Source: a virus. Taken from it: 64,000 nt of DNA. The translations under genes and the position numbers were made by a program. Each line of letters starts with the position of its first letter. Position 1 is the stretch's first letter. Shown here one piece after another: positions 1 to 64,000 of this stretch. Where the stretch lies: positions 1 through 64,000 of the IMG/VR virus record IMGVR_UViG_3300036770_001342; one strand, given 5' to 3'. The notes beneath the pieces were generated by a model, which saw only the letters and a program-made list of their open reading frames with translations, was not told the DNA's origin and made no database searches.

Positions 1-411
1 ATGGTCATAATACATGGCTCTTGTATCAAACAATGTATATGGATCGCTAACACGCAATCTACCAAATGCGTCTAAGTTAGTGCCACCTAAACTGACATTG
101 GCAGTACCACTGATTGATACATTGCCCTCTACGATCCATGGATCAGTGCCCTGTGTGACATTGACATTACCTGTGATAGTGTCAACTGTAATGTTGCCAC
201 CTTCTACTGTTACAGGGAGAGTGTTTCCTGATATATCGACATTACCAAAACTATCTATACCAACATTGCCTACAGTGATATTAGCATTACCTATGCTAAT
301 ATCAGCATCAGTACGCACATAGACATTACCCGTAGATTCGTCTAGGGCGAGGGCTTGCGTGATATTACGCAAGTACCAAGGTGCTACTTCTGTTGGGGTT
401 GGTTCAGCCAT
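1..411 (-). CDS. Virion structural protein, N-terminal part (3' end outside window)
   Basis: The reading frame starts with ATG at 411 and stays open to the left edge, giving 137 visible residues. It begins MAEPTPTEV and then consists of short repeated beta-type units rich in the pattern GN(V/I)xI or GNVxV, followed by DAFGRLRVSDPYTLFD near residues 115-130. That last motif recurs in structural proteins of aquatic T4-like phages, from memory. The repeats suggest a beta-helical or fibre-like fold. A GATAAATA late-promoter motif lies at 445-452 and a 12-bp hairpin covers its ribosome-binding site. The function is inferred as a virion fibre or baseplate component; the missing C-terminus prevents a closer call. 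Confidence 0.7.
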   Translation of the reverse strand, partial: MAEPTPTEVAPWYLRNITQALALDESTGNVYVRTDADISIGNANITVGNVGIDSFGNVDISGNTLPVTVEGGNITVDTITGNVNVTQGTDPWIVEGNVSISGTANVSLGGTNLDAFGRLRVSDPYTLFDTRAMYYDH

Positions 412-413
412 AA

Positions 414-449
414 AAATACTCTCATGAAGGTTATTCTATGAGAGTATTT
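414..449 (-). promoter_or_regulatory. 12-bp hairpin covering the ribosome-binding site
   Basis: Perfect inverted repeat: AAATACTCTCAT (449-438), a 12-nt loop, then ATGAGAGTATTT (425-414). The GAGAG that would serve as Shine-Dalgarno for the ATG at 411 is in the right arm. RNA starting from the GATAAATA promoter would lack most of the left arm. Confidence 0.55.
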
Positions 450-452
450 ATC
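445..452 (-). promoter_or_regulatory. T4-type late promoter GATAAATA
   Basis: GATAAATA on the minus strand sits 33 nt upstream of the ATG at 411. It matches the T4 late consensus TATAAATA at seven of eight positions. Its last bases form part of the left arm of the hairpin at 414-449. Confidence 0.6.
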
Positions 453-465
453 GTTTTGGGCTGTG

Positions 466-1173
466 TTATTTGATGTCTAGTGGACGTGTTTTGGTGACTA
501 GTATGCAAAAATACTTTTCTTTAAACTCTTTTAAATTTCCTTCGTCATCTTTAACATTAGGTATAGCAACACCAAATTCTAAAGCCTGAAACATGTCAAC
601 AGTAAATCCAGTACGTATTAATAGTGCTGTTAGTTGATCTTGCCCTAAAATACTATAATGATTTGGATTAAACTCATGTTTTCTATCGCAACTAGGGGCA
701 GGAACTTCGATGTACATCTTACTTCCTTGTTTTAGTATACGATTATATTCCATCAAACTAAAGATAGGATATGGACTATGTTCTAACGCATGACGCAAAA
801 ATATAAAATCTACGCTTTCATCGTAATATCCGTCCTTTTGAGGGATGAATGACAAATCGTATTTTTTAATTTTATGTCCTTTTTCTTCGCAAATCTTAAT
901 ATCGCCCGGACTCAATGTAACTCCAGTAACATTATTATACCCGCGCTTTTTCATTTCATCTAAAAAGTAACCCGGACCGCAACCTAAATCTAATATCACT
1001 GCGTTTTTATCTACATTTAGTGGGTCAAAATATTGCTCTACTACTCTAGCAGTTAAGCCTTCGTGCATTTTGCTATCGCCTTCATCATAGATGTGGGCAG
1101 TATAAAGCCATTCATTATAAAGTTTTAGTTTTACTAAATCAAGTGTTTGATTAATATCAATAAGGTCTTTCAT
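466..1173 (-). CDS. SAM-dependent class I methyltransferase
   Basis: A 235-residue protein with the Rossmann methyltransferase signature. Motif I is LDLGCGPGYF near residues 60-70, which binds S-adenosylmethionine; a DESVDFIFLRHALEH segment near residues 118-132 corresponds to the usual post-motif III region of the Methyltransf_11/23 families. The substrate cannot be read from the sequence. Phage genes of this class act on DNA, proteins or sugars, and the sugar genes elsewhere in the window make a glycan target possible. The start is supported by AGGA 8 nt upstream. The start codon also lies at the edge of an 8-bp inverted repeat at 1172-1211. Confidence 0.8.
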   Translation of the reverse strand: MKDLIDINQTLDLVKLKLYNEWLYTAHIYDEGDSKMHEGLTARVVEQYFDPLNVDKNAVILDLGCGPGYFLDEMKKRGYNNVTGVTLSPGDIKICEEKGHKIKKYDLSFIPQKDGYYDESVDFIFLRHALEHSPYPIFSLMEYNRILKQGSKMYIEVPAPSCDRKHEFNPNHYSILGQDQLTALLIRTGFTVDMFQALEFGVAIPNVKDDEGNLKEFKEKYFCILVTKTRPLDIK

Positions 1174-1211
1174 GTGAATTCCTATGCGTTGTTAGCAATA
1201 CTTATTCACAT
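1172..1211 (-). promoter_or_regulatory. 8-bp inverted repeat around the methyltransferase start
   Basis: ATGTGAAT (1211-1204) and ATTCACAT (1179-1172) pair perfectly around a 24-nt loop that contains the AGGA ribosome-binding site. The right arm runs into the ATG at 1173. No clear late-promoter match accompanies it, so regulation is only a suggestion. Confidence 0.4.
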
Positions 1212-1223
1212 TAAGACTGATGA

Positions 1224-1601
1224 TTATTTTTTATATCCTTTAAAAGGTTTGATAGGACTTACTTTTTGTGTATCTTCTACTTCCCTACTCTCTAAATCAC
1301 CCTGATTTAAATCTGCATAAGGTATACCTGCGGCTGCATATGCCAATTCAAGCATTTGTTGTTCTTCATAGGTATAAGGATGTGCTGTGTTATATTTTGC
1401 TGCCCAGGCTTCTTGATCTATGTCTGGTTTTTTCTTGCCATCAGTCATAGCAACAGCCATCATAACTCTGTTTAAATCATATGTATTATCATAATTGCTT
1501 CTACCGAAAGTATTTAGGCCGGTAGATGCTTGCTGATGACGCTTCATGACGTTGCGTCTTACTTTTTTGTTGCTTTCTTGTATAAAGTCTTTGGCTCTCA
1601 T
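1224..1601 (-). CDS. Small phage protein of the MRA(K/R)(D/E)FI type, copy 1
   Basis: 125 residues, beginning MRAKDFIQE and ending SPIKPFKGYKK. The N-terminal nonapeptide and the C-terminal tail match the neighbouring gene (MRAREFITE ... SPVKPFKGYPK), while the middle segments differ. The start codon overlaps the upstream stop as ATGA, so translation is probably coupled. No catalytic motif is visible. The central part contains an AYAAAGIPYADL stretch of likely helix. The shared ends suggest a sorting or assembly signal, or descent from one duplication with diverged cores. Function unknown. Confidence 0.75.
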   Translation of the reverse strand: MRAKDFIQESNKKVRRNVMKRHQQASTGLNTFGRSNYDNTYDLNRVMMAVAMTDGKKKPDIDQEAWAAKYNTAHPYTYEEQQMLELAYAAAGIPYADLNQGDLESREVEDTQKVSPIKPFKGYKK

Positions 1602-1999
1602 TTTGGATAACCTTTGAAAGGCTTGACAGGAGAACTTTTATTTGTGTCGGAAACTTCTTCGCTTTCTTTACTGCTTACTAATTTTTTCCCCGATACACCT
1701 ACTTTTTTAAGCGCCTTATCAATAACTTTACCTATGTTAGGATCAAAACTTGATACTATTTGATTTTCACCCCAACTAGTTTCTGCTTTGAAGTTGGGAC
1801 GAAATCCATTCATTACATCGTCTGTGCCTTCTTCACCTCTAACAGCCGCGATAGCGACACCAAATCTATATTGTCTATAGAAATCTTGATTTTGTAATTC
1901 AGGAATAGCATATGTACTAGGCAATGCAGTAGCAGCCACTTCTAGTCCGTCATGCATATCGGACAACTTTTGTTCCGTTATAAATTCTCTGGCTCTCAT
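1598..1999 (-). CDS. Small phage protein of the MRA(K/R)(D/E)FI type, copy 2
   Basis: 133 residues from the ATG at 1999. A longer reading from 2053 is possible, but it would overlap the upstream gene, and MRAREFITE is clearly the same N-terminus as in the next gene. The C-terminus is SPVKPFKGYPK. The middle carries RFGVAIAAVRGEEG (about residues 63-76), resembling segments seen in uncharacterised aquatic myovirus proteins. One base separates it from the upstream stop at 2001-2003. No enzymatic motif can be named; its position among virion genes suggests a structural or assembly role. Confidence 0.75.
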   Translation of the reverse strand: MRAREFITEQKLSDMHDGLEVAATALPSTYAIPELQNQDFYRQYRFGVAIAAVRGEEGTDDVMNGFRPNFKAETSWGENQIVSSFDPNIGKVIDKALKKVGVSGKKLVSSKESEEVSDTNKSSPVKPFKGYPK

Positions 2000-2000
2000 T

Positions 2001-2528
2001 TTAGCCTTCTGTTGTAATGAAGACGTTACCTGATTCTGTAACAAGATCGCCACCAGTTTCGGTAGTCATAGTAACTCCAACACCAAGATCACCAGTAAAT
2101 GTGACTTGATATGCTATAAAGTGATTGATAACTTCATTCTGTAATGGATTTACTAATAATCTTACCTGCCCCTCAAATACATCCATGTCATATTGTACTA
2201 ACCAATTACCTACGTTAGTTACGCCATATATAGTATACTTGGTATCAGATAAATCGTTATAAATTTGTGCACCTATTAAAGCCTGCTGACTGTCATTATT
2301 GTCCCCGCGATATGATTTAATTTGTATCAAGCACTGAGTAAATTCGTCTGCAGGATATGACCAAATTACTTGTTCAGGTGTATTATCTAATGTAACTGCA
2401 CTTGCAATAGTGCTATTAGTTTGCTGTAGGTAAACAAAATTGTTGTTTATTTTTTGGAACGCAGTGCGTAGTGGATCACCTTCACCGTCGTTTGGTAATG
2501 TTCCAACATTTACTAACTGAATTGACAT
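2001..2528 (-). CDS. Virion structural protein (tail or neck region)
   Basis: 175 residues. The N-terminus VNVGTLPNDGEGDPLRTAFQ followed by KINNNF is a recurring opening of tail-fibre or neck-associated proteins in T4-like phages of aquatic bacteria (family knowledge from memory). The rest is beta-rich with no catalytic residues visible, and the C-terminus ends in short beta repeats (GGDLVTESGNVFITTEG). A GATAAATA late promoter lies at 2547-2554 and AGGAG precedes the start by 8 nt. It heads a short late operon with the two MRA(K/R)(D/E)FI proteins. Exact place in the virion unknown. Confidence 0.75.
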   Translation of the reverse strand: MSIQLVNVGTLPNDGEGDPLRTAFQKINNNFVYLQQTNSTIASAVTLDNTPEQVIWSYPADEFTQCLIQIKSYRGDNNDSQQALIGAQIYNDLSDTKYTIYGVTNVGNWLVQYDMDVFEGQVRLLVNPLQNEVINHFIAYQVTFTGDLGVGVTMTTETGGDLVTESGNVFITTEG

Positions 2529-2546
2529 AATAGGGACTCCTAATAC

Positions 2547-2554
2547 TATTTATC
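2547..2554 (-). promoter_or_regulatory. T4-type late promoter GATAAATA (leftward)
   Basis: GATAAATA on the minus strand, 18 nt before the ATG at 2528. It faces away from the rightward GATAAATA at 2567-2574, making a compact divergent pair of late promoters. Confidence 0.65.
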
Positions 2555-2566
2555 AGATTGGGACAA

Positions 2567-2574
2567 GATAAATA
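2567..2574 (+). promoter_or_regulatory. T4-type late promoter GATAAATA (rightward)
   Basis: GATAAATA on the plus strand ends 5 nt before the ATG at 2580. With T4 spacing, transcription would start at or next to the start codon, implying a leaderless lysis-gene mRNA. Confidence 0.55.
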
Positions 2575-2579
2575 ATTGT

Positions 2580-3059
2580 ATGTGGATTATAAATTGGCTA
2601 CCTGAAGCATTTATTCACATCATATTCCTAATAGGTGTGATTGGTACCATTGCTGGTTTCGTACTAGGATTCTTGCCATTTATCGGAAAATACAAACTAC
2701 CTATACAGATTATAAGTCTACTACTATTATCGTTGGGTGTTTATTTAGAGGGCGGCCTAGCGGAAAAGCATAAATGGGAGTTACGTGTAAAAGAGATGGA
2801 AGCAAAGGTCGCTGAAGCACAAGCCAAAGCATCAGTAGTCAATACAGAAATAGTAGAAAAAATAGTCACAGAAAAAGAATACATCAAGGTTAAAGGTGCC
2901 AAAGTCATAGAATATATAGATAGAGAAGTGAAAGTATTTGATAGTAATTGTGAAGTACCAGAAGTAGCGATCAAGGCTCATGATATATCAGCAAGCAATG
3001 AAGTGCCAATGGAAAATACTACACCAGAAAACAAGCCACAAGGGGAAGTCAGTGAATAA
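2580..3059 (+). CDS. Inner-membrane spanin subunit (i-spanin, Rz-like)
   Basis: 159 residues. Two hydrophobic segments (about residues 10-34 and 40-56) are followed by a charged helical region (about 58-108, ELRVKEMEAKVAEAQAKAS) predicted to be a periplasmic coiled coil, and then CEVPEVAIKAHD, which resembles the C-terminal CxVP...HD segment of Rz-type proteins. The next gene begins inside its last codons and encodes a small lipoprotein, the usual i-spanin/o-spanin arrangement. Spanins fuse inner and outer membrane at the last step of lysis, so the host is diderm. Two membrane segments rather than one is less usual. No Shine-Dalgarno is visible; the late promoter abuts the start. Confidence 0.65.
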   Translation: MWIINWLPEAFIHIIFLIGVIGTIAGFVLGFLPFIGKYKLPIQIISLLLLSLGVYLEGGLAEKHKWELRVKEMEAKVAEAQAKASVVNTEIVEKIVTEKEYIKVKGAKVIEYIDREVKVFDSNCEVPEVAIKAHDISASNEVPMENTTPENKPQGEVSE

Positions 3060-3330
3060 ACTACTACTATTTTGCGCAGTCAGTTTACTAGCAGGATGTG
3101 CTACAACTGTTCCTGTGACTGCTAAATTCCCAGAAGCACCAGAAATACTATTAGTAGAATGTGACAAATTAGACAAGATCGGTAAAGATAAAGTATACTT
3201 TAGCGAGTTTCTAAAAACTGTCGTGGGCAACTATAACAAGTACCATATGTGCGCTGCTCAAAACGCTGCCTGGAAAGAATGGTATTACAAGCAAAAAGAA
3301 ATATTCGATAGCGTTAGCGAAAGTAAATAA
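3052..3330 (+). CDS. Outer-membrane spanin lipoprotein (o-spanin, Rz1-like)
   Basis: 92 residues from a GTG at 3052; the longer frame from 2980 lies inside the i-spanin gene and has no export signal. The N-terminus VNKLLLFCAVSLLAGC is a type II signal peptide with lipobox LLAGC, so the mature protein starts at the lipidated Cys16. The start overlaps the i-spanin stop (GTGAATAA), and GGGGAA upstream can act as ribosome-binding site. Length and position fit an Rz1-like subunit that meets the i-spanin coiled coil across the periplasm. An unrelated phage lipoprotein is the alternative. Confidence 0.65.
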   Translation: MNKLLLFCAVSLLAGCATTVPVTAKFPEAPEILLVECDKLDKIGKDKVYFSEFLKTVVGNYNKYHMCAAQNAAWKEWYYKQKEIFDSVSESK

Positions 3331-3333
3331 TTA

Positions 3334-4077
3334 ATGATTATAAATTTGTGGAGCACTCCCAGAACCGGTAGCAACTGGTATAGTGCTTTCTTACTTAATG
3401 AATATAAAAAAATTAATAAAAATACAATTACGATCCATCAATATTTAAATCATTTTCATTTAATAAGTTATTATAAATTAGGGTATGGAGACTGGTTATA
3501 CGAATATAGTAAAGGACTATATTACAGTACTTATTTCTATAACAATTTAAAACAATCTATTGAATACCGATCAATATGTGGTCAGCGTGAACGAGATGAA
3601 AATGCAGAAGAGGAATTTCGTATAGAGTTATTTGAAAAACATAATCATAGCAAACATCCAGTAATCTTTCATAATCATGTTGCACCCATGTCAATAAAGG
3701 CATACAATTATCTTTTTAAAAAAGCAGATAGAAATATATTTTTGTATAGAGAAAATTTTATTAATCAAATGTCGAGTTATGCGTTAGCATACGGAACATC
3801 TGTTTGGAAACCTTCTGCATCTTATGAAACTTTTTCAAATGTAGATGTTGACTATGCTATTTTAGAAAATCTATACGAAAGAATAAAATATTGGCATAAT
3901 TTAGATAAAACTAATTGCGAAATAATAAAGTATGAAGATTTAAACTTTTCTCAAAATGAATACGCATTACCAAAAAAACAAAATTTAACAAGTAGTTTTA
4001 ACCAACTCAGTAAAAAAACACAAGATAATATTTTAGAACTAAATGATAAGTTTAGTTCTTTTGCAAAAACTCTTTAA
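3334..4077 (+). CDS. Sulfotransferase-like protein
   Basis: 247 residues. The N-terminus LWSTPRTGSNWY matches the 5'-phosphosulfate-binding loop of sulfotransferases (TPRSGS type), and FLYRENFINQMSSYALA (about residues 130-146) resembles the second cofactor-binding segment (R...QxxS). Such enzymes move sulfate from PAPS to sugars or proteins. The gene follows the spanins by 3 nt but has different company in function. Its 3' end overlaps that of the convergent DegT gene by 26 nt. The C-terminal half is AT-rich and less conserved in appearance. The substrate is unknown; a glycan is the natural guess given the sugar genes nearby. Confidence 0.65.
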   Translation: MIINLWSTPRTGSNWYSAFLLNEYKKINKNTITIHQYLNHFHLISYYKLGYGDWLYEYSKGLYYSTYFYNNLKQSIEYRSICGQRERDENAEEEFRIELFEKHNHSKHPVIFHNHVAPMSIKAYNYLFKKADRNIFLYRENFINQMSSYALAYGTSVWKPSASYETFSNVDVDYAILENLYERIKYWHNLDKTNCEIIKYEDLNFSQNEYALPKKQNLTSSFNQLSKKTQDNILELNDKFSSFAKTL

Positions 4078-5137
4078 CTTTACCAACCGTGTATTCTACT
4101 TCACTATCACTTAACTCTGGATAGATAGGCAAACTCAATAAACCCCTAGTCAAATTTACACTTACACTCAACATGTCAGGCTTACTATAAATGTGTTTAG
4201 CCAACGGTAACTCACTTAGTGCTTTAGCATAGTGAATTTTAGTTTCGATGCCCGCATCTGTTAGATATTGTTGTAGTTCGTTTCGTCTATCTGTATACAC
4301 AACAAACTTTTGATCAGCGTGTACAAGATGGTCTCTGCTCAAGCAACGAATATCTATGTTACGTAATTCATCAAGATAGTAATGACGTATTTCTTTACGA
4401 CGCCACTGCCATTTGTCAATGTAATTGGCACGCACTGATAAATGTGCGCAATCTAATTCGCTCATTCTACTGTTAGTACCTGCACTTTCATGATCAGGTT
4501 TACCGTTGCTACGATAACTGTAAGCATATTCATATAACTCACGATCATTAGTTACTATAGCACCACCATTACCACTGCTAGGTAAATTCTTCGTTGGATC
4601 AAAACTGATAGCCATACCAGAACCAACATTATCAGCAACAAGCCAGTGCTGTGCCCCATCTACTACATCATTATAATTATGTCCAGTAATCATTTGTAAT
4701 TGCGGATTAGCACCGTACAACCCCACATTACATGAAAACTTAGTAAAGTTAGATAATAAGTTTTCACGATCTGGGTGCATCAATCCATTTTTGTCTGTAT
4801 CAACTAACTCAACAATGAACCCGGCTTTCAAAAAAGCATTGAGTGTAGCCACATATGTAATGTTAGGTATTCTAACTACCGGAGGTTGATCAAATTTATC
4901 ATCAGATGTTTTACGAACCCAACGTGCAATTATTTCTAGTGCTTGTGTACCACTATGTACAGTTAATGCGAAAGCGGTGTTGGTTCTGATAGCAAGCCAC
5001 GTTTCAAAGGCAGCAGTATAACTCCCATTCATTAGCTCACCACTGCGTAACACTAAGTCAGTGGCTTCTAATAATTCTGTTTTGAGATTTTTATACTGTC
5101 TTGCTAGACCAAAATGGGCTATTTTTGAGCCACTCAT
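4052..5137 (-). CDS. DegT/DnrJ/EryC1-type PLP aminotransferase
   Basis: 361 residues with the sugar-aminotransferase pattern. The N-terminus HFGLARQYKNLKTEL is the usual opening of the family, HSGTQALE (61-68) binds the cofactor phosphate, VVDGAQHW (158-165) contains the aspartate that pairs with the pyridine nitrogen, and FDPTKNLPSSGNGGA carries the Schiff-base Lys183. These enzymes put an amino group on keto-sugar nucleotides. It overlaps the upstream epimerase by 47 nt, so the two form a unit likely to make an amino sugar. Start at ATG 5137 chosen because later ATGs would remove the family's N-terminus. Confidence 0.85.
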   Translation of the reverse strand: MSGSKIAHFGLARQYKNLKTELLEATDLVLRSGELMNGSYTAAFETWLAIRTNTAFALTVHSGTQALEIIARWVRKTSDDKFDQPPVVRIPNITYVATLNAFLKAGFIVELVDTDKNGLMHPDRENLLSNFTKFSCNVGLYGANPQLQMITGHNYNDVVDGAQHWLVADNVGSGMAISFDPTKNLPSSGNGGAIVTNDRELYEYAYSYRSNGKPDHESAGTNSRMSELDCAHLSVRANYIDKWQWRRKEIRHYYLDELRNIDIRCLSRDHLVHADQKFVVYTDRRNELQQYLTDAGIETKIHYAKALSELPLAKHIYSKPDMLSVSVNLTRGLLSLPIYPELSDSEVEYTVGKVKEFLQKN

Positions 5138-6062
5138 AATATTTTTGGAAACCTTCTTCTACATCAACTTTAGGATCATAACCAAAATCTCTACGTGCTG
5201 CATCAATATTCAATGCTCCACGACTTGGGAAGTCACTATCCTTATCGCGCACTTCTATCTTGCCCTTACCTACAATCTTGACTGCAAGTTCGGCAGCATC
5301 AAGTAGTGTACGACTATGACTCTTAGTCATATTATATGTCTTATTGTTAGTATTGTCACTCAAAGTGGCTGCAACGATTCCATTTGCTGCGTCATCAACA
5401 TATGTAAAGTCTAGTGTCTCACCAGCACCATTGACTTTGAGTGTACCATCACGCATTGCTGTTAGCATGAATTTGGCTATGACACGATCTTCAACATCCA
5501 ATGGTCCATATACAGCACTTGGGCGTATGATAGTGTGTGCCATACCAGTACTGCGTGTGTAATCTCTAGTTAGCCATTCACCGGCTAGTTTCATTATACC
5601 ATATTGACCTTGAGGTTTGCAAATAGCATCTTCAGTTACGTCATCGGTAAAGTCTCCATAGACCATACTACTGCTAATATAAACAAACTTCTTTACTTTA
5701 TGTATTTTGCTTTCTTCTAATAGATTTAGCAAGCCTTCGCTCATGACTTTAGCACCCTTAGGGGGGTTAGCATTGACAACTTTCTGTCGTGGGAAACTTG
5801 CCATGTGTATAACAATGTCTGGCTGAAAGCGACGAAATACATGATTCATTAAGAATCTATCGCTTATATCATGTGGGTAAAATTCAGTGGCACCGGTTAC
5901 CTTAAGGCGTTCTCCCATAAGATAATCAATCTCAAGTTGAGGTATAATACCGTAATTAGTTTTTGTATCAACCACGCAAACACGATGCTTTAAGTCACGT
6001 AATTTACGTACTACATTATGGCCGATAAGACCATAACCACCTGTTACTAATATATCACTCAT
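5091..6062 (-). CDS. NAD(P)-dependent sugar-nucleotide epimerase/dehydratase (extended SDR)
   Basis: 323 residues. GGYGLIG (8-14) is the Rossmann NAD-binding glycine motif, YISSSMVYG (128-136) carries the catalytic serine, and Y154-x3-K158 (YGIMK) is the catalytic pair. IRPSAVYGP follows as in the dTDP-glucose/UDP-sugar epimerase family. It probably produces the keto or epimerised sugar that the next gene's aminotransferase uses. The neighbour's start lies inside its last 47 nt. The precise sugar is not readable. Its start overlaps the stop of the small upstream gene by 8 nt. Confidence 0.85.
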   Translation of the reverse strand: MSDILVTGGYGLIGHNVVRKLRDLKHRVCVVDTKTNYGIIPQLEIDYLMGERLKVTGATEFYPHDISDRFLMNHVFRRFQPDIVIHMASFPRQKVVNANPPKGAKVMSEGLLNLLEESKIHKVKKFVYISSSMVYGDFTDDVTEDAICKPQGQYGIMKLAGEWLTRDYTRSTGMAHTIIRPSAVYGPLDVEDRVIAKFMLTAMRDGTLKVNGAGETLDFTYVDDAANGIVAATLSDNTNNKTYNMTKSHSRTLLDAAELAVKIVGKGKIEVRDKDSDFPSRGALNIDAARRDFGYDPKVDVEEGFQKYYEWLKNSPFWSSKTV

Positions 6063-6297
6063 ACTTCAACTTCCAATATGTTAACGCTTGTCCATCCAAC
6101 CAAGCATGTATCGTATATACATATCCAAAACTAGTAGGATCAATTTGACGTTTCCACATTGGCTTCTCTACGCTATTTTCCATGATCCATTTACCTGCGT
6201 CAGTTTGTTGCCACTTCCATATAGGTTCAGCAACGAACAGATCGGGATCTTCTACATCACCCATGTATATTTTATGTGCGATAACTTCTTGTGTCAT
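6055..6297 (-). CDS. Uncharacterised small protein downstream of thyA
   Basis: 80 residues, rich in tryptophan and charged residues (EPIWKWQQTDAGKWIMEN near 24-41, FGYVYTIHAWL near 57-67). No known domain is recognised. The start overlaps the thyA stop (ATGA), so it is probably translated by coupling. C-terminal aromatic strands suggest a compact alpha/beta fold. Function unknown. Confidence 0.7.
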   Translation of the reverse strand: MTQEVIAHKIYMGDVEDPDLFVAEPIWKWQQTDAGKWIMENSVEKPMWKRQIDPTSFGYVYTIHAWLDGQALTYWKLKYE

Positions 6298-7196
6298 ACT
6301 GCCATCTTAGCCTTGATAGTATCGTGACTTTGATAATTCTCTAACTTGATATCACTCATAGTAAACTTATCAATGTCTTTGATTTCTGGGTTCAGCCACA
6401 GTGTGGGTTGTGGATACTCCTCACGGCGTAATTGTTCGTTCACTTGTTCAACATGATCACTATAGATATGGGTATCGCCCGTTGATATTATTAGTTCGCC
6501 AACCTTGAGATCACATACTTGTGCAATCATATGCGTGAGTAAGGCATAACTTGCTATGTTGAACGGCAAACCCAGAAATACATCTACGCTACGCTGATAC
6601 ATATGGCAATTCAATTCTTTGTTTTTGCTTACATAGAATTGGCTCATTACATGACAAGGTGGTAGTGCCATTTGATCTAGTTCACCTACGTTCCATGCGC
6701 TCAAAATATGTCTGCGGCCGTTGGGATTATTCTTCAATCCTTCAATCAATTCTTTTACTTGATCGATTTGCTTCCAATCTGTGGCAGCGCGATTGTAACC
6801 TGGTTCCCATGTTTTACCAAAATCGCACTTTAGATTGTGCTTGTTCCAACTACGCCACTGTACGCCATATACACGACCTAGATCACCATTGAACTTTGCC
6901 TTATCTTTCCAATAAGGTGCCATTGCGTTTGGTGTCCAGATAGTAACTTTACCATCGCTAGTACCGTGAGTGATTTCTGCTAGTCTGCGTTCGTCACTAC
7001 TTCCTTCTAAGAACCAAAGTAATTCACCTACGCATGACTTCCATGCTAATTTCTTTGTAGTAATAGCAGGAAAACTTTCACGTAGATTAAAACGCAACTG
7101 TCTAGCAAATACGCTGATCGTGCCTACTCCGGTTCGATCATCACGTACTTCACCATTGTTTAGTATATCTATTAATAGGTCATGATACTGGTTCAT
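6294..7196 (-). CDS. thyA: Thymidylate synthase (ThyA type)
   Basis: 300 residues, near the normal length of folate-dependent thymidylate synthase. RDDRTGVGT (18-26) is the phosphate-binding region, the catalytic cysteine is C181 in LPPCHVMSQFYV, and QRSVDVFLGLPFNIASYA is the conserved nucleotide-binding block. It converts dUMP to dTMP using methylene-tetrahydrofolate and supports phage DNA synthesis. The start overlaps the upstream stop (ATGA). A shared block of small genes on both sides suggests a nucleotide-metabolism or early cassette. Confidence 0.95.
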   Translation of the reverse strand: MNQYHDLLIDILNNGEVRDDRTGVGTISVFARQLRFNLRESFPAITTKKLAWKSCVGELLWFLEGSSDERRLAEITHGTSDGKVTIWTPNAMAPYWKDKAKFNGDLGRVYGVQWRSWNKHNLKCDFGKTWEPGYNRAATDWKQIDQVKELIEGLKNNPNGRRHILSAWNVGELDQMALPPCHVMSQFYVSKNKELNCHMYQRSVDVFLGLPFNIASYALLTHMIAQVCDLKVGELIISTGDTHIYSDHVEQVNEQLRREEYPQPTLWLNPEIKDIDKFTMSDIKLENYQSHDTIKAKMAV

Positions 7197-7492
7197 TTAA
7201 ACTTACTTAATAATCTATCTGTTTCTGGTTGTACAGTTTCCGCAATACTTTCAATGTTTAGTACAAATTCAACACTTAGTATTTGATCATCATGTTCGGA
7301 TAATTTTCTACTAACTGCTTCTTCAATTTGTTCTGGTGCTAAACCTTGATCAAGGAAACGCTTAATATTGATTGTTTGCTGACGTTTCCCTGTCATCTTT
7401 ATCACTAATTTTTTGATAAATTCTACAGGGATTTTTTGCTTGTCAACATCTTCAATAATATGTTCCCACTTCTTCATAAACTCTGGGGACAT
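7193..7492 (-). CDS. Uncharacterised helical protein
   Basis: 99 residues, mainly predicted helix and strongly charged (KKWEHIIEDVDKQKIPVEFIKKL). No motif is recognised. The segment GKRQQTINIKRFLDQGLAPEQIEEAV (about 35-60) looks like a small helix-turn-helix-like or UBA-like bundle, but this is only shape. It is coupled to thyA by an ATGA overlap and lies 5 nt after the next upstream gene. Confidence 0.65.
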   Translation of the reverse strand: MSPEFMKKWEHIIEDVDKQKIPVEFIKKLVIKMTGKRQQTINIKRFLDQGLAPEQIEEAVSRKLSEHDDQILSVEFVLNIESIAETVQPETDRLLSKFK

Positions 7493-7497
7493 TTATA

Positions 7498-8142
7498 TTA
7501 CGCCGTTACTTTAGTTTTTGCCTTCTTTGCCTTAGGAGCAGGTTTGACTGGATCAAGACTTGCTGCTTCTTTTTCTAAACGTTGTGCTTCAGCCAATAAG
7601 CCTTTTGCTTCTGCGGACATTTTAGCAGCCTGTTGACGTAGGTTGTTTGCTAATGCTTGATCACCTAATGCATCGCCTGTTGACTGTATTGGTGCAGTAG
7701 TTTTATCTCCGCGTAAACGTCTGGCAACATCAACCGGATCCTGTAATCCTCTGCTTGCATCCATTTCAGCCAACTTACGAACAGCCTCTTCACCTTGCTT
7801 CATCTCATCAAGAATCTTGTTGAGTTCATCAAGTTTGATCAGTACGTTTGGTTGCGGTGTCATTACAACAAGTTCAGTACGAATCTTCTTCAACATGCCT
7901 TCAGCATGTAATTTTTGAAGAATAATTTGTCCGTCCTTTGTATAAGTTCTATTTAAAGCGTCGGCTAAATTTTCACTATTTTGACCGATATCACTTTCTA
8001 TGCATTTCATAAGTGGATCATGAATGTGCTGGTTTAGAACTTCTGGATAAGTTACCAAACACATATGAGGTTCACCGGGAACTTCACGAAATATAACAGC
8101 AACTTTACGATCACCGTGTTTGCCTATGTGTCTCAAAAACAT
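7498..8142 (-). CDS. Phage protein with C-terminal coiled coil
   Basis: 214 residues. The N-terminal 100 residues look globular (MFLRHIGKHGDRKVAVIFREVPGE). From about residue 100 the protein becomes helical and Ala/Lys/Glu-rich, with a likely coiled coil (about 150-195) and a basic Lys/Ala/Pro tail. Similar uncharacterised proteins occur in aquatic T4-like phages beside thyA, from memory. A strong AAGGAG lies 7 nt before the start. The basic tail could contact nucleic acid, but no function can be assigned. Confidence 0.7.
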   Translation of the reverse strand: MFLRHIGKHGDRKVAVIFREVPGEPHMCLVTYPEVLNQHIHDPLMKCIESDIGQNSENLADALNRTYTKDGQIILQKLHAEGMLKKIRTELVVMTPQPNVLIKLDELNKILDEMKQGEEAVRKLAEMDASRGLQDPVDVARRLRGDKTTAPIQSTGDALGDQALANNLRQQAAKMSAEAKGLLAEAQRLEKEAASLDPVKPAPKAKKAKTKVTA

Positions 8143-8198
8143 ATGTTTTCTCCTTATAAGTATTTTTATTTAATTAGAAATAGTATGCGCCATTTATT

Positions 8199-8420
8199 TT
8201 AAGACCACGTAAGGTCATAAAAAACAGCCTCAGAGGGGTCCTCAAAATATATAACATTATCAAAAAAAGTATTTGAGGTTCCGATATAATATCTTCCTAA
8301 TAGTTTTTCTTGTACCCACTGAACATTGTTATCCTCTGCGGGAGCATTGGCTTTAATAAAGTGTTTTGGGCAATAATCTAATTGTCGTTGATCAAACCAA
8401 GTATATAAATTTATATTCAC
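8199..8420 (-). CDS. Uncharacterised small protein
   Basis: 73 residues, aromatic-rich (MNINLYTWFDQRQLDYC; GRYYIGTSNTFFDNVIYFEDP). No domain recognised. It is coupled to the upstream gene by an ATGA overlap at 8417-8420. Convincing as a gene because of that overlap and the tight packing, but the function is unknown. Confidence 0.65.
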   Translation of the reverse strand: MNINLYTWFDQRQLDYCPKHFIKANAPAEDNNVQWVQEKLLGRYYIGTSNTFFDNVIYFEDPSEAVFYDLTWS

Positions 8421-8827
8421 GCTAACAACTTCCTCAATACTGTATACTTTTCGTAAGCCTCTACTACTCGGTCATCATCAGTTTTGGGTGAGGGTGCTAA
8501 TGGTATCCAAATTTCTTTGCGTGATAATTCAATATGTACAAATCCACCAAATCCATTATACAGTCGCGGCTGATGTATCTTACCGTTACGATATAAATCA
8601 CTTGCTATCTCTATTACATTATCAAGATCACAATCAGATAGATCATAACTGCTACGTTGTCTAGCACCAACATTACCATACTCGTAATATGATTTTACAA
8701 CACTAATTAGTTGTTCTAAGTCAGGACAAGCCGTTCTAGTGATGATGACCAAAACATCATCGACACTCACTTCGCCTAACGCAAGTGATTTCAAACATCC
8801 ACCCAAACTAGTACCAACTAGCATCAT
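8417..8827 (-). CDS. Uncharacterised protein
   Basis: 136 residues. The opening MMLVGTSLGGCLKSLALGEVS is followed by DDVLVIITRTACPDLEQLI and a soluble alpha/beta pattern. The first stretch is mildly hydrophobic but lacks a signal-peptide shape. No catalytic motif recognised. It sits in a run of three ATGA-linked genes, which indicates co-translation with both neighbours. Confidence 0.7.
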   Translation of the reverse strand: MMLVGTSLGGCLKSLALGEVSVDDVLVIITRTACPDLEQLISVVKSYYEYGNVGARQRSSYDLSDCDLDNVIEIASDLYRNGKIHQPRLYNGFGGFVHIELSRKEIWIPLAPSPKTDDDRVVEAYEKYTVLRKLLA

Positions 8828-9180
8828 ACAATTACACTTTTCTCCAATTCAAAACGTTCACTAAAAATCTTTTTACCATTCTTACGAATATGGTCTACCA
8901 TAAATTGCGGGTCATCTTCAAACGCACTTTTGATATCTTCAATATCAATACCCTGAGCAGCAAACTGATAGATTTCATAATGACGTTGACTATTAGCCTT
9001 AGCCCTGATTATCATTTGCTTTAGTGGGATATTACTATTCCTACTAGGTGTCTTTAGACCTTGTAGTGTGTTCCACACTTGAGTTTTTTCCCATTCTTGC
9101 TGTTGTGATAGTTCCTCATCAATGTCATATATACATTCAAGACCTTGATTATCCCACATAGCCAAAAAATTCTTAACCAT
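8824..9180 (-). CDS. Uncharacterised conserved phage protein
   Basis: 118 residues, opening MVKNFLAMWDNQGLECIYDI. I recognise this opening as common in hypothetical proteins of aquatic phages, without known function. The body is helical and charged (SQQQEWEKTQVWNTL; YQFAAQGIDIEDIKSAFEDDP). The start is joined to the preceding small membrane-protein frame as TAATG. Confidence 0.7.
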   Translation of the reverse strand: MVKNFLAMWDNQGLECIYDIDEELSQQQEWEKTQVWNTLQGLKTPSRNSNIPLKQMIIRAKANSQRHYEIYQFAAQGIDIEDIKSAFEDDPQFMVDHIRKNGKKIFSERFELEKSVIV

Positions 9181-9293
9181 TAGTCACCTAAACTTAATAA
9201 TAGGTTTATACCTAAAAAACCAATAATGAACCAAAAAACAAAAATAAAGATATTTTTAATATAATATATTATTGTTTTTTTGTAAGTTGCCAT
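9180..9293 (-). CDS. Small single-span membrane protein (37 aa)
   Basis: ATG at 9293 to TAA at 9182-9180: 37 codons. It begins MATYKKTIIYYIKN and continues as an uninterrupted hydrophobic segment (FIFVFWFIIGFLGINLLLSL), so it would span the membrane once with a basic N-terminal tail. The stop overlaps the next start as TAATG, and the first 25 nt overlap the upstream gene. Coupling and the coherent membrane segment support it; the weak ribosome-binding site (AGAAG) and small size leave doubt. Confidence 0.45.
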   Translation of the reverse strand: MATYKKTIIYYIKNIFIFVFWFIIGFLGINLLLSLGD

Positions 9294-9511
9294 ATCACTT
9301 CTGCCTTTTCAATAAGATCGGCTAATGCAGTATTATCTTTGCTAGCCTCAAGTATGTCACGCCATTCTAACCAACGATCACGATCCTTCTTAGCGGGATC
9401 TTCAATGATCATAGTTCTTTCTGTTTCACCACTCTTTCTGGCATAGACAGTTTTACCACCGTCTGGCGATTCAAAGATTGTTATCTCTTCAATGCTTTTT
9501 ATGATCGTCAT
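9269..9511 (-). CDS. Uncharacterised small protein
   Basis: 80 residues from ATG at 9511. A longer frame to 9628 exists but lies inside the VWA gene and reads as an out-of-frame shadow. MTIIKSIEEITIFESPDGGKT looks like a beta hairpin; the rest is helical and charged (KKDRDRWLEWRDILEASKDN; LADLIEKAEVIWQL). It overlaps the end of the VWA gene by 23 nt and is probably co-translated with it. Function unknown. Confidence 0.7.
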   Translation of the reverse strand: MTIIKSIEEITIFESPDGGKTVYARKSGETERTMIIEDPAKKDRDRWLEWRDILEASKDNTALADLIEKAEVIWQLTKKQ

Positions 9512-10805
9512 ATAAGGCCCACGACCCGAACGGGGGATTCGGGTTAGGATCACCGTGAATGATCCATGTCGTATCACAATAGTTCTCATCACCCCAACTA
9601 CCATAAGGGTAACCGTCTGTGAATACAATCAGTCTTGTGGGCACTCGACCTTGTTCTTTGAGATGATCAAAGATACAAGTGAAGTCAGTACCACCACCGC
9701 CCATCAATTGATAGCCTTCGATAGTATCGAGGTTCTCGCTAGTAAAAGTTTGCGGGTTGTACACTTCAGTATCAAAGCAAGCAACGTTGACACGATAACC
9801 ATCGAACGCACTCATCATGCCAGCAACTTCAGTCAAGAATGCCTTGCCCTGAGCATCGCTAATCGAACCCGACAAGTCGATGAAAACATCAACATCAATT
9901 TCTTCGCCGGGAGTCATACCAGGCATAACAGCATCCATATGCCAACCGCGACGACTGGGCTTGATCCAACTAAAGTCAGTCTTGATCGCGCTAGTAAGAT
10001 TAGTCTGAATCAACTCACGCCAGGGCATGACAGGGTTAGTCATATCTTTGATAAGACGTTCAACACCTGCGGGCAGACTACCTGCTTCAGCACTCTGAGC
10101 AGCATTGATTACAGCCTGTTTGATTTCTTGCTTGAGAGCCTCACGCTCTTCAGGTGTCATAGGTGCGGGACGCTTGCCCTTAGACTTCTTGTTTCCACCT
10201 TCACCCTCACCGTCGCCCTCACCATCGTCACCTTCACCGTCACCGTCCATATGCTCGTCGAGCAATTGTTCAATGAGTTGGTCCAGTGTTATGGGCTGTA
10301 CATTCTTCATCAAGTCATCATAGATTTCTTCACTTGATTTACCGTCATACTTTTGTTCGTACAATGCAGGGACGCTAGTAATAAACTGACCTACTTTGTG
10401 ACGCTTCAAATCAGCATTCACCGCATAGTCATTTGCGATATTGAAAATTTGCGGGTCACGTTCACCACGACGACCCATGTGATCATAGACAACGTGAAGC
10501 ACCTCATGCGCAACCAAAAATTCAACTTCTTTGGCCTTGAGTAGCATAATAAATTTTGAATTGTAGTAAAACTTACGACCGTCAGTCGCAGCAGTACCGC
10601 ACCATTCATCAGCATTGATTAGTTGAAGTCTAGTAGCGAGATTACCGAAAAACGAATGACGTAGCAACAGACCAATACGTGCCGTCACCAAACGTTCACG
10701 TGCCTGCGCATCAATTTTTGGGTCAGTAGGCCCGATAAGATTGTCAAACTTTTTATTACGTTTTGACTTCTTCTTACCTTTAGTACCGGGGATAACGTCA
10801 CTCAT
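9489..10805 (-). CDS. VWA domain protein with N-terminal HExxH metallopeptidase-like domain
   Basis: 438 residues. H100-E-V-L-H104 within VAHEVLHVVYDH is a zinc-type HExxH motif. An acidic Gly/Asp/Glu linker (187-203) separates it from a von Willebrand factor A domain whose MIDAS motif is D310-L-S-G-S and whose second MIDAS segment is GGGGTDFTCIFDH. This is the VWA-like metallopeptidase family that pairs with MoxR ATPases; the next upstream gene encodes one. Such pairs act as metal-insertion or remodelling chaperones. A perfect sigma70 promoter (TTGACA-17-TATAAT) precedes it. The target in this phage is unknown. Confidence 0.85.
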   Translation of the reverse strand: MSDVIPGTKGKKKSKRNKKFDNLIGPTDPKIDAQARERLVTARIGLLLRHSFFGNLATRLQLINADEWCGTAATDGRKFYYNSKFIMLLKAKEVEFLVAHEVLHVVYDHMGRRGERDPQIFNIANDYAVNADLKRHKVGQFITSVPALYEQKYDGKSSEEIYDDLMKNVQPITLDQLIEQLLDEHMDGDGEGDDGEGDGEGEGGNKKSKGKRPAPMTPEEREALKQEIKQAVINAAQSAEAGSLPAGVERLIKDMTNPVMPWRELIQTNLTSAIKTDFSWIKPSRRGWHMDAVMPGMTPGEEIDVDVFIDLSGSISDAQGKAFLTEVAGMMSAFDGYRVNVACFDTEVYNPQTFTSENLDTIEGYQLMGGGGTDFTCIFDHLKEQGRVPTRLIVFTDGYPYGSWGDENYCDTTWIIHGDPNPNPPFGSWALYDDHKKH

Positions 10806-10834
10806 ACATAAACTCCGTTAGTCAATATGTATAT

Positions 10835-10863
10835 ATTATAAGATAAGTGAGAGTCAATGTCAA
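10835..10863 (-). promoter_or_regulatory. Consensus sigma70 promoter for the VWA gene
   Basis: TTGACA at 10863-10858 and TATAAT at 10840-10835 with exactly 17 nt between them, 29 nt ahead of the ATG at 10805, which has GGAG as ribosome-binding site. It is a full match to the housekeeping consensus. Confidence 0.85.
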
Positions 10864-10871
10864 GAGAAAGC

Positions 10872-10922
10872 CCATGATGCTCAAACCCTAGACTCTCACG
10901 TATTCGGGCTTGAGCACCATGG
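10872..10922 (-). terminator. 17-bp RNA hairpin after the MoxR gene
   Basis: Arms at 10906-10922 and 10872-10888 pair over 17 bp around a 17-nt loop. The two non-Watson-Crick positions are G-U in leftward RNA but would be A-C in rightward RNA, so the structure belongs to the minus-strand transcript. A pyrimidine-rich run (CTTTCTCTT) follows. Likely a terminator or processing site between the MoxR gene and the next promoter. Confidence 0.65.
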
Positions 10923-10935
10923 ACCATAACGGACC

Positions 10936-12030
10936 TTAGTTACCAGCCTCGACGATGTACTTACCGTACTTTTTGTGAAAATCGTCAAAGTTTTTCAACT
11001 GACTAGGTTCGATGGGCAACTTGAAAGTTTTGAGTGCGACTTTAGCACCCATAACAACAAGTTCAGTTTCAAAGTTATTCATCATATAACTAAAGAAATT
11101 GTCACACATACCATGAAACTTCTTCATATCAACACGATTTTCAACAGCATCACGCAATTCGTAACACATTGAAGTAGTCAACGAATACATTGCCGAAATT
11201 TCTTTGACGTTGAGGTCCTTGACCTTGCCCGATAAAATATCACTGGGGTTAGGCATCTTGCTAGACACTTTACGATGCGCCATAAACTTGACTGCAAGAC
11301 CCTCACCGATAGCACCTGCTACAAGATTGAACAGTGTATCGTTATCTGTGTCTGCCTCATCGTCAAGCAATTGCGAAACGAATGTCCAACTACGCGGGGT
11401 AGCGAATGCGCGACTAGACGATTTGTTGTCAAAGTCATACAAGTCATTCTTAGCGAACGACAAGTAACCAACAACGTCAGTATGAATACCTGCATTCACA
11501 GCCCAGTTCTGCCATGAAGCAAAGTCTGCCCGCATTTCAAGATGCAAGAAACGATTTGCGAGGGGCATGGGCATACGATACGTGACACCTTTATCACTTT
11601 CACGATTGCCTGCTGCGACGATAACAACGTTATCGGGCAGTACATATTTACCTACGCGACGATTGAGCACCAATTGATAACCTGCTGCTTGTACAGCGGG
11701 CGGTGCACTGTTCATCTCGTCAAGAAAAAGTACAATGACGGGATATTGACTTGCGAGTTCAGTATCAGGTAGATCGACTGGGGGTGCCCAATCCATGCGA
11801 CCGTTATCTTTGTTGTAGTATGGGATACCGCGCAAGTCAGTAGGCTCCATCTGCGCCATACGCAGATCAATCATCAACCCGCCTAGTTCGTTCGTAATTT
11901 CTTGAACGACCTCACTCTTGCCGATACCGGGAGGACCCCAAAGAAATACAGGGCGTTTTGCCTTGAATGCTTTGTGAATCGCTTTACGCGCTTGCGTACT
12001 AGTAACAGTAAAATTATCAGAAATAGCCAT
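10936..12030 (-). CDS. MoxR-type AAA+ ATPase
   Basis: 364 residues. Walker A is GPPGIGKS (32-39), Walker B is VLFLDEMN (100-107), and the sensor 1 region is VVIVAAGNRE. The order and spacing match MoxR/RavA-like AAA+ ATPases. Its partner is the VWA protein encoded next, and together they probably form an ATP-driven chaperone that remodels a protein complex. It has its own sigma70 promoter and a good AGGAG. An asparagine follows the Walker B acidic pair, as in other MoxR proteins. The client is unknown. Confidence 0.88.
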   Translation of the reverse strand: MAISDNFTVTSTQARKAIHKAFKAKRPVFLWGPPGIGKSEVVQEITNELGGLMIDLRMAQMEPTDLRGIPYYNKDNGRMDWAPPVDLPDTELASQYPVIVLFLDEMNSAPPAVQAAGYQLVLNRRVGKYVLPDNVVIVAAGNRESDKGVTYRMPMPLANRFLHLEMRADFASWQNWAVNAGIHTDVVGYLSFAKNDLYDFDNKSSSRAFATPRSWTFVSQLLDDEADTDNDTLFNLVAGAIGEGLAVKFMAHRKVSSKMPNPSDILSGKVKDLNVKEISAMYSLTTSMCYELRDAVENRVDMKKFHGMCDNFFSYMMNNFETELVVMGAKVALKTFKLPIEPSQLKNFDDFHKKYGKYIVEAGN

Positions 12031-12061
12031 GTGAGAGTCTCCTATAAGTTAGTGTTTTGAT

Positions 12062-12090
12062 ATCATAGTTGATATCGAAACTATTGTCAA
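12062..12090 (-). promoter_or_regulatory. Sigma70 promoter for the MoxR gene
   Basis: TTGACA at 12090-12085, 17-nt spacer, TATGAT at 12067-12062, followed by TATAGGAG and the ATG at 12030. The -35 element overlaps the last bases of the upstream gene. Confidence 0.8.
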
Positions 12091-12350
12091 GCCCTGAATC
12101 GCTCATAACCACGAATCGGGCTAAAACGATAAGGAAGATTTTTTTCCTGAATCGTATAATCCATATTGAAGTTACGCAAAGTGTTGATGAGAGTAGCGAG
12201 GTCTAAGTCTTCCTCAAGATATACCGTACCACCCTTTTGATAAGAATACTCGGTGATGCGATCAGTAATTCCCAACTGATCAAGCACCTTGCGCTTGACA
12301 GCACCCCAAGCGTGACCAGGATCACTGTACACTTTGATTTTGATAGTCAT
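12087..12350 (-). CDS. Uncharacterised small protein
   Basis: 87 residues from ATG at 12350; the longer frame to 12464 runs through the neighbouring small gene and is rejected. MTIKIKVYSDPGHAWGAVKRKVLDQLG is followed by a compact alpha/beta pattern (YSYQKGGTVYLEEDLDLATLINTLR), reminiscent of small phage proteins of unknown role. AGGAC sits in the 5-nt loop of a 6-bp hairpin (12353-12369) just before the start, which may modulate translation. Confidence 0.7.
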   Translation of the reverse strand: MTIKIKVYSDPGHAWGAVKRKVLDQLGITDRITEYSYQKGGTVYLEEDLDLATLINTLRNFNMDYTIQEKNLPYRFSPIRGYERFRA

Positions 12351-12366
12351 TATAATATGTCCTATA

Positions 12367-12540
12367 TTAGAGTGGGGCGAAAAATTCTCGACCAGCAGCC
12401 ATGAATACATGATATGCTTGACGGATAACAGAAGTATACTCTTCTGGGTAAAGACGTACCTCACCTAAAAAGTCAAGCATGGGAAGACCCTCGATTTCAG
12501 CAGCGTCTCCAAGAATCTTACAGGCTTCGCTAGTAGTCAT
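12367..12540 (-). CDS. Small uncharacterised protein (57 aa)
   Basis: ATG at 12540 to TAA at 12369-12367. It begins MTTSEACKILGDAAEIEGLP and ends AAGREFFAPL. AGGAG lies 6 nt before the start and a sigma70 promoter (TTGACT-17-TATACT) lies directly upstream, so it is a solid gene despite its length. The composition is that of a soluble, mostly helical protein. No family is recognised. Confidence 0.75.
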   Translation of the reverse strand: MTTSEACKILGDAAEIEGLPMLDFLGEVRLYPEEYTSVIRQAYHVFMAAGREFFAPL

Positions 12541-12569
12541 ATCAATCTCCTAAACTCGACTATAGATAT

Positions 12570-12598
12570 AGTATAGTGGAATACGGACCCAAAGTCAA
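12570..12598 (-). promoter_or_regulatory. Sigma70 promoter
   Basis: TTGACT at 12598-12593, 17-nt spacer, TATACT at 12575-12570. It stands 29 nt before the 57-residue gene and would also transcribe the gene after it. Confidence 0.75.
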
Positions 12599-12641
12599 GC
12601 CTTTTCTGAGGTTTCGTAAGTTATTGATTCTATTAGGGTTT

Positions 12642-12905
12642 TTACTGGGTAAGACGCAGAATTAATAGCATTTTTTCGACATAATCGATGGCCTGGGCTA
12701 ATTCTCTACGGGGTTTATCTGCTAGATAGGGCTTGTGTAATTGTCTAGCACGAACCTCAGCACTACCTAACACACCTACAAGTGTCTCGGCGTTTTTGAT
12801 AAGTTTGCGAAGGTCTTTATTATAGTGTAGTTGGCGTGCTTGATAATTGATATCGTCAAGAATCTTGCTTGCCTCAAGGGCTGTTGTGAATTTTATCTCA
12901 CTCAA
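12642..12905 (-). CDS. Uncharacterised helical protein
   Basis: 87 residues if it starts at the TTG at 12905, which has AAGGA 8 nt upstream and overlaps the preceding gene by only 8 nt. An ATG at 12953 (MQYIQSAQP) would overlap by 56 nt. The sequence is helical and charged (LRKLIKNAETLVGVLGSAEVRARQL; LAQAIDYVEKMLLILRL), with no recognisable domain. The start is uncertain; the stop is firm. Confidence 0.6.
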   Translation of the reverse strand: MSEIKFTTALEASKILDDINYQARQLHYNKDLRKLIKNAETLVGVLGSAEVRARQLHKPYLADKPRRELAQAIDYVEKMLLILRLTQ

Positions 12906-13689
12906 GTCCCATGTCCTTGCGGATTTTGGTTGCGCTGATTGAATGTATTGCATCGTCAAAAACCTCTTGCTCAATCTTGTAACCTACATCACGCCCATAT
13001 GTGATGTTCACGATATTTGGAACGACAACGATTTCATATTGACCTTGATACTTTGGATCTAAGTCTCTACGAATATACTCTTTTACCTGTTCAATAGCAA
13101 ATGGGTTTGACCCATTCCAACCTTGGCAATCACGGATCATGATACAGACTTGACCCGTTTTAGCCAAAGCACGTTCAAACAATGCACGATGTCCTGGATG
13201 CCATGGTTGCCAGCGACCCAACATCTGTACTGTTTCTTTCTGCCAATCAAATACAGGTCTGCGTTTATTTTTTAAAATATAATTTGCTACAAAAGGTACC
13301 CAAACTTCAGCATTCTGTTCTGTAATACGGAAATCGTATTCTTTAGGTGGAACAAATAATTTGTTGGTATCTTCAAAACGACCACGTTCTATAGTATCTA
13401 TCCATATGGTCCAATCTGCTTTATAATTATTGCGCATCTCTACTAAAGGAGCAACAAAGTCACAAATAACATAATCACATTCAGACATTTCGGCTAGATC
13501 ATACATTCTATGTGATTGTCTAATTCGACCTTCATGACTAAAATCCCAATCGTTGAATTGCTTACGTATATCATCAGCATTATACCAATCTACAGTTACA
13601 CCTATAATTGATTCTAATTCTTGTTTAAGTTTATTAGCAAAATAAGTCTTACCGCTTCCTGGTAGACCCATAATTAAAATTTTCTTCAT
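12898..13689 (-). CDS. Fused P-loop kinase / HxGH nucleotidyltransferase
   Basis: 263 residues, two domains. Residues 1-140 are a P-loop kinase: GLPGSGKT (8-15), then NADDIRKQFNDWDFS (38-52), which resembles the substrate loop of adenylylsulfate kinases. Residues 155-263 are a NadM/cytidylyltransferase-type domain with GRWQPWHPGH (HxGH at 164-167) and ISATKIR (251-257). Known fusions of this shape serve NAD or sulfate activation. A sulfotransferase-like gene is in the same window, so a role in PAPS supply is possible, but the second domain looks closer to NMN adenylyltransferase. Linked to the upstream gene by ATGA. Confidence 0.8.
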   Translation of the reverse strand: MKKILIMGLPGSGKTYFANKLKQELESIIGVTVDWYNADDIRKQFNDWDFSHEGRIRQSHRMYDLAEMSECDYVICDFVAPLVEMRNNYKADWTIWIDTIERGRFEDTNKLFVPPKEYDFRITEQNAEVWVPFVANYILKNKRRPVFDWQKETVQMLGRWQPWHPGHRALFERALAKTGQVCIMIRDCQGWNGSNPFAIEQVKEYIRRDLDPKYQGQYEIVVVPNIVNITYGRDVGYKIEQEVFDDAIHSISATKIRKDMGLE

Positions 13690-14960
13690 TTAAATTTACC
13701 ATTAGGATTTGCAGTTGGAGGAATACCTGCTCTGCTAGTTTTGAATCCAAACGCTTTAGCATTCTTTACTATACTGTCAGGCTTCACATCTATAGTTAGT
13801 GCAGTTTTGAAACGTGGATCATTTTTTTGTTTTTCGCTTGGAATGTAACCGCTGGCTTCTACCACGCTTCGCTCTTCTATATGAAATACTCTTCTTGCTT
13901 TATCGCTAAGATCACTGGGTTTTATAAGTTTAGCAGGTATTGTTTTTGCTTGTGATTTTATTGCTTTATGTAATCTATGGTTGCCATCAAGTATCCAGTC
14001 TATTTGACCTTGCCCGTCCAACATAACTAAAATAGGAAACTGATTAGATACTGTTACTTGATTGATCCTTTCTATTTCTTCTGGGTTTCCGTCCCAATGA
14101 AGTAGTTTACTCTTCAGATTGTCATTTATCGGAAGATCAATTTGTTTGATATGTTTGGTCAGTTCTAAGATATCCTGCAGTGTAATTTTTTCATTACCGT
14201 CTGACCAACTTGTTTCGGCTCCACCTTCTGCTACACCGTTTGGATCATAATCTTCTAAACTTAATTTTTTACTATGCAGTTCTTGCTTTTTATCCCATAG
14301 TTGTTGTATGTAACCTTGTTTACGTAATGCTTTAAACGCTAGATTTTCAGGCCCAAACTCGCCGGTTTTAGTAAGTCCGGCTTTGCGATATCTTTTTATA
14401 ATGTCTAGAACATTTTCAATATCTTCTAAACTTTCTGATTGTATTGCTAATTCTATTAATTGACCCAATTTTTCATATTTGGCTCTAGTATTAGCCTGAT
14501 CAAAGTTTGCTCTTTTCTTAACTGGAAATTTAATCCAATCTTTATTCAGTAAACTATATTCTCCAAGACTAATATGAGGTTGATTACTATCTTGTACATA
14601 TAATTCTACAGGTACACCATTAACTGTGATATCATGTGATTTGTTATATTCGTTCTTTTTGGCATTAAAGAGTTCTTGATAGACCTCATTATTTGGAAGT
14701 TTGCTAAAATCAACAAGAATGTGTAAATCTAAATCGCTGTGGGGTGTATAACTATATGCTGCATTACTACCACTGATAGTAATATCCTCAACGTTTAGTC
14801 CGGATAAACCTAATTCAGTTATAAAATCTTTTGCTATGATTGCTAGAGCATTGTAAACATCATTATGTAAATCTTGACCGGACCATAATTTAGGGTTTAA
14901 TTCATTATGAAATTTAACCGCGTCAGAAAGTTTAAATGACTCTAATTCTTTAATGTCCAT
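13686..14960 (-). CDS. Nucleotidyltransferase-fold protein with C-terminal ParB-like domain
   Basis: 424 residues from ATG at 14960. An in-frame ATG at 15026 is unlikely because its path crosses the tmRNA terminator hairpin. Residues 60-82 (ISGSNAAYSYTPHSDLDLHI) carry the GS and DxD motif of polymerase-beta-type nucleotidyltransferases. Near residues 320-345, ILVMLDGQGQIDWILDGNHRLH resembles the ParB/Srx-type DGxHR motif. It is a modification or nucleotide-handling enzyme of unknown substrate. TATAAATA ends 5 nt before the ATG and no ribosome-binding site is seen, so the transcript may be leaderless. Confidence 0.72.
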   Translation of the reverse strand: MDIKELESFKLSDAVKFHNELNPKLWSGQDLHNDVYNALAIIAKDFITELGLSGLNVEDITISGSNAAYSYTPHSDLDLHILVDFSKLPNNEVYQELFNAKKNEYNKSHDITVNGVPVELYVQDSNQPHISLGEYSLLNKDWIKFPVKKRANFDQANTRAKYEKLGQLIELAIQSESLEDIENVLDIIKRYRKAGLTKTGEFGPENLAFKALRKQGYIQQLWDKKQELHSKKLSLEDYDPNGVAEGGAETSWSDGNEKITLQDILELTKHIKQIDLPINDNLKSKLLHWDGNPEEIERINQVTVSNQFPILVMLDGQGQIDWILDGNHRLHKAIKSQAKTIPAKLIKPSDLSDKARRVFHIEERSVVEASGYIPSEKQKNDPRFKTALTIDVKPDSIVKNAKAFGFKTSRAGIPPTANPNGKFK

Positions 14961-14965
14961 ATGAG

Positions 14966-14973
14966 TATTTATA
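14966..14973 (-). promoter_or_regulatory. Perfect T4-type late promoter TATAAATA
   Basis: TATAAATA at 14973-14966 directly follows the UUCG hairpin and ends 5 nt before the ATG at 14960. With T4 spacing, transcription starts at or beside the start codon. Confidence 0.6.
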
Positions 14974-14975
14974 GA

Positions 14976-15001
14976 AGAATAGGGACCGAAGTCCCTATTC
15001 T
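14976..15001 (-). terminator. UUCG-tetraloop hairpin after the tmRNA
   Basis: An 11-bp perfect stem (AGAATAGGGAC / GTCCCTATTCT) closed by C(UUCG)G on the minus strand. This ultrastable loop is typical of T4 intergenic terminators. It lies at the 3' end of the tmRNA coding piece and before the next late promoter. The U tract is short, so it could also be a processing or stability element. Confidence 0.75.
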
Positions 15002-15346
15002 GACTATTGGGTATCAAGGTTGTCAACCCCGGCTTAGCCTCAAGCGGCTAGGCTGTAAACATCATCGTTTGCGGATGTTTGATTTACGCTAATTACGTTA
15101 GTCGTCTTTCGGACTGTCTGCTTGGGTACTACTTGCCCTGTCGAAACTGTTCATCCCCGTTGGATAGCCATCACGTACATTGCTGCAGAGGTGATGGGCG
15201 TTTGGTGGATTACCCCAACCTACTGATCTACTCCATTCACGCTCGGTGTAAAACAGATTGCGTGGTTCATCTTCTAATCTATTGGTGGAGATGGTGGGAT
15301 TCGCACCCACGTCCAGAACATTTTTCTCTTCGCTTCTTACAGTCAT
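15002..15346 (-). ncRNA. ssrA: Circularly permuted (two-piece) tmRNA
   Basis: The minus strand reads the acceptor piece first (about 15346-15283), ending in CATCTCCACCA with a T arm GTGGG-7-CCCAC. A spacer of about 124 nt follows, then the coding piece beginning GGGGATGAACAG at 15158. GGGGATG pairs with CATCTCC and gives the G3-U70 wobble that alanyl-tRNA synthetase reads. TTTCGACAGGG is the conserved tmRNA 5' region. The tag frame at 15072-15040 encodes ANDDVYSLAA and a TGA stop. ACAGTC in the coding piece pairs with GACTGT in the acceptor piece, as helix P2. The spacer holds a 7-bp hairpin (CCATCAC/GTGATGG). The RNA rescues stalled ribosomes and tags nascent proteins for ClpXP-type proteolysis. 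G at T-loop position 55 is unusual. Confidence 0.92.
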
Positions 15347-15351
15347 AAGAA

Positions 15352-15359
15352 TATTTATT
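15352..15359 (-). promoter_or_regulatory. Late-promoter-like AATAAATA for the tmRNA
   Basis: AATAAATA at 15359-15352 would start transcription near 15346, at the first base of the tmRNA acceptor piece, so no 5' trimming would be needed. One mismatch from TATAAATA. It overlaps the end of the intergenic gap after the glycosyltransferase gene. Confidence 0.45.
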
Positions 15360-15361
15360 AT

Positions 15362-16459
15362 TTAAATTGCACTTATTGGAATATTCTTTTTAATTGTTTG
15401 TAATTTCGTATATGTTTGTATAATTGATTCATCCAATATTATTCCAGTTTCATCATAATGTTTAAAGATTTTTTGTATTATATCCGGAGTATGACGATTT
15501 GAATATACTAGATCATAAAATTTTTCTCTATTATGCAATATTTTCAATGTTAAACTATTGTTATATTTTTTTAAATCGTGCAATGGAGTATCTGTAATTT
15601 TTTTAACTTCAAGGGCTATCATTTCAAATCTTTTTTCAACATCACTAATTTTGTCAAACGAATAATCAAAAATTTCATCATATAATTTAAAACCCATTGA
15701 TTGCAAAATTTTGTGTATTCCCTGACATCCTGCAATCAAAAACGGTTTGCCAACAATAATAGGCATAAATGTTTTTTCTGTAAAGAATGGAAGATTGATG
15801 GTAGATTCTGATACTAATTGAAAAAATGATTCGTAGAACTCTTTAGGCACATAGCATTGATCTTTTACCGTAGTATATCTATTGTCTAATGTTTTAGTCG
15901 CTCCATCATAATACTTAAACTCATATGAATTAGGTATGACTCCGGCGTCATTAGTATTATGCCAAGAATAAGCCGAATAATTCAACAAATCATGTTTACT
16001 TAATGAATCAATTAATAATTTCCTCCACATATGGGGTCTATTGTTAAGATATAAAAAGTGGTATGTGTTTTGATGGTCGTTTAAATTCTGTATTAGTAGT
16101 TTTTTAAGAGTAACATTTCGATATTGTAATTTAACTTCGTCGCATGTCCACCAAAAACTTGCGCCGGCAATACCTGCAGGCCAATTAATTACTTCTACAT
16201 TATCAGGTAATATATCAAAATCATAATCAAATTTTAAAAATTTATCATTTTTTCTAAAATCATATATGCAACCAACTATTATGTAAACTTTTATATTTTT
16301 TGATTTACTTATTTTTAAAATTTCTTCATAGTTGACTATGTTATAGAATTGCCATTCTAAATGACAAAATATTATGATACCTTCATAATCATTATCACGC
16401 AACTTTTGTAAGTCTGCGCTATTAGGAGAATTCCATATATTTGTGGTCCAGTAATTCAT
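15362..16459 (-). CDS. Glycosyltransferase-like protein (GT-B / family-10-like C-terminus)
   Basis: 365 residues from ATG at 16459, one base after the upstream stop; an earlier ATG at 16483 would overlap it. The N-terminal half is poorly conserved. FLYLNNRPHMWRKLLIDSL (about 135-153) and LPFFTEKTFMPIIVGKPFLI with GFKLYDEIFDYSFD match the same two blocks in the gene at 27982-29085. The F-TEK-hydrophobic-G-P-F/V arrangement is like the donor-binding region of fucosyltransferase-type enzymes. It is probably a sugar transferase of unknown specificity. Confidence 0.6.
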   Translation of the reverse strand: MNYWTTNIWNSPNSADLQKLRDNDYEGIIIFCHLEWQFYNIVNYEEILKISKSKNIKVYIIVGCIYDFRKNDKFLKFDYDFDILPDNVEVINWPAGIAGASFWWTCDEVKLQYRNVTLKKLLIQNLNDHQNTYHFLYLNNRPHMWRKLLIDSLSKHDLLNYSAYSWHNTNDAGVIPNSYEFKYYDGATKTLDNRYTTVKDQCYVPKEFYESFFQLVSESTINLPFFTEKTFMPIIVGKPFLIAGCQGIHKILQSMGFKLYDEIFDYSFDKISDVEKRFEMIALEVKKITDTPLHDLKKYNNSLTLKILHNREKFYDLVYSNRHTPDIIQKIFKHYDETGIILDESIIQTYTKLQTIKKNIPISAI

Positions 16460-16460
16460 A

Positions 16461-17726
16461 TTAAAATTCAAACAATAAATCACTATTTAAGTAATTACTA
16501 TTATTTTTTCTAAAGACCCAGATTGGTTCAACAAATATACTGTTCTTATCTGCTTCAACAATGGCGTGTGGGCGAGCCTGCATACGCATACCGATCTTAC
16601 CTAGATAATGTGCGTTTGGATATGACAGTATATCATCAACCATATGGTCACATAGATTCAATCGCGTACCTTTAGCAATGCGTGGCTCAATAATATTAAT
16701 CATCATATACGCATTATCAGTTAATGTATCCCATATCATACGATTGACTTTGAAAAAGAAATCATGTTTCCAACTATCAAATGTAGTATATCTACTCCAA
16801 CTTTGATTAGTGCTATTGTTTGCGGCGTAACGTTCTGTCTCGTAGTAAGGGGGACTTGTAAAATAAAAGTCAAAAGTATTTTCAAACTTACTCCAATCAA
16901 CATCTTCGCTAGGAAGATTATAGATTATAACTTTTTTTGTACCTAATACGATAAAATGATCACCTTTATCTTGCAGCACAGCAGTATCACATCCCAATAT
17001 GTTTTCATATTCAAGACATTGGTCTTTATATGTTTCATAAACTTCAGGGTTAGGATCGCACCCTACATATAATTCTGTACCTTTAGTTGCATAAAATCCT
17101 GCCAATCTATCTCCCCAACCGCAACTTGTATCTAATACCTTACGTGCGTTATGCTTTTCGTAAAGTGCTTTTGCAACACTAGGCTTAAATTGCGTTGCTG
17201 TGTAGGTGCCGATACGGAATGCGCTACGAAATGTATTTTGGCATACGTCACTATTACCTAATGTTCCCAAACGCCAAAAATGCCAGTTCATATCATTGAG
17301 TAATGTACGACTATGCCATATATCGTAAGGACTGCTACACAAATTACTACCACACTTCATACGATTTAGTTGTTGGAAATAATTGCTCACACTATTATAT
17401 GTGTGTGATTTGTCAATTACTCCTAGTGGGTTGTCGCTGTATTTGTATTTGTAATCAGCACGTTCATGAACGTTGATGGGATATTTGTATTGATCCAGCA
17501 TACTAGTCTTAACAAAACGTTCAAATAACTTATACATTTCATCGTAACTAATTTCTTTGCTAGGAAATGGTAAATTATTTGATATGATATACTCAGTTAG
17601 ACTTTCTTTGATATCCTTCTTGGGGTATTGCTGTATGAAGGTTCGCCAATCACTGTTGGGAATATGTGGTATTCCGCGACTGTCTTTATGTTTATCAAGG
17701 TAATTTAGGATATTTGGATCTATCAT
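16461..17726 (-). CDS. Amino DNA methyltransferase (N6-adenine or N4-cytosine type)
   Basis: 421 residues from ATG at 17726. VLDTSCGWGDRLAGF (197-211) is SAM-binding motif I, and YFTSPPYYETERY (288-300) is the catalytic (S/D)PPY motif IV of amino methylases. Motif I precedes motif IV. No restriction partner is adjacent, so it is probably an orphan methylase protecting or marking phage DNA. A TTGACA-17-TATCAT promoter ends 7 nt before the start, which would leave almost no leader. The N-terminal 190 residues carry no recognised domain and may hold target recognition. Confidence 0.85.
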   Translation of the reverse strand: MIDPNILNYLDKHKDSRGIPHIPNSDWRTFIQQYPKKDIKESLTEYIISNNLPFPSKEISYDEMYKLFERFVKTSMLDQYKYPINVHERADYKYKYSDNPLGVIDKSHTYNSVSNYFQQLNRMKCGSNLCSSPYDIWHSRTLLNDMNWHFWRLGTLGNSDVCQNTFRSAFRIGTYTATQFKPSVAKALYEKHNARKVLDTSCGWGDRLAGFYATKGTELYVGCDPNPEVYETYKDQCLEYENILGCDTAVLQDKGDHFIVLGTKKVIIYNLPSEDVDWSKFENTFDFYFTSPPYYETERYAANNSTNQSWSRYTTFDSWKHDFFFKVNRMIWDTLTDNAYMMINIIEPRIAKGTRLNLCDHMVDDILSYPNAHYLGKIGMRMQARPHAIVEADKNSIFVEPIWVFRKNNSNYLNSDLLFEF

Positions 17727-17732
17727 CAAAAT

Positions 17733-17761
17733 ATGATAACAGTATTTTTGCCTGTTGTCAA
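17733..17761 (-). promoter_or_regulatory. Sigma70-like promoter for the DNA methylase
   Basis: TTGACA at 17761-17756, 17-nt spacer, TATCAT at 17738-17733. The start codon at 17726 is only 7 nt after the -10 element, so the mRNA would be leaderless or nearly so. Confidence 0.5.
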
Positions 17762-17764
17762 TAG

Positions 17765-17936
17765 AATTCGCTTCGGCTTGGATTCGAACCTTGTCCTAGT
17801 CTTGTCGATCTGCACTTCCCACAGTACTGACCGAAGCAGTTTTTCTGGTTTATCTCTAGTGCCTATAGAACACCTTGATCCTCAAACTACGCCATCGCTA
17901 TGCGACAAACACTACTCCAGAAGGTCGTGCGGCTGA
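17765..17936 (-). ncRNA. Structured non-coding RNA with tRNA-like 3' domain
   Basis: A 222-nt gap without a gene, headed by a perfect TATAAATA. The 3' part (17837-17770, 68 nt) has tRNA geometry: a perfect 7-bp acceptor stem (GCTTCGG/CCGAAGC), U8, a 4-bp D stem with G18G19 and A21, and a GGTTCGAATCC T loop at the correct distance. But the T stem has two A-A mismatches, the anticodon arm cannot form, and CCA is not encoded. The 5' part folds separately: TTCTGG/CCAGAA, TAGTGTT/GGCACTA and a TCGC-ATA-GCGA hairpin. Either a decayed tRNA or a tRNA-like RNA with another job. Confidence 0.5.
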
Positions 17937-17940
17937 ATGT

Positions 17941-17948
17941 TATTTATA
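17941..17948 (-). promoter_or_regulatory. Perfect T4-type late promoter TATAAATA for the non-coding RNA
   Basis: TATAAATA at 17948-17941 lies just past the speD-like stop and has no reading frame behind it before the methylase gene, so it should transcribe the structured RNA. Confidence 0.6.
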
Positions 17949-17951
17949 CTT

Positions 17952-18326
17952 TTATTCTAAAGGTAGTTCAATAAGTTTGTTTTCACGATCAAGATATTTC
18001 ATTTCAATCTTAACAGGGTGAAATTCACGTAACGCTTCTACAACGTCATATGGGTCAAGTGGGCCGCAAGTATAAACATCTAGTTGGAGCAATGATGGCT
18101 TATCTTCATCCCAAACATGTAGTGCGATATGACTTGTCTCAATGATAGCGACAGCAGTTAGTCCACGATTGCCAACTACATCTAGGTACTTAGCAAAAGG
18201 ACCCATCATGACCTTCATGCCAATCTTATCAATAAGTCTGTTCATCCAATCGATTGCTAGTTGTTCTTCCTTTAGTGGATTACCAACTTCGGCACGAATA
18301 ATCAAGTGTTTATGTACTACAGCCAT
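17952..18326 (-). CDS. S-adenosylmethionine decarboxylase homologue (SpeD family, variant cleavage site)
   Basis: 124 residues, the length of the short bacterial class (B. subtilis/T. maritima type). GLTAVAIIETSHIALHVW aligns with the self-cleavage region; the pyruvoyl-forming serine is S65, H70 follows, and the catalytic cysteine is C87 in DVYTCG. The residue before S65 is threonine, where authentic enzymes have glutamate. SpeD homologues occur in aquatic phages, and some SpeD relatives act on ornithine or arginine, so substrate is open. Probable role: polyamine synthesis during infection. The start is joined to the preceding giant gene's stop as TAATG. Confidence 0.8.
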   Translation of the reverse strand: MAVVHKHLIIRAEVGNPLKEEQLAIDWMNRLIDKIGMKVMMGPFAKYLDVVGNRGLTAVAIIETSHIALHVWDEDKPSLLQLDVYTCGPLDPYDVVEALREFHPVKIEMKYLDRENKLIELPLE

Positions 18327-21300
18327 TATTTGTATTTCCTATTGTAATATTCTTTCAACCAATCCCATTCATAACTTAATTTTAATTTATCGAAATCTCC
18401 ACCTACCATATCATAATATTCTACACCGTCTTTAGCACCTTGTAAACAATCCTGGGCATATTTGCCTTCTGCTACAGTTAGCCAAATTTTTAATCTATCA
18501 AAACTTACATCTTTATAGTCAGATTTTAATTTTATTACTTCTCTGAATGCAGTACGCCAAGTATTGTATGGATCCGTATTAAACTCTGCTACCCCGGATA
18601 ACATGTCTACTACAGTATGCGGATCATCTAACGTAAAATCTAATCCGCGTCCTTTGTTGTTTAATGTTAGTTTTTTATTATATGCGATCATTGCTTGGTG
18701 ACCATATACTAATCCATTTACTGGATTAATAGCATTGAAGATATAATGTTTGGGACTCTGTAGCCTGTCAGGTTGCCAGTTCCAATCAAAGTCATTGTTT
18801 ACCTTTAATTTAGCAAATACTGTAAACATCCACTGTGTTTGTGACGCTTCAGCAGCAGCCTGATATGCTTGAACACGACCATTGACACCATCTACTCGCA
18901 CAACCCTGTTTGGTAACCCCTTAGTTACCTTTAGTAGATGCTCATAGTTTTCATCAGATTGCGGTTCTCCGTTACTTAAAAAGACAATATCTAAAGGTTT
19001 AGAATTAGTAAGTCTACTGGCTTTAGCAATATACGGGTAGTCATACAATTGGTCTTGAATATAAAACTTAACTTGTTTAGGTACTACTATGACCGATCCG
19101 CCCGTAGTTAAAATCTCTATGTTCTTTGTATGGCTAGCCCATAAATTTAATGGCTCTCTGTAGTCAATCTGTATATCGTTATCTGAGTTCTTCATTACAG
19201 CATACGGGAAATCATATTCAATTTTCCACGAATTGCTATGGGTATCGTCATCAATAGTATAAATTGGCGGTGCAATTCTGTGAGCCTTGTTGTGTGTGAC
19301 ATAATTTACTTTATTAAAATCTTCCAAATAACTTAATTCACTTATTGCAGAACGCAATTTGTTTACATCTATTAAGAATGTGTCACCAAATTTTTGTCTA
19401 TCACTAGCAAAAACATGTAAATTTTCTTTAGCGAAAGGATCGCAGATATATGTAAAGTCAAAATTGTCGTAATTACAAACGCTACTACAAATCCAAATAT
19501 AATGTTCTTTTTTAGTTTCTAATGTATCTAATAATTTTTTAAATGTTGAAAGATAACTGTCAACATATTTTACAATTTTAATTTCTTTATTTGTTTTATT
19601 AGCAAGGTTTTCTAATATAATACTTGTTTCTTTATTTCCGTGATCGATCAAGTAAACATCATACAAACAATCTGTAGCCGTTGTAGTCTTATCTTTTACA
19701 AAATTTAAATTTTGTAGGTGCTCTATAATTTTTACATATTTTGTATCATCGTTAAAGGTACTACCGTTTATTAAGTATGTGTTTCCCCAATGACTCCACT
19801 GTGTACCAAATACATGCACCATTTGCATTTGCCAAGGACTTGGATAAAAATTAAATTCAAAGTTTGAATAATCGTATTCGCTGTTTACTACCCAAAATAA
19901 ATTTGTTTTTGATTTTCTAATACATCTAGAAATTGTTTCTACCCAAGAATTAAAGAATCTTGTTTTAATAATATTTGGAAATCTTTTTTGTAGTTCTTCA
20001 TATCTATGTTTACTATCAATGTTATTTCTATCTATAAAGAATATACTTAGATTTGTTTCCTTAATATAAACTTGCTGCTCAGTTACATAGTTATATTCAC
20101 GGTAACCTGACATGTACATAGGACCATTAATATAATATGTTTGTGTATCTTTAGCGTTTTCATTACCGAACACATTCACATGTCTAAAGTTTTGACTATT
20201 AGGTTTCCAACTAAAATCAAATCCTTCATATGTGAGATCGGGGTTTAAAGCCCAAAATTCTTCATCTGGATGCTGTTTAATCAAATCATCTAATGTAGTC
20301 TGTATATAATATTTAGGAATATCTTTTTTCTTTATCACTTGCGCATTAGTACGTGGCATGTAAACAATATCAACTGCATCGGGAACTGTATATCTAGGAC
20401 CATTATCTTCCCATTGATAAATTTGTGGAGGACTATGAGGATTAGGTCTCCAACTGAAATCAAAATTTTCTAAATCGTCAGCGTTGTAGACAGACCAAAG
20501 TTTCATATCGATTCCAGGAGTTGCAACCAGTGTATCTAAATATTTTCGTTCTGTTGCTCCTTCCATATGGTATTCAACGCTAGGCTCTGTGGCTGCGTCG
20601 TTCCATTTATTACCAAATACATAAATTAGTGAAGGTTCTCTAGGATCAGGAACCCAACTATAATCAAAATATTCTACTGGTATCAGATTTTTCCATAATC
20701 CATTATTGTAGTTTGCCTTTAAGTATGCTTTACTATCAAGATATTTGTATTCAGTAGCACCAGGTACATGATACTCTAAAGTATGTTGTAATTCGACTGG
20801 GTTCCATTGATTGCCGAACACATATATGTAGGGAGGATCGTTTGGGTTAGGTCTCCAAGTAAAGTCAAAGTTGTCAACTGGCAACAATACTTTCCAGTAC
20901 TCATGCACAGGACTTACTTTTGCTATAACATCCTGCACATAATTATATTCTGTGGCTCCTGGCACTTTATATAAAACAGTTTTTTCAACTTCAGCCGCAT
21001 TCCATTGATTACCGAATACGTAAATATATGGAGGTGCGCCGGGATTAGGACGCCAACTGAAATCAAATTCTTCGACGGGTACACAAATTTCCCAACACTC
21101 ACTCATTGGTAACGTTTTCGCTACCATATTGTCCATATACTTTCTAACTGGTTCTGAATCTAATCCTTCACAATAATATTCTATTGTGGGTTCAGTCTCC
21201 GCACTGTTGCTTTGATTTCCCCATACATAGATAAATGCAGGTTCGCTAGGATCCGGTCTCCAACTGAAATCAAAACTTGACTTGTCTACTGGTATCAATA

Positions 21301-24300
21301 TTTTCCATTTATCCCATTCAGGTTCAACTTCTAAATTGTTACCCATGTATTTGATTTCTGTCGCGCCCGGTGTATGATAAGTCACAGTTGGCTTCTTTTC
21401 ACCCGGTATATACTTATTACCCCATACATAAATGTATGCTGGCTCACGAGGATCAGGCATCCAAGTAAAATCAAAGTTGGCTGGTTGTTGAGTTATAGTC
21501 CAGTTGTCCCATTGCGGGACTATTTCTACATTGCCCATGTATTTCTTTTCAGTAGCACCAGGAACAATGTATTCTAGTGTGGGGCGTAACTCACCTTTTA
21601 CATGCTTATTACCCCATACGTAAATGAATGGTGGTTCATTAGGATTAGGACGCCAACTAAAGTCAAATGACTTATCAACAGGTAAATAGATTTTCCATCT
21701 ATCCCATTCTGGTTCAACATCAACATCGTTGCCCATGTATTTGACTTCTGTTGCACCTTCTACTGTATATGTAACCGTAGGTATTTTTTCTCCGGGTATA
21801 TATTTGTTACCCCATATATAGATATAAGGCTCTGACGTAGGATCAGGCACCCAACTATAATCAAAGTTTCGTGTCTTTTGATGCGTTTGCCATTTAGTAT
21901 AATCTGCTGTAACTTGTACTATGCCCATGAATTTCCTTTCAGTAGCACCTTCAACAATATATTCGATTGTAGGAGATACTTCAGCAGGTACGTGTTGATT
22001 ACCCCAAGTATAAATGTATGCTGGCTCTCTTGGATCTGGCATCCAAGTAAAATCAAAGTCTGTTACAGGATAATATATTTGATAATTCTTATAGTCAGGC
22101 TTTAGTGGAACTAATTCCTGCATATATTTCTTTTCAGTAGCCCCCGGTGTAATATATTCTAATGTAGGACGCAATTCAGCATTAACATATTTGTTGCCCC
22201 ATACATAAATGTATGCTGGCTCTCTTGGATCTGGACGCCATGTCATATCAAATAAATCTGTGTCAACATTATGATACGTTCTCCAACGATCCACTTGTAC
22301 AGTTACAGGCACAATGCCCATATATTTCTTTTCTATTGCGTTATCGCAATAATACTCAAGTGTAGGTTGTAACTCGCCGGCTACATATTTGTTGCCCCAT
22401 ACATAGATATATGCTGGCTCATTGGGATCTGGTCTCCAAGACAAATCAAATTTTTCTGTGTCTATACCCTCGTAAATCTTCCAACGATCTAGTTCAGGTA
22501 ACACATCTATATTACCCATGTACTTTGTTTCTGTGGCATTGGGTACTTTATAAATCAATGTAGGCTTTACTTCACCCGGTATGTATTTGTTGCCCCATAC
22601 ATAAATGTATGCCGGCTCTCTTGGATCTGGACGCCATGCTAGATCAAATTTTGTTTTATCAATTTCTTGTACGATTGTCCATCTATCTTTTTCCTGTATT
22701 ACAGGTACATGTTCTTGCATGTATTTCTTTTCTGTTGCCCCAGGACAATGATATTCTAATGTAGGCTGCAATTCAGCAGGTATATACTTATTACCCCATA
22801 TATAAATGTATGCAGGTTCTCTTGGATCAGGTCTCCAAGACAAATCAAATTTGTTTGTATCAATCTCTTGATGTATTACCCAACGTTCATATTGCGGTAA
22901 TACTTCAACATCTCCCATATATTTGTAATCTGTAGCACCCGAAACATGATATTCTAACGTTGGTTGCATTTCAACAGGTACAAACTTGTTACCCCATGCG
23001 TATATGTATGGCGGATCTTTAGGATTAGGTCTCCAAGCAAAATCAAATTTTGTTCTATCTATGTTTTGATTTTCAACCCAATTTTCAAAATTAGGTAATA
23101 ATGTCACAAGTTCACTCATGTACTTGTATTCGGTAGCGCCGGGTACAATATACTCTACAGTAGGACTAGTAGCGGCGTCAAAATATTTGTTACCCCAAGC
23201 ATAAATGTAAGGCGGACTAGTTGGGTCTGGTCTCCAACAAAAATCAAAACTAGATTTATCAATATTGTATAAAATATTCCAGCAATCATAGTTAGGTAAT
23301 ACGCCTACCAATTCAGTCATGTATTTCTTTTCAGTAGCACCGGGGCAGTGATATTCTAATGTAGATTGTACTTCTGCCGGTACATACTTATTGCCCCATA
23401 CATAAATGTATGCTGGCTCTCTTGGATCAGGTCTCCAACTTAAATCAAATGTTGATTTATCTATAGGTTGAACTTCTACCCAACGATCCGTTTCTGGCAA
23501 TACAGGAACATCGTTACCCATATACTTGCGCTCAGTTGATTCCGGACAATGATATTCTAAAGTTGGGTGTAATTCAGCCTCAACATATTTGTTACCCCAT
23601 ACATAGATATATGCAGGTTCTCTTGGATCTGGTCTCCAAGTAAGATCAAAATTATTTTTATCTATAGACTCAAAAATCTTCCAACAACTAGTTTTAGGCA
23701 AAACTGAAATTAATTCTGTCATGTATTTCTTTTCAGTCGCGCCTTGACAATGATATTCAAGTGTAGGTTGTAACTCAGCAGATATCCACTTATTACCCCA
23801 AACATAAATGTAAGGAGGACTACCCGGATCAGGTCTCCAACTAAAGTCAAAATTTTCTATTTCATCATAAACTTTAAAATTAGTTTTATCTATTGATAGT
23901 TTAACATGCCACAATGTGTGATCTATATATTTTCTTTCTGTTGCGCCGTCTACATGATATTCTATTGTAGGCATAACTTCAGCACTATAATGCTGATTAC
24001 CCCAAACATAAATGTAAGGGGGACTTTTAGGATCAGGGCGCCAGCGAAAATCAAATGTATTTTTATCTACAGACTCAACTATCTTCCACTTAGTATAGTC
24101 TGGCATCAACTCTACAAGCCCGTCTACATATTTGTAATCTGTAGCACCTTCAATTACATATTCTACTACTGCTTTATGTGTGGCAGGAAAATATCTACAT
24201 CCCCAAGCATAAATGTAAGGCGGACTAGTTGGGTCTGGATGCCAACTAAAATCAAAAGTAGTTTCGTCTATTAGTTCGTTAATTTTCCAATTATCTGTTT

Positions 24301-24619
24301 TTATATTTTTACGTCTAACTGGTTCAACGTCTGTTCTATAGACTAATACTTCGCTGTCGTTTTTACTACAAAGCCATGTACCGCTATCTTTCTGATGTTG
24401 ACTAGGCCAAATATTGTTATGATCTTGAGTCCATACTTGATCATCATCAAGAAAATCAAAATCGAAATCCCAGTCAAAGTTTGTATAGTCACAATATTCG
24501 TTGACTATCCAAAAATGTTCCGTAGTGGCTTGATTTCTAGCATCATCTAGATTTTTTGCAGGCTTCTCTCTTGGATGGACGTTTGGTTTTTGTCCGTAAT
24601 AAAAGACATCACGTAACAT
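18326..24619 (-). CDS. Giant repeat protein of glycosyltransferase-like origin
   Basis: 2097 residues. After about 120 residues come about 19 full and several partial copies of a 65-residue unit with core FDFSWRPDPREPAYIYVWGN, then (P)TLEYHCPGATEKKYM and a short linker. From about residue 1400 the units become irregular (FEFNFYPSP...HVFGTQW; FDFTYICDP...HVFA). The last 250 residues (LDIVFLSNGEP, RVDGVNGRVQAYQAAAEASQTQW, DPYNTWRTAFREVIKL) match the glycosyltransferase-like protein at 42808-43761 but lack its DGDN motif. It may be a large scaffold or multi-site carbohydrate-binding protein. It is the first gene of the glycan island and is translationally coupled to speD. Confidence 0.75.
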   Translation of the reverse strand: MLRDVFYYGQKPNVHPREKPAKNLDDARNQATTEHFWIVNEYCDYTNFDWDFDFDFLDDDQVWTQDHNNIWPSQHQKDSGTWLCSKNDSEVLVYRTDVEPVRRKNIKTDNWKINELIDETTFDFSWHPDPTSPPYIYAWGCRYFPATHKAVVEYVIEGATDYKYVDGLVELMPDYTKWKIVESVDKNTFDFRWRPDPKSPPYIYVWGNQHYSAEVMPTIEYHVDGATERKYIDHTLWHVKLSIDKTNFKVYDEIENFDFSWRPDPGSPPYIYVWGNKWISAELQPTLEYHCQGATEKKYMTELISVLPKTSCWKIFESIDKNNFDLTWRPDPREPAYIYVWGNKYVEAELHPTLEYHCPESTERKYMGNDVPVLPETDRWVEVQPIDKSTFDLSWRPDPREPAYIYVWGNKYVPAEVQSTLEYHCPGATEKKYMTELVGVLPNYDCWNILYNIDKSSFDFCWRPDPTSPPYIYAWGNKYFDAATSPTVEYIVPGATEYKYMSELVTLLPNFENWVENQNIDRTKFDFAWRPNPKDPPYIYAWGNKFVPVEMQPTLEYHVSGATDYKYMGDVEVLPQYERWVIHQEIDTNKFDLSWRPDPREPAYIYIWGNKYIPAELQPTLEYHCPGATEKKYMQEHVPVIQEKDRWTIVQEIDKTKFDLAWRPDPREPAYIYVWGNKYIPGEVKPTLIYKVPNATETKYMGNIDVLPELDRWKIYEGIDTEKFDLSWRPDPNEPAYIYVWGNKYVAGELQPTLEYYCDNAIEKKYMGIVPVTVQVDRWRTYHNVDTDLFDMTWRPDPREPAYIYVWGNKYVNAELRPTLEYITPGATEKKYMQELVPLKPDYKNYQIYYPVTDFDFTWMPDPREPAYIYTWGNQHVPAEVSPTIEYIVEGATERKFMGIVQVTADYTKWQTHQKTRNFDYSWVPDPTSEPYIYIWGNKYIPGEKIPTVTYTVEGATEVKYMGNDVDVEPEWDRWKIYLPVDKSFDFSWRPNPNEPPFIYVWGNKHVKGELRPTLEYIVPGATEKKYMGNVEIVPQWDNWTITQQPANFDFTWMPDPREPAYIYVWGNKYIPGEKKPTVTYHTPGATEIKYMGNNLEVEPEWDKWKILIPVDKSSFDFSWRPDPSEPAFIYVWGNQSNSAETEPTIEYYCEGLDSEPVRKYMDNMVAKTLPMSECWEICVPVEEFDFSWRPNPGAPPYIYVFGNQWNAAEVEKTVLYKVPGATEYNYVQDVIAKVSPVHEYWKVLLPVDNFDFTWRPNPNDPPYIYVFGNQWNPVELQHTLEYHVPGATEYKYLDSKAYLKANYNNGLWKNLIPVEYFDYSWVPDPREPSLIYVFGNKWNDAATEPSVEYHMEGATERKYLDTLVATPGIDMKLWSVYNADDLENFDFSWRPNPHSPPQIYQWEDNGPRYTVPDAVDIVYMPRTNAQVIKKKDIPKYYIQTTLDDLIKQHPDEEFWALNPDLTYEGFDFSWKPNSQNFRHVNVFGNENAKDTQTYYINGPMYMSGYREYNYVTEQQVYIKETNLSIFFIDRNNIDSKHRYEELQKRFPNIIKTRFFNSWVETISRCIRKSKTNLFWVVNSEYDYSNFEFNFYPSPWQMQMVHVFGTQWSHWGNTYLINGSTFNDDTKYVKIIEHLQNLNFVKDKTTTATDCLYDVYLIDHGNKETSIILENLANKTNKEIKIVKYVDSYLSTFKKLLDTLETKKEHYIWICSSVCNYDNFDFTYICDPFAKENLHVFASDRQKFGDTFLIDVNKLRSAISELSYLEDFNKVNYVTHNKAHRIAPPIYTIDDDTHSNSWKIEYDFPYAVMKNSDNDIQIDYREPLNLWASHTKNIEILTTGGSVIVVPKQVKFYIQDQLYDYPYIAKASRLTNSKPLDIVFLSNGEPQSDENYEHLLKVTKGLPNRVVRVDGVNGRVQAYQAAAEASQTQWMFTVFAKLKVNNDFDWNWQPDRLQSPKHYIFNAINPVNGLVYGHQAMIAYNKKLTLNNKGRGLDFTLDDPHTVVDMLSGVAEFNTDPYNTWRTAFREVIKLKSDYKDVSFDRLKIWLTVAEGKYAQDCLQGAKDGVEYYDMVGGDFDKLKLSYEWDWLKEYYNRKYK
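20400..24260 (-). repeat. Tandem DNA repeats (about 200 bp) within the giant repeat gene
   Basis: Some units are nearly identical at DNA level, for example the segments around 22200-22240 and 22597-22637, and those around 23395-23440 and 23590-23635. Repeat period is about 195-205 nt, in frame. Unequal exchange or gene conversion between units is the simple explanation. Confidence 0.85.
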
Positions 24620-24627
24620 GAAACTAC

Positions 24628-26112
24628 TTATGAAACAACTTTTAGATTATAAAGTTTCTCAAAACGGTCGGCATCACTGCGATCATTGACCATTGGCTCG
24701 CCGCGAATATTCAATGATGTATTGAGCAACATAGGACATCCTGTTTCTTGATACCAGGCTTCTAAGAGTTGTCGTATCCCAGATCCATCTTTAGGCACTG
24801 TCTGTACACGACTAGTATTGTCGAAATGGCTAATAGCAGGATAAAGGTCAGGATGCTTGCAACTAGCGATGACTTGCATATACCTACTATCAATCCAATT
24901 ACGAGGCATATCGAAATACTGATGTACATGCTCTTCCAGAATGACTGGTGCAAATGGTCTGAACTTTTGTCTGCGCTTGATTTCATTTACTTTGTCCTTA
25001 ATTTCAGGACCCCTCGGATCTGCTAGTAACGATCTATTGCCCAATGCGCGAGGTCCAAACTCTGCGCGACCGCTAGCAACACCTACCATCTTATTTTTAC
25101 TTAATTCTTTAATAACTTCTTTGACTGGATATGGGCCTTTAATATTTGTACCTAAAAAAGCATCTGTCCAGTTTAATTTCTTACCATAACCTAGTGCGGC
25201 TGCTCCTAGACTATTACCCGCATCACCCGGGTTAGGCATGATCCATATGTTCTTGTAGTATTTTCCTAACAATCTATTTGCAAGACAGTTTAATGCTACA
25301 CCGCCGCCATATACTAAATTACTACTATTTCCAATACGTTTGGCTCTCATCATAACTTTTTCAACAAGTGTTTCGCAAACTAATTGTGCGCTAGCAGCAA
25401 TGTCCATATCATCTGCTTTTGATAACCAGCCTTCTGAATCTAAACCCGTATGTAAATTATATTTAAATTCCAAATCTTCAAGATTTGACAAATAATGACT
25501 TGCCATACGATTAGCATATGTTGGTTTACCGTATGCTGCCATACCCATAAGTATGTACTCTTCATCCATTGGTCGTAGGCCCACACGCTGCGTCATAGCA
25601 CTATAGAACATACCTATGCTGTTAGGATATTTCTTACTCCACAATTTTGTATAATGTGCCGTACCGTTATTATCGTAACATGCATCCCATATACTGATAC
25701 AGTCCATTTCACCGATAGCATCTATGATGACTACTGTAGCATGATTGAAAGGACTTGTTTGAAATCCTGCGGCTGCGTGTGTCTTGTGATGCACATGTGT
25801 TTTGATCGGCATGTCGCCGAACTTTTCATATAAATCAGGACCTATAATTTGCTTGACACTCAATGGTCCAATAGGTTGACCTGCTCGAAATTGACGTATT
25901 GCCTTTAACCATGGTTTTTCATAATAATTTAGTTGGTAGTTGCTATTAACTACATATTTCATGGCTTCATCTATGATTCCTTCACATAGATCAGCATCAT
26001 GTTTCTTCTTGCTATAACGTTCACTATGTGCTGCAAACACTATATTGCCGGTATCACTAACAATACTCAATCCGGCATCATGAAAACCACAACTTAGCCC
26101 TATGTACATCAT
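24628..26112 (-). CDS. Carbamoyltransferase (NodU/CmcH/TobZ family)
   Basis: 494 residues from MMYIGLSCGFHDAG; the frame extends to 26169 but the start at 26112 gives an ATGA overlap with the dehydrogenase. The N-terminal Kae1-like domain has HHKTHAAAGF (108-117) and VYGGGVALNCLANRLL, which hold metal and nucleotide. The C-terminal domain has GRAEFGPRALGNRSLLADPR and LLNTSLNIRGEP, diagnostic for the family. It transfers a carbamoyl group from carbamoyl phosphate, via carbamoyl-AMP, to a hydroxyl of a sugar or related molecule. In this island the acceptor is probably the sugar made by the neighbouring genes. Confidence 0.92.
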   Translation of the reverse strand: MMYIGLSCGFHDAGLSIVSDTGNIVFAAHSERYSKKKHDADLCEGIIDEAMKYVVNSNYQLNYYEKPWLKAIRQFRAGQPIGPLSVKQIIGPDLYEKFGDMPIKTHVHHKTHAAAGFQTSPFNHATVVIIDAIGEMDCISIWDACYDNNGTAHYTKLWSKKYPNSIGMFYSAMTQRVGLRPMDEEYILMGMAAYGKPTYANRMASHYLSNLEDLEFKYNLHTGLDSEGWLSKADDMDIAASAQLVCETLVEKVMMRAKRIGNSSNLVYGGGVALNCLANRLLGKYYKNIWIMPNPGDAGNSLGAAALGYGKKLNWTDAFLGTNIKGPYPVKEVIKELSKNKMVGVASGRAEFGPRALGNRSLLADPRGPEIKDKVNEIKRRQKFRPFAPVILEEHVHQYFDMPRNWIDSRYMQVIASCKHPDLYPAISHFDNTSRVQTVPKDGSGIRQLLEAWYQETGCPMLLNTSLNIRGEPMVNDRSDADRFEKLYNLKVVS

Positions 26113-27281
26113 CTTGTATTTCCATAATGTATTACAGTTATATTTTCTTGAGAACCTAAATTTCTCCATGGATCAATTACTACACTATTAGCGGGAAATT
26201 TAAATTCTTCTACCCATTTTTCCCAATATGCAATTAAGAATACATTTGCATTTTCAGGAATTGTAACATCATTGGTATTAGGATCATAATAAGAAATATT
26301 TCCTTTTCTAGCCTCTATGTAATGTCCTATTAATAAACTGCAACTACCATTAGTATAAGGCACAGCCGGCTTATATGATTTACCTAAGATACAAATATTG
26401 TTGCCATATTCTAGACATTTTTTTGCAATGTTGTCGCTTTGAATTTCTCTAGCCTTCATAATAGCATCAAATAAATCATAACCTAAATCTAATTTTTCAG
26501 CGAGATATCGTAAGGCAATATTGTCTCTAGGATGACATGCACCGGCGTCGCCTAGTCCTGCTTTCATATATGCTGGACCCATAATTCTATGTGTAGACTT
26601 TGCTAATGCTTGAGTAACGACATCAACATTTATATTACCGTTTTTTTCAGCAACATCTTGAATCATGTTTACAAGAGCAAGTTTAGTTGAAATAAATGTG
26701 TTGTAGAAAATCTTAATTGATTCTGCTTCGTCCCACGTGCCTACTTCATAACGAGGATTGTTTTCCATAAACACTTTATAAAAATCAATTAATTCTTGAG
26801 CATCACCTGTCAGACTTCCATCTTCTGTACCTATAATAACCATTTCTGGATTTACCATATCCCACTTTACAGTACCCATAGCAATTAGATATGGGTTATA
26901 GATGAAACGTGCGTTAGTGATACAAGGACGTAATTGACTTCTTACTGTGCCGGGTAGTACAGTGCTTATTAACACTACTAGTTGGTTAGATTTAGCGAAT
27001 TGATTTACTTGTGTTAGAATGTTCTTGACTATTGTATAATCAAAGTCTTTATTAGGCAAATGACTAGTGGGAGTTTCCCCGCCGTATATAGGATCATGTG
27101 GAGTAGGAGCAGCGATGAAAATTAAATCTTTCCCGGTAACTGCTTCTTCAATGCTAGAAGCCATCTTAAAATTAGCAGGAGTTCTAGGTTCAACATCATA
27201 TCCCACTACATCATAGTGTTGTGCCATAACTTCAGCACAATCTTGTCCTAATTTGCCCACACCAATCATTGCAACTTTCAT
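26109..27281 (-). CDS. UDP-glucose/GDP-mannose dehydrogenase family enzyme
   Basis: 390 residues. GVGKLG near residues 7-12 begins the NAD-binding Rossmann domain (variant of GxGxxG), ISTVLPGTV lies at 105-113, and the catalytic cysteine is C249 in GLGDAGACHPRDN. The C-terminal domain carries GKSYKPAVPYTNGS, corresponding to the GxxxK motif. These enzymes oxidise a sugar nucleotide twice to the uronic acid. It is linked by ATGA overlaps on both sides, to the SGNH-like gene upstream and the carbamoyltransferase downstream. The sugar substrate is not readable. Confidence 0.9.
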   Translation of the reverse strand: MKVAMIGVGKLGQDCAEVMAQHYDVVGYDVEPRTPANFKMASSIEEAVTGKDLIFIAAPTPHDPIYGGETPTSHLPNKDFDYTIVKNILTQVNQFAKSNQLVVLISTVLPGTVRSQLRPCITNARFIYNPYLIAMGTVKWDMVNPEMVIIGTEDGSLTGDAQELIDFYKVFMENNPRYEVGTWDEAESIKIFYNTFISTKLALVNMIQDVAEKNGNINVDVVTQALAKSTHRIMGPAYMKAGLGDAGACHPRDNIALRYLAEKLDLGYDLFDAIMKAREIQSDNIAKKCLEYGNNICILGKSYKPAVPYTNGSCSLLIGHYIEARKGNISYYDPNTNDVTIPENANVFLIAYWEKWVEEFKFPANSVVIDPWRNLGSQENITVIHYGNTR

Positions 27282-27985
27282 GTCATTATTTCCTCAATTT
27301 TTTTATTTATTTTTTCTAATAACCAATTATTAATTAAAATTTCGTGTGAAGAGGGAGGTAGATGATGATCGTCTGGCGCAACTATAGGAATTTTGTTTTC
27401 TACGATATAATGATATGCACAACCTTCTACATGATTAATCTTATCTGCTAACCAAGTATAGGGCTTTATAAACAATTCTTCCGTAGGAACAAACCAAGAC
27501 CAAAATATAACAGGAACTTTAAATTGATCACATAAAAATTGCATAGTCATTATGTCTTGCATTACTTTATAATTTACCCATTTACTGACAGCAACTTGAC
27601 GCAACCAAAAATCGTCTATGTCTGATTTTTCACTTATTAACTGATACCTGCGTAAATTTTCATTATTACGGTAAGCATTAAAAGTATAACAGCCCATATC
27701 ATTTATAGATTGAGGATGGTCATACCCTATCGTATTATCTGTGTTTTCAAAATATTGTATACCTAAAGTAATTCTGCTGGGTTCTGATAACTGAATTATA
27801 ACTAAATCTAGTGTTGACTCTTTTAATATAGCGTGTAATTTCTCTATATAAAAAGAATTACCTGCTCCGGGAGAACTAGCACGTATTAAATTATACCCTA
27901 ACTTATCGCTTAAAAAGTCTGGCCAACTTTTGCCATAAAACGTATAACTATGACTATCTCCTATACATAGTACTGTTTTACTCAT
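27278..27985 (-). CDS. SGNH/GDSL-like hydrolase
   Basis: 235 residues. GDSHSYTFYG (9-18) is the nucleophile block I of the SGNH family with S11, followed by SSPGAGNSFYIEKL (the G/N blocks). DDHHLPPSSHEIL (about 204-216) has the D..H pair of block V. Such proteins are esterases or acyl-transfer enzymes; several act on O-acetylated sugars. Joined by ATGA overlaps at both ends. It is one of four SGNH-like genes in the island. Confidence 0.75.
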   Translation of the reverse strand: MSKTVLCIGDSHSYTFYGKSWPDFLSDKLGYNLIRASSPGAGNSFYIEKLHAILKESTLDLVIIQLSEPSRITLGIQYFENTDNTIGYDHPQSINDMGCYTFNAYRNNENLRRYQLISEKSDIDDFWLRQVAVSKWVNYKVMQDIMTMQFLCDQFKVPVIFWSWFVPTEELFIKPYTWLADKINHVEGCAYHYIVENKIPIVAPDDHHLPPSSHEILINNWLLEKINKKIEEIMT

Positions 27986-29085
27986 ACTGTAGTTCCATAA
28001 GTTTTCAAAAAGTGTAGTAGTTCACTGTGTTTGTTTTCATACTCATTAGACCAAAAATAGTTAAAATTATACTCTGCAATGTCATTTAATTTTATCCAAA
28101 TATTATGTTTTGTGTTTGTGTCTAAGTTACAAAAATTTTTAATTTGTTGTACAACTAATTGTAATCGATCATAGTGGTTAGTTACCATATCATATGATTC
28201 ATCTATAATACCATCAAATGTTTTAAATCCTAAATCTTTAAGTTTTTGTAAACTATGAGGTGGTGCTAATAAGATAAAGGCATGTTTATATGCGATGGCA
28301 GAATATATTTTTTCTGTAAAGAAAATTTCCGGTTCATACCAATTACTTTCAGTGATTACACTTATTCTACTTTCTAAAAATCTTTTCGTTCGTAATTCAT
28401 CTTGAGTACTATCTTGGGGTAATCTTATGTTGTATGGATCTATCCAAAATGTTTTTTGAATATAGGGTTTATATAACTCTTTTTTATCGTTAGGCAAATA
28501 GGGATCAGTCTCACAAAACTGTAGACTTGTTAACATGAACGGTACTTCGTCATTAAAGTTAGGATTAAAACTAACATAACCGTTATCAATAATATTGTTT
28601 AATTGCAATTCTGCAATGAGTTGATATCTATGATGTTTCGGGGACCTATTGTAAGACAAAAAATCTTTTATTTTATTATTAAAATTATGAGTGTGTTCAA
28701 ATTTACTATATTTTCTCCACTTATCAATCGCAAATAAGTTTAAAAAATTATATTTGTTTTCACCTATATCTTTATAATTTAAAATTTCTGTTGATAGATA
28801 TAAATCTTTTGTAGGAAAATTAGGATATTTGTTTATAAATTTATTAAAGATTTGATCTAGATGTTTTAAACTACCCTCATAGGGCAATACTAATACTACT
28901 TTATCACCTAAACGATAAGAACTTAAATCTACCTCGCATTCATTGTTTATATCTTGTACAGCGTATAGGTACAAATGAATTGCTGGCTTATTTGTATCTA
29001 ATACAAAAGAATGGTGTTGCGACCATTCTTGCATCCATCTAAATGCAAACTCGTCTTTATACTGTAATGTTCCATTAATAATCAT
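27982..29085 (-). CDS. Glycosyltransferase-like protein, paralogue of 15362-16459
   Basis: 367 residues. The C-terminal 170 residues match the protein at 15362-16459: FLSYNRSPKHHRYQLI, then FFTEKIYSAIAYKHAFILLAPPHSL and GFKTFDGIIDESYD. The TEK followed by a hydrophobic strand and GF-x-(T/L)-(F/Y)-D-x-I-x-D-x-SYD is the recognisable shared core and is like family-10-type glycosyltransferases. The N-terminal half differs. A sugar transferase role is inferred from that core and the neighbours. The start is tied to the small basic gene by ATGA. Confidence 0.6.
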   Translation of the reverse strand: MIINGTLQYKDEFAFRWMQEWSQHHSFVLDTNKPAIHLYLYAVQDINNECEVDLSSYRLGDKVVLVLPYEGSLKHLDQIFNKFINKYPNFPTKDLYLSTEILNYKDIGENKYNFLNLFAIDKWRKYSKFEHTHNFNNKIKDFLSYNRSPKHHRYQLIAELQLNNIIDNGYVSFNPNFNDEVPFMLTSLQFCETDPYLPNDKKELYKPYIQKTFWIDPYNIRLPQDSTQDELRTKRFLESRISVITESNWYEPEIFFTEKIYSAIAYKHAFILLAPPHSLQKLKDLGFKTFDGIIDESYDMVTNHYDRLQLVVQQIKNFCNLDTNTKHNIWIKLNDIAEYNFNYFWSNEYENKHSELLHFLKTYGTTV

Positions 29086-29201
29086 TTATAAATGAAGGGG
29101 TCTCTTTTACGCAATTCTTTTAATCTTTTGCGGTATCTAATCTCTCTGGTTATCTTACCAAAAAGTACATTAACAATAAAATTTTTAATTTTTTTAAACA
29201 T
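29082..29201 (-). CDS. Small basic protein (39 aa)
   Basis: ATG at 29201 to TGA at 29084-29082. It starts MFKKIKNFIVNVLFGKI and ends KELRKRDPFIYK. It is very basic and could be an amphipathic membrane-associated helix. AGGAGAAAAAC gives a strong ribosome-binding site, the start overlaps the aldolase gene by 8 nt, and the stop overlaps the next start as ATGA. I recall similar tails in small proteins of aquatic phage sugar clusters, but no function is known. Confidence 0.75.
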   Translation of the reverse strand: MFKKIKNFIVNVLFGKITREIRYRKRLKELRKRDPFIYK

Positions 29202-30219
29202 GTTTTTCTCCTATGCCTAGTCTATACTGATCTAGTGCTATACTGATTTCGTTGTAGAGCATTTCATTAAATGGTAATTTTTTAGTTTTTATAATATCGT
29301 TGATTATTAAAGAATATTCAGATTTATAATAATAGTGTGCGCTTACTAGAAACTTAATTTGTTCATCATCTATACCATCTACTACCCACTTACGCCATGC
29401 TCCTTGATTAAGAACATATTCTTTAAATTTTTTTAATTCGTGCGGATAATAATATCCTAGTTTATTTAACACTAGCGTATGTATATACCCTAATTGAGGG
29501 GCAATGTTAATGCTATCAATCCCTGTTTTATAATGCAATGCTGCTTGATTTTTGTTTAAGTAGTCCCCATTATGTTCCTTAAACAAAAAGTTATTATTAT
29601 GTAATCTGTTAGCAATACTTTGTGATAGTTCTACATTGAATGTGCCTATTTGGGTATGTTTAGTCAAACTACCTGTTTGATTAACTAAAAAAACTATATT
29701 TTTATATTTCTTAGCAAATTCAATCTGTTTATCAACAGTGTGCAAATTATCTAATAGATTAAGACCAGTATTATCTTCACAACCAAATTCAATTGCTATA
29801 TTTGGATTTAAAGATAAGGCATAGTCTATTAATTCTACGGCCAATGTATCTTGTTTATCCTGTTCTACTCTGCTTACATCAATGTGTATTAGATCAAAAT
29901 TATTGGTTATATCTTCTTTAATTGTTTCTTTGCAACGATGCACACTCATGTCATATGGTATTGTTTTGTCTACATCTGCAAAATTAGGGCCGCAATGATC
30001 TCTGCATATCTTAATAAGGTCTGAATTGTAAAATGAGTTAGATGTAATGTGGTTAACAAGTTCTTTAGTTTTAAAAGAGTAACCGTTGTCATAGTCAACT
30101 TGATTTCTACTTGCGATTACCATTAATGGAAACTGATAGTAATTACTATATGCTAGGCAAGCATCTACGACTTCAGGACTCATAGGTCCTATACCTAGTT
30201 TAAATTTGGACCAATCCAT
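29194..30219 (-). CDS. GatZ/KbaZ-like aldolase-family protein
   Basis: 341 residues. LMVIASRNQVDYDNGYSF (32-49) matches the IEATSNQVNQFGGY region of GatZ/KbaZ, CRDHCGPN corresponds to GGDHLGPN, DLIHIDVS to KIHLDAS, FLFKEHNGDYL to VYEAHSTDY, and the end LDQYRLG to the LRAYRYG tail. GatZ-type proteins have a TIM barrel and are partners or chaperones of class II tagatose-bisphosphate aldolase. Here it stands directly before a KdsC-like phosphatase, so it may condense or process a sugar phosphate. No separate GatY is in view. Confidence 0.75.
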   Translation of the reverse strand: MDWSKFKLGIGPMSPEVVDACLAYSNYYQFPLMVIASRNQVDYDNGYSFKTKELVNHITSNSFYNSDLIKICRDHCGPNFADVDKTIPYDMSVHRCKETIKEDITNNFDLIHIDVSRVEQDKQDTLAVELIDYALSLNPNIAIEFGCEDNTGLNLLDNLHTVDKQIEFAKKYKNIVFLVNQTGSLTKHTQIGTFNVELSQSIANRLHNNNFLFKEHNGDYLNKNQAALHYKTGIDSINIAPQLGYIHTLVLNKLGYYYPHELKKFKEYVLNQGAWRKWVVDGIDDEQIKFLVSAHYYYKSEYSLIINDIIKTKKLPFNEMLYNEISIALDQYRLGIGEKHV

Positions 30220-30682
30220 TCATCACCTTTTCAAGATAAAGACAAGCATCTAATACTGCGCCGTATCCCGATTTACTGGGAGTTACATATTTAGCAGCAT
30301 ATTTGGCCTCTTCTCTAGCATTGGCAGGAGCGATTCCTACTCTAACAGCACGTAATATAGGAGCGTCAAAAATCCCGTCTCCCATATAGGCTGTTTTATT
30401 GAAGTCTATGTTTTCCACAAACCAAAGAGAGCGTTCTTCTTCTGTTACTAAATGTAATTTATTTTCTGGGAATTTCCAGTCTTGTACTATACGTGCTTTG
30501 GTGATTTCAAATCCAGTATGATCAGCAGTAACAAATTGAATGTCGGTGATGTATTTGCGTATTAATTTTAACCCGTCTTTATCATGAGGGCCAAATATCT
30601 TATAAACTTTTCCCTGGTTACTATAAATTGAGTGACCAGTTGTTAAAACACCATCAACGTCTAAAATAAATTTGTCTAACAT
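30200..30682 (-). CDS. KdsC-like HAD phosphatase
   Basis: 160 residues, the length of 3-deoxy-manno-octulosonate-8-phosphate phosphatase. LDVDGVLTTG (7-16) has the catalytic aspartates D8 and D10, VTADH is motif II, KARIVQDW supplies the lysine region, and YMGDGIFDAPIL is motif IV. In family members the enzyme dephosphorylates ulosonic or nonulosonic acid phosphates before nucleotide activation. It overlaps the aldolase-like gene by 20 nt. The substrate is inferred from context only. Confidence 0.82.
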   Translation of the reverse strand: MLDKFILDVDGVLTTGHSIYSNQGKVYKIFGPHDKDGLKLIRKYITDIQFVTADHTGFEITKARIVQDWKFPENKLHLVTEEERSLWFVENIDFNKTAYMGDGIFDAPILRAVRVGIAPANAREEAKYAAKYVTPSKSGYGAVLDACLYLEKVMNGLVQI

Positions 30683-31398
30683 CTTTTTGCCGCAATATTC
30701 TCATATTCTTCCGCAGTAATCATCCTTCCTGTGTAGATAGCATACTGTTTTATAAATTGGTATTTATAAAATGTTTGCCCACTAACATAGTCTACATTTT
30801 TAGACTGTTCAGTTAGTTTATTAGGATTGATACTTAAATCTATTACCAATCTTGTATTTTTATGTAAAATATCAATTGGACTGTCTGTATTTACTGTTCC
30901 GTTTGCAGTGCAATTAATTAAAACTGTGCAGGAATCATGGCGGCGATCATAGTTGTTTAAACTTTTACTATACAGTTTAACATCAGTGTATCCTAATTTA
31001 CGCATGTACTTTAAGTACATATTACCCATATTTCCATTACCCAATATTATAACTGTATCTTGGGGCGTGATTTTGCTTACCGTATATATTATACCTTCTA
31101 AATCAGTATTGTAGGAATCGAATCCGTCATTGCTTTTAACTAGTGTATTACAACTATTATAAATCACTACATCTAAACTTTTGCTTTTAGAGTGTGTGAT
31201 GACACGCTGTTTAAAAGGCATGCTTACGCTTATTCCTACCGCGTCAGAAAAAAGGTTATATAACGTTTTGTCAAAGTTGTCTACATCACATCCTATAGGG
31301 GTATAACAAGCATTGATTCCATGCAACTTAAAAAAAGAGTTATAGAAATACTCTCCTTGTTTTCCGGGATGTGACGAAATACTATAAAAATTTTTCAT
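30676..31398 (-). CDS. Shikimate-dehydrogenase-like oxidoreductase
   Basis: 240 residues. The N-terminus ISSHPGKQGEYFYNSFF corresponds to the IGxPxxxSxSPxxHN region of AroE. GISVSMPFKQ (55-64) places K63 where AroE has its catalytic lysine, YNTDLEG (96-102) gives the paired aspartate, and VIILGNGNMGN (116-126) is the NAD(P)-binding turn. The family reduces dehydroshikimate or related keto acids. In a phage sugar cluster, a role in reducing a keto-sugar or quinate-like intermediate is possible. It lies between the phosphatase and the nucleotidyltransferase/kinase. Confidence 0.75.
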   Translation of the reverse strand: MKNFYSISSHPGKQGEYFYNSFFKLHGINACYTPIGCDVDNFDKTLYNLFSDAVGISVSMPFKQRVITHSKSKSLDVVIYNSCNTLVKSNDGFDSYNTDLEGIIYTVSKITPQDTVIILGNGNMGNMYLKYMRKLGYTDVKLYSKSLNNYDRRHDSCTVLINCTANGTVNTDSPIDILHKNTRLVIDLSINPNKLTEQSKNVDYVSGQTFYKYQFIKQYAIYTGRMITAEEYENIAAKRC

Positions 31399-32932
31399 GC
31401 TCTAATTGCTCAAACAACATGATCCCTAGATACCATAATAATTTATCAAATGGATCTTTGTGTAACGGGGCCATATTCCAATATATGACGGGTATTAAAA
31501 GTTTCACTTTTTGCAAATTGTAGTTTTTTGCTTTAATGTATTTTATCAACTCCGCCACATAGTATTCATAATTTTCTACATAAGGAATATCAATTGACAC
31601 TTTACCGTCACATATTTCTACATTAAAATTGTTTTGCTTGATCTTGCTATAATCAATTAAAAAACCACCATACAGTTTGCTTAAATCGTAATAGATGTCC
31701 CCATATTCAACAATGTCGCCAAACTCATGTCTCCAATCTATAACTGTAAATTTGTCTTTATTAATTAACACGTTGTCAAATTGTAAGTCCCCATGCGTAT
31801 ATCCAGAAAGTAAACAGGTTGTCAACAAGTTCCAATCAATATTATTCAAATAATAATCATAGTGTTTAACAGAAACATTGTTTATATGGGTGACTGTTGG
31901 TAGATTTTTATGCATGTTCAGAAATTTGTCAATTCTAGATAAAGTCTTTTCTTTATAGAATTTGGTAGCATCAGCCTGCAAATCTACATCTTTGGTAATC
32001 CAAACTTGTTTATCCATCCAATCTAAAAATTTTTTAAAACTTTGTTTCTTATTGTTTTGATACAACGTTTTTCCCTTACCAAAATCATATTTTAACCAAC
32101 CATTAGATTGTGTAACTTGTTCAGGATAAACGTCTGGATTAGTAAGGTATTTGGTATACTTTTTTTGTGAGATAGAACTGTCTTTCCAGTACTTTAAAAC
32201 TTTGTTATTACAAATATATGTAATCTCATCAGTTTTGGTAAAATCATAATTTTCAACTTCTTTTCTAGCAGAAGTGTAAATGTTTAGATTACCGAAATCT
32301 AACCAAGAATTAAGAAGTTGCACATTACTACCAACAGAAATCGTCTCTATAATTTCCGGCGTTTTACATGCCTGCAATCGTTCTATAAATTTAATATGGT
32401 CTTTGATATACATAACTCCGGTAAATGCATAGTAATCACTACCGGTAGTTTCTTTAAATTGTATATCTAATATCTTGTTATTATCTAATTTAAAAGTTGT
32501 GTAATGAAAATTTAAGTCTTGATCGACTTGTTTGACATAGTACGTGTCTGTACCAGATGGTTTTAACTTCTCTGTAAAATAAGAGTCGCAAGGAATATAA
32601 TAAAATGATCCAGTAATTTTTTCTATGCACTGTTTAATAGTATATCCGGGCCCAGTAAAATTTTCAATATAATTGTCAATTTCGACAAACTCAATATTTC
32701 GTTCAGGGTATGCTAGATTACAAAAATCTATAACTTGTTCTTTTTTATATCCGACCGGAATTATAAATTTAGTGTCATTAGAAAATTGATCTATAATATG
32801 CGCAAGTACGGGTTTATTTTTAAACGGTACTAATCCTTTATTGATAAAGGCAGTAAGTTCTCCCATTCTAGAACCTAATCCAACAGTAGGTATTATTACT
32901 AGATTATTTGTGTTCGCTTTCAATTTTACCAT
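31382..32932 (-). CDS. Fused sugar nucleotidyltransferase / APH-type kinase
   Basis: 516 residues. Residues 10-240 form an NTP-transferase domain: VIIPTVGLGSRMGELT (12-27) is the nucleotide-binding loop with K32 and PFKNKPVLAHII behind it, and YIPCDSYF carries the metal aspartate. The C-terminal half has YTHGDLQFDNVLI and FTVIDWRHEFGD, the HGDxxxxN and DW(D/R) motifs of the aminoglycoside/choline kinase fold. One protein would phosphorylate and nucleotide-activate a sugar or amino alcohol, as in LicA/LicC pairs. It overlaps both neighbours. Confidence 0.82.
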   Translation of the reverse strand: MVKLKANTNNLVIIPTVGLGSRMGELTAFINKGLVPFKNKPVLAHIIDQFSNDTKFIIPVGYKKEQVIDFCNLAYPERNIEFVEIDNYIENFTGPGYTIKQCIEKITGSFYYIPCDSYFTEKLKPSGTDTYYVKQVDQDLNFHYTTFKLDNNKILDIQFKETTGSDYYAFTGVMYIKDHIKFIERLQACKTPEIIETISVGSNVQLLNSWLDFGNLNIYTSARKEVENYDFTKTDEITYICNNKVLKYWKDSSISQKKYTKYLTNPDVYPEQVTQSNGWLKYDFGKGKTLYQNNKKQSFKKFLDWMDKQVWITKDVDLQADATKFYKEKTLSRIDKFLNMHKNLPTVTHINNVSVKHYDYYLNNIDWNLLTTCLLSGYTHGDLQFDNVLINKDKFTVIDWRHEFGDIVEYGDIYYDLSKLYGGFLIDYSKIKQNNFNVEICDGKVSIDIPYVENYEYYVAELIKYIKAKNYNLQKVKLLIPVIYWNMAPLHKDPFDKLLWYLGIMLFEQLEHEKFL

Positions 32933-33344
32933 GCGATCTGCCGATATCGTCTTGTAATCTTACTACATCATCTAGTTCAGTTGTGCTTGCTTCTATAAAT
33001 TCTAGGTCAGTAATCGCTTCAACTCTATGAACATATCCCGGAGAGATATTGCAACTGACGCCCTCATATAAATCTATAACATTCATGTTTTTTTGATATA
33101 GTTCAAGTTCGCTATCAGTCATTCCTTTTAATAAAAACGTGTCTATATCTAGCGGGGTTTGGCTAATGTATAGTTTACCCGTTCCGGATAATACATAATT
33201 AGTTTCAAATTTATTTTTATGTACTTGGAGACTAGTACGCTTGCCAGCCTTAAATAATATACGTTTTAACGCATAGGGTTCATTTTTACCTTCTGCGATC
33301 CATAATTCATGTCCCCAGTGTTTTGTTACTTTTTTAATAGGCAT
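32904..33344 (-). CDS. Cupin of the mannose-6-phosphate isomerase type II class
   Basis: 146 residues. KHWGHELWIAE (8-18), then KRTSLQVHKNKFETNYVLSGTG holds the metal-binding histidine and glutamate of the cupin, and SPGYVHRVEA (101-110) gives the second histidine. ASTTELDDVVRLQDDIGR near the end is the classic tail of the ManA-type II/ManC cupin domain. It may isomerise a sugar phosphate. It overlaps the nucleotidyltransferase/kinase gene by 29 nt, consistent with the same pathway. Confidence 0.82.
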   Translation of the reverse strand: MPIKKVTKHWGHELWIAEGKNEPYALKRILFKAGKRTSLQVHKNKFETNYVLSGTGKLYISQTPLDIDTFLLKGMTDSELELYQKNMNVIDLYEGVSCNISPGYVHRVEAITDLEFIEASTTELDDVVRLQDDIGRSHGKIESEHK

Positions 33345-34125
33345 TTATTTTCTCTATTAATAGATCAGCAGTAATTTTATGGGCTTCTTCATTAGCATGT
33401 AGACTTCCTATTGTATCAGGATACTTGTCTGCATATCTAAACCAATTGTGGTTTAAAAAGTTTTTTTCTGGAATTAACTTTCGCAGTTTTTCTTCGTCTG
33501 ACATGACTATTACTTTAATACCATTATTTATAAGCATACTGTATGCTGTGTATATTAAACTGATATCGTAATCTCTTTTCATAGGACTGACACTTACTGA
33601 TCCGTACATCATAACATCAATAAAATAGTCACGTATTAATTTTAATCTTTCTTTGCTTTCATTTTCAAATCTAGGATATTTATTAGGATGGTATTTGTCT
33701 AGATGTTCATGCAATGCTGGTATTTGTTCGGTAAAAAGAATAGGTTTATATTTAGGATTGTCTTTAAGATAAAAATCTAATGAATTTTCATGATATGGTT
33801 GTGGATAATTATGGGGAGGATAATCATGATAATTTAAATTAAGCATACTAAGATAATAAGGAACCTGCTTGTCATCTGCTTCGCTCGATAACCATTCCAT
33901 TCTGTCAAAACTTGTAACGCTGATTATTACAAATGATGGTTTGGTTGCTAATTCTAAAACATACTGTGCTTGTAGGTATATTGCATAATTACTTGCGCTG
34001 CCCCTAGCAAAAACGTTTAAATCCCAATCAAAGTGATTAGCAACTAGTTGACCATATCTGTCTCTTAGTATATTTCTAAGTCCTATGCCCACATTAAAAC
34101 TATCACCGCAGATTACTAAACTCAT
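33334..34125 (-). CDS. SGNH/GDSL-like hydrolase
   Basis: 263 residues. VICGDSFNVGIG (4-15) is block I with Ser9, and GSASNYAIYL is the block II/III glycine-asparagine region. The C-terminal LHANEEAHKI provides a histidine in the block V position, though the usual aspartate three residues before it is glutamate-like. It overlaps the cupin gene by 11 nt and is linked to the next SGNH gene by ATGA. Probable sugar-linked esterase or acyltransferase. Confidence 0.65.
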   Translation of the reverse strand: MSLVICGDSFNVGIGLRNILRDRYGQLVANHFDWDLNVFARGSASNYAIYLQAQYVLELATKPSFVIISVTSFDRMEWLSSEADDKQVPYYLSMLNLNYHDYPPHNYPQPYHENSLDFYLKDNPKYKPILFTEQIPALHEHLDKYHPNKYPRFENESKERLKLIRDYFIDVMMYGSVSVSPMKRDYDISLIYTAYSMLINNGIKVIVMSDEEKLRKLIPEKNFLNHNWFRYADKYPDTIGSLHANEEAHKITADLLIEKINAY

Positions 34126-35006
34126 ATTATTTTATTCTCGTTTATATATCTATATAGTTCTTCTGCCCATGCTTTGTGAGATACATCTGACGGGTGCATT
34201 CCAAAATACTTCTGTTCTATATCAGTTTGATCTATAAAGTTTTTAAAAGTATTATGGTAAATATTTTTCTTATAAAATCTGACTGGATCAACTGTGTCCC
34301 ACAATTTATGGTAATGATTATAACTTTTGTGTTGTCTAGTTGTATCTAAATTTGAATAGTTGATTTTACCATAACTGTAACTAAAAAGATCAAGTTTACT
34401 TGCTATATCTCTTATATTTAAATTTTGCCATAGATGAAAAAAATGTGTATCTGTTTGATAAAAACTGTTAAATGCTAGCCATTTGATGTTATGAGCCTGA
34501 CAGAAATTTTGTAACAAAATATTGTTCATTATGTATCTTGGGATATATTCTTCTTCGTTCCACAAGTAACTAATATAATATTGCCAAAAATCTTTATTGT
34601 GGGGTACATTGAAGTGTGGAACGTGGGGCCAAATTCTAAATCTAAAACTCATTTGTTCATCTTTATACCAGAAAAAATTACGTTCAGGACTAGACCAACC
34701 TACAACAACCAATAAATCATTTGTAGATTTGTTTACACTGATATAGTTTTCTATTAGATAAAGTATTGTTCTGTTTAGTATTGAACCGTTATCATCAGCA
34801 GGTGTTGATAAATTTATTACTTCCTCTGCCTTAAATAATTCTCCTAAATGATAAGAATATGTTTTAGGTATTCTATATGCATCGTTATCTTCAAAGTAGT
34901 CATATTGAGTTACGTATTGATAGTCTTTTGAATATTTTGCTTCGTGTTCAGGACTTACTATTTCTGATCCAAAAGTCCAACTGTCACCATTTGTTACTAT
35001 TTTCAT
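34122..35006 (-). CDS. SGNH/GDSL-like hydrolase
   Basis: 294 residues from ATG at 35006, chosen for its ATGA junction with the upstream gene over a longer frame to 35033. KIVTNGDSWTFGSE (2-15) is block I with Ser9; LSTPADDNGSILNRT (about 77-91) is the glycine-asparagine block; GMHPSDVSHKAWAEE near the C-terminus has the D..H pair. Similar in layout to the next gene upstream, suggesting a duplication. Confidence 0.68.
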   Translation of the reverse strand: MKIVTNGDSWTFGSEIVSPEHEAKYSKDYQYVTQYDYFEDNDAYRIPKTYSYHLGELFKAEEVINLSTPADDNGSILNRTILYLIENYISVNKSTNDLLVVVGWSSPERNFFWYKDEQMSFRFRIWPHVPHFNVPHNKDFWQYYISYLWNEEEYIPRYIMNNILLQNFCQAHNIKWLAFNSFYQTDTHFFHLWQNLNIRDIASKLDLFSYSYGKINYSNLDTTRQHKSYNHYHKLWDTVDPVRFYKKNIYHNTFKNFIDQTDIEQKYFGMHPSDVSHKAWAEELYRYINENKII

Positions 35007-35770
35007 AAAAAACTCTCTAAGTAAGTAGCCCAAGCATCATGCCCTTCTTCAAAATAATGGGAGTTGGGACCTTTTTTGTAATTGTCTTTCAAAAATTCGT
35101 GCATACCTATAGGTATAAAATTTGTTCTATCAAGTAAATTTGAATATTTGGTAGGATTTTCTAAATTTAATTGCGCATCAATCATTTTGCCGTAAGTTAG
35201 AAAAAATTTGTATTTTACATTGAGATGCTTAAAAGTGTTTTGTAAGGTTAATATATTTCTGTATGATCTGTCCGCGTCTCCTATATCCGTAGAAAATCGT
35301 GTAAAGTAATATTCAACTTCATTATTTTCACCGGTAGGACAAAAATTTACATATCTATTATATTCATTTTTATAGAATTCATTACGATTTGGTGATGTTA
35401 TGCCAATTATAAATTGATATTTAAAAGGGTATCTACTAATTTGATCATAATTTTCATCAATAAATTCAAGCGTGGTTCTTGTAATTTTATCGTTACTGCC
35501 GCCGTTTGACCCTAAATTTAACACGGTCAAAGCATTTAATTTTTCACCTAATACTCCACCAAAAAAGTAACGCTTTCTATAATTTTCGCACACGATTCTA
35601 TCGTGGTCAGTTAACGTTATTTCTTTCGTCTGATATGGTTCCCCAAATAAAAACATCATAAAATTTTTATCTGTTAATAGCGACTTATATTGGTCGGGTA
35701 CCAATTCTTCGCCGTATACATTACTATCGCCGTTAAGAATTAAGTTGAAGCGCGGCGTTTGATTTTCCAT
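35003..35770 (-). CDS. SGNH/GDSL-like hydrolase
   Basis: 255 residues. NLILNGDSNVYGEELVP (9-25) is block I with Ser16, NLGSNGGSNDKITRTTLEFI is the glycine-asparagine block, and HYFEEGHDAWATYL is the C-terminal block V-like segment. The layout, including TRTTLEFI against NRTILYLI, matches the preceding gene, so the two are tandem paralogues. Its start overlaps the upstream glycosyltransferase-like gene by 31 nt. Confidence 0.68.
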   Translation of the reverse strand: MENQTPRFNLILNGDSNVYGEELVPDQYKSLLTDKNFMMFLFGEPYQTKEITLTDHDRIVCENYRKRYFFGGVLGEKLNALTVLNLGSNGGSNDKITRTTLEFIDENYDQISRYPFKYQFIIGITSPNRNEFYKNEYNRYVNFCPTGENNEVEYYFTRFSTDIGDADRSYRNILTLQNTFKHLNVKYKFFLTYGKMIDAQLNLENPTKYSNLLDRTNFIPIGMHEFLKDNYKKGPNSHYFEEGHDAWATYLESFL

Positions 35771-36486
35771 GGATAATCCTTATAAAATACAAATAGTCCT
35801 AAATCTGTTGCATATTTATGGAGTATTGAACCCGGACCTAATTTTCTGTGTGCTAGTTTATTAATACGATGCGCAGGTTCTTTGCAAAAATCTGTAGTAT
35901 TTTCTATATGTTTTCTGTATACGTTCGATAATAAATCCATCGAAAAACTATCGCCCCAATACATCACATCATTTAAATCATTGCCGTAATATTCTGTTAT
36001 CATTTTGTGCGGTTTTAATCCGGCTGTTATCGATAGAATAGGAGGCAATTCGTATTCAAAGTGCTGCATTTCCCAATATGCGTCAGGTCTAGTTTTTATA
36101 ACTAAATCATATTCAAAATTATTTTCTAATTCATAACTGCGTTTTAATTGCATACTTCTCATAAAACTGTATAAGGGACTTTCCCATGCTGAATATTTTA
36201 TGGTAATTGCCTTGTCTACTTCAAATTTTACAAAATTATAGGCATTTTTGTAATCTGTTATTTCTTGTTCGTCAATTATTACATCTACGCTATCTTTATA
36301 TTTGGGACCATTCCAAATAGTTTCATACTTTAAATCAATCCAAGTATTATAATTCCAAGTATGAGCAAACAAATCTATTTGGTGCGTAGTATTACCGATA
36401 TTATAAAATCTTATAATATCATCATATGTTTCTCGCCAGGTACGAATTTGACCGGAAAAGCAAATTGCAATTTTAAGAGGCTTCAT
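35740..36486 (-). CDS. Glycosyltransferase-like protein of the CxSGQxR type, copy 1
   Basis: 248 residues from ATG at 36486; the longer frame to 36522 overlaps more of its neighbour. MKPLKIAICFSGQIRTWRE (1-19) is the family's opening. LKRSYELENNFEYDLVIKTRPDAYW (about 123-147) corresponds to the acceptor/donor segment with an RxD motif. The next gene is a clear paralogue (IAVCLTGQPRMW; LKRQYERENNFEYDICIHGRSDMTF). Role inferred: transfer of a sugar to a surface glycan. Confidence 0.65.
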   Translation of the reverse strand: MKPLKIAICFSGQIRTWRETYDDIIRFYNIGNTTHQIDLFAHTWNYNTWIDLKYETIWNGPKYKDSVDVIIDEQEITDYKNAYNFVKFEVDKAITIKYSAWESPLYSFMRSMQLKRSYELENNFEYDLVIKTRPDAYWEMQHFEYELPPILSITAGLKPHKMITEYYGNDLNDVMYWGDSFSMDLLSNVYRKHIENTTDFCKEPAHRINKLAHRKLGPGSILHKYATDLGLFVFYKDYPWKIKRRAST

Positions 36487-37291
36487 AATCGTGTAGTCCA
36501 TACTTATTGATATAATTTTCATCTCTTATGACTAAGGGTATGATACCCCCGTCTAGTTGATGTATAGTTATATTAAGCATTTTCGTGTAGAAAAATAAGG
36601 CTCTTTCAGGAGATAGTTTTTCAAAAAACATTTGATCAACTAAAAATTTACTTCCCCTAAAAAAATCACTCATAATATCAAAAGTTAAAGAATTTGAATA
36701 CCAAAAAACATCCCCTACTTTAGTATATGGATATTCTATAACATTATTAGTAGTATATAATGTATTCGTATCAGGTAATGGTAATTTTGCTAATTTAGGT
36801 ATATGATGATTATCATATAGTTTTTTAAACGTCATATCTGATCTACCGTGAATACAAATATCATATTCAAAATTATTTTCTCGCTCATACTGCCTTTTTA
36901 ATTCTGCTACTTTCATCCAGCTGTAATATTGGTATGAGACTTCTTTAACAACCGGAGTAACTTCTTGATCATTATAGGGATTTGGTAATTGACTTTTAAT
37001 TTGCATGACCAAATCTTCAACATGTTGAGGGACATCAAATTCAGACTTGTCTATACAATATTTTTTTGGATAATATAATTCATTTATTTGATTAAATTCA
37101 TCGTCACTGACATATTCTTTTTGATTATCATGTAACTCAACGCTTTTTGGTACAGTTTTATAATTCCAAAAATGATAAAATACATCTTTAGAACAATTAT
37201 AATCCGTAAATAAGTTGTCCCACCATCGCTGACCCTTATCCCACATTCTAGGTTGTCCAGTTAAACAAACTGCTATTTTCAACTCTCTCAT
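36473..37291 (-). CDS. Glycosyltransferase-like protein of the CxSGQxR type, copy 2
   Basis: 272 residues. MRELKIAVCLTGQPRMWD (1-18) and AELKRQYERENNFEYDICIH with GRSDMTF (about 144-168) match the tandem neighbour. FHLPDTN-type acidic residues precede YPYTKVGDVFWYSNS. The two copies differ in the middle, suggesting different acceptors. Linked by ATGA to the first radical SAM gene. Confidence 0.65.
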   Translation of the reverse strand: MRELKIAVCLTGQPRMWDKGQRWWDNLFTDYNCSKDVFYHFWNYKTVPKSVELHDNQKEYVSDDEFNQINELYYPKKYCIDKSEFDVPQHVEDLVMQIKSQLPNPYNDQEVTPVVKEVSYQYYSWMKVAELKRQYERENNFEYDICIHGRSDMTFKKLYDNHHIPKLAKLPLPDTNTLYTTNNVIEYPYTKVGDVFWYSNSLTFDIMSDFFRGSKFLVDQMFFEKLSPERALFFYTKMLNITIHQLDGGIIPLVIRDENYINKYGLHDYEAS

Positions 37292-38475
37292 ACTAATCCA
37301 TTAAATTCAGGTAAAAAATTTACAATATTATGATTACGAACTTTATCCATCATACGTATAAAATCTAATGTTTGTTTATCGTTTGATGCGGTAGGTTCTC
37401 TGTTTAGTTCGTGTAAAAGTTTGATTTTATTATTTTTATTACTAAACGTATTATTATTTTTATAACTGGTTGAAAAGTCAGGTATTAGATTGATTTGTTC
37501 TTTTGCTAATTCTTTTAATTCATTTGGTAAATTACTTACGTGTAGAAAATTAGGACTGTGAACCATATTACATTCTATTTTTACATCATTAAAAAATTTA
37601 TAAAAATTGCCAACATTACATATATTGTAAACACTTACTGTTTGTGTGATGGATGTTTGAAATTGTTCATTTTTAATAATTTCCATATGTTTCATAACAG
37701 TGTCCCAATCGCTAGGATATCTGATATAATAGTTTCTTTGCTCTAAATCATCAATAGATAATTGCATTTTTACATGCTTAAACTCTTTTAATAACTCTAT
37801 GAATCGTTCCGGCATTAATGTTAGATTAATGTTGTATAATAATTCAATATTTTTTGCGCGTCCCATTTCAACTAATTTTTCTAAAAAGTAAAAATGTTCT
37901 TTGATTAATGTGGGTTCGCCGCCATTAATATAAATGAGTTCTAGTTGATCACTGTGTGTTAATAATTGATCATACCAATCTTTATTTCTATACCACTTAC
38001 TAGTAAATTCACTATAATTATAATGGTCGTTTTGTTGCAGTTCTGGTAATTTTTTTACATCTTCAATCCATTTGCTACTTGACATAGGATTACAAGTTAA
38101 ACACTTAATGTTACATACATTACCTAATCGTAATTCTACAAAGCGCAGAGGAAACTTTTCTTGTTTTAGGAACAAATTATTTACAAGAAATTTTTTATTT
38201 TCCTGCATTCTTTTACTTTCGATACCGTTTTCTTCATCTCTATAGCAACCCATGCATTCGACTGGTTTTTCACCATTTTTCATTTTACGTCTAATTTCAG
38301 TGAAACTATCACTATTCATAATTTCATCAATAGTATTGTCACTTAAATTTAATACGTCATTATTAGTTCTGGCAAAACAAACTCCATTTTCATAATTAGC
38401 AACGCAACAAGGACTTACTAACCCGTTAGGATGTGTCGCTAAGTGTGTCCAAGGTAATACGCATAGTGTTTTCAT
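37288..38475 (-). CDS. Radical SAM protein with N-terminal cysteine module, copy 1
   Basis: 395 residues from ATG at 38475 (ATGA junction). The SAM-binding cluster is C121-x3-C125-x2-C128 in LGNVCNIKCLTC, and INGGEPTL is the GGEP motif. Before it are C5, C23-C24 and C74-x2-C77 (ECMGCYRDE), a twitch-like module that likely holds a second iron-sulfur cluster. This is the N-terminal-twitch radical SAM family found in phage and bacterial glycan clusters. The four genes in a row share this design. Substrate unknown. Confidence 0.82.
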   Translation of the reverse strand: MKTLCVLPWTHLATHPNGLVSPCCVANYENGVCFARTNNDVLNLSDNTIDEIMNSDSFTEIRRKMKNGEKPVECMGCYRDEENGIESKRMQENKKFLVNNLFLKQEKFPLRFVELRLGNVCNIKCLTCNPMSSSKWIEDVKKLPELQQNDHYNYSEFTSKWYRNKDWYDQLLTHSDQLELIYINGGEPTLIKEHFYFLEKLVEMGRAKNIELLYNINLTLMPERFIELLKEFKHVKMQLSIDDLEQRNYYIRYPSDWDTVMKHMEIIKNEQFQTSITQTVSVYNICNVGNFYKFFNDVKIECNMVHSPNFLHVSNLPNELKELAKEQINLIPDFSTSYKNNNTFSNKNNKIKLLHELNREPTASNDKQTLDFIRMMDKVRNHNIVNFLPEFNGLV

Positions 38476-39809
38476 ATATTTTTCCACCAATTTAAAAGTT
38501 CTGCATGTTCAGCAAATATATCTTCTATTGTTAAGCGTCCGTTGACTCCGTCTCCCCTATACTTTGCTATACGTGATAAATTTTCTTTACCTCTTTTCCA
38601 TCCATCTTTATAATCAGGATATGTTTCCATAAAAGTGGGTTTAGTTTTTAAGTCTTTTAAGGCTTCGACATATATATTTGTTTTAGGGGTAACTCTAGGC
38701 TCAATATAAGATAATATATCGTCTATTATATTTTCAAGTAATGGTTTAGGTATGCTGACAGGCGACATGATTACGCTGCTGTCAAATGAAAAAGTTGTTT
38801 TGATATATGTGGTAACGTCTAATTCTTTTGCAATATCGAATAGATTTTTAATTGAAAATAAGCCCGGTAATGTAATAGTTAAATCTAATACCATACCATG
38901 ATTACCATATTGCTCATTTAAAAATAATCCCTGTTTGAAGTTACTGTACCATTCATCCCATTCTATACCTGTTCGAACATATTCTACGATCTTGCCCGTG
39001 CCGTCAATACTAGCACAAAGATTAACATTTTTAAAGTGAGGCAATAAGTCATATAACTTAATACCTTTGTGTTCAATTCTACTTAGATTAGTATTATAGC
39101 GTATAACAACATTTTTGCTTTGACCGGTCTCAACTAGATATTTCATTATGTCCCAGTGTATTTCCCACATTAGTGGTTCGCCACCTACCCAATAAATTTC
39201 TTCTATAATACCTTTTTTGACACTATCCCATAATTCAGTTTCGGCAACTTCTTTTTGAAATTTGTTAAATTTTAACTGATTTTCTTTTTTATAAAAGGGT
39301 TCTAGTTCTTCGTTAATGTTGCCCATTAAACGTCTTTCTGTAGCCCAACTTGAACTTAACAAGTCACCGCACATACGACATTTAAAATTACATAAATTAC
39401 TAATTCTATAATCATAACTGATAGGTTCTAGGGTAGTATGTCCAGTCTCGTCAGTATTTTCAAAAATTTCTTCAATCTTATGCGGGAAAAGTGTGTTTGT
39501 AAAATAACTTTTATAGGTGTACAAATTTAGTATGTTCTCGTTACATACTTGGCATTGTGGTAACATTTCACCCGCCATCATTTTCTTACGTATATCTTTC
39601 ATGTAATCACTGTTCCAGTGATCTTTTAATGTTACCGGGTTAAAGTAAGCGTTATCATCTGGATTGTCGCTGTCAATATATTGCTTTATATATGTGGCCT
39701 TTTCTCGGCTGGCACAGCATAAACGTCTTTCTCCTTGCGGAGAAAGATACGTATGCGTCCAAGGAGCAACGCAAAATGATTTATTGCCATCACTCGGCTT
39801 TATTTTCAT
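38472..39809 (-). CDS. Radical SAM protein with N-terminal cysteine module, copy 2
   Basis: 445 residues. Core cluster C140-x3-C144-x2-C147 in SNLCNFKCRMC, GGEP motif in YWVGGEPLMW. N-terminal cysteines C13, C31-C32 and C86-x2-C89 (CQVC) parallel copy 1. SIDGTGKIVEYVRTGIEWDEWY is a strongly conserved later block, shared with copies 3 and 4 as EYIR(D/Y)GL. The overlap with copy 3 is 20 nt. Confidence 0.85.
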   Translation of the reverse strand: MKIKPSDGNKSFCVAPWTHTYLSPQGERRLCCASREKATYIKQYIDSDNPDDNAYFNPVTLKDHWNSDYMKDIRKKMMAGEMLPQCQVCNENILNLYTYKSYFTNTLFPHKIEEIFENTDETGHTTLEPISYDYRISNLCNFKCRMCGDLLSSSWATERRLMGNINEELEPFYKKENQLKFNKFQKEVAETELWDSVKKGIIEEIYWVGGEPLMWEIHWDIMKYLVETGQSKNVVIRYNTNLSRIEHKGIKLYDLLPHFKNVNLCASIDGTGKIVEYVRTGIEWDEWYSNFKQGLFLNEQYGNHGMVLDLTITLPGLFSIKNLFDIAKELDVTTYIKTTFSFDSSVIMSPVSIPKPLLENIIDDILSYIEPRVTPKTNIYVEALKDLKTKPTFMETYPDYKDGWKRGKENLSRIAKYRGDGVNGRLTIEDIFAEHAELLNWWKNI

Positions 39810-41331
39810 TGTTTAATTCCTGCTCATATTCTTGGCTGCCAGGATTAGCACTTTTTGGTTTTAAGACCCAACCTTCTTTCTCTGCTCTTTCTTTTAATTC
39901 ACTCACATAAGGCATTTGCTTACTGCTATCTCCATCAACTAATATTTCAATCATATTAGTATTAGTTTCGGGGATACTATCATACCATTCTACTAGTGTA
40001 GGGAATGCCTTTTTAAAATCTTTACCTCGTCTCTTATCATACTGCTGATGGAAAGTTTTAAAATCTCTTACTCTACTTTCAATGCTTGAGACATGATTAT
40101 GTCCCTGTTCAACTTCACGCAAATAAGCAATCAATCTGATAATGCTATCTTTTTCTATTTCAGCCAACAATGTGTTATCTGAATTTACTTTTAACCATTC
40201 TTCCAATGCATTGGCTCTTTCTTGTCTGATTTCTTGCGGCAGCGTAGTAGGGCTTTGAAAACTTGGAAAACGTAGTATGTTAAAACTCATCATGCAATGA
40301 TGTTTACCAAATTTTGCTTTCAATTTCAACATTTCATCCATAAATTCACAAATTGAAAATAAGCACAATGCATTGATTGTCATCATAATATTTGATGTTC
40401 TTACATTTCCGAACTCAATTGTGTCATTAAGATTTTTTAACCAATCATCCCAAACTAGTCCGTCACGTATGTACTCTGCTTGTATACCAAAGGCTTCGCA
40501 ACTAGTATACAAATCAAAATGTTTAAATGAATGTGACGCTTGATATAATCTTTTAACTAAAGCATTGTTACCTAAATTTGAATTTACAGCAAATCGTACA
40601 TTACAATCAGGATGTTCTAGCCACCAATCTACTAGTTTCCAAAAACTAGGACTCATAGTTGCTTCACCGCCGGTTACTCGCAATTCTTTTAAACTATGCT
40701 GTAGATCGTTTTCCCACCACTTCCAAAACGCTACGATATACGGACTGTCTGTATTTTCAATACCATATGGCTGTGCCCATGAACCGTCTTGTTTAAATGC
40801 TGCGGCACCGTCGCTAACTAGATTTTGATAGGGGCCATCCATTTTAATATCGTTTTGCCATTTAGTACTAAAACTAGCATTGCAATAACTGCAGGCAAAA
40901 TTACACAATGCATCGAAAGCAATTTCTAAGGTTTGAAGGTCTACATCCTCAGTGCTTCCATACTGAGTAACTGCTTTCATTAAGTCATCTTCTTTATAGA
41001 TAACCGATTTGTAAATTCTATCACTAACCTTATCTTTACCTAATCCTTCAATCTTCCAGCAATAATCACATTCTTTAGGTTTTTCACCTACGAGCATTTG
41101 CTGTCTTACTAATTTTTTATAAGAGGTATTATGCAAAGCCTTATAACTTTTTTCAAGTTCGTCCAATGGGATCTTATGTGCCGGAGGGTGATGGCAACTG
41201 GCAGTAGTACCGTTACCTAACCACACTGTGGCATTATACCATTTAGCACCGCAAAAACTTTCACTCTTACTATTAAGTACGCGGTCTCTATATTCTACAT
41301 ACGATTCATCTGGTTTTTTAAATAATGCCAT
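39790..41331 (-). CDS. Radical SAM protein with N-terminal cysteine module, copy 3
   Basis: 513 residues. Core cluster C143-x3-C147-x2-C150 in DALCNFACSYC, then TGGEATMSPSFW (GGEA in place of GGEP). The N-terminal module is C27, C46 in ASCHHPPAHKIPLDEL and C88-x2-C91 in ECDYCW. The CC pair of copies 1 and 2 is CH here. Close relative of copy 4. Coupled to copy 2. Confidence 0.85.
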   Translation of the reverse strand: MALFKKPDESYVEYRDRVLNSKSESFCGAKWYNATVWLGNGTTASCHHPPAHKIPLDELEKSYKALHNTSYKKLVRQQMLVGEKPKECDYCWKIEGLGKDKVSDRIYKSVIYKEDDLMKAVTQYGSTEDVDLQTLEIAFDALCNFACSYCNASFSTKWQNDIKMDGPYQNLVSDGAAAFKQDGSWAQPYGIENTDSPYIVAFWKWWENDLQHSLKELRVTGGEATMSPSFWKLVDWWLEHPDCNVRFAVNSNLGNNALVKRLYQASHSFKHFDLYTSCEAFGIQAEYIRDGLVWDDWLKNLNDTIEFGNVRTSNIMMTINALCLFSICEFMDEMLKLKAKFGKHHCMMSFNILRFPSFQSPTTLPQEIRQERANALEEWLKVNSDNTLLAEIEKDSIIRLIAYLREVEQGHNHVSSIESRVRDFKTFHQQYDKRRGKDFKKAFPTLVEWYDSIPETNTNMIEILVDGDSSKQMPYVSELKERAEKEGWVLKPKSANPGSQEYEQELNNENKAE

Positions 41332-41333
41332 AA

Positions 41334-42776
41334 TTATTTACCTGCTTCTTTTTTACATTCACTAAAGAATGTTTCATATTCGGGGAATGTTTCAACAAAA
41401 TTAGTATTCTTTCTACGATCATATTCTACAATGTACTCATAAAATTGTGATCGTAACAATTTACGTTTTTCTGGATTATGTTCAAGAGCATTCATTTCAT
41501 CTCTGACTACATAATACAATCTTTCAATTCGATTAATTTCATAATCATAAAAACCATTGCCGCACATAGGAGGCCAAAACAATACGTGAGGATTCTTATA
41601 TGCATGGCTTACACAATCTTCTAACACAGATAGAAATTCTTTTGGTAGTATCCATGCTGCCAAGAATTCTGGCCAACGAATATATGCTACGTCAAGTGAT
41701 ACTGGATGTTTGCGTACTGGTTGAACAGTGTATTTTAGTTTCATATCAATGACATCATTCATCATTTGTTTAAAACTAGTCAAACCCAAGGCATTAAACG
41801 CTGACATAATAGTTAAATGACTGTCGGGTATTTCTGCTAATACTCTATGGCAATTCTTTAACCAATAATCGTAATTTAAACCATAACGTATATACTCTGC
41901 TTTTTTACCATGACCTTCATTGCTGGTATACAACTTGAACATTTTGACACATTTTCTTTCTTGTATGATTTTCATCTTTTTCAAGAAACGTTCCATCAAC
42001 TCTTCCGGAACACCTAAATTACTATTGATGTTGAACTCTAATTGTGGTTGCGGGTTTTCAATTAGATAGTCAAGTACGCGATAAACTTGCTTGCTCATTA
42101 ATGGCTCACCGCCAGTAATTCTAAAAACTGACAGGTGTTTTACCGCATTTGGCCACCATTCCCAAAATGCATTAATATAGGGATTATCTTCGTGTACGGG
42201 TATAGGAAATTGTCCTACTTGTTTCAAGTAATCTAAACTATGCAGTGTGATGTTAGGTAGCACATAGGGGCCATGTTCTTGAATTTCTTGCTTCCATGTA
42301 GTGCTGAAAGCAGGACTACAGTACATACATTTGAAATTACACAATGTATCAAAACTAACTTCTAAGTAACTGGGATAAACATTTGCATCCCATGGCATAT
42401 TGGCTACGCGCTCAAGATGAGGTCTTGCCCAATTATCTGCACTTTTTGTAATTCTGTCACTATAAACTGTGTTATCACCTTTAGCATCTTCTGTGCGCCA
42501 GCAGTAATCACACTCTTTAGGGCGCTTGCCCTCTAACATCATTTTTCTTTGTTCTTTTTTGAATTTGGTGTTATGTAGCGCGTGAGGCGATATTGCTAGT
42601 TCTTCCAAGGGAATTTTATGCGGACTTGGATGGTGACAACTATGAGTTAATCCTGCACCCAAATGTAATGATACTTGATTCCATTTTGCCACACAAAAAC
42701 TAGGACTGACTTTATCTAATGCTTCCTTAGTTTCTTTAAATTGGTCGGATTTTTCGTACTGAGTACTTGTTGACAT
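41334..42776 (-). CDS. Radical SAM protein with N-terminal cysteine module, copy 4
   Basis: 480 residues. Core cluster C146-x3-C150-x2-C153 in DTLCNFKCMYC, and TGGEPLMSKQVY. N-terminal module C28, C47 in SCHHPSPHKIPLEEL and C89-x2-C92 in ECDYCW. It matches copy 3 along most of its length (HxxHKIPLxEL, ALHNTxxKK, PKECDYCW). It is the first of the four on the transcript, and its ribosome-binding site is covered by the hairpin at 42769-42793, next to a TCTAAATA element. Confidence 0.85.
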   Translation of the reverse strand: MSTSTQYEKSDQFKETKEALDKVSPSFCVAKWNQVSLHLGAGLTHSCHHPSPHKIPLEELAISPHALHNTKFKKEQRKMMLEGKRPKECDYCWRTEDAKGDNTVYSDRITKSADNWARPHLERVANMPWDANVYPSYLEVSFDTLCNFKCMYCSPAFSTTWKQEIQEHGPYVLPNITLHSLDYLKQVGQFPIPVHEDNPYINAFWEWWPNAVKHLSVFRITGGEPLMSKQVYRVLDYLIENPQPQLEFNINSNLGVPEELMERFLKKMKIIQERKCVKMFKLYTSNEGHGKKAEYIRYGLNYDYWLKNCHRVLAEIPDSHLTIMSAFNALGLTSFKQMMNDVIDMKLKYTVQPVRKHPVSLDVAYIRWPEFLAAWILPKEFLSVLEDCVSHAYKNPHVLFWPPMCGNGFYDYEINRIERLYYVVRDEMNALEHNPEKRKLLRSQFYEYIVEYDRRKNTNFVETFPEYETFFSECKKEAGK

Positions 42777-42793
42777 CGTTCACCTATGTCAAC
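42769..42793 (-). promoter_or_regulatory. Hairpin covering the first radical SAM start
   Basis: GTTGACAT (42793-42786), 9-nt loop AGGTGAACG with the ribosome-binding site, ATGTCAAC (42776-42769) that includes the start codon. Perfect 8-bp stem. Confidence 0.65.
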
Positions 42794-42801
42794 TATTTAG
42801 A
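42794..42801 (-). promoter_or_regulatory. Late-promoter-like TCTAAATA
   Basis: TCTAAATA at 42801-42794 abuts the left arm of the hairpin. With T4 spacing, RNA would begin near 42788 and lack most of that arm, leaving AGGTGA free. Confidence 0.45.
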
Positions 42802-42807
42802 GGGATT

Positions 42808-43761
42808 TTACCATCCTTCTATCTTTCTTATAATATCAATTTCTCTTACTAATGGACCCATATTGTACTTGTCGTGATTATAATGTCGTTTAAAAAATTT
42901 ACTTTGTTCTGGATCTAACACAGACATAGGCAAATCTAGTTTATCTCGCAAAATATTTCCTATAATATCAATCTCTGTTTTAGGATCTTTACTTTTAAAT
43001 TCTTCCCATAGTATAGAAAAATTATCAAACCACATCACATCTTTATGATCCCAAGTTGATAGCATTGTCATATATGTACCCAATCTAGCACCATATATTG
43101 CCCACAAGCCGTTTTCAACGTCACTGCCTACATTATGCCATATAGTTAAATGATTAAAGTTTCTTCCCGGGACGCGATTTTTAAATTCATCTACACTGGG
43201 TTTACAACCCCTCTCCAAGCACATTTTAACGCCTTCACGAAATCCTGCACGCCATGCTTGAAAAGGTGTATAATTGGGATAAGTTATGCTGTAGCAATCA
43301 TACATATGCCAGTATAGATTATCTTTAGTGCCGTCCATACAGAAATCTACTTGAGTATGGTCGCTGCCGTCAGTATTTTCATGAGTTTTCATGTTCATGA
43401 CATAATCTTTTGTCCATGAACTCATCCCACCATTGCCATAACGCAATCCATTAATGTTATTAATTGCTTTCCATCTGAATTGTGCTAGGTGGGCGTTAGC
43501 AGGTGCATCTGTAAAATCTAATTGTAGGTTAAAGAAACTCTCTTCGGGCATATTATCGCCATCAATAAGAATAAAGCGTTCTGTGTCGCTGGCTTCAGCA
43601 GCGGCTTTATGCGCTGCATCACTACCCTTTACGCCGTCAACACGTTTAGCATAAGGAACCATATTCTTAATTTTAAGCCAAAATTCTTCTTTTTGCGGTT
43701 CGTCGTAACTTAAATAAATGCAGTCTAAATCAGCGATATCAATTATTTCATCAGAGTTCAT
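42808..43761 (-). CDS. Glycosyltransferase-like protein with DxD motif
   Basis: 317 residues. LDCIYLSYDEPQKEEFW opens the fold; KRVDGVKGSDAAHKAAAEAS with FILIDGDNMPEESF follows, where DGDN (67-70) resembles the metal/nucleotide-sugar DxD of GT-A enzymes. FQAWRAGFREGVKM (about 178-191) matches the C-terminal domain of the 2097-residue repeat protein. Likely an active sugar transferase and an ancestor-like form of the giant's last domain. Overlaps the next upstream gene by 11 nt. Confidence 0.7.
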   Translation of the reverse strand: MNSDEIIDIADLDCIYLSYDEPQKEEFWLKIKNMVPYAKRVDGVKGSDAAHKAAAEASDTERFILIDGDNMPEESFFNLQLDFTDAPANAHLAQFRWKAINNINGLRYGNGGMSSWTKDYVMNMKTHENTDGSDHTQVDFCMDGTKDNLYWHMYDCYSITYPNYTPFQAWRAGFREGVKMCLERGCKPSVDEFKNRVPGRNFNHLTIWHNVGSDVENGLWAIYGARLGTYMTMLSTWDHKDVMWFDNFSILWEEFKSKDPKTEIDIIGNILRDKLDLPMSVLDPEQSKFFKRHYNHDKYNMGPLVREIDIIRKIEGW

Positions 43762-44107
43762 ATGTTGATAACTTCCATTGTTTACTATTTACATCGTCTA
43801 GAGTAGTCAGTATACTAATATCATCTTTAGCGCAACTTATCCCGTTACTATCTGGTTTATATTTGGATATAATTGCTCCCGAATTTAGTTTAACTAATTT
43901 ACCGTTTTGAACTTTTAAATCATATCTACATTCTGCATAAGTCTGTGCATCAATAATTAAAAAATTACCTTCGGGTTTATCGCAAGTATAAAATAAAATT
44001 TTTCCATTTTCATCGTAATATAATCGAAATTGTGTAGGTTCATACTGAACCTCTTCTGCTATTAGGTATTCTATACCGTCAATTTCTACAACTTTTAAAC
44101 GTTCCAT
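43751..44107 (-). CDS. Uncharacterised small protein
   Basis: 118 residues, beta-rich (MERLKVVEIDGIEYLIAEEV; FRLYYDENGKILFYTCDKPEGN). This shape recurs in short proteins next to phage tail genes, but no domain can be named. It overlaps both neighbours (11 and 13 nt), indicating co-translation. Possibly a structural accessory protein. Confidence 0.65.
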   Translation of the reverse strand: MERLKVVEIDGIEYLIAEEVQYEPTQFRLYYDENGKILFYTCDKPEGNFLIIDAQTYAECRYDLKVQNGKLVKLNSGAIISKYKPDSNGISCAKDDISILTTLDDVNSKQWKLSTYEL

Positions 44108-44895
44108 GCCAAACTCAACTCATTACTAAATTTTTTAACATGATAGTGAAAAGGATATTTTTGCGGTATAGTATTAATTCTTAAAGTATGGGATAATATT
44201 TCGTACACTAATTCATTAGTCCAATCTTCAGTTTTTAACAGATTGATCATTTGTTTCATATGTACCATACTCATTTCTGTAAATGTAGGCATGGTAGTTT
44301 TTTCAGTGCCTATAATATGACAAGCAATAGCGTATACCCAATCAGTAGTTGCTTCTTCGTCTATTTTACATTTTAATATTTTTCTAAATTCATCCCAATT
44401 TTGAAAAATTATTTTAACCATTTCAAAAAATTGTTTGGCCGTATCTGACTTCTTAAAATAGGTTAAAGCATTATAACAATCAGGCAATTTGTTTTGATCA
44501 ATAAACGTTCTATAATACCTAACATCGCTAATATCTTGTTTAAAATTTCTAATCGTGGTTGATACAACTACATCTTGTTGCGAAAGTATGTCCCACCAGT
44601 ATTCTATAGAAGATGGTATATACATGTCTGCTTCAAGTTTAATAGTGTGGTCATAGGGACTTGCTTCATACACTTGCCAGTCATTAATTAATTTCCATTG
44701 GCTGTTAGGTGCTTGGTCTCCATATGGTAATGCAATAACTTTATCGAAAAAATTACTATGATCTACATCGTCTGTTATTAATGATATATTAGATGAAGGC
44801 ATTACTTTTCTTATACTGTGTGCCAAAATTTCAGCACATTTGACATAATCTACTGATTCAGTATTTTGAGCAAGTATTACGTATCCTCTACTCAT
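44095..44895 (-). CDS. Glycosyltransferase-like protein, tandem copy A (family-8-like)
   Basis: 266 residues. RGYVILAQNTESVDYVKCAEILAHSIR (3-29) is the opening, SPYDHTIKLEADMYI (79-93) contains the E-x-D that stands at the DxD position, and NALTYFKKSDTAKQFFE follows. The layout resembles glycogenin-type GT8 proteins, which use a nucleotide sugar. Copy B upstream has a proper DVD. Linked by ATGA. Confidence 0.65.
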   Translation of the reverse strand: MSRGYVILAQNTESVDYVKCAEILAHSIRKVMPSSNISLITDDVDHSNFFDKVIALPYGDQAPNSQWKLINDWQVYEASPYDHTIKLEADMYIPSSIEYWWDILSQQDVVVSTTIRNFKQDISDVRYYRTFIDQNKLPDCYNALTYFKKSDTAKQFFEMVKIIFQNWDEFRKILKCKIDEEATTDWVYAIACHIIGTEKTTMPTFTEMSMVHMKQMINLLKTEDWTNELVYEILSHTLRINTIPQKYPFHYHVKKFSNELSLAWNV

Positions 44896-45698
44896 TTGAT
44901 AAGATCCATAAAAATATCTTTATTAATAATATGAAAATCCATATCTTTTACAACAATATATTCCTTTTTAATTTTATTACGCAACCATTTATCATAAACA
45001 ATAGTATATTCAGTATTATATAACTCATCGTTGTTCTTATAGACAAAAGTTTTTGGTCCAATATGCATTAAATTCCAAGGTATTATATCATTGCTAATAT
45101 CTATATGCCCATTTACGATACGTAGTGCTAATGTAAGACCGTAATCATTTCTATACGTATCAGTAGAAAACTTATGAATATTAGCGTAGTGTTCATAATT
45201 TTCTTGAACCATTTTTAAACATTCAAAAATTTGTTTAACTTTTTGTGTTTTTTTAAATGCAACTACAGTAGCCCAAACTGTAGGCAAATTAATACCTTGT
45301 CCTAAATACTCTTCTTTTGTATAGTCATCCATTAAAAAAGATATTGTTTTATGGCAGACAAAATCATTCATGATTTCAAATGTTTTGTTAAGCCTATCAC
45401 TATTAACTACATAATCAACATCTAGCAGTAATGTTTCATCGTATGGACTTAATTCATAACTGCGATAGCGCCCTTTATTTAACCAAACTCTACCCTGTAA
45501 TTGATTGTTGTTATCGCTATCTATAACTATTACTTTATCAAATGTGTTATCTGTAACTGTAGATAATGACGCTTTGTCTGTAATTAATGTTGATGGTAAT
45601 TTTAAAAAATGACTTACACGCTTTGCTGTAAACTCTGCCATTTTAACATAATTATATTCCGGTGAGTTGAAAGCAAACAACAATACACCTCTTGTCAT
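44892..45698 (-). CDS. Glycosyltransferase-like protein, tandem copy B (family-8-like)
   Basis: 268 residues. RGVLLFAFNSPEYNYVKMAEF (3-23) and SPYDETLLLDVDYVVNSD (84-101) with D93-V-D95 as the DxD metal-binding motif; WATVVAFKKTQKVKQIFE parallels copy A. Same length and layout as copy A, so they arose by tandem duplication. Probably adds a sugar to a surface or virion glycan. ATGA junctions at both ends. Confidence 0.68.
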   Translation of the reverse strand: MTRGVLLFAFNSPEYNYVKMAEFTAKRVSHFLKLPSTLITDKASLSTVTDNTFDKVIVIDSDNNNQLQGRVWLNKGRYRSYELSPYDETLLLDVDYVVNSDRLNKTFEIMNDFVCHKTISFLMDDYTKEEYLGQGINLPTVWATVVAFKKTQKVKQIFECLKMVQENYEHYANIHKFSTDTYRNDYGLTLALRIVNGHIDISNDIIPWNLMHIGPKTFVYKNNDELYNTEYTIVYDKWLRNKIKKEYIVVKDMDFHIINKDIFMDLIK

Positions 45699-46003
45699 CT
45701 TTTAGTCTCTAATAGTTTATATTCTTTATAATATTCTTGCATAACTGTTTCATAAACAGTTTTTAATTTCTCAAGTAGTTGCAGTCTATCAACTTCGACT
45801 GGATTGTTATGTGTATCTATTAATACTACTTTATCACTAGTAAAAGATTGTAGTGTGGCTATAGTGGTGGCATCTGCTTTCCACAATCCGTTTTGTTCGG
45901 CAATTAAAATTTTACTGCTATATTTTTCACGCAAGTATTCTTTTGCTGAATTATGACTAAATCTCGCTTTTGCTTCCGATAGTAAGGTTTGGACGTCCAT
46001 CAT
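45695..46003 (-). CDS. Uncharacterised helical protein
   Basis: 102 residues. DVQTLLSEAKARFSHNSAKEYLREKY and the C-terminal LEKLKTVYETVMQEYYKEYKLLETK are amphipathic helices around a short beta segment (KVVLIDTHNNPVEVDR). It is the first gene after a late promoter and links the structural block to the glycan island. Its ribosome-binding site lies inside the hairpin at 45989-46017. Function unknown. Confidence 0.68.
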   Translation of the reverse strand: MMDVQTLLSEAKARFSHNSAKEYLREKYSSKILIAEQNGLWKADATTIATLQSFTSDKVVLIDTHNNPVEVDRLQLLEKLKTVYETVMQEYYKEYKLLETKR

Positions 46004-46017
46004 TATGCCTCGTCCAA
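45989..46017 (-). promoter_or_regulatory. Hairpin enclosing ribosome-binding site and start codon
   Basis: TTGGACG (46017-46011), a 15-nt loop with AGG and ATGATG, CGTCCAA (45995-45989). Perfect 7-bp stem. Confidence 0.6.
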
Positions 46018-46018
46018 G

Positions 46019-46026
46019 TATTTAGA
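46019..46026 (-). promoter_or_regulatory. Late-promoter-like TCTAAATA
   Basis: TCTAAATA at 46026-46019 sits one base before the hairpin's left arm. RNA from it would begin near 46013 and lose part of that arm. Same layout as at 42794-42801. Confidence 0.45.
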
Positions 46027-46052
46027 TATGGGATTTTTACCTAATAAATTTA

Positions 46053-47003
46053 TTAGGCTACTGAGTTACTACCAGTTAATGTAATGGTGCCCCAAGTATT
46101 TGAAATATTTGTTGCTGAGGGCGGGGCTACAGTCAATGTGCATGTTGAACCGCTACCCAATACACCGTTACCGCTTATCTTATCTAGTACCACGTTAACA
46201 TAAACAATGCTACCATTATCACTGTTACTACCCTGTACTCCATTTGTACGGGCATATCCTAACACCTGCACTGTTGCAGTATATGGTGCTGTACCTGAAT
46301 TTTGATCAAAAATTGTTGTATTGCCTGTGCTTAGGCCAAAATAACCATTATTGGTTCCGATAGATTCTACTGAGCCGCTACCACCAATTTTAGTAACACC
46401 GTTATATGCTGTACCAGCAATAGTGCGTGAACCGCTGTTTTGACCACTAATCACAATTGTACCTACTGCTGTACATAATGTATTCATCGCAGCATTAATA
46501 CCTGCTGTTGTGTTAGCGTGGGTAACGCTAAATTTTAATTGTCCGCCTGCATTGAAGAAGTAACGTGCTGCATCACCGTTAGCAAAAGAACAAGTAAATG
46601 CAAAGTTTGCATAGTCTGTCCATGATGAAGCAGTTGTTTGTGTATTTGATGATGTAGTGCCCTGTGATGCTGCATTGCCTTTATTAGTATTAATATTTGT
46701 AATAGCAGTGCCTAATCCAGATAAGAATGTTACGACTCCGCCTGAACTTGGTGCAGTTAATCCTGTGCTTGCGCCACCCTGGTGTGCGTTTGCACTATTA
46801 ATACTATTAATCATGCTTGCCCAGTTAGTTGCTGCTACTGTTTGTCCTGCAGCAACGTTGCTTATTGCTGTTTGACCGTAACCTGTTTGGCCGCCGCCGG
46901 TAGCCCAAACTGCATTAACAGTAGAACTACTAGTAGTAGGATTTCCACCTGCGCGAGTGTTAAAATCAGAAGCCTCAACTAAACCAAATTGTGCGTAACT
47001 CAT
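46053..47003 (-). CDS. Virion structural protein, Gly/Ala/Ser/Thr-rich
   Basis: 316 residues with strong bias for Gly, Ala, Ser, Thr and Asn. MSYAQFGLVEASDFNTRAGG opens the protein; helical ends flank a long stretch of short beta-type units. No enzymatic motif. Such composition is typical of phage tail or fibre components. GATAAATA at 47031-47038 and AGGA precede the start. Confidence 0.72.
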   Translation of the reverse strand: MSYAQFGLVEASDFNTRAGGNPTTSSSTVNAVWATGGGQTGYGQTAISNVAAGQTVAATNWASMINSINSANAHQGGASTGLTAPSSGGVVTFLSGLGTAITNINTNKGNAASQGTTSSNTQTTASSWTDYANFAFTCSFANGDAARYFFNAGGQLKFSVTHANTTAGINAAMNTLCTAVGTIVISGQNSGSRTIAGTAYNGVTKIGGSGSVESIGTNNGYFGLSTGNTTIFDQNSGTAPYTATVQVLGYARTNGVQGSNSDNGSIVYVNVVLDKISGNGVLGSGSTCTLTVAPPSATNISNTWGTITLTGSNSVA

Positions 47004-47030
47004 GTATGAAATCCTATAAACTTATGAATA

Positions 47031-47038
47031 TATTTATC
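47031..47038 (-). promoter_or_regulatory. T4-type late promoter GATAAATA
   Basis: GATAAATA at 47038-47031, overlapping the previous stop codon and 28 nt ahead of the ATG at 47003. Confidence 0.6.
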
Positions 47039-47978
47039 TTATAGTTACAATCGCCTGGACTACACCCATTTCTGCATCTGTTTTAGTTTCTAATGCGCGA
47101 CCTATAGTATTAAACGCTGTGGCCTCGCCGTCTTTTGCTGCTCTAGCACAGCCATTGCCTGCGCTAACTAAACGCTGACCTTTTACTACTGGACCTACAA
47201 CATTAACATTGACGCGACCAGATACAGCAACCGGCGGGTGAGTATTATCGTCACCTGCACCTGCGTTCATTAGATATCCTGCTGTATGTGATATAACGCC
47301 GAAAATATCTTCGCTTAATTCATATTTGACCGCAGTAATTTCTTTACTACCGCCCAATTGGACAACTGTACCTGCATCATATGTTTGATCTGCTTCAAAA
47401 CGTTCAGCAAGGTCAGCATAAGTTGATTGCAATCTTGATCCTGCAGTTAATGTCCAGTTACCAGTAAGCGAACCTGCAGTACCTGCAGATCCTGTAGTGA
47501 TAACTTGTGTAGTAAGATTGCCTATGTTAGCATTTGTGATATTAGCAGTCTGTATGGTTGCAGTACCTGCGATGCTAATTGTCTGACATGCAATATTAGG
47601 AACTGATAAGTTATTCGTAATAATTGCATTGTTTGCGCTAATCGTACCGATGACCGTTACGCCACCGAATGTCGTGTTACCGCTAGCACTAGTAGTTGCT
47701 AATGATAACCAATTAGCAGCAATTGCTTCACCATCTTCCGGGCAAACATATAACGTTGAATTATTAGTGTTGTACCACAATTGACCGCGCAACGGGTTAG
47801 CAGGAGGTTCGGTACTTGCAAAATTTTCTGTTAGATGTACAAAGTTCGTGTCTAAAACTTGTCCATAACCAGCGTAGTTTCTACCAGGTAGCCCTAATGA
47901 GGTACTATCTGTGTTAATTTGACCGTCAGCGATAGTTGTTAATACTTGTCCATCGCTTTTTACAATCGTATATGCCAT
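47034..47978 (-). CDS. Virion structural protein with peptidase-G2-like C-terminal domain
   Basis: 314 residues. The N-terminal 150 residues carry LWYNTNNSTLYV, a motif of phage tail-associated proteins, then beta-helical repeats (ITNANIGNLTTQVITTG). The C-terminal domain (about residues 195-314) begins YADLAERFEADQTYDAGTVV and continues with GVISHTAGYLMNAG and VVKGQRLV, resembling the G2-type intramolecular chaperone/autoprotease domain of phage fibres. Whether it cleaves itself is not readable. Confidence 0.75.
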   Translation of the reverse strand: MAYTIVKSDGQVLTTIADGQINTDSTSLGLPGRNYAGYGQVLDTNFVHLTENFASTEPPANPLRGQLWYNTNNSTLYVCPEDGEAIAANWLSLATTSASGNTTFGGVTVIGTISANNAIITNNLSVPNIACQTISIAGTATIQTANITNANIGNLTTQVITTGSAGTAGSLTGNWTLTAGSRLQSTYADLAERFEADQTYDAGTVVQLGGSKEITAVKYELSEDIFGVISHTAGYLMNAGAGDDNTHPPVAVSGRVNVNVVGPVVKGQRLVSAGNGCARAAKDGEATAFNTIGRALETKTDAEMGVVQAIVTIR

Positions 47979-47999
47979 ATCTAATAAACTCCGCTTTTG

Positions 48000-48007
48000 T
48001 ATTTATC
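48000..48007 (-). promoter_or_regulatory. T4-type late promoter GATAAATA
   Basis: GATAAATA at 48007-48000, 21 nt ahead of the ATG at 47978, with GGAG between. Confidence 0.6.
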
Positions 48008-48008
48008 T

Positions 48009-48623
48009 CTATATAGTTAATAGGTTTGTGAGACTCTGTATTCTCACTGTATAATCTATCTGTATCTGACGATTTAGTGACTTTTGTACAGGGTGGAATA
48101 TAACATGAGTCAATAGTCTAGTTATAACATTACCCTCGTTGTCGGTTCCGTAATTGGCTAGTAGTCCTAATTCATCAAATATATAATCTGAATCTGTTTG
48201 TGTACTATTGTCGAAGGCGCCCTGTCCTGCAGGTTCACCGTAATCTAATAAACAAGATACTAAAATGTCGCTATACAATTTACCAGAAGTATGATTTACT
48301 GTCATTTTGTTGCGTGTCGGGTCTAGATTAAACACGCTGGTATCGTCAACAATTTTAGCATATGTTTCGTTGTATAAAGCAGCATTTTGACCTGTAGTGT
48401 TGGGTGGCAAATAAGTAATAATACCGGTTTCGTCTACTGACGCTCCACCATTACCAAATGCCATTTGATATATTTCGCCATATCCACGATTACTTAATGT
48501 GTCGGCTAATGCTTCACTCATGTTTTCGTAGTTGATAGCATTTTTCTTATCTACGAAAACTTCTAAAGAGTTAGGGTCGTAGATTTTTAAAAATCCTTCA
48601 ATTTTATAGGATACAGTTATCAT
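48009..48623 (-). CDS. Virion structural protein
   Basis: 204 residues. ITVSYKIEGFLKIYDPNSLEVFVDKKNAI opens it, then a soluble alpha/beta pattern with DYTVRIQSL near the end. The IYDPN...FV.K element also appears in the small gene just upstream. Position between fibre genes and late promoters indicates a virion role. Start joined to the upstream stop as TAATG. Confidence 0.7.
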   Translation of the reverse strand: MITVSYKIEGFLKIYDPNSLEVFVDKKNAINYENMSEALADTLSNRGYGEIYQMAFGNGGASVDETGIITYLPPNTTGQNAALYNETYAKIVDDTSVFNLDPTRNKMTVNHTSGKLYSDILVSCLLDYGEPAGQGAFDNSTQTDSDYIFDELGLLANYGTDNEGNVITRLLTHVIFHPVQKSLNRQIQIDYTVRIQSLTNLLTI

Positions 48624-48787
48624 TAATCGTCGGCCCTCTTTTGCACAAATATCTCTTTGGTATTAGGATCGTAAATTTTGACATGTGAGGAGAAATACAC
48701 ACCGCTTTTTTCATCAGGTTTTTTCTCTAATTTTTGCTCTTTTTTGTCGCTAATTTCCGACTTATTCCCTATAGATTTATTTATCAT
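48623..48787 (-). CDS. Small charged protein (54 aa)
   Basis: ATG at 48787 to TAA at 48625-48623. The sequence starts MINKSIGNKSEISDKKEQKL and ends KIYDPNTKEIFVQKRADD. The second half shares KIYDPN-x-x-E-(V/I)-FV with the N-terminus of the following gene. It follows the giant gene by 3 nt and runs into the next start as TAATG. A GATAAATA (48785-48778) lies in its first codons and may be coincidental. Confidence 0.65.
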   Translation of the reverse strand: MINKSIGNKSEISDKKEQKLEKKPDEKSGVYFSSHVKIYDPNTKEIFVQKRADD

Positions 48788-48790
48788 AAA

Positions 48791-51700
48791 CTAAACATCC
48801 AATCTTAAGAAGTTAGGTGCTGACCCTTCTGCGATCTGCAAGGGGTCGCCCTGTGTAGTATTATAGATTCCGGGAATCTTATTCCAAGTATCATTATAAT
48901 TTATGTTCGTCATAGTATTCTTATCTAAAAAACTATAAACTTCGGTATATTTTGGAATGTACACTTGTATACCAGAACCGTTGGCCCCGCGCTCTACTTC
49001 CATACTATTGGTAAATTGATCCACACTCAATACACGCATGTATTCACCCTGCATGTATATCAATTTACCCTCATATACAGTAATTGTCAACAAGTCTCCT
49101 TGTTCAATCCAATCTCCTTCCTGTATTCTAATGTATGGTCCTGTTGATCTGACTTCTAATTGTAAGAAATCTTCTTCAATAAGTCCTTCACGTCCTAAGG
49201 TGTTATTATATACACTTACGTCTATGATATCATTTTTATCTGCATTTAATGGTATGTAATAATAACCTGCTTCCTTAATAGGAGCAACATTTGTTTGAAC
49301 ACTCTTGAAAGTTAGATTATTAATATCATTTACATAAACAATGTTTTGATATTCTGTCAATACTTCTGTCAACCAAGTTCTTGAATCGCTGTTTGCTCTG
49401 TAAACAGTACCTTGATTATTTTTATCCACTGTATTTACATACACCATTTCGTTAGGTGTTGCAGAAGGCATCATGCTAGTGATAACAATTTCATCATCTA
49501 TACCGATAGGAGCCAATATACTTACTTCATTTGCTGCGTTCAATCTTAATTCAGAAGATGGTACACGTTTACCATTTACAGTTACCCATAAACGGTCAAC
49601 ATTAGTTTGTTCCCATTGAGTCAATACTATGTTAGTTGACAGTTGAGGTGTGAGTAATATTGGTGCGCCGTTTATTGTTTCGCTGACACTAATCTTGTTA
49701 TTATCATGATCTATACTACTAATGTAATATTTTTCTCCTGCAATAATTTGAGGAATAGAAGTTGAAGTTCCTAATTTAACATTACTTTCTGTAAAGTAAA
49801 CAGGAGTATACAATACTAACGGCAATATATTTTGTACTTCTAGTTCTGTGCTTGTGCAACTTGTAACTCTAGTGGTTTCTAAAATCCAAGTATCAGAAGG
49901 CCATACATAGCCGCCACTAATATAACTGTCGGATATTGTTATAGGATAATTTACAGCATCTACATATGGGCTATAATTCTCTTCTGGATGTTCGGGGAAA
50001 TATTGATATAGATCAAATTGTTCAGAATTGATCACATGTACATAGAACAAATTATTGTTTAATTGTACACTACCCTGAATACCATCTATACGCACTAAGT
50101 CATTTGTTGATAGTAAATGAGGTACAGCAGTTTGAACACGAACTGCTGGTTGACCACCAACTGCTACGTGCATTAATCCACTGTCGTTGACTGTTGGATA
50201 TTCTAAACCATTTTCGTCAATTACTTTGAATCTATTGCCAGAAATAACTTCATGTACCTTATATTCAGTACCGTCTGTATTGACACCGCCAAATCCTTGA
50301 TATACTGGGCTACTACCAGGAATATCAATTTGGAATAATACATTTTGTCCTATAACCATATTTGTTGTGCTATCTGCTATAAAATAGCCCCCTACTGCAC
50401 TTGAAGTTTGAGTGTCTAGTAATGGTTGAGTTATAGTGTTATAAACATTGTTGATAGCAGTAACGTTAATTGGACTTAATTCATATTGAGTGTTTAAATA
50501 CTGTCTTTGTGTATCATTGAATGTAGTTACCGCAATCGTATCATTTACTGTTGGTTCTAATGTATCAAATACTAGTACAGCCTGATTATAGTTAATAGTA
50601 TATTGATCAGGCATTATTCTTAAACCATTCACTTCAACGATAGCGTTTGTATCGTTATCTTCGCCTAAATAATTTGTTAGATAATAACTACCTTTTGTTC
50701 CGTTACCTGCAAATACTTGAGTTTGCGGTAATGTATAACCATATTGTGTAGGTAATGTTTCTCCAAAGAAAGTAAATGAGATATAATCTACAGATGTATC
50801 GTACTCACTAGCGAATACTACCTTGGCAGAAATTTGATTATCTGCTAACATAACTGCATAATCTTCTGTGATGAAGTTTGATTTACCTAATGCATTTGTT
50901 AATGTTACAGCAGGACCTCCTACTGTATCGGATACAGTAAATTGAGTTCCCCCTGATAATACTTCTTTAATGTAATATGTTTTGTGAGGAATTAGTCCGC
51001 CAAATATATTATTATCAAATATAATTTTTTGATTTGGTAATAATCCAACTGTAGAATATGTGATCAAACTATTGTCTGATGCTTTGGATCTAATAACTAA
51101 ATTAGTATCACCGTTAATTAGTTTATTACCATTATAGAATACAGCAGGTGGTGTCCAGTATAAACCAGGACCATTTTGCGCTACTGCAATCATACCAGAT
51201 CCTGTATCAGAAGTTAAATCAAATATAGGACCTGCAATACCTTCATTAATTGAGTCTGAAACTGTTATAGTTTTTTGTACTGAGTCAATAGTTTTGACAT
51301 AATACGGAGTATTTTCATTTAACCCACCAAATACTTCGCCAGTAAAGTAAACGTCATCATTTAAAGTGAATATAGATACGTCATTTACTGTTATAGTGTT
51401 CAATAAACTATCAGTTGCAATTGCTTCTGTAGAAGTAGGATCAGTAGTTGGTCTTATGATTCCGCTACCGTTTAATCTGTCTGCGGTATAGTTACAATTC
51501 AACCAAATTTCTTGGAATCCAGTATTACTATTGTCACGTAATGGATCAATTTGTGTATTTGATTTGACTAATTGATCGCCATTACCGACTTCATATACAT
51601 CCACACGTAATTGCTGTGTTTCAGTAATATTTGTGTTTAAGGTTATAGTTTTATTTACATAGTCTACAACATAATCATTATTTGGATAGATAGCAGTTGA

Positions 51701-54700
51701 TAAACTATTATCTGTGATATAAACAGCAATACTTGATGGGACTTCAACAACATCAGCAAAACTATATTCACCGCTGCTATCATAGTCTAATTCGATACTC
51801 ACTACATTATAACCTACGTGCGCATATTCTGTTGCTGGCCAATTAGTACCCGGACGTGTTGTTACAGTCATTGTTAATTGATCAGTGACTATACCGGGAA
51901 CTAATTCTTCTGGACCATAACCAGACATGAATGGATCACCCTTAATTGTATATGCAGGGTCAGGTATGCTAAACAATTGGGTTCTATCCCATACTATAGG
52001 ATCAGCATTCATATTAGAAGTTTGGAATAATGTATTATTGTTTCCTGCTATAGTCCATTCATTTTTATCACTATTATAATAAATCTTGTTTAAATTTTCT
52101 GTTGTGCCTGTAGTTTTTTCTGTCCATGTCAACCCGTTTACACTAGTAATCAATTTACCATTATTACCAACAATAGCAAATACACCATCACCATATGCTG
52201 AACTATTCCAAGAAGTCGCTGAACCATATGCGCCTTGGAACGCATATCCACCTGGTATACTTCTATACACTACCCCTAAATCTCCTGCTAACACTACGAT
52301 ATTATTACCGAAAGTTACCGATTTTAAAGGTGCAGTTCGTTGTGCAAATGTTGCGCCGGTATTAATAAAGGCCAAAGTCTCTGTCCAAATTTCACCATCA
52401 ATACTTTGTAATACTAACTTATTAGAATTTTTAGTACCTACTGCTATAAATCCAGTAAATGTAGCAGTTTCAACATATGCCACATCGTATATGTATCCGG
52501 TATTACCTGTTGTGAACTTGTAAGTTTCTACCCAATTTACTGCTGAATCGCTAGTGCAAATATTTTGTCCTACGGCTACATATTTTCCGTTACCATATGC
52601 AACATTATTAAATGCTAATTTAGATTGAATTAACAATTTTCTTTCAAATTCTAATTCATTATCTTCTACGCCGAATGGGACAAAGAATCCATTGATTGAC
52701 CATCCATTTGCATCAGTGCTTGTCAATATAGGAGTAGCACTGTTTGTTGATGTCATTACATATAAATCATCTGTTTTAATAATGTCAGTAATGTTTAGAG
52801 GTTTGTTGCTTAATCTACCCAACAACCAGTCATCAGTTACTTCCATATCTTTTGCAATTGCTGTATAATTAGGCAAATTTGCAGGAGAAATATAGTTTAC
52901 ACCGTTCCAGGCTATACCATTGATACTGACATTTTCTGGATAGAAAATTTGATCTTGTAAGATAGTGTCAATGTCATATTGATCGGCAGGATCGAACGCA
53001 TTTCCCTTATATGTAGTATTTGGGTATGTTACTCCGGTAAACAATTGATTTAAATCCGTACCCGGCATATTAATTGTTGGTTGATAGTAACCTTTTACGC
53101 GATCCATTGCGTTTAACCTACGATCACCACTATTCAACTCTTCCCATTTACCGAACACAAACTGATCATCATTGTTGGATACAACACAAATATAAACACG
53201 GTTGTTGTATTTGACAATACTCTGATTGAAATAGAAAGGTTCAGGTAAGAACATAAATGAGCCTGAAGAGGCAACTGTCATAGAACCAGACTCTACAGAA
53301 GTAGTAACCGGCAGTCCACCTGGTTCGTCACTAATAGTTATTGTACTACTTCCCGTATCAATATTTGTTATATAATATGTTTGTCCTAATGTGATATTAC
53401 CGAACACATTTCCTGTAAATACCACCGCACTGTTAAGATTAAATTCAGATACATCATTTAATGTTATGACACCATTAGATGCAACACTTGAAACAGTGGA
53501 TACAGTAGCACCTTGATAGCCTAATGTTAGCCCGCTAACTGGTATCGTCATTCTTGGATCACTGTAGACTTTAAATTGATTTGCAGTAATAACTTTCAAG
53601 TAATAATTGTTTGTAACAGCATTTGGTTTTCCAGAACAAATTACGCTGACAATGTTGCCATTACTTTCAATAGGTAATGACCAACTAAAAGTACCTGGTA
53701 CTATTGCATCTATTTTATTAACTTTAATAGTTAAATCATTTTTAGGAGAAGATCCTCCCAACAAATTACCCGGTATTGTAATAGTATTGTTTGCTGTTAA
53801 TCCTGCTCCCGGATTTGAGATCAATACTTTATATCCACCTAAAATGTAACTTACATCAAATACTGGATCTACTGTAATTTTTTGACTTAATGTTGCTGGA
53901 CCATAATCATCTGATGTTATTGCAACATTTACTTTGACATAATCAGGACCTGTACCTATCATACTACCATTATTAGTAGTCAATGCTATAGTATCGCCTG
54001 TTAAACTATCTTTAATTGTAAATTTAGTAGAATCAATTATATCTTTTACGTAGTATGTTACACCAATTATTATGCTTCCCAATGGATTTCCTGAAAATAC
54101 TATAGGCATATTTTCGTATAAACTACTAGTTGTACCGTCAACTGTGAATGTATTACTTGATGCTGAACTATTAGTAATTGCTATTTTTATTTCATCAATT
54201 TCTTCTATAGTATATGTTGTGCCTGCAATTAGACCACCAATATTTTCATCTACTGTAATTGGCATGCCGATATACATGCCAGTAGTACCACCACTTTTAT
54301 GTGTTAATGTAATTAGGTTAGCAGCGGTGGAAGTATGATCTATCATTCTCTCAATCAAATTACCATAATTTGTTGCTGTAATATTAGTAAATTGATTGCT
54401 TGTTGGATAGAATGTGAACAACTGGCCATCAACTTGGCCAGGACTTGCTGGTAACTGAATATTAACAGTCATATTTCCATTTGCTGTTGTTAATGCAAAA
54501 TTAGTTTCTTGATCCACAAAAAAGCAATAAGTTTGACTATTTGATGTTACAGGTGTTAGGGCAAATGTTGAACCACCTAATGTTTCACTGATTGTTATAA
54601 CATTGACATCAATAGTTTTTACATAATATATGTTACCTTGTTGTATATTTCCCCAACTTGTAACTGGCTCACCTTCAACAGTCATGTTGCTAAAGACGAT

Positions 54701-57700
54701 ACGGTCATTTACATTTAAACTCGTAGTATTTTGAACTATGATTTGATTTGATGCATTGATACTTAATGCTTTAATACGTACAAATTCATCTGTATCACTG
54801 ATTGTAAAATTTTCTTTATCTAATACGGCACTTACGAAATAAACAACGTGTTCTTCAATTCCACCAAACACATTTCCAGTAAAGACGATTGGAATACCTG
54901 TATACAATCCCGTTGTACCGCCAGTGCCTATTTCAGTTAATGGTATAGTTACAACGCTGTTAGTTGAGTTGGTTGCAGTAACATTTCTGATTCCTGGATA
55001 GTATGTAGAAATTATAGCAGTATCAATTACTTGTGCTGTATAGCATTTCAAATTGGTTGCTGATGAACTATCACCTACATTATATACAGGACCGTATTGA
55101 GTTGCACTGATCTTAAATTGTGTTTCATTGATAATTTCATTAACATAATAAGTAGTACCGGGTACAATTAAACTTGTACCGGGTATACCAATAAATTTAA
55201 TTGGCATACCTATTGTGAAACCAATTGTAGAACCGCTTGCATTTTCGGTTATTACATCAACATCTAATGTAATAATATCAGATGAACTAGTATTAGCAAC
55301 CGTACGCTCAAACTCTGACCAATCGATTTCGCGCTCATTATCTACATTTACTATAGGCAATACTAATCCATCATTACTTGCAAGTATTGTATTGATTGGT
55401 GGTAAGGTTGACTGCAAGTCTATGCTTGAACTACTGACATTTTCAGTATTATTATAGGATCCTGCAAAGAATGCGCCATAGAATGAGCCAGGAACCCAAT
55501 CAGTTATTTGACTCTCATAAGTTGTTCTATCAAAACGTAATGTAATATTATTTTCACGTATTGGATAACTTGAACTTACTGCACTTGCTTTTGCACCCAA
55601 TTCAAACTTATGATTTGATCCAGTACCTTGACTATAAATTTCAACTCTGTTTTGATCTCTTAATGCGTCACTATAATTTGCATAAAGAGCCAAAATAGTT
55701 AATGGGCTGTTACTTAGTACGTTAATATAATAATATTGATTGTTTTCTAATCCACCAATATTTTCACCAGTTACATTAACATAACGAACTAAATCGCCTG
55801 TCTGCAATGCTGGTGCATACAATTCTATTGTACTTTCAACTGCTGTTACGTTATCACTAGTAAATGTGAATGTTGCAGCAGGGTCGATAACAATATTTGG
55901 TAATGCTGCATATCCAATACCCGGATTAATTACATTGATTCCTACTACGGAATCTAGACTCATAACTGCTTCTAATACTGCTTCTTCTTTAGGAGCAGGA
56001 TATTTTGTTAAGTCTATTTGAGCCAATACTCTAGGAGGATTGCTATATCCTCTACCACCGTCTAATACTACAACAGGAGGCAAGTCAATGAACACGTTTT
56101 CACCAGGAATGTGATCATATTCTGGTGTGCCATTTAATCCTCTTGTCAGACCAAATAACGTATTTGTATTGGTATCTACTGAACTATAGCCGATAATCTC
56201 AAAGCGGGATGGATTTTCAACGTCTGCTATTTTTATTGTTCCATTAATAGGGAAACCTTGAGCATTATCTACAATTAAGAATGTTGCTCCAATTGGTAAG
56301 TAACTAGCAGTTTCAGTTATTAAATAATTTTCTTGACCTACTAGGCTTACACCGTAGTTGTTTCTCCACTCAGTATATTGTGGTAATTCCCAAACTGCAT
56401 CATCTGGTAAAAACTCATCTTGTTGATTTGGATTACTGTATACAAGTTGAGGAGTTATAAATGATTGTGTAGCAGAGTCATATGCTGCTGGTAGATCAAA
56501 GTCAGTTATATTTCCTTGATAGATATCTTCGCCTGTATATTCAAATAAAAATTCTTTAATTACTACGTGATAAGGTTTAACTTCATTTACATAGCCGGCT
56601 AAAAACTCTTGATTATCAGACTTGAAGTTTTGTAGTGGAACTAATTCACGTATTTTATGTGAAACATCAACGAGTGATGTTTTGTTTAACCACGGCAAAT
56701 AGTTTTGATTTTCAACCGTTTCTGTCTGGATATATTCAAACAATAGAATTAATGATTTGTTACGATAGATTAATAAATCATCGGTATAAATCTGTTCGTT
56801 TAACGCACGAATAATATTGCGTGTTTCTCTACTTGGATATTGATCATATGGGGTAGTGCCATAGAAGTCGTCACCATACCCTGTTTGACCTTCGCTGTAA
56901 TCCCAAAGTTCAGTTTTAAATCTTATAGTACCGTTCTGTAAACCAATTCTAGTCCAAACATTGTTTTCATCTAAGCGATAATATTCTGTAAATCCCTGAC
57001 TGTTTTGATTTACTGCTACAATTGTTCCTGTTGCTACAGTTAATGTAGAAAGATCGGCATAAAATTCAACTTGTATTGCCGCTTTAGTATTATCATTATA
57101 GCCCGGTGACCACCAATTTACACGTTCCCAATATAAAGTAGTGTCATAGTAATCTCCCTTTTCATTTAAGAATGAGATTAAAGGTCTTATTTCAGTGATA
57201 GGGAATAAACTTAATACTGTATTGGCATATTGCAAATAGTTTTGTAATGCGGTATAACGATCATAGAAGAAACTTTGACGTGGGCGCGCCAATACACCAG
57301 TTTGTACTAATTTTGGTAAGAATGGATCAGGTAATACACCACCTTCTTCATCTACCCCTGCTAGGCTATCTAATAGTCTGTCATACAGCCCTCTTGGTTC
57401 AAAAATACCTTGAGTTGGATTTACAAATCCTGGCAAGAAATCGCTTGCAAAATCCTCACGTATTAATTGATAAGACTGATGGCTAGGATCGTCATTTTGA
57501 CCATTGCTATAACCTATATGTAAAACACTTTCTTGTGCATTAATATACTGCTGACTGTTATACAATGCAAATACATTAGTATCAACAGGAGCAAAGTATG
57601 TAATACCGGAACTGATAGGGCTAGCAATATAAGCAGCAATATTAACATCTGCTAAAGTTTTATTACCTAATACTAAACCACTATTACGTACCCAAAAATA

Positions 57701-60700
57701 GTATATAGGTTGTATAGTGTTAGAACTATTAATTATTGTTTGTACAGTATAACTATTAACATCTCTAGGTGTGCCGGGACCTTGATATTCAGTTGGTAAT
57801 ACATTACTACCTACCCATGTATAAACAGCAACATCACTTCCCGGGAATAACGTACCCCAATATTTTGAATTGTAAACATTATCATTTTGATGATAATTTA
57901 CAAATCTCATATTAGTTGTGTCTAACCATATTGTACCTGTTTGTTCTGCGCCCCAAACAAAACCACTTTGTGTATTAGTTTCGTTATTGTATGTTGCTGG
58001 ATCAATATTAGATATTGTATCAATATTTTGTCTTATAGCACCTAATAGTTTACCTTGCAATGGATCAAAATAATCCATATTAATCAATGTTTGATTATTT
58101 TCAGTATTGTAGATTTGAATGTTTTGAATTCTATCAATATCAACAATAGGGTTAGTTTGTCTATATACTGACCAGTTAGGTATACCTAATTCATTAATGT
58201 ATACAATTACTTGACCATCTATGTCGTCTGGACGATAATTTGGTGTACCGATTATAACTTTGTTTTCGTTGAAATCTAACACTCTGCCATAATATGGTTG
58301 TGAGCCGTATACTTGATCTTTTGCGTTTACGCTTTGAGCGTAAGTATACGCTCCTATGTTATTTAAATTCTCTTCGTAATTTGCAAGATAATCATACATG
58401 TATACTGCGCCAGCATTTGGGTATGAATCAACAAATTGAGTAGCATTATTATCAAATACTAAATCGTTTGAATAATCATCGTCATCAACAAAATCAAATG
58501 TTGTTTGAGCATATCTAGTTCCGCTTGGTGCACTAATTACAACAGAATTACTTTCGTTAAATGCAACAGCATAACCAAATTGTGTTGGACCTGTTAAATG
58601 AGGGCACTGTAACACTTGAGTTTGAGTATATAATGTTAAACCCAATTCTGTAAATGTTGTTAGATCAGTGGCGCTTAATAATAATTTTTCATTTAAAGTT
58701 GCTAAATTTTGATCTATTACAGAAATAATTAGTTTACCATTTGAAGATACTGCTTCAATATTAGTAATTTTTGCTTGATTAATTGTAAGTGCTGCCAAAT
58801 CACTATCGCCGGCTGGTAAAGTTACAAGATAACCATTAATTAATAAGTCTCTACTAGTTGTCAAATTTACATTTTCTGTACCAACTACTATACCAAAACG
58901 TGCACCTGCATTAGTAAATCTATATGCAGCACCTTCTTCATTTGTGCTGTTAAGAGCAAAAGGTGCACCTACTATAATTTCATTACCGAATTTATTTGTA
59001 TCTAATCCAGTACCAAACATAACTCCTATTCTTGGATTAGTTTCCGTTGTAAGAACTTGTGCGAGGTTAAAGTTGCAACTATTAATTTCTAATATATCAC
59101 CTGCCTTTAATGTGCCGGTGTAACTTAAACTTGTTCCTACAATTGTATATTCTGTATTACTTACGATTCTACCATTGCGATAAATGATTGGATCTTGACT
59201 TCCAGTTGGTGTAAATGCAAGTGTAAACGTTGATGGAGTTGAAGTTGAGTTTTCTTGAACTTCAAAATTTTGAATCATTCTATTGAATACGTAGGCTCTG
59301 CCCCAATTTTCTGTGTTGACATCGTAATCGTACTCGGGTGATCCAACTACTACAACATTTCCGTAATAATTAGTTGCAATTACAGAACCAAACTTGTCTG
59401 GGGTAATTTCGGGACTTTCAATTGTAGTTACGAACTCATAATCAATATTAGTTGCAGTTCCCGTGCCTGTTGCAGCAATGCCGTTATATACAAAATATAT
59501 ACCAACTTTGTTTTCTACTGCACCTAATGCTGTAAAGTCTGTTGTTCCTAATGCGGTAATTTGATAAGTTAGGCCTGTCGTTAATGCGTCTGCATTTACA
59601 ATAGAATTATTTCTACGATATGCATGTACTTTATTTCTTATGTTTAATGGATTTGTGTCGTAATCGCTAACGTACAACCAGTTAGCGTCACCTGACATTG
59701 CCAATCCAGTACCAAAATTAGTTGAACCAGCCGGTGCTGATAATACTGTGCCAAAAATTTCAATGTCATCTGTAATTGTAGTATCATTTACATAATAGAA
59801 ATAAATTGTTGGATCAACTGTTGCTTGCGAAATAGCATAAACATTTTGAGCATAAGCAATATTTGTACCAAAACTTACATCATTTGTAATTGTTTGATCT
59901 TGCTCATAAACTTTATTCAATGCATCATACTGGAATCTATAAACATTGCCTGTGCCTGCATCACCAAACAAGTAATCACCTTTGCTTGTAAATGCAACGG
60001 AAGAACCAAATGTTACGCTATTTTCAATAGAAAAATCTGCATCGTATTTGTAATTAATACCCTTACGATATACTGCCCATCCGCCATCATTATTGAGATC
60101 AACCCATGCTGTATTTTGAACAAATTCTTTAGATAATAAATTTAAATTTTGAATATCGCTAGGTTGATTTACACGCTGTGAACTAAAGTTATAGGCAATA
60201 CCTTGTCCTGTAACTGTTCTTACACTATTACTTAATACTAATGGTACAATAACTTGATATGGATTTACAATTTGAGTAGCAACATAATATCCATTAACAC
60301 TATTGTCAAAGTTTATAATAGCAAAAATATCAAATTGATTTAAGTTATGCGGTCTATCAAATACAATAGTAGTAGTACCGTTTAAATTTGCATTTGCTTC
60401 TATGACTTGAGCAATTACATTAGGAGTCATTACCTGCCATTTTGCTAGATAATTTGCTATCCAAACATAATCACCTACGTAAAAATCATTAATAGGAACA
60501 ATAATGCCGTTTTGATTTACCCCTACTGATAATTGCTCAAAGAAGTAAGCACTCATTTTTACATCGTTGAAATTTACATATCCTGCATCCGGAAATACAG
60601 TGCTAGGAGTATATTGACTAATAGTTGGTAAAACATTTGAATTGTTAACTGGTTGTCCGTAATTTGTTAAACTATATAATGGGACTACTTGTTGTGCTCC

Positions 60701-63700
60701 GGGCACAGTTTGTCCGGTAGTTAAACCTACGATACCAGGATTACCTGTTAATAAATTTTGATTGAGTTTAAATTCTATAAAGTTGTTATTAAGAACACCG
60801 CCAAATGTACCGGACATGATTGCCCAGTTTTCATAGATGTTATAATCTATACCACCTTGAGGTAAGTTTGCGCCTTTAAACACACTCAATGCTGAACGAG
60901 TACCTTTTTCTTTAATAAAGTTTTTATAAACATTTACTTGAGTAATGTCAGTTAAATCTGCGCTTGCCATGTAAGGTCTTGATCTAAAACCAATCAAACT
61001 AAACGCTACTTGATCACCATCTTCTTCTAAATTTGCTTCATTGGTATTATAATACAATGCGCTTTCGTAACTGCGTGTACTACTATTTGGTAACAGTCCC
61101 TTTTGTATTTCGTTATAATCTGTCTCTTTCCATTCAGTTTCTTTAAATTCTTTACTTGGTTGAACTATTGTTAATGCTGTAAAATACTTGTTTTTAAATT
61201 TGACAATAGCACCCTTAGTATATTTTGTATTCTCGCGCCATTCTTCAATATTATCTTGGTTATAAATGAAACCACTAGCAAACATAGTACCGTTCCATTC
61301 GGCACTCTTAGTACCTTGCAGGAATATACGATTTTGCTTTAAGCCAGATATTAAGTTATAAACAACATCACCGAATATAGTAGTATTATCAAAAACTATA
61401 CCATGTTCGATATTACTTAAATTAAATTGTCCATACGCAATACTATCACCTACGTTTAATGCAGACACACTAAACAAAGTACCATCTCTTACTATTGATA
61501 AGTCTTTTGATTCTATAGGATATAAGTTTTGATTTAATACAAAGTTTGTTTGTCTAAATGTTAGTGGTTGGACAATTTGACTTTCCTTGTCAACAACTAA
61601 CGTATTTGCAGCAGGGTTAAGTGTAACAATGCTCCCTACACTCCAACCTACTTGAGTCCAATATAAGAATTCTGCAACCATCTGTTCCCAATTAATTTCA
61701 AGACCAGATTCAATGATATCAAATTTGGCTCCTATAGACTTCAAATAAGCACCATAACTCATTAAAAACTGTGAAACTTCTTGTGCTGTATAAAATACTG
61801 TGCCGTATGGTATTAATTTAACTGTGCTAGAATAATCATCAGCAACTTTTACAGTTTGATCTTCTACTGTAATAGTTTTACTGTTTGAATTAATAACAGG
61901 TGATAAAGTTTTAAAGTAGTTAGTAGTTTGACTATTACCAAATATTTTATAGCCTTCTGATGTAAGTTGTACAATTACTGCGCTATAAACTAGTTTATCA
62001 TATGGTTGATTTTCATATAACAATATCTGATAACTTTCATCAGGAATCAATAGTGATGAATTTTGAGATCCGGGTGTTCCTTTTTCAACAAAAAACTTCA
62101 ACAATGTTTTGTCACTAAAACCTGCAAGACGATATACTAATCTTACATCTAAGTTAGTTAATAAGTTTTTAATATTTGTAGTAGCATCAACGCCTAATTG
62201 TTTTTCGTAATCTACGATCCAATTAATGTAACTAGTTTTTGCGGTGCCATTACCATAAATTTGTACATCTTGAGGAACTAAATGATTTCTGTCGTCAATT
62301 AAAAATTGATTAAATTCTTGATTGTATTTGTAGTTGTCAATGTCTACGCCTAAATTGAAGAAATTAGCAGGCTTCAATAATGCTTGCAAACGCATTAAAT
62401 CATATGGCCAAGTTGAACTACGACGATAACTAAATTCAACCGGTCCTACATCTCCTATAGTCCAATCGCGCTGGAATGTGTTTGGATTATAATTACCTAC
62501 TAATGCGAATAATGGATTAATTAATTCACCTTGATCATTTACAGGTAAAATGTTTAATAAACCCGGACGCTTATAGATTTCGATCTCAATAGGATCGCCG
62601 TTATTCCAGTCAAGACCATTTTCCATATCTTGCCATAATATTAAGTTATCGCTAGTATATGGGGCAGGACCATAACGTGTTTCCCACCATGCTGGCTTGT
62701 TAGCATAACCTATCATTTGCCAAGGAGTAGCGTTAGGTGTACTTGTATCGAAATAATACAAATATATACCGCGCCAGTTACCCTGCTGTACTATTGTTTT
62801 GTTTAACTTATCTCTGCTATTAGTATAATTGTATGTGTACTCGTTGGTGCTCAAATACAATTGAGTTTTATAGTCTAATCTGTTTTGTCCTACCCAATCT
62901 AAAAATGTTGCGCTGTACATGTTTAACCATTCATCATAGTTAACAGTAGAACTTCTAAAATAACCCGGAATAATATCTGCTGCTTGAATTGGAATAGTGT
63001 TGCTTAATTTTAAGTTATTGTAAACTCTAGTTTCAAATTCTAGTAATACTTGATCTCTATAATCAATTAATCCCAATACAGGATCATAATTTCCATATAG
63101 TTTTGTGTAGGAACCGTCGTGACCAACAATAAAATAAGTTGGTTGATTATATGAATTATCTAATACTACTTCTGGTACGCTTGCAGGATACAAACCTAAT
63201 TTAGTAGGAGTATTAGGTATGTAACTTCCATAAGTCTGATTATACTCTTTAATAATAATCTTATCGCCATTAATCAAATCTTTTGTTACAATTAATGAAG
63301 GAGTATCAGTGCTTATAGTATAGTCAATATTCTTAATTAATTGTTTAGTTACAGTAGTACCTTGCAGTTTAGTTTCCAAATATACTAATACACCATCATA
63401 ATTGGCTGTAGTAAAATTATAAATTTTGCTTAGTGGGAACGTGGTTGTGTCAATATTATTAAAGAACGTATAGGTGTTAGTTATAAACGCTGCCTTATTT
63501 GGTATCATGTCTGACCAAAAGAAAGGCATCTCTTGATTTTTTACGCTTGTAATTTCGTCTAACGCTTCATCTAATAATGCTGATGGATTGTATCTTTGTT
63601 GCCAATCGATTTTGTTAGCGGTTTCTACTAATAAATTTTTAAATTTTATATATTCTCTGCTATTATACAATAATGAGTCAAATAAACTATGTTCCGCTTG

Positions 63701-64000
63701 ACGTAAAAATGCTCCAGGCAATACTAAACTTGCACTGTTTTGAATAATTCTGTTTCCCCATGGAATAATATTACCTAAATCTCTAGTATTGTTTGCACCA
63801 AATACTTGACCTGTTGTATTTGGGTTGTTGTAGAAAATACTCTGATAATGACCACGAATATCACCGATGTCAACTGTTGTTACATCAGAATTGAATGGGT
63901 TGTTACTTAAATTGATAGGTATAGAATAATAAGCATTCTGACTGGTTTGATTGCTTAAAAGTGCAACTTGAATAACTGTTTCAAACAGTGCAGGAATCTG
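48791..64000 (-). CDS. Giant virion fibre protein (5' end outside window)
   Basis: Open from 64000 to the stop at 48791: 5069 residues visible, N-terminus missing. The frame passes through the TTG at 63721 without a stop. Regions seen from N to C: a tail-protein-like first 800 residues; an FG-GAP-type beta-propeller (roughly 58.2-60.1 kb; repeats of FGxxxAxxxxxxxxxxGxP); a Tyr-rich fibre region; at least ten 65-75-residue beta units of the form YYVxxIDxxxFTISxTxGG (roughly 53.2-55.3 and 49.6-51.4 kb); and a second propeller with YCF48/BNR-like repeats (roughly 51.9-52.7 kb). The end is SAPNFLRLDV. Likely a long tail fibre or host-recognition protein. Confidence 0.82.
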   Translation of the reverse strand, partial: QIPALFETVIQVALLSNQTSQNAYYSIPINLSNNPFNSDVTTVDIGDIRGHYQSIFYNNPNTTGQVFGANNTRDLGNIIPWGNRIIQNSASLVLPGAFLRQAEHSLFDSLLYNSREYIKFKNLLVETANKIDWQQRYNPSALLDEALDEITSVKNQEMPFFWSDMIPNKAAFITNTYTFFNNIDTTTFPLSKIYNFTTANYDGVLVYLETKLQGTTVTKQLIKNIDYTISTDTPSLIVTKDLINGDKIIIKEYNQTYGSYIPNTPTKLGLYPASVPEVVLDNSYNQPTYFIVGHDGSYTKLYGNYDPVLGLIDYRDQVLLEFETRVYNNLKLSNTIPIQAADIIPGYFRSSTVNYDEWLNMYSATFLDWVGQNRLDYKTQLYLSTNEYTYNYTNSRDKLNKTIVQQGNWRGIYLYYFDTSTPNATPWQMIGYANKPAWWETRYGPAPYTSDNLILWQDMENGLDWNNGDPIEIEIYKRPGLLNILPVNDQGELINPLFALVGNYNPNTFQRDWTIGDVGPVEFSYRRSSTWPYDLMRLQALLKPANFFNLGVDIDNYKYNQEFNQFLIDDRNHLVPQDVQIYGNGTAKTSYINWIVDYEKQLGVDATTNIKNLLTNLDVRLVYRLAGFSDKTLLKFFVEKGTPGSQNSSLLIPDESYQILLYENQPYDKLVYSAVIVQLTSEGYKIFGNSQTTNYFKTLSPVINSNSKTITVEDQTVKVADDYSSTVKLIPYGTVFYTAQEVSQFLMSYGAYLKSIGAKFDIIESGLEINWEQMVAEFLYWTQVGWSVGSIVTLNPAANTLVVDKESQIVQPLTFRQTNFVLNQNLYPIESKDLSIVRDGTLFSVSALNVGDSIAYGQFNLSNIEHGIVFDNTTIFGDVVYNLISGLKQNRIFLQGTKSAEWNGTMFASGFIYNQDNIEEWRENTKYTKGAIVKFKNKYFTALTIVQPSKEFKETEWKETDYNEIQKGLLPNSSTRSYESALYYNTNEANLEEDGDQVAFSLIGFRSRPYMASADLTDITQVNVYKNFIKEKGTRSALSVFKGANLPQGGIDYNIYENWAIMSGTFGGVLNNNFIEFKLNQNLLTGNPGIVGLTTGQTVPGAQQVVPLYSLTNYGQPVNNSNVLPTISQYTPSTVFPDAGYVNFNDVKMSAYFFEQLSVGVNQNGIIVPINDFYVGDYVWIANYLAKWQVMTPNVIAQVIEANANLNGTTTIVFDRPHNLNQFDIFAIINFDNSVNGYYVATQIVNPYQVIVPLVLSNSVRTVTGQGIAYNFSSQRVNQPSDIQNLNLLSKEFVQNTAWVDLNNDGGWAVYRKGINYKYDADFSIENSVTFGSSVAFTSKGDYLFGDAGTGNVYRFQYDALNKVYEQDQTITNDVSFGTNIAYAQNVYAISQATVDPTIYFYYVNDTTITDDIEIFGTVLSAPAGSTNFGTGLAMSGDANWLYVSDYDTNPLNIRNKVHAYRRNNSIVNADALTTGLTYQITALGTTDFTALGAVENKVGIYFVYNGIAATGTGTATNIDYEFVTTIESPEITPDKFGSVIATNYYGNVVVVGSPEYDYDVNTENWGRAYVFNRMIQNFEVQENSTSTPSTFTLAFTPTGSQDPIIYRNGRIVSNTEYTIVGTSLSYTGTLKAGDILEINSCNFNLAQVLTTETNPRIGVMFGTGLDTNKFGNEIIVGAPFALNSTNEEGAAYRFTNAGARFGIVVGTENVNLTTSRDLLINGYLVTLPAGDSDLAALTINQAKITNIEAVSSNGKLIISVIDQNLATLNEKLLLSATDLTTFTELGLTLYTQTQVLQCPHLTGPTQFGYAVAFNESNSVVISAPSGTRYAQTTFDFVDDDDYSNDLVFDNNATQFVDSYPNAGAVYMYDYLANYEENLNNIGAYTYAQSVNAKDQVYGSQPYYGRVLDFNENKVIIGTPNYRPDDIDGQVIVYINELGIPNWSVYRQTNPIVDIDRIQNIQIYNTENNQTLINMDYFDPLQGKLLGAIRQNIDTISNIDPATYNNETNTQSGFVWGAEQTGTIWLDTTNMRFVNYHQNDNVYNSKYWGTLFPGSDVAVYTWVGSNVLPTEYQGPGTPRDVNSYTVQTIINSSNTIQPIYYFWVRNSGLVLGNKTLADVNIAAYIASPISSGITYFAPVDTNVFALYNSQQYINAQESVLHIGYSNGQNDDPSHQSYQLIREDFASDFLPGFVNPTQGIFEPRGLYDRLLDSLAGVDEEGGVLPDPFLPKLVQTGVLARPRQSFFYDRYTALQNYLQYANTVLSLFPITEIRPLISFLNEKGDYYDTTLYWERVNWWSPGYNDNTKAAIQVEFYADLSTLTVATGTIVAVNQNSQGFTEYYRLDENNVWTRIGLQNGTIRFKTELWDYSEGQTGYGDDFYGTTPYDQYPSRETRNIIRALNEQIYTDDLLIYRNKSLILLFEYIQTETVENQNYLPWLNKTSLVDVSHKIRELVPLQNFKSDNQEFLAGYVNEVKPYHVVIKEFLFEYTGEDIYQGNITDFDLPAAYDSATQSFITPQLVYSNPNQQDEFLPDDAVWELPQYTEWRNNYGVSLVGQENYLITETASYLPIGATFLIVDNAQGFPINGTIKIADVENPSRFEIIGYSSVDTNTNTLFGLTRGLNGTPEYDHIPGENVFIDLPPVVVLDGGRGYSNPPRVLAQIDLTKYPAPKEEAVLEAVMSLDSVVGINVINPGIGYAALPNIVIDPAATFTFTSDNVTAVESTIELYAPALQTGDLVRYVNVTGENIGGLENNQYYYINVLSNSPLTILALYANYSDALRDQNRVEIYSQGTGSNHKFELGAKASAVSSSYPIRENNITLRFDRTTYESQITDWVPGSFYGAFFAGSYNNTENVSSSSIDLQSTLPPINTILASNDGLVLPIVNVDNEREIDWSEFERTVANTSSSDIITLDVDVITENASGSTIGFTIGMPIKFIGIPGTSLIVPGTTYYVNEIINETQFKISATQYGPVYNVGDSSSATNLKCYTAQVIDTAIISTYYPGIRNVTATNSTNSVVTIPLTEIGTGGTTGLYTGIPIVFTGNVFGGIEEHVVYFVSAVLDKENFTISDTDEFVRIKALSINASNQIIVQNTTSLNVNDRIVFSNMTVEGEPVTSWGNIQQGNIYYVKTIDVNVITISETLGGSTFALTPVTSNSQTYCFFVDQETNFALTTANGNMTVNIQLPASPGQVDGQLFTFYPTSNQFTNITATNYGNLIERMIDHTSTAANLITLTHKSGGTTGMYIGMPITVDENIGGLIAGTTYTIEEIDEIKIAITNSSASSNTFTVDGTTSSLYENMPIVFSGNPLGSIIIGVTYYVKDIIDSTKFTIKDSLTGDTIALTTNNGSMIGTGPDYVKVNVAITSDDYGPATLSQKITVDPVFDVSYILGGYKVLISNPGAGLTANNTITIPGNLLGGSSPKNDLTIKVNKIDAIVPGTFSWSLPIESNGNIVSVICSGKPNAVTNNYYLKVITANQFKVYSDPRMTIPVSGLTLGYQGATVSTVSSVASNGVITLNDVSEFNLNSAVVFTGNVFGNITLGQTYYITNIDTGSSTITISDEPGGLPVTTSVESGSMTVASSGSFMFLPEPFYFNQSIVKYNNRVYICVVSNNDDQFVFGKWEELNSGDRRLNAMDRVKGYYQPTINMPGTDLNQLFTGVTYPNTTYKGNAFDPADQYDIDTILQDQIFYPENVSINGIAWNGVNYISPANLPNYTAIAKDMEVTDDWLLGRLSNKPLNITDIIKTDDLYVMTSTNSATPILTSTDANGWSINGFFVPFGVEDNELEFERKLLIQSKLAFNNVAYGNGKYVAVGQNICTSDSAVNWVETYKFTTGNTGYIYDVAYVETATFTGFIAVGTKNSNKLVLQSIDGEIWTETLAFINTGATFAQRTAPLKSVTFGNNIVVLAGDLGVVYRSIPGGYAFQGAYGSATSWNSSAYGDGVFAIVGNNGKLITSVNGLTWTEKTTGTTENLNKIYYNSDKNEWTIAGNNNTLFQTSNMNADPIVWDRTQLFSIPDPAYTIKGDPFMSGYGPEELVPGIVTDQLTMTVTTRPGTNWPATEYAHVGYNVVSIELDYDSSGEYSFADVVEVPSSIAVYITDNSLSTAIYPNNDYVVDYVNKTITLNTNITETQQLRVDVYEVGNGDQLVKSNTQIDPLRDNSNTGFQEIWLNCNYTADRLNGSGIIRPTTDPTSTEAIATDSLLNTITVNDVSIFTLNDDVYFTGEVFGGLNENTPYYVKTIDSVQKTITVSDSINEGIAGPIFDLTSDTGSGMIAVAQNGPGLYWTPPAVFYNGNKLINGDTNLVIRSKASDNSLITYSTVGLLPNQKIIFDNNIFGGLIPHKTYYIKEVLSGGTQFTVSDTVGGPAVTLTNALGKSNFITEDYAVMLADNQISAKVVFASEYDTSVDYISFTFFGETLPTQYGYTLPQTQVFAGNGTKGSYYLTNYLGEDNDTNAIVEVNGLRIMPDQYTINYNQAVLVFDTLEPTVNDTIAVTTFNDTQRQYLNTQYELSPINVTAINNVYNTITQPLLDTQTSSAVGGYFIADSTTNMVIGQNVLFQIDIPGSSPVYQGFGGVNTDGTEYKVHEVISGNRFKVIDENGLEYPTVNDSGLMHVAVGGQPAVRVQTAVPHLLSTNDLVRIDGIQGSVQLNNNLFYVHVINSEQFDLYQYFPEHPEENYSPYVDAVNYPITISDSYISGGYVWPSDTWILETTRVTSCTSTELEVQNILPLVLYTPVYFTESNVKLGTSTSIPQIIAGEKYYISSIDHDNNKISVSETINGAPILLTPQLSTNIVLTQWEQTNVDRLWVTVNGKRVPSSELRLNAANEVSILAPIGIDDEIVITSMMPSATPNEMVYVNTVDKNNQGTVYRANSDSRTWLTEVLTEYQNIVYVNDINNLTFKSVQTNVAPIKEAGYYYIPLNADKNDIIDVSVYNNTLGREGLIEEDFLQLEVRSTGPYIRIQEGDWIEQGDLLTITVYEGKLIYMQGEYMRVLSVDQFTNSMEVERGANGSGIQVYIPKYTEVYSFLDKNTMTNINYNDTWNKIPGIYNTTQGDPLQIAEGSAPNFLRLDV

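Follow-up and report, generated by a model that had tools for sequence, protein, structure and literature searches.

A permuted tmRNA gene in a jumbo phage fragment, and apparent small protein genes in the intervening segments of its phage relatives

Permuted tmRNA genes are already known from phages, and what appears to be undescribed is an intervening segment that codes for a protein. A two-piece tmRNA was found in the Methylophilales phage Melnitz, in a study that called 53 of 133 unique phage-genome tmRNA structures two-piece (PMC9004378, from the part of the paper that was available); a sequence-only reading of the locus described here had asked whether a permuted phage copy was on record, and Melnitz supplies one. 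A survey of 97,179 tmRNA sequences (PMC11915505) reports one intervening sequence with a tRNA gene and a second with a repeat, and the available part of its text mentions no protein gene in such a position. The open full-text literature, which was the scope of the search (subscription papers lay outside it), yielded no protein gene in a permuted-tmRNA spacer.

Two arrangements from the available part of the same survey (PMC11915505) bear comparison with the phage genes. The permuted tmRNA with tRNA-Ala in its intervening sequence likewise nests a second gene, but that is an RNA gene in one metagenome-derived instance, whereas the cargo in the phages seems to consist of protein genes that recur and are exchangeable. 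The tmRNA genes with a group I intron in the T-loop likewise hold a removable insert; the intron is self-splicing and sits at another site, whereas the phage spacer is the natural intervening segment and would be removed by tRNA processing.

The analyzed stretch of 64,000 nt, called the window here, comes from a linear IMG/VR virus record of 106,893 b. The same record carries portal, baseplate wedge, baseplate hub and virion proteins, which bears out the first description of the tmRNA gene as phage-borne. The portal is about 52% identical to the portals of the jumbo phages Phosso, PA5oct and Paride, and the record is a fragment of a jumbo phage; in the nearest jumbo isolates, PA5oct and Paride, a permuted tmRNA is absent. 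The gene downstream of the tmRNA gene in the window is its syntenic neighbor in several relatives as well. Elsewhere in the window, the Rfam COG2908 RNA motif (RF02939) lies between two genes at 17890-17934 (-), and it is also found in a relative, L047, at 159-203 (+), with scores of 67 and 71 bits. Adjacent carbamoyltransferase and UDP-glucose dehydrogenase-like genes occupy 24628-27281 (-), and there are very long open frames of 4976 aa (48791-63721 (-)) and 2097 aa (18326-24619 (-)).

The window contains a complete permuted tmRNA gene in the order acceptor piece, intervening segment, coding piece. ARAGORN reports it as tmRNA* (permuted) at 14949-15375 on the minus strand with the tag ANDDVYSLAA, the single tmRNA gene that it finds in the 64-kb window, along with zero tRNA genes. 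RF01850 (beta_tmRNA) aligns over the full model (1-331) at 124.4 bits (E 1.9e-37, gathering score 84 bits), and RF04321 (tmRNA_permuted) scores 121.3 bits against a gathering threshold of 47 bits. In clan competition among the alpha, beta and cyano tmRNA models beta_tmRNA wins above its gathering score, a beta-type label that reflects the covariance-model score and says nothing about descent from a betaproteobacterial ssrA. ARAGORN and the Rfam permuted models were the check that the sequence-only reading had proposed, and both agree with its claim that the acceptor end lies upstream of the coding piece on the same strand; that this is the minus strand had gone unstated. Its acceptor stem GGGGATG/CATCTCC with a G-U pair (the third), its ten-codon tag and its pairing ACAGTC/GACTGT are each present. 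A promoter and terminator scan gave nothing exceeding shuffled sequence. The locus is a real permuted phage tmRNA gene, and its parts are listed in Table 1.

Table 1. Parts of the permuted tmRNA gene and its neighbors, in window coordinates
Feature	Position	Strand	Details
Upstream gene	15362..16483	(-)	function unknown; stop 15 nt before the ATG at 15346
Conserved 82-aa open reading frame	15346-15098	(-)	MTVRSEEKNVLDVGANPTISTNRLEDEPRNLFYTEREWSRSVGWGNPPNAHHLCSNVRDGYPTGMNSFDRASSTQADSPKDD; overlaps both tmRNA pieces and the spacer
Acceptor (3' tRNA-like) piece	15346-15283	(-)	64 nt, from ATG at 15346 to the CCA end at 15283; ARAGORN, Rfam, covarying helices
T arm to CCA	15314-15283	(-)	
T stem-loop	about 15310-15294	(-)	
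Acceptor 3' strand	15293-15287	(-)	CATCTCC
End of acceptor piece			CATCTCCACCA
Intervening segment (spacer)	15282-15159	(-)	124 nt; bears the conserved coding core LEDEPRNLFYTEREWSRSVGWG
Coding piece	15158-15002	(-)	opens with acceptor 5' strand GGGGATG and GTTTCGACAGGG
Start of coding piece	15158-15136	(-)	GGGGATGAACAGTTTCGACAGGG
P2 helix	15117-15112 with 15344-15339	(-)	ACAGTC pairs with GACTGT; joins both pieces
Tag reading frame	15072-15040	(-)	ANDDVYSLAA, stop TGA; 10 codons, hydrophobic -LAA end
Terminal hairpin	15000-14977	(-)	GAATAGGGACTTCGGTCCCTATTC; last helix of the beta_tmRNA model
Downstream gene	13686..14961	(-)	start ATG; nucleotidyltransferase-like by inspection; matches phrog_36119 (unknown function)

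The window gene shares with the permuted tmRNAs of RF01850 and RF04321 the gene order, the G-U acceptor stem, the T arm, the inter-piece pairing, the tag frame and the terminal hairpin. Unlike them, it is phage-borne, its segment is 124 nt long, with 121 positions inserted where the model has 25, and that segment carries part of a conserved reading frame.

Relatives were sought through the downstream gene, and a permuted tmRNA was found directly upstream of it or elsewhere in 14 of the 40 records searched; the relatives' records reach up to 524 kb. Their tags differ (ANDETFALAA, ANDSVYALAA, ANDELYSLAA, ANDELFALAA, ANDSQFSIAA and others), with an LAA end in most. Compensatory changes are seen in the acceptor stem (GGGGATG/CATCTCC, GGGCCTG/CAGGTCC, GGGCCGG/CCGGTCC) and in the inter-piece helix (GACTGT/ACAGTC, GATCGT/ACGATC, GCTGT/ACAGC, GTTGT/ACAAC), and the T stem is GTGGG/CCCAC in the window and GCGGG/CCCGC in L008. 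Because the same helices recur in this way, those of the window are not mere chance. A permutation test of the inter-piece pairing gave a small but consistent excess (5.54 vs 5.19, sd 0.06); better evidence comes from the aligned compensatory changes. A match to GTTTCGAC in L019 belongs to a protein gene rather than to a tmRNA.

These comparisons bear on whether the gene is a decaying tmRNA copy captured from a host. The loss of the closing stem and a spacer that exceeds that of the Rfam model would fit decay, but the helices are intact with compensatory changes, the tag is intact, and the location is the same in diverged phages; such an origin is disfavored and hardly credible. SmpB was not found in the window's record, and it is absent from all 15 phage records searched, several of them fragments, so host SmpB would have to serve the phage tmRNA. 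Replacement of or competition with the host ssrA, or the tagging of host proteins for degradation, had been put forward in the sequence-only reading as what the gene could do. This absence would also suit an RNA that mainly sequesters host SmpB or competes with host tmRNA instead of performing trans-translation, as has been proposed for the tag-less DS6A RNA (PMC4131195 and PMC11915505, in their available parts). Such a decoy would have no need of the complete tag frame and coding piece that are retained here, or of the LAA tags of most relatives, and this role seems quite improbable.

The preferred reading, to which we give a probability of roughly three in four, is that this jumbo phage has a working permuted tmRNA gene of the beta type and that a protein gene rides on the same precursor RNA. 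By analogy with known permuted tmRNAs, host tRNA-processing enzymes (RNase P and 3' enzymes) would cut past CCA and ahead of GGGG, leaving two pieces that the acceptor stem and the P2 helix would hold together. With the host alanyl-tRNA synthetase and host SmpB, the RNA would rescue stalled ribosomes and add ANDDVYSLAA, and the precursor may in addition be translated into the cargo protein. While the tmRNA identification made at first sight stood, that reading had overlooked the frame through the spacer and both pieces, and also the cargo genes of relatives.

Pattern scans of IMG/VR, partly selected for cargo features and requiring full acceptor pairing, gave 148 distinct phage permuted tmRNA genes, whose spacers measure 25-531 nt. 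A simple rule (Shine-Dalgarno sequence (SD) and start close to CCA, at least 18 aa) finds 95 frames that end within the spacer, 14 that enter the coding piece, and 39 genes without a frame. In a scan that used the T arm only and was blind to the spacer, about 30% of the distinct genes (20 of 67) had a cargo frame, 16 stopping in the spacer and 4 in the coding piece. Typically the SD lies directly past CCA, and the stop is often 1 nt ahead of the second piece. Frames were open to the spacer end in 83 of 105 cases, compared with 8.0 in dinucleotide shuffles that kept the SD, start codon and last 8 nt fixed (sd 2.7, maximum 17 in 200); for spacers of at least 120 nt the figures are 45 of 60 vs 0.7. 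Pooled over families, the cargo frames have pS 0.30 and pN 0.077 (pN/pS 0.26), with most changes at third positions.

Among the predicted cargo products, Pfam recognizes a thioredoxin, a GNAT acetyltransferase, CxxCxxCC and PGDYG proteins and a weak HNH match. Short hydrophobic peptides of 22-26 aa recur, such as MNDDLTHLAIGVVVVLVVFALVLL; membrane peptides of 22-24 aa are among them, which makes the spacer cargo a likely source of very small phage proteins. In L047 a 133-aa gene fills a 415-nt spacer, with the SD AAGGAAG just past CCA and a TGA stop 1 nt short of the coding piece; Rfam aligns the whole gene over this spacer at 119 bits, and ARAGORN missed it. Tblastn of two cargo proteins against the phage collection gave no match. 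The longest spacer (L093, 531 nt) encodes a 152-aa protein with the weak HNH match and could be a mobile, homing-type insert. In six loci with spacers of 214-474 nt (L130, L214, L235, L251, L258 and L255) the first SD frame is membrane-like, 34-36 aa long and ends early, leaving space for a second frame; that of L255 seems GNAT-like by inspection.

The cargo changes while the tmRNA around it stays nearly the same. With a length filter that dropped contig-end truncations, unrelated cargo sits between near-identical tmRNA halves in L096 and L109 (98% in both flanking pieces), L135 and L256 (99% and 98%), and L121 and L194 (94-95%). The 220-nt coding pieces of L405 and L406 are identical; the spacer holds a 39-aa gene in one of them and is empty, at 54 nt, in the other. 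L387 and L406 have 80 of 81 aligned acceptor-piece columns in common, again with cargo in one and none in the other. Together, the sequence statistics show a permissive and exchangeable site for putative small genes in the intervening segment of these phages. What has hitherto been treated as throwaway would thus be a hotspot of small protein genes in many large phages, one of them cultured. In 84,980 bacterial and archaeal genomes, scanned for two exact cargo patterns and not for bacterial spacers at large, the coding-piece-side pattern had 0 matches; the sole match to the CCA-side pattern turned out to be a tRNA-Ala with a protein gene behind it, and was discarded.

The ends of the spacers pair and so extend the acceptor stem, with a mean duplex of -12.7 kcal/mol compared with -7.7 (sd 0.2) for permuted partners, alike in coding and non-coding spacers. 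CCA and SD both lie within the extended helix, and in coding spacers its 3' strand gives Leu-stop (TTA TGA T|GGG). Not all long spacers code: that of Sinorhizobium phage Phosso (L381, PV764938 349596-350198), about 397 nt, has no evident SD frame. Such a spacer, and the clean extended stem that short spacers make, would be expected if the segment were kept as a free small RNA or a pure processing signal and the relatives' frames were incidental. Against this stand the open frames, the purifying selection at the protein level and the recognizable domains, and we regard it as very improbable. The Phosso segment itself resembles two separate hairpin blocks, and its permuted tmRNA, which is unannotated, was detected by RF04321 and missed by ARAGORN.

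In the window's own lineage, which has seven distinct complete members (the window, L008, L288, L289, L290, L291 and L410), a frame of 67-82 aa extends over more than the spacer. From an ATG at the very start of the acceptor piece it continues across the T arm, CCA and the spacer, where its core is PRNLF[YF]TEREW, to a stop inside the coding piece, 61-85 nt into it where measured. The spacers of 124, 94, 79, 91, 97, 94 and 79 nt are all 1 mod 3 in length, a chance of about 1 in 700 under independent indels. Ordinary acceptor pieces contain a TGA at GTA|TGA (T in 87 of 91), whereas every lineage member read has AGA, GGA or CGA, and the last lineage scan placed no constraint on the base replacing this T. 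No stop interrupts the acceptor-piece frame in 6 of 6 lineage members, vs 5 of 140 others. Variable columns in the 18-codon core number 5, 7 and 15 by codon position (Fisher p 0.0006), and the spacer part of the frame has pS 0.57 and pN 0.24, which points to purifying selection on amino acids, in tests that are not fully independent because the seven members share ancestry. The parts within the tRNA-like halves have pN/pS of 1.0 and 2.7, no signal, as expected from RNA constraint and equally from non-coding sequence.

An SD (AGAGG) precedes the ATG in five loci (L408, L409, L410, L412 and L414). The window has none before the ATG at 15346, and neither it nor L008 has an in-frame SD-ATG within the spacer or the closing stem usual in relatives (-2.0 and -3.4). 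A similar peptide core, YYYTESEWNR..PP, is found in L103, where the spacer supplies a normal SD-ATG; this suggests that the window lineage relocated its start codon upstream. For the 82-aa frame Pfam and PHROGs gave no significant family, there is no solved or family relative, and AlphaFold predicts no fold for the product, which seems disordered (pLDDT 54). The sole tblastn match of the window spacer frame in the phage collection, from Providencia, was at chance level and was discarded.

The window could accordingly be read as an ordinary permuted phage tmRNA, with its frame an untranslated by-product of RNA constraint and shared ancestry and with real cargo only in the SD-ATG relatives. The missing SD, the overlap with constrained RNA, the lack of relatives and the predicted disorder all agree with a by-product. 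It would leave unexplained that seven of seven spacers keep the frame, that the acceptor-piece TGA is always gone, that third positions vary in excess and that five loci have an SD, and we consider it unlikely. On the strength of the frame-keeping spacers, the removal of the TGA, the open acceptor frame and the third-position excess, the frame is taken to be probably coding, and the precursor in the window lineage is probably both pre-tmRNA and mRNA. Since the frame reaches from the 5' end of the acceptor piece into the coding piece, each transcript would be either translated into the protein (82 aa in the window) or cut into tmRNA, never both simultaneously. This would be a natural case of one transcript usable as mRNA or as structured RNA.

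Frames ending past the processing site occur in the window lineage, Melnitz, L103, L209, L345 and others. For these, processing would strip the stop codon, and the cut cargo mRNA, now a nonstop mRNA, might itself be a substrate that the same tmRNA rescues and tags. A possible analogue is arfA, whose stopless mRNA is repressed by tmRNA (PMC10107115, available part); unlike arfA, the phage mRNA would be the tmRNA's own precursor. More generally, we tentatively propose, as a possibility that is still doubtful, that phage permuted tmRNA precursors are bifunctional with the spacer as a swappable cargo site, and that, where the frame ends past the processing site, the supply of tmRNA and the output of cargo are joined in a single self-limiting circuit. 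Ribosome rescue may then be linked with the expression of a gene that lies within the very precursor from which the rescue RNA is made.

The idea of a bifunctional precursor is testable because a cargo frame is present in a cultured phage. The Melnitz tmRNA spacer holds a 54-aa SD-ATG frame (MZ577097 46096-46257; L385 1584-1745), MFKWLSKTRLVVITRDYFRERNRKADAKIPKYLSGTRSVYDGGELGSTGRNRKV, that enters the coding piece and whose predicted peptide includes MFKWLSKTRLVVITRDYF; it is unannotated in the sequence record and unmentioned in the available part of PMC9004378. Standard annotation can miss such genes, as ARAGORN did with the 415-nt spacer of L047. Like the window gene, the Melnitz ssrA is a permuted phage tmRNA with a conserved frame running into the coding piece, from an SD-ATG in the spacer in Melnitz; unlike it, its best older Rfam model is alpha_tmRNA, its tag is ANDNYVPVDYALAA, and a glutamine riboswitch follows. 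The frame is conserved in IMG/VR relatives, and six distinct versions preserve it, with spacers of 142 and 166 nt, both 1 mod 3, and pN/pS 0.34. L401 and L402 encode the same protein as the Melnitz cargo, but with the stop within the spacer. In L401 this Melnitz-type cargo sits on a coding piece and tag unlike those of L402, a mosaic exchange between tmRNA halves.
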